DNA of 33,020 nt from Nostoc sp. B(2019) (GTDB taxonomy: Bacteria > Cyanobacteriota > Cyanobacteriia > Cyanobacteriales > Nostocaceae): positions 1-33,020 of the forward strand of contig NZ_WVID01000024.1 in NCBI RefSeq assembly GCF_010091925.1, read 5' to 3'. Both the position numbers and the translations under genes were made by a program. The notes below the pieces were generated by a model. The model saw only the letters and a list, made by a program, of their open reading frames with translations. It was not told where the DNA came from and did not search any database. This document shows positions 1 to 33,020 of the stretch, piece by piece (the first letter of the stretch is position 1; each line of letters begins with the position of its first letter).

Positions 1-3
1 TTC

Positions 4-960
4 TTGATGGCATGGAAACTAGAAGTGTCAAAAGTGGATATGCCCTTGAGCGTTTTATATTTAATTGCACCTAGCTACTTACTACATGGGAAGCTAATTA
101 TCGGTGATTTAGCAGACAGCGAGCATCTTTATCAAGTCTTTGCCAAGCATGAATTTAGTGCAGTGCTGCACTTTGCAGCTAGTTTGGTTGTCCCAGAATC
201 AGTTGCCTATCCCCTAGACTACTACGCTAATAACACCCGCAATACTCTCAACTTGCTGCGTTGCTGTAGTGTTATGGGTGTCAATCAATTCATTTTTTCA
301 AGTACAGCAGCAGTCTATGGAGAATCAGACGCCAGCCCAGTTAGAGAGTCTAATCCAACACAGCCTATTAACCCTTACGGACGCTCAAAGCTCATGAGCG
401 AATGGTTGATTCGAGACTATGGCATCTCCTCTTCCTTGCGCTACGTAATTCTACGCTATTTTAATGTAGCGGTTGCTGACCCTGGTGGACGATTGGGGCC
501 AATGTCACTGAATGCAACTCATCTCATCAAGGTTGCTTGTGATGCAGCACTTAAGCGTAAGCCAGAAGTGCGAATTTATGGCACTGATTTTCCCACACCA
601 GATGGAACTGGAATTCGTGACTATATCCATGTTGAGGATCTAGCGACTGCTCACTTGGATGCTTTATATTATCTGGAGAAAGGTGGAGAAAGCCAAATTT
701 TGAACTGCGGCTACGGACAAGGATACAGCGTGCGGCAAGTGATTGAAAGAGTCAAAGCTGTTTCTGGAGTTGATTTTCCTGTTATTTCTGCACCACGCCG
801 TCCAGGTGATCCTGCCTGTGTTGTGGCTTGTGCTGATAAAATTCGCAAGGTACTCGGTTGGCAAGCAAAGCACGATGATTTAGATAAGATTATCCACACA
901 ACCATTGCCTGGGAAATGCAACGGGATGGTTTGATGCCTAGGCAGGCTTTATACGTATAG
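4..960 (+). CDS. galE: UDP-glucose 4-epimerase-like protein, N-terminus missing or altered
   Basis: Extended short-chain dehydrogenase of the GalE type, expected to interconvert UDP-glucose and UDP-galactose in the cytoplasm. The catalytic half is clear: HFAAS, the FSSTAAVYGES serine/threonine segment, the YGRSK form of the YxxxK motif, RYFNVA, and a C-terminal substrate-binding half with GTGIRDYIHVEDLA and NCGYGQGYSV. The protein ends normally at a TAG. The first about 28 residues, before GKLIIGDLAD, do not look like the usual GalE start, and the GxxGxxG NAD loop is absent. The frame is open to the first base of the window, so the true start may lie outside, but the residues just before GKLIIGD also fail to match the expected DNLxYGHR segment. 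That suggests a rearranged or broken 5' end, and the enzyme may be inactive. The TTG at 4 and ATG at 7 have no ribosome site visible. It is convergent with the aldolase gene. Confidence 0.75.
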   Translation: MMAWKLEVSKVDMPLSVLYLIAPSYLLHGKLIIGDLADSEHLYQVFAKHEFSAVLHFAASLVVPESVAYPLDYYANNTRNTLNLLRCCSVMGVNQFIFSSTAAVYGESDASPVRESNPTQPINPYGRSKLMSEWLIRDYGISSSLRYVILRYFNVAVADPGGRLGPMSLNATHLIKVACDAALKRKPEVRIYGTDFPTPDGTGIRDYIHVEDLATAHLDALYYLEKGGESQILNCGYGQGYSVRQVIERVKAVSGVDFPVISAPRRPGDPACVVACADKIRKVLGWQAKHDDLDKIIHTTIAWEMQRDGLMPRQALYV

Positions 961-984
961 CCAAGCCATTGTGTTATTTTGAGG

Positions 985-1042
985 GTTTGTAGTAAGCATT
1001 TTAGTGCTTAAAAAATTAAGGACTAAAGTCCTTACTACGAAC
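985..1042. repeat. Palindromic repeat between convergent genes, possible bidirectional terminator
   Basis: Two arms of about 25 bp form an imperfect inverted repeat: GTTTGTAGTAAG at the left end and CTTACTACGAAC at the right end. Each arm also contains its own small palindrome (AAGGACTAAAGTCCTT in the right arm). It lies between the convergent epimerase and aldolase genes, so it could fold at the end of both transcripts. The ends match those of the larger element at 5124-5397, so it belongs to the same repeat family. Confidence 0.65.
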
Positions 1043-1174
1043 TTGCTTATCCATCAATTTAAACTTGATGCACTATATAGAAGGCTTTTATCACATTGTT
1101 ATAGTGAGCGATCGCCTCATCTTGCTCTGCTAATTTATAATTGCGGTACAGTTGACTCCCGTCTTCTAACAGCA

Positions 1175-1936
1175 CTACTCAAGTAAATCAGGTTCTTCAC
1201 GCACAATCCTGTCATAAAGTGGCTGGAAACAGAACCACCCACCTGAAGGCGCTCCCACTTGGCTGTGTGTTAAACGAGCTGTTTCGTGTTTGATCACACT
1301 GGGTCTACCCGCGGCTTCTGCTAAGAGTTGTGCTTGACACGATTGCTCTAGGCTAATGTACCACCAAGCAGCTTCATCCACTGTGTACCCCACCGTCAAA
1401 ATGCCATGATTACGCAGGATTATGGCTTTATTCTGACTTAAGGCTTCAGCAATTCGTTTACCTTCGCAGGTATCTAACACAACATCTGTACAATCATGAA
1501 ACAACGCATGGTCTTCGTAAAAAGCACAGGAATCCTGTGTCAGAGGATCAAGCAGGCGACCCAAACTAGACCAGGCTTTACCGTAAATTGAATGGGCATG
1601 TGCGGCGGCGATAATATCGGGTCGAGCCTGATGAATCTGGGAATGAATAGCGAAAGCAGCTTGATTCACAAGAGCATCACCTTTGACAACTTCACCTTCT
1701 TTATCAACTAAAAGCAGGTCAGAGACACGGATATGCCCGAAGTACTTTCCGAACGGATTCACCCAAAAATGGTCTGTAAACTCAGGATCGCGAACTGTAA
1801 TATGACCTGCTATTTCTTCACTGAATCCAAGCCGGCCAAACAGGCGAAAGGCAGCGGCTAGATGTTGCTTGCGGTGCAGGCGTTCTTCTTCAACTTGCTG
1901 AAAAACGGGGGGTTGCAGTCTATCGAATTTGGACAT
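1175..1936 (-). CDS. Class II aldolase/adducin family protein
   Basis: A 253-aa protein of the class II aldolase/adducin fold (fuculose-phosphate aldolase-like), a zinc-dependent cytoplasmic family. Visible motifs are the HAHS pair (about H113 and H115), the later RNHG histidine (about H177), EEIAGHITVRDP near the N-terminus, and FWVNPFGKYFGHIRVSDL. These fit the metal-binding histidines and the phosphate or substrate loop of the family. The start is set at ATG 1936 because a strong AAGGAGG site lies 9 bases upstream; the longer frame starting at 1963 would begin with a basic stretch that overlaps this site. The length is typical of the group that resembles eukaryotic adducin heads and bacterial aldolase-like proteins of unknown substrate. 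The exact substrate cannot be told. It may be cotranscribed with the doubtful ORF just upstream. Confidence 0.9.
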   Translation of the reverse strand: MSKFDRLQPPVFQQVEEERLHRKQHLAAAFRLFGRLGFSEEIAGHITVRDPEFTDHFWVNPFGKYFGHIRVSDLLLVDKEGEVVKGDALVNQAAFAIHSQIHQARPDIIAAAHAHSIYGKAWSSLGRLLDPLTQDSCAFYEDHALFHDCTDVVLDTCEGKRIAEALSQNKAIILRNHGILTVGYTVDEAAWWYISLEQSCQAQLLAEAAGRPSVIKHETARLTHSQVGAPSGGWFCFQPLYDRIVREEPDLLE

Positions 1937-2165
1937 GTTCTTTTTCCTCCTTGCAGGGAGCATTAGAATACATAGAACGAAACGACTTAACGCTTTCGGA
2001 TTCTAGGATGAATTGGTGACGCCAAATGTAGCCAGTATCATTACCTAAAACATAGATAGATACAGTTGCTCTTTGGGAAGTGGTTTTGACAAGGTGAATA
2101 TCACAATCGGGGAGCAAGAGGCGATAAATATCACCTAGTTGCAGCGTACGTCGAAGACATCGCAC
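1920..2165 (-). CDS. Doubtful small ORF upstream of the aldolase gene
   Basis: An 81-codon frame with GTG as its only plausible start. It overlaps the aldolase start by 17 bases. The translation (for example LGDIYRLLLPDCDIHLV and ATVSIYVLGNDTGYIWRHQF) has alternating hydrophobic residues like beta-strands and reads more like protein than most shadow frames. However, there is no ribosome site before the GTG, and the frame stays open upstream to about 2240 without an ATG. It may be a remnant of a longer gene, a small real gene, or chance. I do not recognise the family. Confidence 0.3.
   Translation of the reverse strand: MRCLRRTLQLGDIYRLLLPDCDIHLVKTTSQRATVSIYVLGNDTGYIWRHQFILESESVKSFRSMYSNAPCKEEKEHVQIR
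1946..1952 (-). promoter_or_regulatory. Ribosome binding site AAGGAGG that fixes the aldolase start
   Basis: On the minus strand a perfect AAGGAGG is followed 9 bases later by ATG at 1936. It is the strongest Shine-Dalgarno match seen in the window and excludes the upstream in-frame start at 1963. Confidence 0.85.
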
Positions 2166-2375
2166 TTTGACTACTTGTAATTGTGCCTGACCTTGTGAAG
2201 AACCGTTATCTACACGACGGTATACTGTTGCCTGTTGTTAGCTTTGTATAAACTAAATAAAAGTATTTCTAGACTATTAATTAACCATTGGTTTTTCGGC
2301 AGTGGTTCGAGGATAGTGTGTGTCATCTATTTTCTCTGTTGGAGAAGCGATTGACATCAATATTAGAATTAGACT

Positions 2376-4175
2376 TTAAAAAGGATTATAGAGTAAATAA
2401 AAATACACCCCGTTTTCTTGCCATGTTCTTTCATTAGAGTCAACAGATACTAAAGGAATTCCCCAATCGAGACGAGCGGTGAAGCGATCGCCTTGTCTCC
2501 AGCGTAACCCCAACCCAACGGAAGCTAAAGTATTAGGATTAGGAGCGTCTCTACCCGAATTATTCCAGGCGACACCAAAATCAGCAAAGGGAATGACCTG
2601 TAAGGTGCTATCTATTTGGGGTAGGCGGAGTATGGGGATTTGCACTTCAGCAGACGCAAAAGTACCATTATCTGTCAGTAAGAAATCTTGACGGTAGCCC
2701 CGAACATTATCTTGACCACCTAAGCCAAACTGCTCTAAAGGCAGAAGCGCTCTGGATGATAGTTGCGTGTTTAAACGCAGTAACAGTAAGGTTTCGGGAG
2801 CTAAAAGACGTGCCCACTGCGCTTGACCTTGCCAAGCAAAAAAACGACTATCGGGAGGGTCTTGATTAATCGTAGCATTCAACGCACCGATACCCAAATT
2901 GAATTGAGAACGCACAGCGATCACTTCACGGTTATTACGACTCGTCCATTCTTGAAAAAATCGCAACGCAGATACCCTGGTGCGTCCTCGTTCATCTGCT
3001 CCTGGCGAGAGTTCATTTGGCGGAAGTCCAAATGGTTCTTGAAACAGCCGAGAAGATATTTCACTTTCCCGTCGGGAGGCTGTCAACCCAAGGGCTAATT
3101 CTTGTGTGGGAGTTTGAATTACTGGCTGACGGAATGTCAATTCGTAGTAGCGAGAAGCTGATTGGATATCTAGGGTGTTGAAAGGACGTTCAATAACATC
3201 ACTTGATGTAGTGCCATAGTTGAAAGTGAGTGTCCCGTTTTTGGGATTGAGAGGCAATGTGTAGCTGGCATCAAATGAATTACTACCATCGGTATTAGTG
3301 TAAGCTAGATTCAGACCATCTCCCAGTCCGAGTAAGTTAGCTTCACCCAGTTGCACTCGCCGCCGGAAGCTGCCAACACTAGGCGATCGCCCATTATCAA
3401 GAACTATTTGAGTATTGAAGGTTTTTGCTTCCTTAATCTGCACTTGTAGGATACTTGTACCAAGACGTGACCCCGCTGACAGTTCCGCAGACAAGTTTTG
3501 AATCAAAGGATTAAGTTGCAAAAGTTGCAGTGCTTCTAAAAGCCGTTGCCGATTTAGAGGTGGTGATGTCGCGATTGCTATACGGCTGCGGACATAATTA
3601 GAGTTCAGTCGTTGATTACCAGTTACCTCGATTTCCTCTAATTTACCTTCGACCACCTGAATTTTGATAACACCAGATTGGATTGTTTGAGGTGGGATGT
3701 AAGCACCAGAAGTAATATAACCCTTGTTAATGTATAGTTCGGTAATTTTAGAACGGGCCTGATACAATTGCGCCAGTGAAATCGGTCGTTTGGTAAATTC
3801 AGCAAGTACCTGGGTTAACTCTTCGGGACTAAAGACTGTGCTACCAACAACTTCAAACCGTTCAACAGTAATAGTTAAAGGAATTTTACTAGGAAGTGAT
3901 TCTTCGGGTGTGGGAGTTGGAGCAGAAGGGGGAAGTAGTTCTGCTGGTGGGGGGAGTGGCTGTGGTAGTTGAGGCGAGGGAGGTGGGGAAGGCGAAGGCG
4001 GTTGAACATCCTGCGGCGGTGGGAGTTGTTGGGATGGTGTGGAATTATTGTTCGGTAGTTGTACGTTATCAATAACTTGCGCTTTTAGAGGTCTAGAATT
4101 CATGCCGCTAAACAACATAAATATAGTGAGCTGCAACCAGGACAATGCAAGCTTTTTAATGTGTTTATCGATCAT
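2376..4175 (-). CDS. TpsB-type outer-membrane transporter (ShlB/FhaC family), orphan copy
   Basis: A 599-aa two-partner-secretion pore that would export a large exoprotein across the outer membrane. Order of parts: signal peptide (about 1-33, ending LKAQ), a long proline/serine-rich linker (about 40-95), POTRA domains (about 98-240, starting LTITVERFEVVGSTVF and containing YINKGYITSGAYIP), then a beta-barrel with the conserved VRGY loop motif at about 491-494 and a terminal phenylalanine (YNPF). The length is normal for cyanobacterial TpsB. It is clearly paralogous to the TpsB at 26235-28031; both have GSFRR, EANLLGLGD, NTDGSN and PFNTLDIQ. No TpsA partner lies next to it in the window, so it is an orphan or serves a distant substrate. 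The start ATG overlaps the end of the upstream small CHAT-like ORF, which suggests coupling; no separate ribosome site is obvious. Confidence 0.93.
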   Translation of the reverse strand: MIDKHIKKLALSWLQLTIFMLFSGMNSRPLKAQVIDNVQLPNNNSTPSQQLPPPQDVQPPSPSPPPSPQLPQPLPPPAELLPPSAPTPTPEESLPSKIPLTITVERFEVVGSTVFSPEELTQVLAEFTKRPISLAQLYQARSKITELYINKGYITSGAYIPPQTIQSGVIKIQVVEGKLEEIEVTGNQRLNSNYVRSRIAIATSPPLNRQRLLEALQLLQLNPLIQNLSAELSAGSRLGTSILQVQIKEAKTFNTQIVLDNGRSPSVGSFRRRVQLGEANLLGLGDGLNLAYTNTDGSNSFDASYTLPLNPKNGTLTFNYGTTSSDVIERPFNTLDIQSASRYYELTFRQPVIQTPTQELALGLTASRRESEISSRLFQEPFGLPPNELSPGADERGRTRVSALRFFQEWTSRNNREVIAVRSQFNLGIGALNATINQDPPDSRFFAWQGQAQWARLLAPETLLLLRLNTQLSSRALLPLEQFGLGGQDNVRGYRQDFLLTDNGTFASAEVQIPILRLPQIDSTLQVIPFADFGVAWNNSGRDAPNPNTLASVGLGLRWRQGDRFTARLDWGIPLVSVDSNERTWQENGVYFYLLYNPF

Positions 4176-4596
4176 GATGATATTGAGTTAGGTGTTGCCA
4201 GGAACGATAAGATTGTATGGGATTATTATCTGTGCTATTTAAGACTCGAACCGTGCCGTTGTATTTTAGGTCTTCGCATAATGTATTATTAATACTGCAA
4301 AATTTTTGTAAGTATAGGGAGTACTTTAATACCTTAACTGTTTGCCAAAAATATAAAATTCGTTGATTAATCGAGTTATTGACAGTGTTTTGTTTGTACT
4401 TGATACAGTTAAGTATTGCCACAAGCTGAGACTTATTCAGCCAGTGATTTAAGTAATTAGCCAAGTTAGCTTCGAGAGGCAAGTTACCGGAGGCTTTTAT
4501 ATCCAGGCAATCCAAATCCGAGCCATTTTTCAGTGGCACACAAAATCTTTGGTGTTTCAAATCACTATTGAGTTTGAGAACCACTAACTTCGCCAT
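4165..4596 (-). CDS. Short protein resembling the N-terminal region of cyanobacterial CHAT proteins
   Basis: A 143-aa protein starting MAKLVVLKLNSDLKHQ. From memory of the family, this start, with SGNLP in the middle, NSINQR further on and VRVLNSTDN near the end, matches the conserved region that precedes the CHAT peptidase in many cyanobacterial CHAT proteins (MAKLVVLKLDGD..., xSINxR, VRVLIxTD). It stops just where the catalytic part would begin, so no His-Cys dyad is present. It is either a truncated remnant or a stand-alone adaptor. Its last 11 bases overlap the start of the orphan TpsB gene, so the two are probably translated from one message. Base composition is AT-rich compared with neighbours. 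The gene call is fairly safe; the function is not known. Confidence 0.6.
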   Translation of the reverse strand: MAKLVVLKLNSDLKHQRFCVPLKNGSDLDCLDIKASGNLPLEANLANYLNHWLNKSQLVAILNCIKYKQNTVNNSINQRILYFWQTVKVLKYSLYLQKFCSINNTLCEDLKYNGTVRVLNSTDNNPIQSYRSWQHLTQYHHDR

Positions 4597-4681
4597 ATAC
4601 TCATGAGAACTTTATTTTTACAGTATCAAATTAACAATACCAAATAGTGAAAATTATTTTATCGATACTAATAAAATTATG

Positions 4682-4738
4682 CTTTTCACGCTCTCAAAAA
4701 GCGCCTTAAGCTGTCAAATTAGAGTTGAGAGCGAAAAG
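4682..4738 (+). promoter_or_regulatory. Inverted repeat abutting the dioxygenase ribosome site
   Basis: CTTTTCACGCTCTCAA at 4682-4697 pairs with TTGAGAGCGAAAAG at 4725-4738, giving 9 plus 5 paired bases with a two-base bulge and a 27-base loop. The right arm overlaps the first base of the GAGGAG ribosome site (4738-4743) of the next gene, so folding could hide it. It could equally be a protein-binding operator. No T-run follows, so a terminator is unlikely. Confidence 0.45.
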
Positions 4739-4749
4739 AGGAGATGAAA

Positions 4750-5103
4750 ATGATCAAAGAAGATACTACCGAAATTATTGGCTTTCATGCTCATATCTAC
4801 TTCGATACTGCGAGTCGTGATGTAGCTGCGCGTGTACGTGAAGGATTGAGCAGTAGGTTTGAAGTGCAGCTTGGACGTTGGCATGATTTACCTATTGGGC
4901 CACATCCAAAAGCGATGTATCAAGTTGCCTTTTCACCCAATGAATTTGGCCAGATTGTCTCGTGGTTAATGCTCAATCGTGAGGGGTTGGATGTTTTAAT
5001 CCACCCTGAGACAGGCGATGATGTGGCAGACCACATGAAACATTCTCTGTGGCTAGGAGAGAAACTAAATCTTAATATTGAGTTCCTTCGGCGGGTTAAG
5101 TAG
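4750..5103 (+). CDS. DOPA 4,5-dioxygenase family protein (aromatic ring-cleaving)
   Basis: A 117-aa protein of the small DOPA dioxygenase family, cytoplasmic enzymes or enzyme-like proteins that cleave catechol-type rings using iron. The family signature is visible: IIGFHAHIYFD at the start with its two histidines, LGRWHDLPIGPHP in the middle, and LDVLIHPETGDDVADH with further histidines near the end. Length fits the family (about 110-120 aa). ATG 4750 is preferred over ATG 4744 because the GAGGAG ribosome site ends directly against 4744 but is 6 bases from 4750. It is a single gene on the plus strand, preceded by the inverted repeat at 4682-4738 and followed by a mobile repeat. The true substrate in cyanobacteria is not evident. 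Confidence 0.88.
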   Translation: MIKEDTTEIIGFHAHIYFDTASRDVAARVREGLSSRFEVQLGRWHDLPIGPHPKAMYQVAFSPNEFGQIVSWLMLNREGLDVLIHPETGDDVADHMKHSLWLGEKLNLNIEFLRRVK

Positions 5104-5123
5104 CTAGGCGTAAATAAATTAAA

Positions 5124-5397
5124 GTTTGTAGTGAGTTAGCGCGGTCTTCTCCCAAGGGGAGCCACTGCGGTCTTGGGGTCTCCCCAAGTGGAGCAAGTGG
5201 CGTGAGACGCCCGCCGTAGGATGCCCAAAGGGCTGTAGGGCGATAGCGCAGCGTTAGCGACGTAGGAGCGTCTGGGGGTTTCCCCCATGAGCGACTAACT
5301 GTCTTCGCAGCGTTAGCGACGTAGGAGCGTCACCCGGAGGGTAAGGACTTTAGTCCTGATAATCCTTGTTTTGAGCGATGAATCGCTCACTACGAAC
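5124..5397. mobile_element. MITE-like repeat element with GTTTGTAGTGAG terminal inverted repeats
   Basis: The element is about 274 bp. It opens with GTTTGTAGTGAG (5124-5135) and closes with CTCACTACGAAC (5386-5397), inverted copies with one mismatch. Inside are two direct copies of a 26-bp unit containing GCGTTAGCGACGTAGGAGCG (5247-5272 and 5306-5331) and small palindromes such as GGACTTTAGTCC. There is no coding capacity. The same ends occur in the short element at 985-1042. The right end overlaps the last codons of the gene at 5390-5635 and provides its stop. Confidence 0.65.
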
Positions 5398-5635
5398 GGG
5401 GATTGTCATTTTGATACGATTCTAAAATACCACTGCGAATCATTAGTTGTGGCCAGACTAATACAAAAAATCCCATCCAAGTTAATAGAGGGATGGAGAT
5501 AAGAATTGTCAGCCAGATAGTTTTAAATAATAACCAACTACCACTAATCAACGTGACACTTGTGAGAATTATAGACCAGGGCTGACACCACCAAGGTTTG
5601 TATTTCCAGGGATTTACGGGCTTTTGTTCAGACAT
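5390..5635 (-). CDS. Small two-helix membrane protein, probably DUF6737 family
   Basis: An 81-aa protein. The N-terminus is tryptophan-rich (NPWKYKPWWCQPWSI), followed by two hydrophobic helices (about 22-40 and 42-62) and a short polar tail. The NPW-KPWWCQPWSI start resembles a small conserved cyanobacterial membrane-protein family that I believe is DUF6737, of unknown role; the family name is from memory. The last residues (NPRS) and the TGA stop come from the terminal inverted repeat of the element at 5124-5397, so the original C-terminus was probably different. The start ATG 5635 has no strong ribosome site. It is probably a plasma or thylakoid membrane protein; no partner is evident. Confidence 0.75.
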   Translation of the reverse strand: MSEQKPVNPWKYKPWWCQPWSIILTSVTLISGSWLLFKTIWLTILISIPLLTWMGFFVLVWPQLMIRSGILESYQNDNPRS

Positions 5636-5708
5636 TGATTTTATTTGGGCAATCTGTAAATTAGCAAAACCAGATGATTAAGTATATGAAAACTGAGCAG
5701 TTTTGATA

Positions 5709-6167
5709 TTAATCAGGCTTCCATTTGTCTAGGGATATATATTGATTAGTCACCACATCTAGAACCTCAATAGCGCCATTTGACTTTAAAACGTGAAACC
5801 AGTAAATCGTGACATTTTCATCTGGATGTTTTTCAAATACTTGAACTTTGTAATAAGGTTCCTTTGGATTAGGATGACCATCGACCATTGCTGCAACTTT
5901 TATAGTTCCCTTAGACAACCGTTCAATGTCTCGTGCTTTGCGTTGCACTTGTGGTAGCTTCCAGACTAAATTTAGGGCTGTTTTCTCATCAATTTCTTGG
6001 GTAGTTTGAGAAATATTCACATCGCTATATTTATTTAATCCAGTGAACGGGTTTGAGTAAGTTAGTCCCATTTGAGAATGGTTGTTTAAACTCTGAGTAA
6101 TGGCTAGCTGACTTGTTACTCCTATCAGTAAGGAAGCTACAAGAGGGCTACATATCAATTTTTTCAT
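5709..6167 (-). CDS. Secreted protein of unknown function
   Basis: A 152-aa protein with a signal peptide (MKKLICSPLVASLLIGVTSQ, cleavage probably near 24-26). After a polar linker there is a compact domain at about 58-152: DEKTALNLVWKLPQVQRKARDIE, then strands KVQVFEKHP, VTIYWFHVLKSNGAIEVLDVV, and a conserved-looking end YISLDKW. The helix followed by antiparallel strands resembles the small PepSY-like or cystatin-like folds of periplasmic proteins, but this is only a visual impression. A weak AGGGATAGG ribosome site lies upstream of ATG 6167. It is read from the same strand as the small membrane protein downstream, 73 bases apart, and the two may be cotranscribed. I do not recognise a named family. 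Confidence 0.75.
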   Translation of the reverse strand: MKKLICSPLVASLLIGVTSQLAITQSLNNHSQMGLTYSNPFTGLNKYSDVNISQTTQEIDEKTALNLVWKLPQVQRKARDIERLSKGTIKVAAMVDGHPNPKEPYYKVQVFEKHPDENVTIYWFHVLKSNGAIEVLDVVTNQYISLDKWKPD

Positions 6168-6546
6168 GAACCTATCCCTAATTGCTGTTTATTCTCGATG
6201 ATAGTTCTAAATTTTAGATATTCCCATTACTCTATCAAAGCCGACACTATCTAAGTTAGTAGTTTATTAACTTAAAAACTGCTATATTTTGTACTCCACA
6301 TTATTGTTATACGTAGCAAAAAGTTAAAATTGAAACAATATAAATGAATGAAAAAGTTGCACCTAGATTAAGAGCCAATACTTTTCAGATAAGCACTCAG
6401 AACCTTATTTTTTAGCTGGAAAAAAGTTCAGAGATAAAGAGGAAGGTATGAATTCAAACATACGTTCATTTCCCTTTTCCTCTTAACCGAAAGAAATTGT
6501 ATCAAATTAAAACTCGTTTATATAGTGTTATGTCGAACTGGCTATC
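6168..6546. other. AT-rich intergenic region
   Basis: No convincing gene is seen. It is strongly AT-rich and would carry the promoter for the secreted protein gene at 5709-6167. One nested inverted repeat stands out: AAGAGGAA (6437-6444) with TTCCTCTT (6477-6484), enclosing GTATG/CATAC (6446-6463). It could be a weak terminator or a regulatory hairpin. Confidence 0.5.
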
Positions 6547-6713
6547 AGGACTTACGCAAAAATTGCCAAAAAGCTTGATTTATCGTTCGCGTAGCATGCC
6601 GGAGGCATACCGCCAAGACGCCTTCTCTGCGAGAGGCTCCGCCAACGCGTAGCGTCTGTCTGCGACACGCTGCGCGAACGTAGAGAAGAATTCGTAGAGT
6701 GTGCGTAAGTCCT
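6547..6713. mobile_element. MITE-like element with AGGACTTACGCA terminal inverted repeats
   Basis: The 167-bp element is bounded by AGGACTTACGCA (6547-6558) and its exact inverse TGCGTAAGTCCT (6702-6713). The interior is rich in short inverted runs built from GCGTAGC, GAGGCTCCGCC and CGCGAACG, as is usual for Nostoc-type interspersed repeats. No transposase is encoded. It lies directly downstream of the radical SAM gene. A clear target-site duplication is not visible. Confidence 0.7.
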
Positions 6714-6738
6714 ATATGTGTTTGCAAAGGAAAATCGA

Positions 6739-7854
6739 CTAGAGGCGACGTAACCAAGTTGCTTGCTCCCAGACAGCTTTGAGAGAAGCCAGGTTATTGT
6801 GATTAAACCAGTGTTTCCAAGCTTGCTTAAATTTTCCCTTGGCTGCTGCTTGCACACCATCACTGACGGAAACACCGATATGCTGCATAACGCTGGAGTC
6901 GCGGTAGCAGTCAATCATACAGGCGGTACACCCATCACGAACCCGCTGCGAACTGTCAAACTCGGTAATGTGGCACATGGGTTTATCCCAGTTGTGGCAA
7001 CGGTAAAGGTTAAGATGCCAGTCCAGATAAAATAACTTCCAGCCACCAAGACAGCCGAATTGCTCCGGTTCACCTCGTAAATGGCGTTGCATATCCTCAA
7101 TGGAAGCGGTAGGATTCACAACTGGAAAATCTTGTTTGAGCGCCTTTAAAGTATCGAAGCGCTCATCCAACTCCTCGGCAGTGTAGTCTACCAAGTTCGA
7201 CTCGGCGTAACCAAGATAGGATGATGCCAGGGTGGTGAGCGGATAAGAGAAAGTTACGCTGTCAAAACCCAGCGACTTGAGGAATGGTGGCAACTGATGG
7301 TAATCGTCAATCAGTCGGCTCATGGTTACTGAGGCAGTAGTACTGATATGCCGACGCTGAAAATGAATGTTAGCATCCCGGATGCGATCGCACACTCCTT
7401 TAAGTCCACGATTCTGTTCATGTTTTTCCACCTCAGCCGCATCAATGGAAATAATCACGCTCATCAACCCAGCATCAGCTAACTCATCAATCCGCTTCGG
7501 TGTGAGGAGAGAGCCGTTAGTCACAAGCATAGGGGCCATACCGATGCTGGATGCATGAGCAATCATCTCATTTAGTTGGGGATGAGCCATTGGCTCGCCA
7601 CCCACGTAAATCAAGAAATACACCCCATTGCCATAGAGAATCTCCGCCGCTTGTTTTGCTTGCTCCAGCGTTACAGAATGCCGCTCATCCATCGGCATCC
7701 TATCCACTGCAAAATTACAGAATCCACAACGAGCATTACATACACTAGTAATCGCAAATTGACAAGTAGAAGGCCCACCATCTAGCACTCCCTGTAAGGC
7801 AAGTTGCCATAGCGATCGCCGTTTTACTCCTAACACTGAGTTATTCTTTGACAT
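6739..7854 (-). CDS. Radical SAM protein of unknown function, hopanoid-locus associated
   Basis: A 371-aa radical SAM enzyme. The cluster-binding motif is CNARCGFC (C39, C43, C46), followed by the GGEP motif (about 85) that contacts SAM, and VTNGSLLT and IISIDAAE strands of the TIM-barrel core. A C-terminal cysteine group (YRCHNWDKPMC, DGCTACMIDC) suggests an extra iron-sulfur cluster in a SPASM or twitch-like extension. ATG 7854 is supported by an AGGAG site 6 bases upstream. It follows hpnH on the same strand, which implies a reaction on adenosylhopane or a related hopanoid. It lacks the B12-binding N-terminal domain of HpnP and HpnJ, and it is not a second HpnH, although the N-terminal layout is similar. 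The substrate is unknown; the hopanoid link is inferred from context only. Confidence 0.88.
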   Translation of the reverse strand: MSKNNSVLGVKRRSLWQLALQGVLDGGPSTCQFAITSVCNARCGFCNFAVDRMPMDERHSVTLEQAKQAAEILYGNGVYFLIYVGGEPMAHPQLNEMIAHASSIGMAPMLVTNGSLLTPKRIDELADAGLMSVIISIDAAEVEKHEQNRGLKGVCDRIRDANIHFQRRHISTTASVTMSRLIDDYHQLPPFLKSLGFDSVTFSYPLTTLASSYLGYAESNLVDYTAEELDERFDTLKALKQDFPVVNPTASIEDMQRHLRGEPEQFGCLGGWKLFYLDWHLNLYRCHNWDKPMCHITEFDSSQRVRDGCTACMIDCYRDSSVMQHIGVSVSDGVQAAAKGKFKQAWKHWFNHNNLASLKAVWEQATWLRRL

Positions 7855-7871
7855 ACTATCTCCTAGGAAGA

Positions 7872-7927
7872 TGGGCAGGGGGCAGGGGGGCGGAGGGGCA
7901 GGGAGGCAGAGGGGCAGAGGGGCGCAA
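7872..7927. repeat. G-rich low-complexity tract
   Basis: Purine-rich run made of GGGGCAG/GGGGGC-type words on the plus strand, just upstream of the radical SAM start. A C-rich tract of the same type lies at 8268-8303, so the two tracts form an inverted pair around the 21-bp tandem array. Confidence 0.7.
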
Positions 7928-7966
7928 AGGCAACAGGAGTGAGTTTTTATGCTTGCTTACGAGTAT

Positions 7967-8259
7967 CAAAGACTCGTTAATGGAGTTCTGAGGTGGATTC
8001 ATCCAGTTCCGAGGTGGATTCATCCAGTTCAAAGACTCGTTAACGGAGTTCCGAGGTGGATTCGTCCGGTTCCGATGTGGATTCATCCAGTTCAAAGACT
8101 CGTTAACGGAGTTCTGAGGTGGATTCATCCAGTTCAAAGACTCGTTAACGGAGTTCTGAGGTGGATTCATCCGGTTCCGAGGTGGATTCATCCAGTTCAA
8201 AGACTCGTTAACGGAGTTCTGAGGTGGATTCATCCGGTTCCGAGGTGGATTCATCCAGT
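7967..8259. repeat. Tandem array of two alternating 21-bp units
   Basis: There are fourteen contiguous 21-bp units. Unit A reads CAAAGACTCGTTAACGGAG plus TT (five copies); unit B reads approximately CTGAGGTGGATTCATCC plus AGTT or GGTT (nine copies), in the order A B B A B B A B A B B A B B. Because 21 is a multiple of 3, reading frames stay open on both strands (heptapeptides such as MNPPRN and SVNESLN), but no start signal or stable protein character supports a gene. The same units recur inverted at 32901-33020. It lies between hpnH and the radical SAM gene. Confidence 0.9.
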
Positions 8260-8267
8260 CATAATTC

Positions 8268-8303
8268 TCCCCTGCCCCCCTGCTCCCCTGCTCCCCTGCC
8301 TCC
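8268..8303. repeat. C-rich low-complexity tract at the end of hpnH
   Basis: Repeated CCCCTG/CTCCCCTG words ending at the hpnH stop codon. It is the inverted counterpart of the tract at 7872-7927. Similar GGGGAGCA-type words occur at 10599-10620 and inside hpnB at 29116-29172. Confidence 0.7.
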
Positions 8304-9322
8304 TAATTCTTACCGAACACACTACCAAGAGCACGTGCCATATTTTGCGGTTGCATTGCATCTATAGCTGCTGTTGGTTCGTAGCCACAGTGAACCATGC
8401 AGTCGGCACACTTAGGATTACCACTGGCGCGGCCGTATTGACTCCAGTCAGTTTCGCCTAGCAATTCCTTGAAGCTGGCATAATGACCTTCATTTAATAG
8501 ATAACAGGGTTTTTGCCAACCAAGAACGCTATAACTAGGGCTACCCCAAGGCGTGCATTCGTAATCCTTTTCACCAGTGAGAAAATCTAGGAACAGCGGA
8601 TTGTGATTGAAGTTCCAGTTTTTTTCACCTGTTTTCAAGGGAGCGAGAATTTCCCGGAAAAGGGCGCGTGTTTGTTCTCGTTGGAGAAAATGATCTTGAT
8701 CTGGCGCCCACTCGTAACTGTAGCCAGGAGAAATCATCATCCCGTCAGTATTCAGTGTTTCTAGAAAGTCAAAGAACTCTTGCATTGCTTTAGGATCAGC
8801 GCCGTCAAAGATGGTGGTGTTTGTAGCGACACGAAATCCTTTGGCTTTAGCGGCGCGAATAGCTTTGACAGCGATATCAAAAACGCCTTTGCGATCTACA
8901 CACTGATCGTGCCACTCGCGCATTCCATCAAGATGTACGCTGAAAGTCAGGTAAGGAGAAGGTTGAAACTTATCCAAACTTTTTTCTAATAACAAACCAT
9001 TTGTACATAGGTAAACATATTTTTTGCGCTCAACCAATCCCTGCACAATCTCATCAATCTGGGGATGCAACAGAGGCTCTCCCCCAGGAATCGATACAAC
9101 AGGTGCGCCGCACTCTTCCACAGCAGCAAAGCACTGTTCTGGGGTAAGGTTTTGCTTTAATACGTCTACTGGATGCTGGATCTTTCCACAACCTGTACAG
9201 GCTAGGTTACAGCGAAAAAGCGGCTCTAACATTAATACTAGGGGGAAGCGTTTACGTCCTTTCAAACGCTGGGTAACTAAATACTTCCCAATATCCATAG
9301 CTTGTTGTAGATTAATCGCCAT
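8303..9322 (-). CDS. hpnH: Adenosylhopene transferase HpnH (radical SAM)
   Basis: A 339-aa radical SAM enzyme that joins the 5'-deoxyadenosyl group of SAM to hopene, giving adenosylhopane, the first step of the extended hopanoid side chain. The CNLACTGC motif (C38, C42, C45) binds the 4Fe-4S cluster; [11 protein letters not shown] is the SAM-contact segment; [13 protein letters not shown] and the C-terminal [15 protein letters not shown], with three more cysteines, are typical of HpnH. The N-terminus [15 protein letters not shown] is the usual HpnH start, so ATG 9322 is chosen over the GTG at 9334, which overlaps the AGGAG site; spacing to ATG is about 11 bases, somewhat long. It lies downstream of hpnA on the same strand, separated by a heptanucleotide repeat. 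Confidence 0.96.
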
Positions 9323-9404
9323 TATGGCTATCACTCCTGTTTATATAGATAGAAACACCACAGTTATGCTGATGTGTATTTAATTTACACTTTTGTCTGT
9401 TTGA

Positions 9405-9453
9405 GGGGACTGGGGACTGGGAATTGGGAACTGGGGACTGGGAACTGGGGACT
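9405..9453. repeat. Heptanucleotide tandem repeat (STRR type)
   Basis: Seven perfectly phased heptads of the form GGGRAYT: GGGGACT, GGGGACT, GGGAATT, GGGAACT, GGGGACT, GGGAACT, GGGGACT. This is the short tandemly repeated repetitive sequence class known from heterocystous cyanobacteria. It lies in the hpnA-hpnH spacer. Confidence 0.85.
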
Positions 9454-9533
9454 GGGAGGCGTAGCCTATTGCGTTAGCGTAGCGGGGCGTAGCCCATTGC
9501 GAATTGGTTTGACCCTTGACCCTTGACCATTTC
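9454..9533. repeat. Mixed interspersed repeat in the hpnA-hpnH spacer
   Basis: Contains AGGCGTAGCCTATTGCG and GGGCGTAGCCCATTGCG, two near copies of a GC-rich word, followed by almost three copies of TTGACCC (9509-9528). It adjoins the hpnA stop codon. No gene is seen. Confidence 0.6.
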
Positions 9534-10517
9534 TCATTTGACATATCCCCTGGAAATAAACCAATACACGGCTTCCTTGAGTGCTGCATTTAGTGAAGAC
9601 TGAGGTAAACCTAGCTCTCGTACTGCCTTTGAGGCATCGTAGTACATGGGTTGTTTTGCCATGCGGACGCCATCCAAAGGCACTGAAGGCGATTTCCCTA
9701 GGGGGGCGAGGATTTTTTCATCAATCCAAGCAACACTGAGGGGCAACCAAGCAGGTACAGTGCGTTGGGGTGCGCTTAGGCCTGTGATCTCGGCGAGTTC
9801 CTCCAATAATTGTTTGAGTGTCAGATTTTGATGACCTAAGATATAGCGATCGCCTGACTTCCCCCGCTGCAAAGCTAGTAAATGTCCCCATGCCACATCC
9901 TGCACATCGATGAAATTCAAACCAGTATCTAAGTATACGGGCATTTGTCGCCGCAAAAATCGCAGAATAATATCACCTGTTGGGGTAGGTTTAATATCTA
10001 ATGCTCCGATTGGGCTACTGGGATTGACTACAACTACTTCTTGACCTGTAGCAGCGGCTTGCATGGCTTCTTGTTCCGCCAGAAATTTAGATTTCTTGTA
10101 GTCACCCACCAACTTTTCTAAGGGACTTTGATGAGTTTCATCTACTATTTGACCAGATGAACCTACTCCGATCGCTGCTACTGAACTGGTGTAAACGGTG
10201 CGCTCAATCCCCGCTTGGCCAGCTGCGGCTAGCACATTACGCGTACCCAAAACATTGTGGCGATAGAGTAACTCCTGGTCTTTCTGCCATAGAGAATAGT
10301 GTGCTGCTACATGAAATAGATATCGGCAACCCTCCATCTGTTTCCAGAGATTCGGGTCATTCAAATCGCCTTGAACAATTTCCACATCCAAACAGCGTAA
10401 ATTTTCCAGATTGCTGCTGGGGCGTACCAGCGCTTTGACTGTGTATCCTTGTTGCAGCAATAACCGCACCAAATGAGCACCAATAAAACCTGTACCCCCC
10501 GTAACAAACACTCGCAT
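9534..10517 (-). CDS. hpnA: Hopanoid-associated sugar epimerase HpnA
   Basis: A 327-aa extended short-chain dehydrogenase of the HpnA type, found with hopanoid genes and thought to act on the sugar-derived side chain; its exact reaction is not settled. The N-terminus MRVFVTGGTGFIGAHLV carries the GxxGxxG NAD(P) loop (G7, G10, G13). VYTSSVAAIG holds the catalytic serine, and DYKKSK gives the YxxxK pair (about Y140 and K144), followed by VVVVNPSSPIGALDIKPTPTG, a segment characteristic of HpnA. ATG 10517 is chosen since the Rossmann strand begins there and a GCAGGGGG stretch lies about 6 bases upstream; the longer frame adds only MSRGQL. It precedes hpnH on the same strand. The last residues run up to repeat DNA at 9454-9533. 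Confidence 0.93.
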   Translation of the reverse strand: MRVFVTGGTGFIGAHLVRLLLQQGYTVKALVRPSSNLENLRCLDVEIVQGDLNDPNLWKQMEGCRYLFHVAAHYSLWQKDQELLYRHNVLGTRNVLAAAGQAGIERTVYTSSVAAIGVGSSGQIVDETHQSPLEKLVGDYKKSKFLAEQEAMQAAATGQEVVVVNPSSPIGALDIKPTPTGDIILRFLRRQMPVYLDTGLNFIDVQDVAWGHLLALQRGKSGDRYILGHQNLTLKQLLEELAEITGLSAPQRTVPAWLPLSVAWIDEKILAPLGKSPSVPLDGVRMAKQPMYYDASKAVRELGLPQSSLNAALKEAVYWFISRGYVK

Positions 10518-10558
10518 CAACTGCCCCCTGCTCATTCAATTTTGGATTTGCAATTTTG

Positions 10559-10591
10559 GATTTTAGATTGTTCAATCCAAAATCTAAAATC
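10559..10591. repeat. Inverted repeat between the RND gene and hpnA
   Basis: GATTTTAGAT (10559-10568) pairs with ATCTAAAATC (10582-10591) across a 13-base loop, inside a longer run of ATTTTGGATTT/AAATCCAAAAT words on both sides. It touches the stop codon of the RND gene. It could act as a weak terminator or attenuator before hpnA, but the same words are common interspersed repeats in this group. Confidence 0.5.
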
Positions 10592-13284
10592 TAAAATTCC
10601 CCTGCTCCCCCTCTCCCCTGCTTCTTAAACCGGGGAAACCAATCATCTAAAATTGCGTAGACCACAGGGACAACAATCAAACTGAGGATAGTCGAACTTA
10701 CCAGTCCACCAGCGATCGCTACAGCCATAGGCGATCGCAACTCGGAACCAGCACCTAAACCCAAGGCAATGGGTAGCATGCCTAAAATAGTTGAGGCTGT
10801 GGTCATCATGATTGGTCTAAGGCGCACCGGGCCAGCTTTCAGGATTGCCTCTGTGCGGTCTAAGCCAGAGTTACGTAGCTGATTGATGTAATCCACAAGC
10901 AAGATGGCATTTTTATTTGCTAGCCCCAACAAAAAGACAAAGCCAATGAGCGAGATCATCCCGAAGTCGCTTTTGGTAACAAGTAGTGCTAGCATTGCCC
11001 CCACCAATGCCAAAGGCAAAGAGACGCCAATCACCACCGGATCTACCCAGCTTTTGAATAGCAAAATCAGTACCACGACAATGCACAGCGCCGATAGAGC
11101 CAGAGTAGTGCCGAAACTACCAAAAACCTCACCCAAGCGGGCCGAATCCCCTCCCAAGTCCAAGGAAACACCAGAGGGCAACACCGCGTTAGCTTCAGCT
11201 ACCACTTTATCAGTGGCATCACCCAAAGATAAATTCTGACCGAGGTTAGCACCGATATAGGCTACCCGCTGGTTGTTCAAGCGCTCAATTTGAAAAACTG
11301 TGCCTTGTTGATTCGTTTCACCTGTGACTGTGACATCAGCGAATCCTGGGATTTTCTGGAGGCGCTCTTTTATTGCTGTAGCGGCTTTACTGAGGGCTTG
11401 GAGGTCATTGCCTCGTAATGATACTTGCAAAGGTTTTTGACCGCCAGTATCGACAAATTGAATATCTTCGACACTGGTAGTCACGCCAGCAAGCTTGGGT
11501 AGAGAAGAACGGAATTGGTCTTGAAGTTCCGCAGTTTTGATGTTGCGATCGTCCTTCAGCTTCACATAGAGCGTACCTTTGTTTGGCTCACCCTCACGAG
11601 AACCCACAGTAGTAAACACCGTTTCCACAGCCGGAGATTGTCTAACTACCGCCTCCAGTTTCTTCGCCACCTCAAGAGAATCATTTAAGGGATTGGGAAT
11701 GGCGATGGAGGCAGCAGAAGGAGAAATTCCTGCTTGTGCTGCTTGTGCTGCTTGCCTTTGCAAAGCAGCTAAATCAGGGATATTCGGCAAAGGAGCCGTA
11801 TAAGTAATATTGAACTCGCCGCGATCTAGTTTGGGAATAAATCCTTTAGGAATTAGGGGAATTAGTGCTATTCCCGCAATTAAACTGAGTACAGCTAATC
11901 CGATAACTATCCTTCGGTGCTTCAAAGACCAGTGCAGCAAGTTTCGATAATATTGGGTAAAGGCTACCCATTTGTTACTTTCTCGGCGAGATGAACTAGA
12001 AGCGGCAGGCTTCAACCAATAGATAGCTAGTACTGGGGATAAAGTCCGTGCAACCAGTGTAGATGCAATCATGGCTGCTGAAACCGTGATCCCGAATGGC
12101 TTGAAGAACTGTCCAATGACTCCACCCATTAAACCAATGGGTAAAAAAACCGCTACCGCTGTAGCAGTAGTGGCAATGACTGTTAACCCAATTTCTTCTG
12201 TAGCTGAGAAGGCGGCCTGGCGAGGAGTTTCGCCATCTTGGATGTGCCGCATGATGTTTTCGACATCGATGATTGCATCATCAATCACAGTACCAATCAC
12301 CAAAGCCAAAGCTAACAATGTGATTGTCTCTAAGTTAAAGCCGTAAATCGCCATGACGATAAACGTCGCTAAAAGAGACGTGGGAATCGCCAGCGCAGAA
12401 ATTAAAGTGGCTCGCCAACTCCACAAAAAAGGAAAAATAACAATGATGGACAACAAGATTGCTTCCATCAGCGCATCTATTGTTGATTGGGTAGCGTGAC
12501 GAATATATTCTGCTTGAGTAGCAGCTAAGGTGAGTGTGACATCCTTCAGGGAAGACCGCAGCCTTTGGACTTCTTGCTCAACTCGACTCACCACTTCTAA
12601 AGTGTTTGCATTACCACGTTTGATTACCTGAAATGCCAGAGCATCTTTGCCGTTAAATCTGACTAATGTCGCCCCGCTTTGAGGGACACTTGATGGCTGC
12701 AAGGTAGGAGCGGTAGGAGCGCCTAGCAGTGAGACTTTGAGGACTCCAGGCAGTTTGGCGATCGCACTTACAATTTGATCATTTGCCAACTTCGTCAGAT
12801 CTGTGAGATTTCGCGTCTGACTCTCAATGGCATAGCTAATAGCAGCTGACTCATTCAGGTTCAGGGGAATAATTTTGTAAGTTGCTCCCTGAGTCAGAGT
12901 CAATTGCTTGATTTGAGTTTCAACGTTGCGGGTTGATGTCTCTAGGTTTGTGCCGACAACAAAAGACAGGCTAACGGCAGTTTGTCCAGGATAGGTAGAT
13001 GAGCGGATATCCTCAAGTCCAGCTAAAGAGCGTAAGCGCTCCTCTATTGGTTGGGTGAGCTTGGCCTCTGTATCCAGAGCAGTTGTCAGCGGGGCTGTGG
13101 CATTTACTACCACCACTGGAAAAGTAATATCTGGAAACAAAGCATACTTGAGGGAGCTGAAAGCCAAAAGCCCAGCTACCGTCACGGCAATCCAAAAACT
13201 CACCGTCAGCCACGAAAAGTCAATTGCCAATTTGGAAATATTGAAGCGTTCTCGTGCGGATTTCGAGCTATTAGGTTTTACCAT
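10591..13284 (-). CDS. Short RND-family permease in the hopanoid locus
   Basis: An 897-aa inner-membrane proton-driven transporter of the HAE/AcrB branch. TM1 is at about 23-45. The proton relay is intact: D335 and D336 in TM4 (VIGTVIDDAIIDVEN) and K791 in TM10 (GLANKNAILLVDY). It is about 140 residues shorter than AcrB. By eye, both large periplasmic loops lack their middle part: loop 1 runs from VLKVSLLGAPTAPTLQ (about 181-196) straight to ATLVRFNGKDALAFQV (205-220), and loop 2 from GFADVTVTGETNQQGTVF to IERLNNQRVAY (about 647-676). In AcrB these places hold the docking subdomains DN and DC. No membrane-fusion protein or TolC gene is nearby. Context suggests export of a hopanoid or other lipid, as HpnN does elsewhere, but it is not HpnN-like. 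The start ATG 13284 has no clear ribosome site. The tail GRGGAGEF is encoded by repeat DNA. Confidence 0.88.
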   Translation of the reverse strand: MVKPNSSKSARERFNISKLAIDFSWLTVSFWIAVTVAGLLAFSSLKYALFPDITFPVVVVNATAPLTTALDTEAKLTQPIEERLRSLAGLEDIRSSTYPGQTAVSLSFVVGTNLETSTRNVETQIKQLTLTQGATYKIIPLNLNESAAISYAIESQTRNLTDLTKLANDQIVSAIAKLPGVLKVSLLGAPTAPTLQPSSVPQSGATLVRFNGKDALAFQVIKRGNANTLEVVSRVEQEVQRLRSSLKDVTLTLAATQAEYIRHATQSTIDALMEAILLSIIVIFPFLWSWRATLISALAIPTSLLATFIVMAIYGFNLETITLLALALVIGTVIDDAIIDVENIMRHIQDGETPRQAAFSATEEIGLTVIATTATAVAVFLPIGLMGGVIGQFFKPFGITVSAAMIASTLVARTLSPVLAIYWLKPAASSSSRRESNKWVAFTQYYRNLLHWSLKHRRIVIGLAVLSLIAGIALIPLIPKGFIPKLDRGEFNITYTAPLPNIPDLAALQRQAAQAAQAGISPSAASIAIPNPLNDSLEVAKKLEAVVRQSPAVETVFTTVGSREGEPNKGTLYVKLKDDRNIKTAELQDQFRSSLPKLAGVTTSVEDIQFVDTGGQKPLQVSLRGNDLQALSKAATAIKERLQKIPGFADVTVTGETNQQGTVFQIERLNNQRVAYIGANLGQNLSLGDATDKVVAEANAVLPSGVSLDLGGDSARLGEVFGSFGTTLALSALCIVVVLILLFKSWVDPVVIGVSLPLALVGAMLALLVTKSDFGMISLIGFVFLLGLANKNAILLVDYINQLRNSGLDRTEAILKAGPVRLRPIMMTTASTILGMLPIALGLGAGSELRSPMAVAIAGGLVSSTILSLIVVPVVYAILDDWFPRFKKQGRGGAGEF
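10599..10620. repeat. C-rich tract encoding the RND protein tail
   Basis: CCCCTGCTCCCC-type words on the plus strand. Read on the minus strand they encode the last residues GRGGAGEF of the RND permease, so a repeat has become the C-terminal tail. Confidence 0.6.
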
Positions 13285-13927
13285 TTTGGAAAATCATCGT
13301 GCGGTGACACAATTATTATTCATGGTTAGTTAGAACTTTGTTAATTCAAACATTGTTCCATATTTGGGCAGAAACGGAGACCATGAACTTCCGCTTCTAA
13401 ATACTCGACCATTGCTAAATCTATCTTAAGAATTACGCAGAAGGAAGGAAAAATTTCTGCTCATGCTTTGCGATCGCAGAACATGAAGTCTCTGATAAAA
13501 GTACTTGTTGCCATAAATAAGGGAAAATTTTCATTTGCCAGAAAAAATCAACAAAATACTGTACCAAATTGTGGTACTGGAATAGAAACCAATACAGAAT
13601 TTCTACTTTGTCTTGGTTGAGCTTGTGGAAGTAAACCTGACAAATCCGTTTGATTCTGTCAGCTTTTGTATTTCTCATTCCAATTCACCAGTATTGCTGA
13701 TTATGGCAGCAGTTATAGGTAATAGCGTATCAAATTTTTTAAGAATTCAGTTACCATGCTACAGTAATCACTTGCTTTCTGGAAGTGTTGAATGACTACT
13801 AGACTAATTCGTAATTCGTAATTGACATTTGGTTGGTCGCATTTGGACTAAGACGAACATTGCAGCGATCGCAACAAATGACAAGAATCTTACCCCTGCA
13901 TATATTTACGATTACAAATATAGATTA
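13285..13927. other. Intergenic region between divergent RND and hpnG-like genes
   Basis: No convincing gene. An 81-codon minus-strand frame at 13433-13678 has no ribosome site and no recognisable family, so it is left out. Notable sites are GTACC-N7-GGTAC (13561-13577), a possible operator, a HIP1 site near 13867, and the short direct repeat AATTCGTAATTCGTAATTG near 13805. Both promoters of the flanking divergent genes should lie here. Confidence 0.5.
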
Positions 13928-14632
13928 ATGATTAATTTACCGCCTATCCACACGATTCTTGTGCCTCAAGGAGCAGAGTACAAAGCTGTGTGTCGCGGCT
14001 TAAGCCGGATCAATAGCTCAACGCCAACGGTAATAGCGATTCCCATTGGGATGAAACCTTTAACTAAATACTTAGAACAATGGCAAACAGATAAACACTT
14101 CCAGAATGATTCACAACCCAGAGTCATAATCATGGGTATTTGTGGCAGCTTAAGCAAGCGCTACGCAGTTGGAGATATTGTACTTTATCAGAATTGTATT
14201 TATCAGAAGCAAGTTCGAGAATGCGATCGCATCTTCACAACCCAGTTGCATTCTCATCTATCATATAAAGTGTCTTTAGTCAATTCTTTGAGTTGCGATC
14301 GCGTCATTTGGTCTGCTGCTGAAAAACTCCATTTAGGTGAGACTTTGGGTACTGATGTTGTTGACATGGAAGGATTTGCTGCCTTAGAGTTTTTCAACGC
14401 GTCTGGGGTAGCCGTTGCCATGTTGCGAGTAGTCAGCGACGACTCTGGGCATGATATCCCTGACCTAACACCAGCAATCAACCCCGATGGTTCCCTTCAG
14501 CCATTAGCGTTAGCGATGGCATTGCTTAGACAACCTATTGCCGCGACTCGACTAATTCGAGGTTCATTAACAGGAATAAAAGTGTTAGAGCAATTGACAA
14601 GTTTGCTGTTTTCTGAGTATATGCTGGAATAA
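13928..14632 (+). CDS. hpnG: HpnG-like nucleoside phosphorylase (adenosylhopane phosphorylase)
   Basis: A 234-aa protein of the purine/uridine phosphorylase superfamily. In hopanoid synthesis HpnG removes adenine from adenosylhopane to give (phospho)ribosylhopane. Visible features: N-terminal strand HTILVPQGAEYKAVCRGL, the glycine-rich VIIMGICGSLSKRYAVGDIV resembling the family GxxGxL...GD segment, and DVVDMEGFAALEFFNASGVAVAMLRVVSDD, which fits the DMExxA...RxxSD signature of nucleoside-binding phosphorylases. ATG 13928 is chosen because homology-like sequence begins there; the longer frame from TTG 13829 adds 33 residues of poor character over a HIP1 site. No good ribosome site precedes it. 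It is the only plus-strand gene in this arm, convergent with the REC-kinase gene. Assignment as HpnG rests on family plus context. Confidence 0.8.
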   Translation: MINLPPIHTILVPQGAEYKAVCRGLSRINSSTPTVIAIPIGMKPLTKYLEQWQTDKHFQNDSQPRVIIMGICGSLSKRYAVGDIVLYQNCIYQKQVRECDRIFTTQLHSHLSYKVSLVNSLSCDRVIWSAAEKLHLGETLGTDVVDMEGFAALEFFNASGVAVAMLRVVSDDSGHDIPDLTPAINPDGSLQPLALAMALLRQPIAATRLIRGSLTGIKVLEQLTSLLFSEYMLE

Positions 14633-14662
14633 TATTAAATTCGTTAATTCGTTAACGGAAAT

Positions 14663-14683
14663 CAAAAGCTCATTAATAGAGTT
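14663..14683. repeat. Degenerate single copy of the 21-bp A unit
   Basis: This stretch matches the 21-bp unit A of the array at 7967-8259 at about 16 of 21 positions (CAAAAGCTCATTAATAGAG plus TT) and is preceded by CGTTAACGGA. It looks like a decayed third location of that repeat family. Confidence 0.4.
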
Positions 14684-14694
14684 TAAAGATTTGC

Positions 14695-14730
14695 CAACAA
14701 CTATCAAAGATAGCAAGATAGTGGTTGTTG
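14695..14730. terminator. Hairpin between convergent hpnG-like and kinase genes
   Basis: CAACAACTATC (14695-14705) pairs with GATAGTGGTTGTTG (14717-14730), leaving a three-base bulge and an 11-base loop. Its place between two gene ends suggests a terminator for either strand, although no long T-run follows. Confidence 0.4.
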
Positions 14731-14770
14731 AGTCTTACGTAAATTTAATTTGGCAATACCGAAGCAATGC

Positions 14771-16057
14771 CTAAATTGGCAGTGTAACTACAAACTTTGT
14801 CCCCTCACCAGGCTTAGATAAACAGTCAATTTGTCCATTGTGCTTATCACAAATAATTTGTTTTGCGATCGCTAATCCTAACCCCGTACCTTTGTTGGCT
14901 CCTTTAGTAGTAAATAAGTGGTCAAATATACGTTGTTTTACTTCCTCACTCATACCAATACCATTATCAGCAATAATTATTTTTACCTGTTTATCGGCTA
15001 TGAGTGTTGTAATTGTAATGCGGTTAGGATTAGCTGTGATTTCTGCAAAACTACGGTCTGCAATAGAATCATCCAAGGCATCAATGGCATTTGCCAGAAT
15101 ATTCATAAATACTTGATTTATCTGGCCAGAAAAACACTCCACTTGAGGTATATTTCCGTACTCTGTAATTACCTCAATTGGTGGACGTTGGTCATTGGCT
15201 TTAAGACGATGTTTGAGAATTAAAATTGTGCTGTCAATTCCTTCATGTAAATTAAATGATTGTTTGAAGTCTCGATCAGCCCGCGAAAAAGTCCTTAAAC
15301 TATTGCTAATATTTTTGATGCGATCGCAAGCCATGATCATTGAATCAATCATGTTGAATAAATCTTCTGTACAATAATACAAGTCAATTTCTTCGGCATG
15401 ATTAATAATCTCTTCGCTAGCTGATGGGAAACTCTCTTGATAAAGCTTCAAATGTTGAATAATATCACCAATATTTGGTTTTGCTTGTTTGAGGCTAGCT
15501 GAAATAAAACCAAGGGGATTATTCATTTCGTGGGCTATTCCTGCTACTAAATTACCCAGTGCTGACATTTTCTCACTCTGGATCATTTGTAGTTGGGTTT
15601 GCTGTAACTCTTGTAAAGATTGGGTTAATTCTGCGGTGCGTTCTTGCACCCGTTGTTCTAAAGTACGAGTGAGATGACAGATTTTTAAGTGTAGTTTTAT
15701 TCTGGCAATTACTTCTTCTTGCTGGAAAGGTTTAGTAATGTAGTCAACTGCACCAATTTCCAGTCCTTTCACTTTGTCTGTAGAATCAGACAAAGCAGTC
15801 ATAAAGATTACTGGAATATTCTCTGTAATAGAATTAGTTTTTAGCCTGCGGCAAGTTTCAAATCCATCGATACCGGGCATCATCACATCAAGGAGAATGA
15901 GATCGGGAGTGGCGTATTCCGTTTGTTCGATTGCTGATTCTCCATCTGTAGCCATGAGGGCTTTCCAACCATATCTTTGAATCGCTTCTGACAGCACCTT
16001 CAAATTATTTGGATTGTCATCTACTAAAAGAATATGTATTGGCTTAGAGATAATCAT
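14771..16057 (-). CDS. Response regulator-histidine kinase (REC-HisKA-HATPase)
   Basis: A 428-aa soluble signalling protein. An N-terminal receiver (about 5-122) has acidic DD (13-14), the phospho-acceptor D57 in LLDVMMPG, T87 and K109 in DYITKP. A coiled coil follows (about 128-162, LEQRVQERTAELTQSLQEL), then HisKA with H176 in GIAHEMNNPLG and an ATPase domain with NILANAIDALDD, DNGIGM and TGLGLAI. This order, receiver first and kinase second, suits a relay in which another kinase controls the activity of this one. No membrane segment is present, so it acts in the cytoplasm. The gene starts only 3 bases after the stop of the CHASE2 hybrid kinase, so the two are cotranscribed and almost certainly partners. 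It is the last gene of the central cluster. Confidence 0.95.
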   Translation of the reverse strand: MIISKPIHILLVDDNPNNLKVLSEAIQRYGWKALMATDGESAIEQTEYATPDLILLDVMMPGIDGFETCRRLKTNSITENIPVIFMTALSDSTDKVKGLEIGAVDYITKPFQQEEVIARIKLHLKICHLTRTLEQRVQERTAELTQSLQELQQTQLQMIQSEKMSALGNLVAGIAHEMNNPLGFISASLKQAKPNIGDIIQHLKLYQESFPSASEEIINHAEEIDLYYCTEDLFNMIDSMIMACDRIKNISNSLRTFSRADRDFKQSFNLHEGIDSTILILKHRLKANDQRPPIEVITEYGNIPQVECFSGQINQVFMNILANAIDALDDSIADRSFAEITANPNRITITTLIADKQVKIIIADNGIGMSEEVKQRIFDHLFTTKGANKGTGLGLAIAKQIICDKHNGQIDCLSKPGEGTKFVVTLPI

Positions 16058-16060
16058 TTA

Positions 16061-18850
16061 TCATTGCCTTGATTCAATAATTACAAAAGATTTGAGCATT
16101 TTACGTATTTTTGTCGTTTGGAAATTAGCGGTAAGTTTGCTCAACTCAGTCACAAAGGGAGTTAGCTGTTTATTTTGCTCAATCATTTCGTTTAATATTC
16201 CCTCAATCGCTGGAATATCCCCCATCATGGCTAAGTGATATAGTTGTTGCAACACTTCCTGGGATGGCAAAATTAATTCACTGTTGGTTACTTGCTCCTG
16301 CTTGTAAATTAACTGCTGAGGTGTTGATTGGACATATATCCAGTCAACTTTTAGCACCGATCGCAATGTATTGAGTAATTCATCTATTTGTAGGGGTTTG
16401 CCTACAAATGCTGTTGCCCCTGCTTGTAAACTCCGCTGACGATTCGACTCGAATACGTTAGCACTAGAAACGATGATTGGAATAGAACTAGTTTGCGAAT
16501 GCGCTTGCAGGTGAACCATTAACTCAAAGCCATCCATATTGGGCATAGCTAAATCGAGCAGAATCATATCTGGCTGATGTTCAGTTGCCAATTTTAATCC
16601 CTGTTTACCGTCAACCGCTTCCAGGTAAGAGCAGCCAATTTCTTGCAGCAAAGTGGTCAAAATAGAACGGTGGTTGTCATCATCATCAACAATGAGAATC
16701 TGAGGAGCATCACCTCGAACTCCGGTGATTTTTTGATGGGTTGAAGTAGTTTTGCCTTCATTCCATTCATGGGCAAGCGATGCTGTCAAATCCAGCCAAA
16801 ACAAACTCCCTTCGCCCAAGTGACTCTGCACCTGAATTTGGCTTCCCATCAATGCCGCAACTCTTTGACTGATAGTTAATCCCAAGCCTGTACCTTCAGC
16901 TCGCTGCTTTGCCTCACCCACTTGCTCAAAAGGCAAAAAGATTTTTTCCAATTGGTCTGGTGACATCCCCACACCTGTATCTTCAATCTGGAAGCGAATA
17001 TTAGTGATTGGTAATTCAGAATTGGAAATTTGACCAGTGTCTTGCTCAGTTTCTAGTATCTCTACTTTGAACGTCACGCTACCGTTGTCTGTGAACTTGA
17101 TTGCATTACCCAACAAATTAATTAAAACTTGCCGTAGTCGCTTTTCATCTGTTTGAATGGCAAGTGGTAGGCGATCGCTAATTAAAATATTAAAACTAAT
17201 CCCTTTCTGCTCGGCTCGGATACCACAAATCTCAGTTACACCATGTAAAAAACTAGGCAAATGCACAGTAGTGGTGACTAATTCCAATTTTCGAGCTTCA
17301 ATTTTTGAGAGATCGAGAATGTCATTAATTAGCATCAGCAGGTGTGAACCACATTGATGGATAATGCTGACTCCTTCTCGGTTTTTCTCTGTTAAATTGG
17401 GCGACTGCGCTAGTAGCTGGGCAAAACCAAGGATACCATTGAGTGGTGTGCGTAGCTCGTGGCTCATATTTGCGAGAAACTCGCTCTTTGCCTGGTTAGC
17501 AGCATCAGCAGCTTGCTTGGCTTCAAGCAGTTCATGAGTTCGCTCCTCGACTTTTGTCTCCAAGGTTTTGGAATAATCTAAAAGTTGATTGTTGGCAATT
17601 TCTAATTGCTGGTTCGTTTCTTCTAACTTTTGCTGCTTGTAGGCATTTGTAGTTGCAATTACACTGATAATAAACCCAGCTAGGGCAGGCGTGACCGGAA
17701 TCAGAACACCAGATAAAAATATGCAGTAGCTACCCCCTATCAACACCCCACTCAAACCTATAGTTGCCCAGAGAATTTTGCCACCGGGAATCTGCCACCT
17801 ACTATGCACCTTGGCTAACCACAAACTATTACAAGAACCAAGGATAGACCACAAAACAATCCAGAGTGATGCAGAAATACCTGAAATTCCGTGCAGATTG
17901 GTTTTTCCTATTTTTGCTCCTCGCACCAGTTGGAGAGCAATATTGGCATGAATAAGCACACCAGGAGTCGGTTTTTGAGCAGATATCAAGGAGGAGCTGA
18001 AGGGTGTGCTAAAGAAGTCATTAGTACTAGCAGCAGTTGAACCAATAAATACCATGCGATCGCGCATTAAATTTGCCGGAATTTTTCCTGCTAAGACATC
18101 GCGCATGGCAACTGTACGAAAAGCAGTTTCCGAACCATGCCAGTTGAGCAGAATTTGATAGCCTCCGACATCGGCATTACTATAGCCTGCTTCTTTATTT
18201 TTGAGCGGTTGGTAGACTGTCTTGCCTAATCGAAACTTCTGCTGTTTTTCGTCAATGCTTTCTAAGGTAATCTTTTCGGCTTCTAGGTACTTGAGCGCTA
18301 CATGGGTTGCCAATCCCGCTTTGATATTACCCTCTTCTTTAGCATCTTCAGCTGTTAGCAGGGCACGACGCACATGGCGATCGCCATCTAGCACCAAATC
18401 AGCTAAGCCTACTTGATCATTTTTTTTCAGTTCCGGTGGGGGATTGACCCGCTCACCAGTAATTTTTTCAACTCCAATTAAATTGGGAGTAGTGCGGAAG
18501 ACTTGCACAAGTTGCTCGTGACCGCTTCCCTCTGGCAAATCCCGATATAAATCTAAACCAATAGAACGGGGTTGTTGTTCCCTGATTTTTTTTAATAATT
18601 TTGCTAATGACCAGTCAGGAACAGGCCATTTACCTACTGATTGAATATCGCGCTCATCAATGGTGACAATTACAACTTCATCAGCTATTTCTGATTGCGA
18701 TCGCAGTCGTACCCATTCATCACGGAGTTTCCATTCTGGCAAACTAAAAAGTCCTAACCATTGCCCAATCATGACTGTTAGGGCAACGCTAGGAGTAATA
18801 ATCAAAATGCTGCGAGTGCTTTGAATAGAAGTTTGGAATTTACGCCACAT
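16061..18850 (-). CDS. CHASE2-domain hybrid sensor histidine kinase
   Basis: A 929-aa membrane sensor. A first membrane helix (about 14-34) is followed by a large extracytoplasmic CHASE2 domain (about 40-315; [22 protein letters not shown] and [16 protein letters not shown] are typical), then three membrane helices (about 320-345, 358-378, 380-400), a coiled coil (405-455), HisKA with H464 in [12 protein letters not shown], an ATPase domain ([21 protein letters not shown]), and a receiver (about 717-833) with D766 in [10 protein letters not shown]-terminal helical tail (about 863-929) follows. The signal sensed by CHASE2 is not known. In the cluster it lies between the secreted DUF928 gene and the REC-kinase; the 344-base gap upstream contains a 299-bp mobile element. 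A phosphorelay from here to the neighbour kinase is likely. Confidence 0.95.
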
Positions 18851-18882
18851 GCCATACAGTTAATTGATTTTAGTTATGTCTA

Positions 18883-19181
18883 GGTGAGGCATTACTGAAT
18901 GGTGTCAACTTAACCTTAAAAAGGCGGTTAGAAACCGCGTCTACACAGGCAAAACCCACCTTTCCTGCGGAACGCCAAGGCGAACGTGGGTTAAAAAACC
19001 TTAATTTTCTCTTAGCCCACGGAGGTGGGCTTTGTTTGTATAGCCAAGCCACTGCGTTGGGGAGACAGCGCCGTGGGCGGGTTTCCCGACTTGTTCGCGC
19101 AGCGTCTCCGCCAGGAGAAGCAAGTGGCGCGAATTCTATTCGCCCTGGCTCTAAGTTGACACGTATGAGCATTGCCTCACC
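18883..19181. mobile_element. MITE-like element with GGTGAGGC/GTGTCAACT terminal repeats
   Basis: The 299-bp element is bounded by imperfect 28-bp inverted repeats, GGTGAGGCATT...GTGTCAACT at 18883-18910 and AGTTGACAC...TGCCTCACC at 19154-19181. Inside are an inverted pair AACCCACC/GGTGGGCT and GC-rich runs typical of Nostoc-group interspersed repeats. No transposase is encoded; a 100-codon frame across it is not a gene. Removing it would leave only about 45 bases between the DUF928 gene and the CHASE2 kinase gene. Confidence 0.75.
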
Positions 19182-19194
19182 AATACCTTGTTCC

Positions 19195-20136
19195 TTAGTT
19201 TGCAGATATCACTAATGGAGCCGTTGCAATCTCTTTCAAGCTAACTGAAGTCAGAAGTTCTTCCCATTGCTTAATAACGGTTGCATTGTTGGGTTGTTCT
19301 GCGTGCAATGCCGCAAGCGTTGCTACGCAGTCATACCAAACTCCATGTTTACCAAAAGCAGTTGCCCGCTTCAATGCATCTTGCTGTTGCATTGCCGTTG
19401 TTAGTTCAGCACTGGGTTGAATGCGTTGAATCCAACCATCTACATAGGGCGTACTCGGACTGAGTTGTCCATCGATTTTTAGCGCTAAGAACCATTGATA
19501 GTTTTTACCAACGGCTAAAGCTGGTGCATCAGCAGGTAATTTAATTGCGTAGGCGAAGCCCGTAGTAGACATCGCCCCTGTTTTTCCCGCAACTGGAATG
19601 GTCATTTGGTGCTGAGTTTTACCAGTTTCATCCTTAAGGCTGAATACGGCTTCTTGAGCATCAGAAGCAGGGATATACACCATCACAGTCGGACGTTCAG
19701 ACACCGTTGTGCCATAGAAACTTTGGGGTAGGAGTGCAATTAGCGCGGCTGGGCCTGTTGCTGCTACAGTCGAAGGATTCAAGTAGTAAGTGCCAACGCG
19801 AGAAGCTCCTCCGCTTGCCTGTTGAGGAGCGCCGTTACCTTTCTTTGGGGTAAACAGATTACCACGCGAAGCCCCTCCCGTTGCTTGGCTGGGGACACCA
19901 TTTCCTTTCTTTGGGGTAAATAGATTACCACGCGAAGCCCCTCCCGTTGCTTGGCTGGGGACACCATTTCCTTTCTTGGGAGTAAAGAAACTACCACGCG
20001 AAGCCCCTCCCGTTGCTTGACTAGGAGCGCCATTATTGGTCGGCGGAGTAAATGTTACAGCATAAGCACTGCTGCATACACCATTAGCAACTAGAGCAAT
20101 AACGCTCAATGTACTAACTAAATATCGACGTTTCAT
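19195..20136 (-). CDS. Secreted DUF928 family protein with N-terminal tandem repeats
   Basis: A 313-aa exported protein. Signal peptide about 1-26 (ending SSAYA). Residues 29-116 hold four 22-residue repeats, FTPKKGNGVPSQATGGASRG plus two residues, probably disordered and glycine/proline-rich. The rest (about 122-310) matches DUF928 as I know it: TVSERPTVMVYIP, VFSLKD, YAIKLP, LAVGKNYQWFLAL, YVDGWIQRI, then helices HGVWYDCVATLAAL and a conserved end (WEELLTSVSLKEIATAPLV). DUF928 is a cyanobacterial domain of unknown function, often beside CHAT and CHASE2 genes, which fits here. AGAGGTG lies 8 bases before ATG 20136. It is 195 bases downstream of the CHAT gene on the same strand. Acts in the periplasm or outside the cell; partner unknown. 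Confidence 0.92.
   Translation of the reverse strand: MKRRYLVSTLSVIALVANGVCSSAYAVTFTPPTNNGAPSQATGGASRGSFFTPKKGNGVPSQATGGASRGNLFTPKKGNGVPSQATGGASRGNLFTPKKGNGAPQQASGGASRVGTYYLNPSTVAATGPAALIALLPQSFYGTTVSERPTVMVYIPASDAQEAVFSLKDETGKTQHQMTIPVAGKTGAMSTTGFAYAIKLPADAPALAVGKNYQWFLALKIDGQLSPSTPYVDGWIQRIQPSAELTTAMQQQDALKRATAFGKHGVWYDCVATLAALHAEQPNNATVIKQWEELLTSVSLKEIATAPLVISAN
19789..20052 (-). repeat. 66-bp in-frame tandem repeat in the DUF928 gene
   Basis: Four units of 66 bp, the middle copies nearly identical (ACCACGCGAAGCCCCTCC recurs at 19861, 19927 and 19993). The period is a multiple of three, so copy-number change would add or remove 22 residues without breaking the frame. Confidence 0.9.
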
Positions 20137-20331
20137 GATGTTTCACCTCTTATTTTTGTTAACTTTTGATACAAAACATACATTGATCTAAATGCAGTAT
20201 TCAGTTCGTTTGAGAATCCCTAATCAGTAGGCTGAAAAGGCATATATCTTATTATTTATAGGCGATTTTTATCTCTGACGCTATAAAGTATCTGTACTAT
20301 TTCATGCTTTTCTTTACGCAACATTACTTAC

Positions 20332-22899
20332 TTAAAGCCAGTTCCCAACCAAAACAAAAGTAGACCAAAAGAACGGGTCACGAAAATCTGTTTGGCGAAT
20401 CAGGTTTATTTGTGCTTGTCGCAGTGCTTCAGCTTTGGTAATTTTGGGTTGTCGTAGTTGCTCGTAGAAGCGAGTCATTAGCAATTCTGCTGCCTTATCT
20501 TTGACGGGCCATAGGGTGGCGATGGTGGAACGGGCACCGGATTTGACCGCTAAACCTGCCAGTCCCAGGACAGCGCGGTCATCACCTGTTGCGGTATCGC
20601 ACGCACTCAGTACCAACAATTCAATTGCTTGCGATGAATTGCCACCCCGATTTTTTAGCAGTTCAGATAATTCCTTCACATTAACTTGTCCATCCCACGT
20701 AAGTAAGAAGGTATCTTCAAGACGGGAACTAAACTGTCCGTGGGTTGCGAGATGGACGATATCAGCACGACTGGATTTCACCCGATCAGCTAGGGCAAGA
20801 CTTGTAAACTTTTGGTTTAGTAACAGGTCAGATGGCACTGTCTGGGAAATTTGCTTAACTTCCGATTCCACCGCAGGTAAGGCAGCAAAACCAGCACGAG
20901 ATTGACTAATACCACCGACGATCGCATTAATCTTGTTTTGTTGAAGCGAGTGGGCTGCCATGAGTTGCAATCCTGGTGAGAGGGCAACAGCATATTTCTC
21001 AATCAGATATTGCTTACCGTCGTATAAAGCGGCCATGGGAATGTTACGTAACTTCCCATCCAAAACAAACACTAATGTCTTGGTATCTTTAAAAACTTGT
21101 TCTTGTTCAGCAGGACGAATTAACCAATCATAGAGTTGTTGGGTAAGTCGCTCTCTGTCCTGGGAATCTGAAACAGGGTTGAGGGCAACTAGCAGATGAT
21201 CGAGAGTTTGCTCAATTTCTGCTTGGGGTTTGCGAGTCGCATAATAACGCAGAGGTTCTCCCGCTTTAGAGAGAATCACTGCTAGGCGATCGCTTAAAAT
21301 AATCGGGTAAATAACCGTTGCTTTTGGGTCAACTTTGTCAATTTGTTGTGCTTTATCCAAACAAGCTTCCTGGAAAAAGTTATCGAGTTCAGCGACTTGC
21401 AGTGACTCAATCAATTCACGGGCTTGCATTAGGGCTGCCTGTGTTGGTTGCTCATCCAGAAGTAAACCTACTAGTTCCCGGTAAACAGGCTCCACACTTT
21501 CACGGAAAGAGAACTGCATATCAGGGTTAACGGCAACTAAATCGGAACGCAATGCTTTTAACGACTTAACAGCTTCGGTATAGGCTGAAATCGCTTCTGG
21601 GCGATCGCCCTTTTGTTTATACAACTGTCCTACCTGCCATGCCGATTGAGCAATAATATCGTCAGCTTGGAGTTGACGGGCAATATTCAAAGATTTCTGG
21701 GCTAATTCCTTCGCTTCAGACCACTGCTGGGTGCGACGATAAAGTTGTCCCCACTGATACAGCGCATAAGCTTCTGCGGCTGCATCCTCAATCTTTTGTG
21801 CAGACTTGACTGTAGCTGCCATGAGTTGTGCCAGATCTTTGATTGGTAACACTTGATCGGGTTTTTCCAATCGATTTAAGGTAGCCACAAAATTAATCGC
21901 GGCATAAAGGGAAGTATGGCTGGGTGGCAGTTTTTCCAGATGTTGCCGCAATTGAGGTGCGAGTTCGATAGCATATTCAAGTTTGTCGGAATCCACCAAC
22001 AATTTGAAACGAGCCAAACGTGCTTGTAAAGCTTCATTCGGATTCGTAGCTGCCGTTTCTGCGTCTTCAAAGTAATTTAATGCTGCTTCCGGGTCGAGTG
22101 AGTCAGAGGCAACTTTTCCCAAAGTTGAGAGAATAGAACTTAGCTGGGTTTTAGCTGCTATTTTGTTCGCTGTGGCTAAACTTTGTTCTAAGACTTGCTG
22201 GCTTTTGCTATCACCGATCACATGCAAAGCTAAACCAAGCGATCGCAACCCACTAACTTTCACTTCCGAATCTGGCGTTGCTGCCAATTTTTGTGTTAGT
22301 TCTTCTAACTGTTGTCGGGAGCGACGGTAAAATCCTAAACTTTGTAATGCTTGTGCCTGGTTAATTTGACTGCCCAGGCTTCCCATTCTATCGCTAGCCT
22401 GCTCGTAATATTTTTGAGCTTGTTGCCAGGTTGCAAGGGCAGTTTCAGCATTGCCAGTACGTAGTTCTAAATTGGCTTTTGTATTCAGTATTTGCGCCCA
22501 GATAATCGCATCAGCAGAGGGTTTAGCCGTTTGCAAAAGTTTTACACTTTGCTCGATAGATTTTCCAGCAGCTTCCCACTGATTAAGTTCCTGTTGTGCC
22601 AGGGAGAGGTAACTTAAACTTAAGGCTTCATTCAGGCGATTGCCTTTAGCTTGATACTGTTGTGCCGCCATTTGCCAAGCCGTCACCGCTTCCGCAAAAC
22701 GTCCCGATTGGTAGAGGTTCCGTCCTTGTTCTAGCCAGTTAATAGGCTGGGAAGATACAAGAGTAGGGGTTGTTATTGGTAGCGTAGACGCTGCTTCTCG
22801 AAAAGATGCTTTTACTGGTGTAATAGTAAATGCTAAACACAAACTGAAAATACTTAGGCTGGCATATAGCCAACGACTTTGTTTAATTCGGAAAGCCAT
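20332..22899 (-). CDS. Secreted TPR-CHAT protein (caspase-like peptidase fold)
   Basis: An 855-aa exported protein. Signal peptide about 1-31 (ASLSIFSLCLAFTITPVKA). Residues about 50-470 are tetratricopeptide helices (for example LYQSGRFAEAVTAWQMAAQQY and QKGDRPEAISAYTEAVKSLKALR). The C-terminal part, about 535-855, is a CHAT domain, the caspase/separase-like fold: H720 in VHLATHGQF and C767 in LLVLSACDTATG form the expected catalytic dyad, followed by GLAGLAVKSGARSTIATLWPV, a strongly conserved CHAT segment. Some CHAT proteins are proteases, others are known only by fold. The signal peptide places it in the periplasm or outside. It lies 37 bases downstream of the TpsA gene, so the exoprotein, its pore or the DUF928 protein are candidate substrates; that is inference. 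Confidence 0.94.
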   Translation of the reverse strand: MAFRIKQSRWLYASLSIFSLCLAFTITPVKASFREAASTLPITTPTLVSSQPINWLEQGRNLYQSGRFAEAVTAWQMAAQQYQAKGNRLNEALSLSYLSLAQQELNQWEAAGKSIEQSVKLLQTAKPSADAIIWAQILNTKANLELRTGNAETALATWQQAQKYYEQASDRMGSLGSQINQAQALQSLGFYRRSRQQLEELTQKLAATPDSEVKVSGLRSLGLALHVIGDSKSQQVLEQSLATANKIAAKTQLSSILSTLGKVASDSLDPEAALNYFEDAETAATNPNEALQARLARFKLLVDSDKLEYAIELAPQLRQHLEKLPPSHTSLYAAINFVATLNRLEKPDQVLPIKDLAQLMAATVKSAQKIEDAAAEAYALYQWGQLYRRTQQWSEAKELAQKSLNIARQLQADDIIAQSAWQVGQLYKQKGDRPEAISAYTEAVKSLKALRSDLVAVNPDMQFSFRESVEPVYRELVGLLLDEQPTQAALMQARELIESLQVAELDNFFQEACLDKAQQIDKVDPKATVIYPIILSDRLAVILSKAGEPLRYYATRKPQAEIEQTLDHLLVALNPVSDSQDRERLTQQLYDWLIRPAEQEQVFKDTKTLVFVLDGKLRNIPMAALYDGKQYLIEKYAVALSPGLQLMAAHSLQQNKINAIVGGISQSRAGFAALPAVESEVKQISQTVPSDLLLNQKFTSLALADRVKSSRADIVHLATHGQFSSRLEDTFLLTWDGQVNVKELSELLKNRGGNSSQAIELLVLSACDTATGDDRAVLGLAGLAVKSGARSTIATLWPVKDKAAELLMTRFYEQLRQPKITKAEALRQAQINLIRQTDFRDPFFWSTFVLVGNWL

Positions 22900-22936
22900 A
22901 AATAATTACCAAGCGTACATACTTTATTTGGTCAAG

Positions 22937-25900
22937 TTAAGTTTTCGGAACCGCAGCACAGGTTAATGCTTGCTGCATATTCACAACAGATTTATCTGCA
23001 AGTAACTCGATTTTTCCTTGGGCATTACGTCGCCAAGAAGTAGCTTGGACAAGAACCTCTGGCGATGTTGTCATTTGTGCTGTGACGGAGCCATTTTTCC
23101 GGTATGCAGAGATATCGCGCATATCAGACCAAGTGCGATCGCTCATCACTTGTTGATTGGGATTTTGCGGCACACCACCTCTTCCCGTTGCCACAAAACT
23201 GCTGCCTTGATTTGCAGAACAACCTGTAGCAATTTGCTGTGATGAATCGACTAAGTTTACAGGTAATTCGACTAAGCCGGAACTGGGGTCAACTCCAAAG
23301 TTGTTGATATCTACTGTACCGTTTACGCCAAATTGGGAACTGGCTGTGATGTCATTTTCAGGAGTCAATTGTTGCCGAAACTTCAGTCCCAAAAGACCTT
23401 GTGTGGTGATTTGAATATTGCCACCCCGACCTTGTACTGCATTAGCAGAAATATCGCTATTTTCTAGTCCTAAGATAATGGGGGACTTGATCGTGATGTT
23501 ACCTCCGGTGGCTAAACCCGTTGCATCCGTCGTGATGTTACTACCCTGGCGTAAAAGGATGTTATCAGCATTCAGAATTATGTTGCCTTGAGATCCGGCT
23601 CGGCTTTCAGCGCGGAGGCTAGCAGAATTTTTCAAGCGAATTGAGTCTGCGGTGACAAGCAAATTTCCAGCATTGCCTGTGCCTTGATTGCTAACACTGA
23701 CACTTGCACCATCCTGAATTAGTAGTTGTCCCGTCCGAATTTGTAAGTCTCCCCCTGCACCCGTTGCGCCATCGACTGTATTGCCAAACAATCCACTCGC
23801 TGCTCCTGTACTAAAAGCGTCATTGAAACCTGGCAACTTACTCCGCTCAGAATACGTCGGATCGCTACCGGATAAGATAATGCGATCGCTGACATTAAAG
23901 GTAAGTGTGCCTGCTTTTCCAGAACCAAAACTTGTGGATAAGATTTGTCCCCCATTCAAGACTTCCAGTGTATTGGCATTCACGTTAATATCGCCTGCAC
24001 TTCCAGGATTGACTGTAATTGTGGTTAAGAGCGCACCGTTCGTGACAGAAAGTGAGTTAGCGTTGATGTTGATTGCTCCGCCATTGCCGTCGGCAGTTTC
24101 ATTCACTGCACTTGATGCAAAGGTTGCAGCGCCCGTTGCGCCGAATCCATCAAAACTGGCAGTATTGGCGTAAATGTTCATTGTGCCGCCATTGCCTTGT
24201 CCAAGTGTGGCAGTTGACAGAAAAGCACCCTTGGCGACAAACAGCGCATCGGTTCTAATATTCAAGTCGCCCGCCGTCCCGATTCCTCCAGTTGCAACAG
24301 CAGTCGATACAAAACTAGAATTGCCATTGGCATCTTGTCCGCTAAAGGTAGCAGTTTTGGTTTGCAGGTTGATGGTTCCTGCGTTTCCTCTAGACAGCGT
24401 GCTACTGACTAAATAAGCGCCATTTGTGACGGACAGCGATTCAGCCGTAATATTGAGTTCTCCGCCATTGCCGATCGCGCCCGGATTGACACTTGTAGAG
24501 ATAAAGCTTGGATTACCAAAGCGATCAACTCCATCAACAGAAACTGTTTTTGTAGCTTGAATGTTCATCATGCCGCCATCACCTTTTCCAAGTGTGGCGG
24601 TTGACACAAAAGCGCCATTTACAATAAACAGATCATCGGTTTTGATATTCAAGTCGCCTGCCGTGCCGATTCCTCCGGTTGCCACAGCACTCGACACAAA
24701 ACTAGAATTGCCATTGGCATCTTGTCCGCTAAAGGTAGTGGTTTTGGTTTGGAGATTGATGGTTCCTGCGTTTCCTCTAGACAGCGTGCTACTGGCTAAA
24801 TAAGCGCCATTAGTAACAGACAGCGATTCAGCCGTAATATTGATGTCTCCACCATTGCCGATCGCGCCCGGATTGACACCCGTAAGTATTAAACTCGGCT
24901 CACCAAAGCGATCAACTCCATCAACAGAAACCGTTTTTGTGGCTTGAATGTTCACCTGGCCTGCATTGCCCTTACCTCTGGTGTTCGTCACTAGGTAACT
25001 GCCATTAGTCATAAACAGCGATCCGGTGGTAATGTCAATATTGCCTGCATTTCCCACCGTGTTTGCTAATACTTGATTGAGAATGCCACTCTCATTGATA
25101 TTGATCGTGTTGGCAGCATTAATCTCAATGTTGCCTGCTCGTGATTCTGGTGCGCCTACCCCGGAAATACCCGATCGCAGTTGGCTGCCTCCGCTCAAGT
25201 TCAAATTTTCAGCGTTGACTGTAATTCTGCCTCCAGGCGTTCCACTGACGTTGGCTCTGGCTGCATTACTCAGAGATATATCACCTCGCTGTAAGTCTGA
25301 TGGCATACTCAGGCGTAGATCGTTGCCATTCATGATTAGCCCTAATGTTCCGGCTGCCGCAACGCTTGCCAATTCGATTTGTCCACCTTGCGATCGCAAG
25401 CGTCCACCTTCTAAGGCGATCGCTCCGCCTGCCAATACCAAACTTCTTCCAGATGGGACTTGAAGCCCGACTCCATTCACAATGGAGCGATTAATGATCG
25501 CTCCCGGATTTGCGCCAAACTGAAGACCAATTGGTACACTCATCGTTAGCAACGGGGCTGTAAGATTTGTTGTGCCAAACTCACTGCTATCCTGAAAACC
25601 GATGTTAGTTGCCGTGGTTCCGATAAAGGAGCCGCCAATGTTTAACTGAGCATTGGGGCCAAACACAATGCCACTGGGATTGAGTAAGAATAAATTGACG
25701 GAATTCGTATTATTAATCGTGCGAATCAAGCCATCAATATTGGAAACATTTCCACCAGTAACTCGGCTAAATATATTTGTAATATTTGGGGTGTTGACTA
25801 AATCAAATATTGCCGAACCATTTGTCGGTACAGAAAAATTACTGAAGCTGTGAAATAAATTATTACCTTTTTCAATACCATTAAGAATCGTGAAATTATT

Positions 25901-26023
25901 CCCACTTTGGTTAACAGTAGTGTTGGTAGTACTATCAGATGTCACCTGAGCCATTGTAGGTAGAAGCATTCCAGCTATCAAGATACTATTCACCAAACCT
26001 AAGCAAACAGAAATTGCTTTCAT
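22937..26023 (-). CDS. TpsA-type filamentous hemagglutinin-like exoprotein
   Basis: A 1028-aa secreted protein of the two-partner pathway. Signal peptide about 1-25 (GMLLPTMAQ). The TPS secretion domain spans about 30-280 with NGIEKGNNLFHSFSNFSVP, the NLFLLNPSGIVFGPNAQL motif and GGSFIGTTATN; these drive recognition by TpsB. From about 230 onward there are beta-helix repeats rich in G, N, T and S (GNGGDINITAESLSVTNGAYL pattern). A conserved C-terminal tail contains CSANQGSSFVATGRGGVPQNP, usual in cyanobacterial members. A 129-residue segment is tandemly duplicated (about 360-617). It would be moved by the TpsB encoded just upstream (28031-26235). Its role on the surface (adhesion, contact or matrix) is not known. 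ATG 26023 directly precedes the signal peptide. Confidence 0.94.
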   Translation of the reverse strand: MKAISVCLGLVNSILIAGMLLPTMAQVTSDSTTNTTVNQSGNNFTILNGIEKGNNLFHSFSNFSVPTNGSAIFDLVNTPNITNIFSRVTGGNVSNIDGLIRTINNTNSVNLFLLNPSGIVFGPNAQLNIGGSFIGTTATNIGFQDSSEFGTTNLTAPLLTMSVPIGLQFGANPGAIINRSIVNGVGLQVPSGRSLVLAGGAIALEGGRLRSQGGQIELASVAAAGTLGLIMNGNDLRLSMPSDLQRGDISLSNAARANVSGTPGGRITVNAENLNLSGGSQLRSGISGVGAPESRAGNIEINAANTININESGILNQVLANTVGNAGNIDITTGSLFMTNGSYLVTNTRGKGNAGQVNIQATKTVSVDGVDRFGEPSLILTGVNPGAIGNGGDINITAESLSVTNGAYLASSTLSRGNAGTINLQTKTTTFSGQDANGNSSFVSSAVATGGIGTAGDLNIKTDDLFIVNGAFVSTATLGKGDGGMMNIQATKTVSVDGVDRFGNPSFISTSVNPGAIGNGGELNITAESLSVTNGAYLVSSTLSRGNAGTINLQTKTATFSGQDANGNSSFVSTAVATGGIGTAGDLNIRTDALFVAKGAFLSTATLGQGNGGTMNIYANTASFDGFGATGAATFASSAVNETADGNGGAININANSLSVTNGALLTTITVNPGSAGDINVNANTLEVLNGGQILSTSFGSGKAGTLTFNVSDRIILSGSDPTYSERSKLPGFNDAFSTGAASGLFGNTVDGATGAGGDLQIRTGQLLIQDGASVSVSNQGTGNAGNLLVTADSIRLKNSASLRAESRAGSQGNIILNADNILLRQGSNITTDATGLATGGNITIKSPIILGLENSDISANAVQGRGGNIQITTQGLLGLKFRQQLTPENDITASSQFGVNGTVDINNFGVDPSSGLVELPVNLVDSSQQIATGCSANQGSSFVATGRGGVPQNPNQQVMSDRTWSDMRDISAYRKNGSVTAQMTTSPEVLVQATSWRRNAQGKIELLADKSVVNMQQALTCAAVPKT
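24174..24947 (-). repeat. 387-bp tandem duplication inside the TpsA gene
   Basis: Two adjacent copies with a 387-bp period: ATGTTCA recurs at 24174, 24561 and 24948 (plus strand) and the flanking text is close to identical. The encoded copies share VSVDGVDRFG, NPGAIGNGG, ESLSVTNGAYL, TLSRGNAGTINLQTKT and FSGQDANGNSSFVS. High DNA identity suggests a recent duplication or ongoing gene conversion. Confidence 0.85.
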
Positions 26024-26109
26024 GATCCTATATTTATAAGTTTTTATTTATACTTAGATTTCCCAAAATGGCATTATTTTTCACATCATTAATTGGTAAT
26101 CTTTTTTAA

Positions 26110-26220
26110 CGCAGAGGAACGCTGAGGTAAACGCATAGGCGCTTCTCTACGAGACGCTACGCGTAGCTTGCTTCCCCGGAGGGGTACGCCTTCCCGCAGG
26201 GTAGGTGCGCTGAGTCTTTG
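26110..26220. repeat. Interspersed repeat in the TpsB-TpsA spacer
   Basis: The stretch begins AACGCAGAGGAACGCTGAGG and continues with CTACGAGACGCTACGCGTAG and GGGTACGCC words typical of Nostoc-group repeats. It occupies about half of the 211-base spacer. No gene is seen there. Confidence 0.6.
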
Positions 26221-26234
26221 TTCAAGTTTTCGCT

Positions 26235-28031
26235 TTAAAAGGGTGAGTAGCGTACCGAGAAGTACAGCCCATTTTCTTGGAGCGATCGCTTTTCACCTTC
26301 TACTGATATCAGGGGAATACCCCAATCTAGACGGGCCCAGAAGTTATCACCTTGTGTCCACAGCATCCCTAACCCGCTACCCACCAGCGTACTTGGTGAT
26401 GGATTTTTGCCATTGTGATTCCAGCCTTTACCAATATCAATGAAGGGTGTTAGTTGCAGCAATCCTCCCATTTTCGGGGCGCGGAGGATGGGCAATCGAA
26501 ATTCTGCTGACAACAACATCCCATTATCTGTCAGTAATATATCCTGACGATAGCCGCGCACACTTAGTTGTCCACCCAGACCAAATTGCTCCAACGGCAC
26601 CAGAGAATCGGCTGCTAGTTGTAAATCGCCCCTAGCTAAAAACAGAGTGTCAGATGCCAACTGTCGCACCCACTGCGCCTGTCCCCGCCAAGCGAAAAAG
26701 CGGCTATCTGGGGCATCTTCATTGATATTTGCACTAAACCAATCTACACCAAGACTAAATTGCGATCGCGCTGCAAAAACTTGCTTGTTGCTGCGTTGGG
26801 TATATTCTTGGCTAAAGCGCAAGGCAGAAACTTTGGTTTTTCCGTCTGCATCAGCACCAGGTGATAACGCAAACCCGCCAATATTATCAATACCTAATTC
26901 AGTTTGGCTTTCCTGGTGCGAAAAAGATAGCCCCACAGCTAATTCCTGCGTGGGCTTTTGCATTAGGGGTTGCCGATATCCCAATTCGTAAAAACGGCTA
27001 TTGGCCTGAATATCGAGGGTATTGAATGGCTTTTCAATTACGTTGTTCCACCCTTGGCTAAAACCAAAAAAGACAGTGCCATCATGGGCATTAATTGGCA
27101 GAGTGTAGTTGGTATTGACTGTATTACTACCATCAGTATTGGCATACCCAACACTCAGGGTATCGCCCAAGCCGAGTAAATTTGCTTCTTGAACATCAAC
27201 TCCCCGACGAAAACTACCTACACTTGGCGATCGCCCATTATCCAAGGTTGCTGTCAGCTTGAAGGTATCTGCTTCTTCAACTTCGACTCGTAACACATTA
27301 GTTCCTGGACGCGCACCTGTTTGCAACTCGGCTGATAGGTTTTGAATGCGTGGATTGAGACGAAGTAATTGTAACTTTTCGAGTAAACGGGGTACATTCA
27401 GGGGTTTACCAGCACCAAGTTGGATGCGATCGCGGATATATTCACTTTGCAATCGCCGATTCCCAACGATTTTGATTTCTTGCAAACTACCCTCAATCAC
27501 CTGAACTTGGATCACCCCAGCTTCTACTGTCTGCGGTGTAATTAAAGCCCCCGTAGTTACATAACCTTTATCAGTATAGAGTTTGGTAATGGCATCTTTA
27601 ATTTGCAATAACTCTGCAAATGTTAGTTCTCGTCCCACAAAGGAAGATGTTACAGCAGCAAAATCTTCGGGTTTGAAAATTGTACTGCCAATAACTTTAA
27701 TCTGATCGACTTTGAATTTAACATTCAGGTTATCCGGCTGTAGAATTTGCGATTCTGGTATGGGAGGAGGAAGTAATTGTTCTTGCTCTGATGGCTGCGG
27801 TAGCACATCTGATGGTAAAGGAGTTGTGGGAATATCTTCTAATCTATCTGACGGTAGTGAGCCAGGATTAGGAGTTTGGGCAATTGCTTGTTGATAGTTG
27901 CATAATACTGCTGCTAAAACAAAACCAAATGCCAGAAGCTTCATCCCAAAGATAATATTTAAAGGCTGATTTAATATTTTTCTGAGAAATACTGAGTTAA
28001 TAATGGAGTTTTCAATAATAACTTGCTTCAC
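26235..28031 (-). CDS. TpsB-type outer-membrane transporter (ShlB/FhaC family)
   Basis: A 598-aa two-partner-secretion pore, first gene of the central cluster and the evident partner of the TpsA gene downstream. Parts: N-terminal leader, proline-rich linker (about 53-95), POTRA domains (about 103-240; FKVDQIKVIGSTIFKPEDFA, YTDKGYVTTGALITP), beta-barrel with VRGY at about 491-494 and a C-terminal phenylalanine (YSPF). GTG 28031 has an AAGAGGAAGAG ribosome site about 7 bases away, while the internal ATG 27944 (MKLLAFGFVLAAVLC, a normal signal peptide) has none. With the GTG start, a 29-residue basic/hydrophobic extension precedes the signal core, like the extended signal peptides of some secretion systems. 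It is paralogous to the orphan TpsB at 2376-4175, similar over POTRA and barrel. Confidence 0.94.
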   Translation of the reverse strand: MKQVIIENSIINSVFLRKILNQPLNIIFGMKLLAFGFVLAAVLCNYQQAIAQTPNPGSLPSDRLEDIPTTPLPSDVLPQPSEQEQLLPPPIPESQILQPDNLNVKFKVDQIKVIGSTIFKPEDFAAVTSSFVGRELTFAELLQIKDAITKLYTDKGYVTTGALITPQTVEAGVIQVQVIEGSLQEIKIVGNRRLQSEYIRDRIQLGAGKPLNVPRLLEKLQLLRLNPRIQNLSAELQTGARPGTNVLRVEVEEADTFKLTATLDNGRSPSVGSFRRGVDVQEANLLGLGDTLSVGYANTDGSNTVNTNYTLPINAHDGTVFFGFSQGWNNVIEKPFNTLDIQANSRFYELGYRQPLMQKPTQELAVGLSFSHQESQTELGIDNIGGFALSPGADADGKTKVSALRFSQEYTQRSNKQVFAARSQFSLGVDWFSANINEDAPDSRFFAWRGQAQWVRQLASDTLFLARGDLQLAADSLVPLEQFGLGGQLSVRGYRQDILLTDNGMLLSAEFRLPILRAPKMGGLLQLTPFIDIGKGWNHNGKNPSPSTLVGSGLGMLWTQGDNFWARLDWGIPLISVEGEKRSLQENGLYFSVRYSPF

Positions 28032-28704
28032 CTGATACTCTTCCTCTTAATTTCCCTACCTGACACGCAGTAATTTTTTATTCATTTGCGCTAATAAATG
28101 CTCAATATAAATGCATAGCCAAAGAAGAACGTTTGGCATGTCCATTCGCTCCAATGACCTTTAGGCATCTCATTCCCAAAGGTTATGCAAACTTTTCCTC
28201 AATGGTTTTGTTTATATTTGAAGCTAGCAATTAATCTCACTGAAGTAGACTAAATAGCTAACTCTTTCTTCACATTCGTCTAGTAAATTCACCTTAAGGT
28301 AAAGTATTAGATAATGCTTTTACACATGGTGGCTGTCTTTTTTTATAAATGCCACTAGAGTAAATACTGATTTTTCCTAAATTCACCAATGCTTCAGACA
28401 GGAATTATCAGAGGATGTCTGAGAAGTAGTAAATTAGACTAGGGCAAACGCATCTAAATGGAGTTTTTTATCTCAACGAAAACAAGTACAAGCACCGAAT
28501 ACCAACTAAAACTCAAAAGTATCTTGGGAGAACTACCCATCACAAACTAACAAGCCGAAAAGCTGACCTAAGAGCTCATATTCAGTTAAGTTAGTATCTG
28601 GAATTCTGCTGCTTGCGAGTGAGTGCAAATGTATCGTATTAGCATGCAGCAGAGGACATCAAATATATTAAACGAGTGAAGCATCAAAGAGTGTACAGCA
28701 CTCC
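28032..28704. other. AT-rich intergenic region upstream of the TPS cluster
   Basis: No gene is seen. It must contain the main promoter of the six-gene cluster and the 3' end of the hpnB transcript. AGGGCAAACGCATCTAAA near 28442 resembles, from memory, the end sequence of some cyanobacterial insertion sequences; the following 100 bases read in one frame as a short stretch (TEYQLKLKSILGELPIT) and then hit stops, so a decayed transposase start is possible. An 82-codon minus-strand frame near 28586-28834 overlaps hpnB and is rejected. Confidence 0.45.
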
Positions 28705-29991
28705 CTAACCTGGATAAACGCGTCCTTTCCAAGCACCGCCGCGTCCTTGCCAGTGACGTAGGGCTGAATCTAGAGTCATCAGGGTGTAAAGAAAAGCGAT
28801 CGCAGGTAAGCAAAATGCTAACCAGAGAGGACATTTATAAAAGCGAATTGTAGGTAAATAAGCCCAAGTCATAAGTAGCCATGTGCATAAACCTGTAAAT
28901 GCGATCGCCCAATTTCCCCAAATCAAACCTAAAATGACACCCACAGGCGGAATCAGATAAATCAGCGTCATTCCCAACAGAGTACCCAGTAGCAGCAATG
29001 GAGAATAATCCAGTTGCGTATAAGCAGTACGAGCAACCATATCCCAAATCGTCTTTAAAGAAGGATACGGGCGCAAGCTGCGAGTCAAAGTACTCAATCC
29101 GAGCCAAATACGACCGGGGGAGGTAGGGGGCGAAGCAGGGGAGGCAGGGGAAGCAGGGGAAGCAGGGGAGGAAGAAGAATTACTTTGTTTCTCTGTTTGC
29201 TCCTCCGCCCCTCTGCCCTTCTCCTTAACGGCACGAGCCAGGGCGCAATCGTCAATTAAAGTTTGGCGAATGGCTTGAATACCACCAATTTGCTCTAAAG
29301 CTTCTCGGCGAATTAGGATACAGCCCCCAGCAGCAGCGGCGGTTGGATTGTTGGGGCTATTAACCCAGCGGAAGGGATAGAGTTTTTGGAAGAAAAAGAC
29401 GAAAGCCGGGATTAAAAGCTTTTCCCAAAAGCTTTCACACCTAAGTCGCACCATCACAGAAACTAGGTCTAAATCTTCCTGCACCGCTTTAGCAACCAAT
29501 CGGCGGAGATTGCTAACGTCATGTTCAATATCGGCATCGGTGAGTAAAAAATAGTCGGGTTTCTGTAGAGACGTTGCGTATAACGTCTCTACAGCCTGAA
29601 TGCCTTGCTCAATAGCCCAAAGTTTACCCGACCAACCGGGAGGTAATGATTTGCCAGAGATAATATGCAATTGCTGGGGTTTATCTAGGGCGTAGGCAGC
29701 TCCTTCGGCAAAATTTGCTGTCCGGTCTGTGCTGCGATCGTCTACCAAAAAGACGTTCAGAGAACCAGGATAATCTTGGAGGAGGAGCGATCGCAATGTG
29801 GTTGCGATCAAATCAGCTTCGTTACGCGCAGGAATGACCGCACAAACTACAGGTAACGATTCTAGAGACGTTATATGTAACGTCTCTACCTCTAATTGCT
29901 GGTCTGCTCGCCAAAACTGCCCCCAAAAACTCAGTAATCCCAACCAAATTGTTAAGGATAAGAGGATTAACCCTAATACAATTGCCGCCAT
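28705..29991 (-). CDS. hpnB: Hopanoid-associated glycosyltransferase HpnB
   Basis: A 428-aa membrane glycosyltransferase of family 2 type, found with hopene cyclase and thought to act in side-chain glycosylation. An N-terminal helix (about 1-24) is followed by the GT-A catalytic core: VVCAVIPARNEADLIATTL, VFLVDDRSTDRT, LLTDADIEHD, AAAAGGCILIRREALEQIGG and TLIDDCALARAVKEKG. Three C-terminal membrane helices follow, then the usual end TLDSALRHWQGRGGAWKGRVYP. ATG 29991 (MAAIVLG) is preferred over TTG 30003; an AAGAG lies 4 bases before it. Three repeat-derived insertions lie in frame: two palindromes giving VETLxxTSL (about residues 35-43 and 134-142) and a serine/proline-rich stretch (about 257-293). 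They fall in loops and the core motifs are intact, so the protein may still work. Divergent from shc. Confidence 0.93.
   Translation of the reverse strand: MAAIVLGLILLSLTIWLGLLSFWGQFWRADQQLEVETLHITSLESLPVVCAVIPARNEADLIATTLRSLLLQDYPGSLNVFLVDDRSTDRTANFAEGAAYALDKPQQLHIISGKSLPPGWSGKLWAIEQGIQAVETLYATSLQKPDYFLLTDADIEHDVSNLRRLVAKAVQEDLDLVSVMVRLRCESFWEKLLIPAFVFFFQKLYPFRWVNSPNNPTAAAAGGCILIRREALEQIGGIQAIRQTLIDDCALARAVKEKGRGAEEQTEKQSNSSSSPASPASPASPASPPTSPGRIWLGLSTLTRSLRPYPSLKTIWDMVARTAYTQLDYSPLLLLGTLLGMTLIYLIPPVGVILGLIWGNWAIAFTGLCTWLLMTWAYLPTIRFYKCPLWLAFCLPAIAFLYTLMTLDSALRHWQGRGGAWKGRVYPG
29111..29222 (-). repeat. G-rich repeat inserted in frame in hpnB
   Basis: On the plus strand, GGGGGAGG and GGGGAAGCAGGGGAGG-type words (29116-29172) and GCTCCTCCGCCCCTCTGCC further on. 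Read on the minus strand it encodes a low-complexity stretch with SPASPASPASPASPPTSPG, placed between the IDDCALARAVKEKG motif and GRIWLGLSTLTRS. Normal HpnB proteins, as far as I recall, lack this stretch. Confidence 0.7.
29565..29592. repeat. Palindromic repeat copy 1 within hpnB
   Basis: GTAGAGACGTT and AACGTCTCTAC flank a 6-base centre. It is a common intergenic palindrome type in Nostoc-group genomes, but here lies inside the hpnB reading frame, encoding VETLYATSL. Confidence 0.85.
29862..29889. repeat. Palindromic repeat copy 2 within hpnB
   Basis: TAGAGACGTTA and TAACGTCTCTA flank a 4-base centre. It is the same family and the same reading phase as copy 1, encoding VETLHITSL near the N-terminus of HpnB. 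Confidence 0.85.
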
Positions 29992-30083
29992 GATCTCTTG
30001 CAAATTTTCAGTGACTCAGACACAATACACCGTACTGCCGTGTTCATAACTAGATGTTGAGTGTTGAGGTTAAATAGTTTTTG
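29992..30083. promoter_or_regulatory. Shared hpnB-shc divergent promoter region
   Basis: Only 92 bases separate the divergent starts of hpnB and shc, so promoters for both must lie here or extend into the coding regions. TAAATAGT before shc is a weak -10-like match; no convincing -35 partner or known operator is seen. Confidence 0.5.
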
Positions 30084-31994
30084 ATGCAAACACAAGACAG
30101 GGTGACAGCTAATCAAGTCGCAACGGCGATCGCAGCTAGCCAAAAATATCTGCTTTCGATTCAAAATCCGGCAGGTTACTGGTGGGCAGAGTTAGAATCC
30201 AATGTCACTATTACTGCTGAGGTGGTTCTCCTACATAAAATTTGGGGGACAGACCAAACAAGACCATTACACAAAGTTGAAACTTATCTGCGTTCTCAGC
30301 AACGGCAGCATGGGGGCTGGGAGCTTTTCTATGGAGATGGCGGAGAGCTTAGCACTTCGGTTGAGGCTTACATGGCGCTGAAGTTGCTGGGTGTATCAGC
30401 AAGCGATCCGGCGATGATTCAGGCACGAGCCTTTATTCTTAAACGGGGCGGTATCAGCAAAACTCGGATTTTTACAAAGTTGCACTTAGCCTTGCTTGGC
30501 TGCTACAACTGGCGCGGTATCCCCTCACTACCGCCTTGGGTAATGCTTTTGCCTACAGCTTTCCCCTTTAATATCTATGAGATGTCTAGCTGGGCCCGCT
30601 CTAGTACTGTACCGCTGTTGATTGTCTGCGATCGCAAACCTATTTTTATCACTAATCCAACTATCAACCTAGATGAGTTATACGTTGAAGGTGTCGAGCA
30701 AGTCCGCTGGGAATTACCTCGCACTGGTGATTGGACAGATTTATTTCTCACCCTTGATGATGGGTTCAAGTTGGCAGAAAGCCTCAATTTAGTACCCTTC
30801 CGCGAAGAAGGCATCAAAGCCGCCGAAAAATGGATTTTAGAACGGCAAGAAGCCACAGGTGACTGGGGTGGGATTATTCCCGCGATGCTAAATTCAATGC
30901 TGGCTTTGCGGTGTCTCGGTTACGACGTAAATGATCCTATTGTGGAACGAGGTTTGCAAGCAATAGATAATTTTGCCCTGGAAACAGAGAATACCTACAG
31001 CGTACAGCCTTGTATTTCACCTGTCTGGGATACAGCTTGGGTAATCCGTGCCCTAGTAGAATCTGGTTTTGCACCAGATGATCCGGCTGTGGTGCAGGCT
31101 GGAGAGTGGTTACTGCAAAAGCAAATTCTGGACTACGGAGATTGGGCGCTTAAAAATCGCCAGGGAAAACCGGGAGCTTGGGCGTTTGAATTTGACAATA
31201 AGTTTTATCCAGATGTAGACGATTCCGCTGTTGTGGTGATGGCTCTACATGTAGCGAAACTCCCTAATGAAAAATTAAAGCAGGCTGCGATCGCCCGTGG
31301 CTTAAATTGGATTGCATCTATGCAGTGTAAACCAGGTGGTTGGGCTGCCTTTGATTTAGACAACGATCAGGATTGGCTCAACTCCATCCCCTATGGAGAC
31401 TTGAAAGCCATGATTGACCCAAACACCGCAGATGTTACCGCGAGAGTTCTAGAAATGCTGGGTGTTTGTAACTTATCAATTGATATGCACAACCTGGAAC
31501 GAGCATTTACTTATCTGATGGATGAGCAAGAAACTGAAGGCTGTTGGTTTGGTCGCTGGGGTGTAAATTATATCTACGGCACTAGTGGCGTCCTATCAGC
31601 CCTAGCCTTAATTAATCCGCAAAGACACCAACTCAGTATCAAACGGGGCGAAGCTTGGCTAGTCGGATGTCAAAACCCAGATGGTGGTTGGGGCGAAACT
31701 TGCCGCAGCTATGATGATCCTAGTCTCAAAGGACAAGGAGATAGTACCGCATCTCAAACTGCTTGGGCTTTAATTGGGTTGATAGCAGCCGGTGAAGCAA
31801 CAGGCAAATTAGCACTTGACGCCATTGAGCGCGGAATTAGCTATCTTTTAGCAACTCAACAGCCAGATGGAACTTGGTACGAGGCAAACTTTACCGGGAC
31901 TGGCTTCCCCGGACATTTTTATCTCAAATATCACCTCTATCAACAATACTTTCCTCTAATTGCTTTAGGTCGCTATCAAGCAGTTCTGAAATAG
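30084..31994 (+). CDS. shc: Squalene-hopene cyclase
   Basis: A 636-aa monotopic membrane enzyme that cyclises squalene to hopene, the entry step of hopanoid synthesis. The acid motif DVDD is at about 377-380 (FYPDVDDSAVVV). Several QW repeats are visible, for example QRQHGGWELFYGDGGELS, QEATGDWGG, CKPGGWAAFD, ETEGCWFGRWGVNYIYGT, CQNPDGGWGE and QQPDGTWYE. The C-terminal GTGFPGHFYLKYHLYQQYFP is the standard end of bacterial cyclases. Length matches the family (about 630-650). ATG 30084 is preferred over the adjacent TTG at 30081; no strong ribosome site is visible. It is divergent from hpnB. With HpnH and HpnG-like genes in the window it supplies the substrate of the extended side-chain pathway. 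Confidence 0.98.
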   Translation: MQTQDRVTANQVATAIAASQKYLLSIQNPAGYWWAELESNVTITAEVVLLHKIWGTDQTRPLHKVETYLRSQQRQHGGWELFYGDGGELSTSVEAYMALKLLGVSASDPAMIQARAFILKRGGISKTRIFTKLHLALLGCYNWRGIPSLPPWVMLLPTAFPFNIYEMSSWARSSTVPLLIVCDRKPIFITNPTINLDELYVEGVEQVRWELPRTGDWTDLFLTLDDGFKLAESLNLVPFREEGIKAAEKWILERQEATGDWGGIIPAMLNSMLALRCLGYDVNDPIVERGLQAIDNFALETENTYSVQPCISPVWDTAWVIRALVESGFAPDDPAVVQAGEWLLQKQILDYGDWALKNRQGKPGAWAFEFDNKFYPDVDDSAVVVMALHVAKLPNEKLKQAAIARGLNWIASMQCKPGGWAAFDLDNDQDWLNSIPYGDLKAMIDPNTADVTARVLEMLGVCNLSIDMHNLERAFTYLMDEQETEGCWFGRWGVNYIYGTSGVLSALALINPQRHQLSIKRGEAWLVGCQNPDGGWGETCRSYDDPSLKGQGDSTASQTAWALIGLIAAGEATGKLALDAIERGISYLLATQQPDGTWYEANFTGTGFPGHFYLKYHLYQQYFPLIALGRYQAVLK

Positions 31995-32117
31995 TGGAAG
32001 GGGGTAGAGGAGAGATATTTTGACTTCTTGCAAAAATGCGAAGAAGCGAAAAAGGAACTACAGATAAACTATCGGTATTTATCTGCGTAACTCAATACCT
32101 TTCGGTTAAGGGGGAAA

Positions 32118-32160
32118 GGGAAAAGGCAAAAGGCTGAAATTTATCCCTTACCCTTTTCCC
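32118..32160. repeat. Inverted repeat downstream of shc
   Basis: GGGAAAAGG (32118-32126) pairs with CCTTTTCCC (32152-32160) across a 25-base loop, with further AAGGGG and CCCTTA words around it. It lies between the convergent shc and carotenoid-protein-like genes, so could end both transcripts, but there is no T-run. Confidence 0.5.
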
Positions 32161-32221
32161 AGTTCTCAAAGAAGATAAATGTGGATCAAACTATCTTTCA
32201 TCCACTATTTTTAACCCAGAA

Positions 32222-32668
32222 TTACAGCACTTGCTTTAAGAAAGTTACTAATTCTTCAAGGTTGGGTGTTTCGAGTAAATCCAATACTTCTGATGCTTTT
32301 TCAGATGGTATACAGTCATCTGGTAAGCCGATGATAGAAGTTCCTAAGTTTTGAGCTAAGTGATACCAAAAAGCCAATTTACAATCAGTGCTCATTGCGG
32401 CATAGTCTTTAGTAGGAATTGCCGTTTCTCCTCCTTCGTTTTTTAGCAACTGACGCAAAGCATTTAATTGTTCTGCCTGGGGCAGATTTTGAATTTGGGC
32501 AACCAAGTTCGCTGTACTGTCATTTGGCACATCATTGAGAGCGATCGCTGGAACTTCATCAGCAATTTCGTCATAAAGTAATGCCAACACAACCAAGCGA
32601 TCGTCTACATCCAAATTCTGAAATTTTGATATACCTTGTTCTGAAAAATTGATATTTGTAGAAGTCAT
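32222..32668 (-). CDS. Orange carotenoid protein N-terminal domain-like protein
   Basis: A 148-aa all-helical protein that resembles the carotenoid-binding N-terminal domain of OCP and the stand-alone helical carotenoid proteins, which bind ketocarotenoids and quench singlet oxygen or phycobilisomes. Matching features: LDVDDRLVVLALLYDEIADEV (first helix, as in DADDKLALLWFVY), QIQNLPQAEQLNALRQLL, the STDCKLAFWYHLAQNLG helix (equivalent to KLAFWYQLA) and the C-terminal ETPNLEELVTFLKQVL (as in L-FE-QI-FLR). Similarity is moderate and several aromatic ligand positions seem replaced, so carotenoid binding is uncertain. ATG 32668 is fixed by a GGAGG site (32674-32678) 5 bases away; the longer frame to 32713 lacks one. 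Cytoplasmic, no C-terminal NTF2 domain. Convergent with shc; no functional tie to hopanoids is evident. Confidence 0.65.
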   Translation of the reverse strand: MTSTNINFSEQGISKFQNLDVDDRLVVLALLYDEIADEVPAIALNDVPNDSTANLVAQIQNLPQAEQLNALRQLLKNEGGETAIPTKDYAAMSTDCKLAFWYHLAQNLGTSIIGLPDDCIPSEKASEVLDLLETPNLEELVTFLKQVL

Positions 32669-32900
32669 AAAAACCTCCAATAAGTTACTAAGAGATTTGT
32701 AGTAATACTGCAATTAATTACTATCAATAGCAACGATATCAGATGTATATTTGACGTTTTACCTGACTGAAGATAGATGTATCTAAACCAGAGAGCAGAA
32801 TAATTAGATACAGAATATCAATCGCGCGGGGTGTAGTCCTGCTTCCGAAGTGCTGAGTCAAGAGTCAGATGGGCGGAGGAGCACGGGAGAGTTAGAACTA
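32669..32900. other. AT-rich promoter-side intergenic stretch
   Basis: Nothing coding is seen. It should hold the promoter of the minus-strand carotenoid-protein-like gene. From about 32820 the composition changes to GC-rich repeat-like sequence (CGCGCGGGG, GGGCGGAGGAGCACGGGAG) leading into the tandem array. Confidence 0.5.
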
Positions 32901-33020
32901 GATGAATCCACCTCTGAACTCCGTTAACGAGTCTTTAAACCGGATGAATCCACCTCTGAACTCCGTTAACGAGTCTTTAAACCGGATGAATCCACCTCTG
33001 AACTCCGTTAACGAGTCTTT
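32901..33020. repeat. 42-bp tandem repeat, inverted relative to the array at 7967-8259
   Basis: Nearly three identical copies of a 42-bp unit (32901-32942, 32943-32984, 32985 to the end), running out of the window. Read on the minus strand each unit is one A plus one B 21-bp unit of the array at 7967-8259, with AACTCCGTTAACGAGTCTTT visible on the plus strand. The orientation is opposite to the other array. The copies here are identical, so they have been homogenised recently. Confidence 0.92.

Follow-up and report, generated by a model that had tools for sequence, protein, structure and literature searches.

To our knowledge, the CHAT proteases that have been studied, Craspase and HetF, act inside the cell, and Craspase is cytosolic. 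CHAT proteases resemble separase, which cuts after Arg in the motif ExxR, and Craspase cuts after Leu, according to the available part of the source (PMC9729208); the same excerpt states that the substrates of CHAT proteases are commonly encoded beside the protease gene. HetF, a CHAT protein of filamentous cyanobacteria, is presented in the accessible text of PMC8406250 as a putative protease whose active site is required, with its CHAT part at amino acids 1–555 in addition to TM and TPR domains. A metacaspase of Trichodesmium carries a CHASE2 domain (excerpt of PMC2853523), and DUF928 is found beside a CHASE2 sensor in Nostoc (PMC5587647, in the portion available). Our literature searches on a system comprising CHAT, DUF928 and CHASE2 returned nothing, and no paper combining 'two-partner secretion' with 'CHAT domain' was found; DUF928 came up in a single paper of the literature searched.

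We analysed a six-gene block in Nostoc sp. B(2019) (Table 1), using the term window for the whole stretch of DNA under analysis (33,020 nucleotides). The six genes share the minus strand and, in a Pfam scan of ten window proteins, have the domains that were ascribed to them in a preliminary description. The profile matches score 216 bits against a cut-off of 24 for the CHAT domain (PF12770) and 187 bits against a cut-off of 26 for DUF928 (PF06051), and the CHASE2 sensor has its CHASE2, HisKA, HATPase_c and REC domains all present. A TpsB transporter (POTRA plus barrel) adjoins a TpsA with a TPS domain, the arrangement of a two-partner secretion pair, with secretion itself being predicted; the signal peptides of TpsA, CHAT and DUF928 were judged by eye. 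The gap between TpsB and TpsA is 211 bp, TpsA sits 37 bp upstream of CHAT, and the REC-kinase starts 3 bp past the CHASE2 kinase. A 100-residue open reading frame at 18870–19172, inside the repeat patch, is probably spurious and not a gene. A scan of the locus for promoters and terminators gave no excess above shuffled sequences. In the window the block is flanked by hpnA, an hpnG-like gene, hpnB and shc. These hopanoid genes were considered as part of the module and rejected: at E 1e-10, neither the 40-locus nor the 66-locus set described below contains a match to hpnG, hpnB or shc in its stretches, and hpnA-like matches are confined to loci L168 and L169, at 35%.

Table 1. Features of the locus, with coordinates in the window and supporting profile matches.
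Feature	Coordinates	Strand	Evidence or detail
TpsB outer-membrane transporter (POTRA_2 + ShlB)	26235..28031	(-)	Pfam PF03865 2.6e-32, PF08479 6.6e-23
TpsA exoprotein, N-terminal TPS domain	22937..26023	(-)	Pfam PF05860 1.4e-57
TPR-CHAT caspase-like protein	20332..22899	(-)	Pfam PF12770 9.5e-64, residues 584-853
DUF928 protein, predicted secreted	19195..20136	(-)	Pfam PF06051 2.9e-55
Tandem array within DUF928, residues 27-113	19798..20058	(-)	four GGASR sites: Arg47, Arg69, Arg91, Arg113
CHASE2 hybrid histidine kinase (CHASE2-HisKA-HATPase-REC)	16061..18850	(-)	Pfam PF05226 5.7e-62, PF00512, PF02518, PF00072
REC-HisKA-HATPase kinase	14771..16057	(-)	Pfam; HisKA just below its cut-off
Dispersed-repeat patch, intergenic, DUF928 to CHASE2 kinase	18851..19194	no strand	49 same-genome matches, locus itself counted

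Judged from gene neighbourhoods, the true unit is a four-gene core of TPR-CHAT, DUF928, CHASE2 histidine kinase and REC-kinase. The core gene set is kept across 40 orthologous loci (CHAT in 39/40, CHASE2 in 38/40, REC-kinase in 37/40), whereas TpsA is present in 30/40 and, within the fetched stretches, TpsB in 15/40. Among 66 named loci, a set overlapping the first, CHAT was found in 65, CHASE2 in 60 and TpsB in 19, these being counts in fetched stretches, some of which lie on contigs that stop early; all four core genes are covered to at least 85% in 52 of the 66. The preliminary description had proposed a single six-gene unit, of which the four-gene block holds while TpsA, and above all TpsB, prove to be variable neighbours. 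Twenty control stretches of 20 kb, taken at round coordinates from related genomes, contained no CHAT, CHASE2, TpsA or DUF928 gene (0/20; TpsB in 2/20), so the association of these genes is not due to chance. Within the core, TPR-CHAT, DUF928 and the CHASE2 kinase are adjacent and, as genome comparison shows, co-inherited. Of 42 genomes that have the DUF928 orthologue, 41 also have a CHAT orthologue, which is listed for none of the other 76, and pairwise distances among the three genes correlate at 0.88–0.93 over 52 loci plus the window, with r 0.93 for CHAT against DUF928. Both kinases had been counted in the unit; the CHASE2 kinase keeps its place, but the REC-kinase, of which there are two divergent types among relatives, tracks the other three core genes poorly (0.47–0.63 over the same loci).

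The CHAT protein has a signal-peptide-like stretch at its N-terminus, followed by TPRs and a C-terminal CHAT domain. Its His720/Cys767 dyad, correctly described at the outset as intact, is invariant in 40/40 aligned CHAT proteins and in 62/62 of a second, overlapping set, so that catalysis is probably retained. The single sequence searched against the PDB gave chance-level matches alone, and a diverse CHAT profile gave weak matches to CHAT entries (E 0.05–0.4). Human separase and Csx29 (8eey_B) were among the Foldseek matches of the TPR-CHAT model, at low TM-scores (0.13–0.28 for the separase entries 9hma, 9hms and 7nj1). The active site of the AlphaFold2 model is of low confidence, and for this reason no reading of the S1 pocket was drawn. 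Counting along the alignment from the diverse CHAT profile to the PDB places separase D2151, which binds the P1 Arg, at CHAT residue 805; this residue is E in 22, A in 21, Q in 10 and something else in 9 of 62 orthologues, a variability that makes any arginine preference of CHAT tentative. The nearby D801 is invariant in all 62, which is only suggestive. Single open reading frames joining TPS and CHAT domains occur in 24 of 194 genomes of the phylum, and all 19 that were fetched contain both domains, 17 with both catalytic motifs. These fusions are consistent with a CHAT domain outside the cytoplasm. CHAT is also found fused to CHASE2 and, next to DUF928, CHASE2 recurs with varied partner domains: besides the histidine kinase, these are a SpoIIE-type phosphatase, a nucleotide cyclase and CHAT itself, in CHASE2-SpoIIE, CHASE2-cyclase and CHAT-CHASE2 proteins.

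The DUF928 protein is predicted to comprise a disordered N-terminal array followed by a beta-sandwich and a helical tail (AlphaFold2 pLDDT below 50 at residues 1–133; 10-residue means of 77–91 over residues 141–290, except for two blocks at 58 and 62). The array, overlooked in the initial sequence-only reading, is built of tandem units of about 22 residues, each ending in GGASR, with the sites spaced 22 residues apart. Orthologues carry 1–15 sites each (64 proteins, around 300 sites in total). The 22-residue spacing recurs in 198/234 site intervals with a pattern that required the Arg, and Arg follows GG[AGSV]x in 280/286 cases with a pattern that did not. Aligned sequences place the array under selection at the level of the peptide; 262 GGASR sites have 92 different DNA spellings and use all six Arg codons. 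At least two array sites were found in 100 DUF928 open reading frames and in two that the profiles left unlabelled, one of these two, in L165, being the first half of a DUF928 gene that is split. Other lineages of DUF928 have similar arrays too, and the gene immediately upstream is then usually CHAT. This is so for 4/5 non-orthologous arrays, found regardless of CHAT and three of them in one genome, versus 4/48 other DUF928 genes (p 0.0011), a comparison that leaves out L282 and the sister loci L284–L293, which were chosen for a nearby CHAT (Fisher p 1e-4 with them). In five non-orthologous array loci, with L294 set aside, the residue after GG[GA]x is Arg in 25/25 cases and the one preceding it is T, V or I; the wider pattern GG[GAS]x, L294 included, gives 28 Arg and 9 Pro, all nine in L282 (spacer GGSAP). 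By virtue of these conserved arginine motifs, the array points to DUF928 as a candidate substrate. As for the folded part, a DUF928 profile had one match in the PDB, at chance level (E 0.27), and the best Foldseek match of DUF928 was the C-terminal domain of MtxA (E 4.6e-06), with a porphyran-binding module also found (E 1.8e-04).

The reading that we prefer, while rating it a little short of probable, is that these genes specify an extracytoplasmic signalling module coupled to a protease. Beyond the observed gene linkage, we infer that CHAT would be exported across the inner membrane and would cleave DUF928 after the array arginines, so that the domain of DUF928 is trimmed or set free, short peptides are released, or both. 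Either this product or DUF928 as such would be sensed by the CHASE2 domain, and kinase activity would change, with phosphate passing via the receiver of the CHASE2 kinase and then to the REC-kinase; TPS exoproteins encoded next to CHAT may be the surface structures that are being monitored or processed. The model is favoured by the tendency of CHAT substrates to be encoded next to the protease, as stated in the excerpt of PMC9729208. Against it stand an array without CHAT within the 8.5 kb fetched (L294), an array that has outlasted the joint loss of CHAT and TpsA (L167) and an orthologue with a single pattern match left (L149). Furthermore, of 63 other DUF928 proteins, 57 show at most two pattern matches (17 of these show none), 27/48 genes in a sample of DUF928 paralogues have no CHAT in their stretch, and the closest studied CHAT protease, Craspase, cuts after a different residue in the part of PMC9729208 available. 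The extracytoplasmic caspase-like signalling proposed in the preliminary description fits the co-inheritance and the TPS-CHAT fusions, but TpsA and TpsB are not fixed members of it and the REC-kinase follows the others poorly. With this block, a caspase-like protease appears to be positioned beyond the inner membrane, beside a secreted protein with a row of near-identical arginine sites and a membrane receptor, an arrangement that suggests signalling by way of protein cleavage. If this is correct, a CHAT at that location with a candidate substrate would tie DUF928 and CHASE2 to a shared function, and cell-surface signalling of the caspase type could be tested directly on a single purified protease and a single substrate.

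A more specific and doubtful version treats the arrays as multi-copy pro-peptides, in which an exported CHAT caspase would cut after each GGxSR and near-identical peptides of 18–23 residues would be sensed by CHASE2 receptors on the same or neighbouring filaments. The arrays do consist of tandem near-identical peptides with a constant motif between them, with export resting on a signal peptide judged by eye. Bacteria would then have their own equivalent of a multi-copy peptide pheromone, with a caspase-type protease as the enzyme that produces it.

Two alternatives are unlikely to an equal degree. TPR domains bind peptides, and the array might be a multivalent docking peptide instead of a substrate, its GGASR units binding the TPR domain of CHAT, a surface polymer or another partner, with copy number tuning avidity. 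Binding, too, would suit short motifs that are conserved within a disordered tandem repeat, and positions far from the Arg are conserved (Pro at P10, Phe at P4', Pro at P6') beyond what a protease needs. However, across the non-orthologous arrays Arg stays constant and the preceding residue changes, as expected of a P1-driven site, and the invariant dyad, with the catalysis that it makes probable, also argues for cutting. Alternatively, CHAT could mature TpsA, for example at a C-terminal TGR-GG, leaving DUF928 and CHASE2 as a separate sensor pair that reports surface assembly. The window TpsA ends in a motif of this kind (...FVATGRGGVP...), and TGRGG occurs in 117/153 TpsA reading frames of the examined loci, truncated frames and internal matches being counted. 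TpsA lies directly upstream of 33 of the 65 named CHAT genes (downstream, none was counted), locus L260 has an extra CHAT copy beside TpsA with neither DUF928 nor CHASE2 in 16 kb, and the TPS-CHAT fusions and the joint loss in L167 point the same way. On the other hand, CHAT distances follow those of DUF928, TpsA copies vary in number and similarity between loci, and GGASR-type arrays occur in DUF928 and not in TpsA.

It is quite improbable that the arginine sites are cut by some other periplasmic protease of trypsin or clostripain type, with CHAT acting elsewhere. Cyanobacteria have a trypsin-like protease, PrcA, and both the paralogues lacking a CHAT in their stretch and the arrays of L167 and L294 would suit such an enzyme, but arrays, unlike single sites, are enriched beside CHAT. 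That the block is a mere neighbourhood of surface-biology genes travelling together without a common mechanism is very improbable: the TPS genes and the REC-kinase are indeed loosely coupled, but the phyletic match, the existence of a related CHAT, CHASE2 and DUF928 set whose genes are ordered differently, and the domain fusions all speak against it.

The module reading shares parts with several known systems. The yeast alpha-factor precursor is a secreted multi-copy precursor in which nearly identical peptides follow one another in tandem, each flanked by basic residues; the tandem-peptide design is the same, but in DUF928 the array precedes a folded domain and the peptides are predicted. Two-partner secretion pairs a POTRA/ShlB transporter with an adjacent TPS-domain exoprotein, as here, where the pair is coupled to CHAT, which elsewhere is fused to the TPS domain. 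Separase is matched by the TPR-CHAT model, but its P1-Arg-binding position is not conserved in the CHAT orthologues and the array motif GGxxR is without the Glu of the separase site. The HetF layout, as given in the accessible part of PMC8406250, differs in that the Nostoc CHAT domain follows the TPRs behind a signal-peptide-like stretch. The Trichodesmium protein likewise combines a caspase-fold protease with CHASE2, but the protease is a metacaspase (C14) and not CHAT, and the available text of PMC2853523 does not mention DUF928 or TPS genes. PMC5587647 concerns WD40 genes with CHASE2 and DUF928, and the word CHAT is absent from it. No Cas-type domain, as would be expected of the Craspase partners gRAMP and Csx30/Csx31, was found by Pfam in the ten window proteins (reading frames at 1–9383 and the rest of the genome lie outside the scan). 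Craspase itself, the TPR-CHAT (Csx29)/Csx30 pair of type III-E CRISPR, is RNA-guided, whereas the Nostoc CHAT begins with a signal-peptide-like stretch, has DUF928 as its gene neighbour and comes with a CHASE2 kinase. The two nonetheless share TPRs followed by a CHAT domain with a His/Cys dyad and, in the part of PMC9729208 available, a substrate gene that adjoins the protease gene, as we propose for DUF928.

The six consecutive genes that the preliminary description placed at 14771-28031 are all present on the minus strand, with their domains confirmed by Pfam, and both residues of the CHAT catalytic dyad, His720 and Cys767, were correctly identified. Signal peptides were assessed by eye. From the gene coordinates, the intergenic gaps between TpsB and the REC-kinase are successively 211, 37, 195, 344 and 3 bp. 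The fourth of these, between the DUF928 and CHASE2 kinase genes (18851-19194), consists of dispersed repeats with 49 matches in the 7.4-Mb genome, its own copy counted, and a 100-aa ORF inside it is probably spurious. The same locus was found in Komarekiella delphini-convector. Hopanoid genes lie on both flanks of the block (9534-14632 and 28705-31994), with hpnA, an RND transporter and an hpnG-like gene (below the curated cut-off) on one side and hpnB and shc on the other; hpnG, hpnB and shc had no match in the fetched stretches of orthologous loci.

Genes of the block and their Pfam domains
Gene	Coordinates	Strand	Domains
TpsB	26235..28031	minus	POTRA_2/ShlB
TpsA	22937..26023	minus	TPS
CHAT protein	20332..22899	minus	TPR+CHAT
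DUF928 protein	19195..20136	minus	DUF928
CHASE2 kinase	16061..18850	minus	CHASE2-HisKA-HATPase_c-REC
REC-kinase	14771..16057	minus	REC-HisKA-HATPase_c

With the window's DUF928 protein as query, an orthologue group was found in 42 of 118 family genomes, whole-match E-values dropping from 2e-66 in the group to about 1e-44 directly beneath it. Because some lower-scoring matches still reach 47% identity, the group was defined by E-value together with a neighbouring CHAT gene; second pieces of a gene, and a 102-residue G016 genome fragment (76% identical), were left out of the count. Forty of the 42 loci were fetched; the remainder are the window's own locus and one on a 3.6-kb contig. The gene order CHAT, DUF928, CHASE2 kinase, REC-kinase recurs among them, with CHAT in 39 of 40 loci, CHASE2 in 38 and the REC-kinase in 37; of the secretion genes, TpsA is present in at least 30 stretches and TpsB in at least 15 (profiles built from the fetched loci). 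A separate scan of 66 named loci, overlapping these 40, gave CHAT in at least 65, CHASE2 in at least 60, TpsA in at least 48 and TpsB in at least 19; all locus counts are lower bounds, since no stretch exceeds about 20 kb and certain contigs stop early. In 20 control stretches taken at round coordinates, CHAT, CHASE2, TpsA and DUF928 were each found in none and TpsB in two.

Among the matches listed, which were sorted by score with up to 8 candidates scored per genome, a CHAT orthologue (at least 61% identity) occurs in 41 of the 42 genomes with a DUF928 orthologue and in none of the remaining 76, where the best match reaches 52%; genome G033 was counted as positive through a 72% match spanning residues 1-497. 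The sole exception, genome G078 (locus L101 or L167), has lost both TpsA and CHAT in what looks like a clean deletion when its sequence is compared with that of a sister sharing about 91% DNA identity. Comparison of loci L167 and L168 indicates that this joint loss is apparently recent; the array arginines are kept and the residues after them are starting to diverge. For CHAT, DUF928 and CHASE2, the correlations between pairwise distances over 52 loci and the window lie at 0.88-0.93, and the REC-kinase correlates with these three at only 0.47-0.63, because relatives carry two divergent REC-kinase types. These types have about 57-71% and 78-88% identity to the window's protein and do not track the rest of the block.

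The DUF928 protein of the window carries a tandem N-terminal repeat with GGASR at residues 43, 65, 87 and 109. Array sites number 1-15 per protein in 64 proteins (one has a single site and one has two), and 198 of 234 spacings measure 22 residues when the pattern included the arginine; when it did not, arginine was still the second residue after GG[AGSV] in 280 of 286 cases. The 262 GGASR sites in 63 loci are encoded by 92 DNA spellings that use all six Arg codons, and 42 of the 55 loci with at least three such sites have at least three spellings. This diversity argues that the array peptide is under selection and that recent copying alone is insufficient to explain it. The AlphaFold2 model leaves the array disordered and folds residues 141-290 into a beta-sandwich that carries a helical tail (confidence 77-91, with two blocks at 58 and 62). 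A single array-type motif at the domain start is common in other DUF928 proteins: the 57 with fewer than three pattern matches divide into 37 with one, 3 with two and 17 with none.

A query consisting solely of the array matched 14 of 194 phylum genomes, and all 19 places listed lie in DUF928 genes, belonging either to the orthologue group or to five non-orthologous genes (three in genome G235); locus L282 supplies a sixth. Sites in these six read GGGTR, GGGIR, GGGVR or GGASR with variants, and all 25 GG[GA]x occurrences in five of them (locus L294 left out) are followed by arginine, with T, V or I before it. Counted with L294 and the wider GG[GAS]x, the residue is Arg 28 times and Pro 9 times, every Pro belonging to L282, where the spacer is GGSAP. 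Five of the six have CHAT immediately upstream on their own strand. With L282 dropped, having been chosen with its CHAT match in view, the tally becomes 4 of 5, compared with 4 of 48 other DUF928 genes in the paralogue sample (p 0.0011, treating genes that share a genome as independent, which they are not). The L294 array gene has no CHAT within the 8.5 kb fetched, and two other array genes in its genome have one. The CHASE2 proteins of L197 and L282 end in a SpoIIE phosphatase domain, and an ORF between array gene and CHAT (L282:8990-10180) appears to resemble a transposon protein.

The components are modular. In a non-random sample of 40 DUF928-paralogue loci, hand-picked from listed matches with some long frames among them, CHASE2 is found in 32, CHAT in 21, TpsA in 20 and TpsB in 5; eight CHASE2 proteins scanned comprise two fused to CHAT, two to a cyclase, one to HK-REC and three with CHASE2 alone. 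DUF928, CHASE2 and CHAT occur together in 9 of 10 sister loci, fetched because they list CHAT close to DUF928 or for their sister-type CHAT, in a different order with DUF928 first and a ~1.4-kb gap, holding a further gene, ahead of CHAT. TPS and CHAT share one ORF in at least 24 of 194 phylum genomes (up to 3 candidates scored per genome); both domains were seen in all 19 fetched fusion ORFs and confirmed by Pfam in the three scanned (L192, L206 and L243), and 17 of the 19 keep both His and Cys motifs. By eye, the predicted N-termini in L243 (6544-11430), L244, L245, L253 and L259 resemble the beginning of a family 2 glycosyltransferase, which Pfam confirmed over 52 residues in L243, the sole one scanned; the start codons are predictions. 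A second CHAT orthologue in genome G065 (L260) adjoins TpsA, with no DUF928 or CHASE2 within the 16 kb fetched.

The most likely mechanism is one in which the CHAT protease would be exported and would cut DUF928 after the array arginines, the CHASE2 receptor then reading the result. A bolder reading, in which the array would be a multi-copy pro-peptide, we consider improbable. According to PMC9729208, separase D2151 binds the P1 Arg, and the Craspase CHAT protein has K670 at that position and cuts Csx30 after Leu. Among 62 orthologues the matching residue 805, placed by counting along a weak alignment match (E 0.07), is E (22), A (21), Q (10) or something else (9); D801 is invariant in all 62 and in 24 of 24 diverse CHAT proteins. 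Foldseek returned separase and Csx29 among many TPR-protein matches to the TPR-CHAT model, both with TM-scores under 0.3, and around the active site the model's confidence is low.

PMC5587647 mentions DUF928 and CHASE2 clustered with WD40 genes, and PMC2853523 reports a cyanobacterial metacaspase with a CHASE2 domain. The former was the only paper on DUF928 found in our literature search, whose range excluded most subscription papers; within that range nothing joined the CHAT domain with CHASE2 in cyanobacteria, two-partner secretion with the CHAT domain, or hemagglutinin-type proteins with the CHAT domain in cyanobacteria, and for the CHAT domain with a signal peptide in cyanobacteria the only match was apparently off-subject. 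Substrate genes commonly adjoin CHAT protease genes, according to PMC9729208, and it is to this known arrangement, a CHAT protease with its substrate adjacent, that we liken the present locus.
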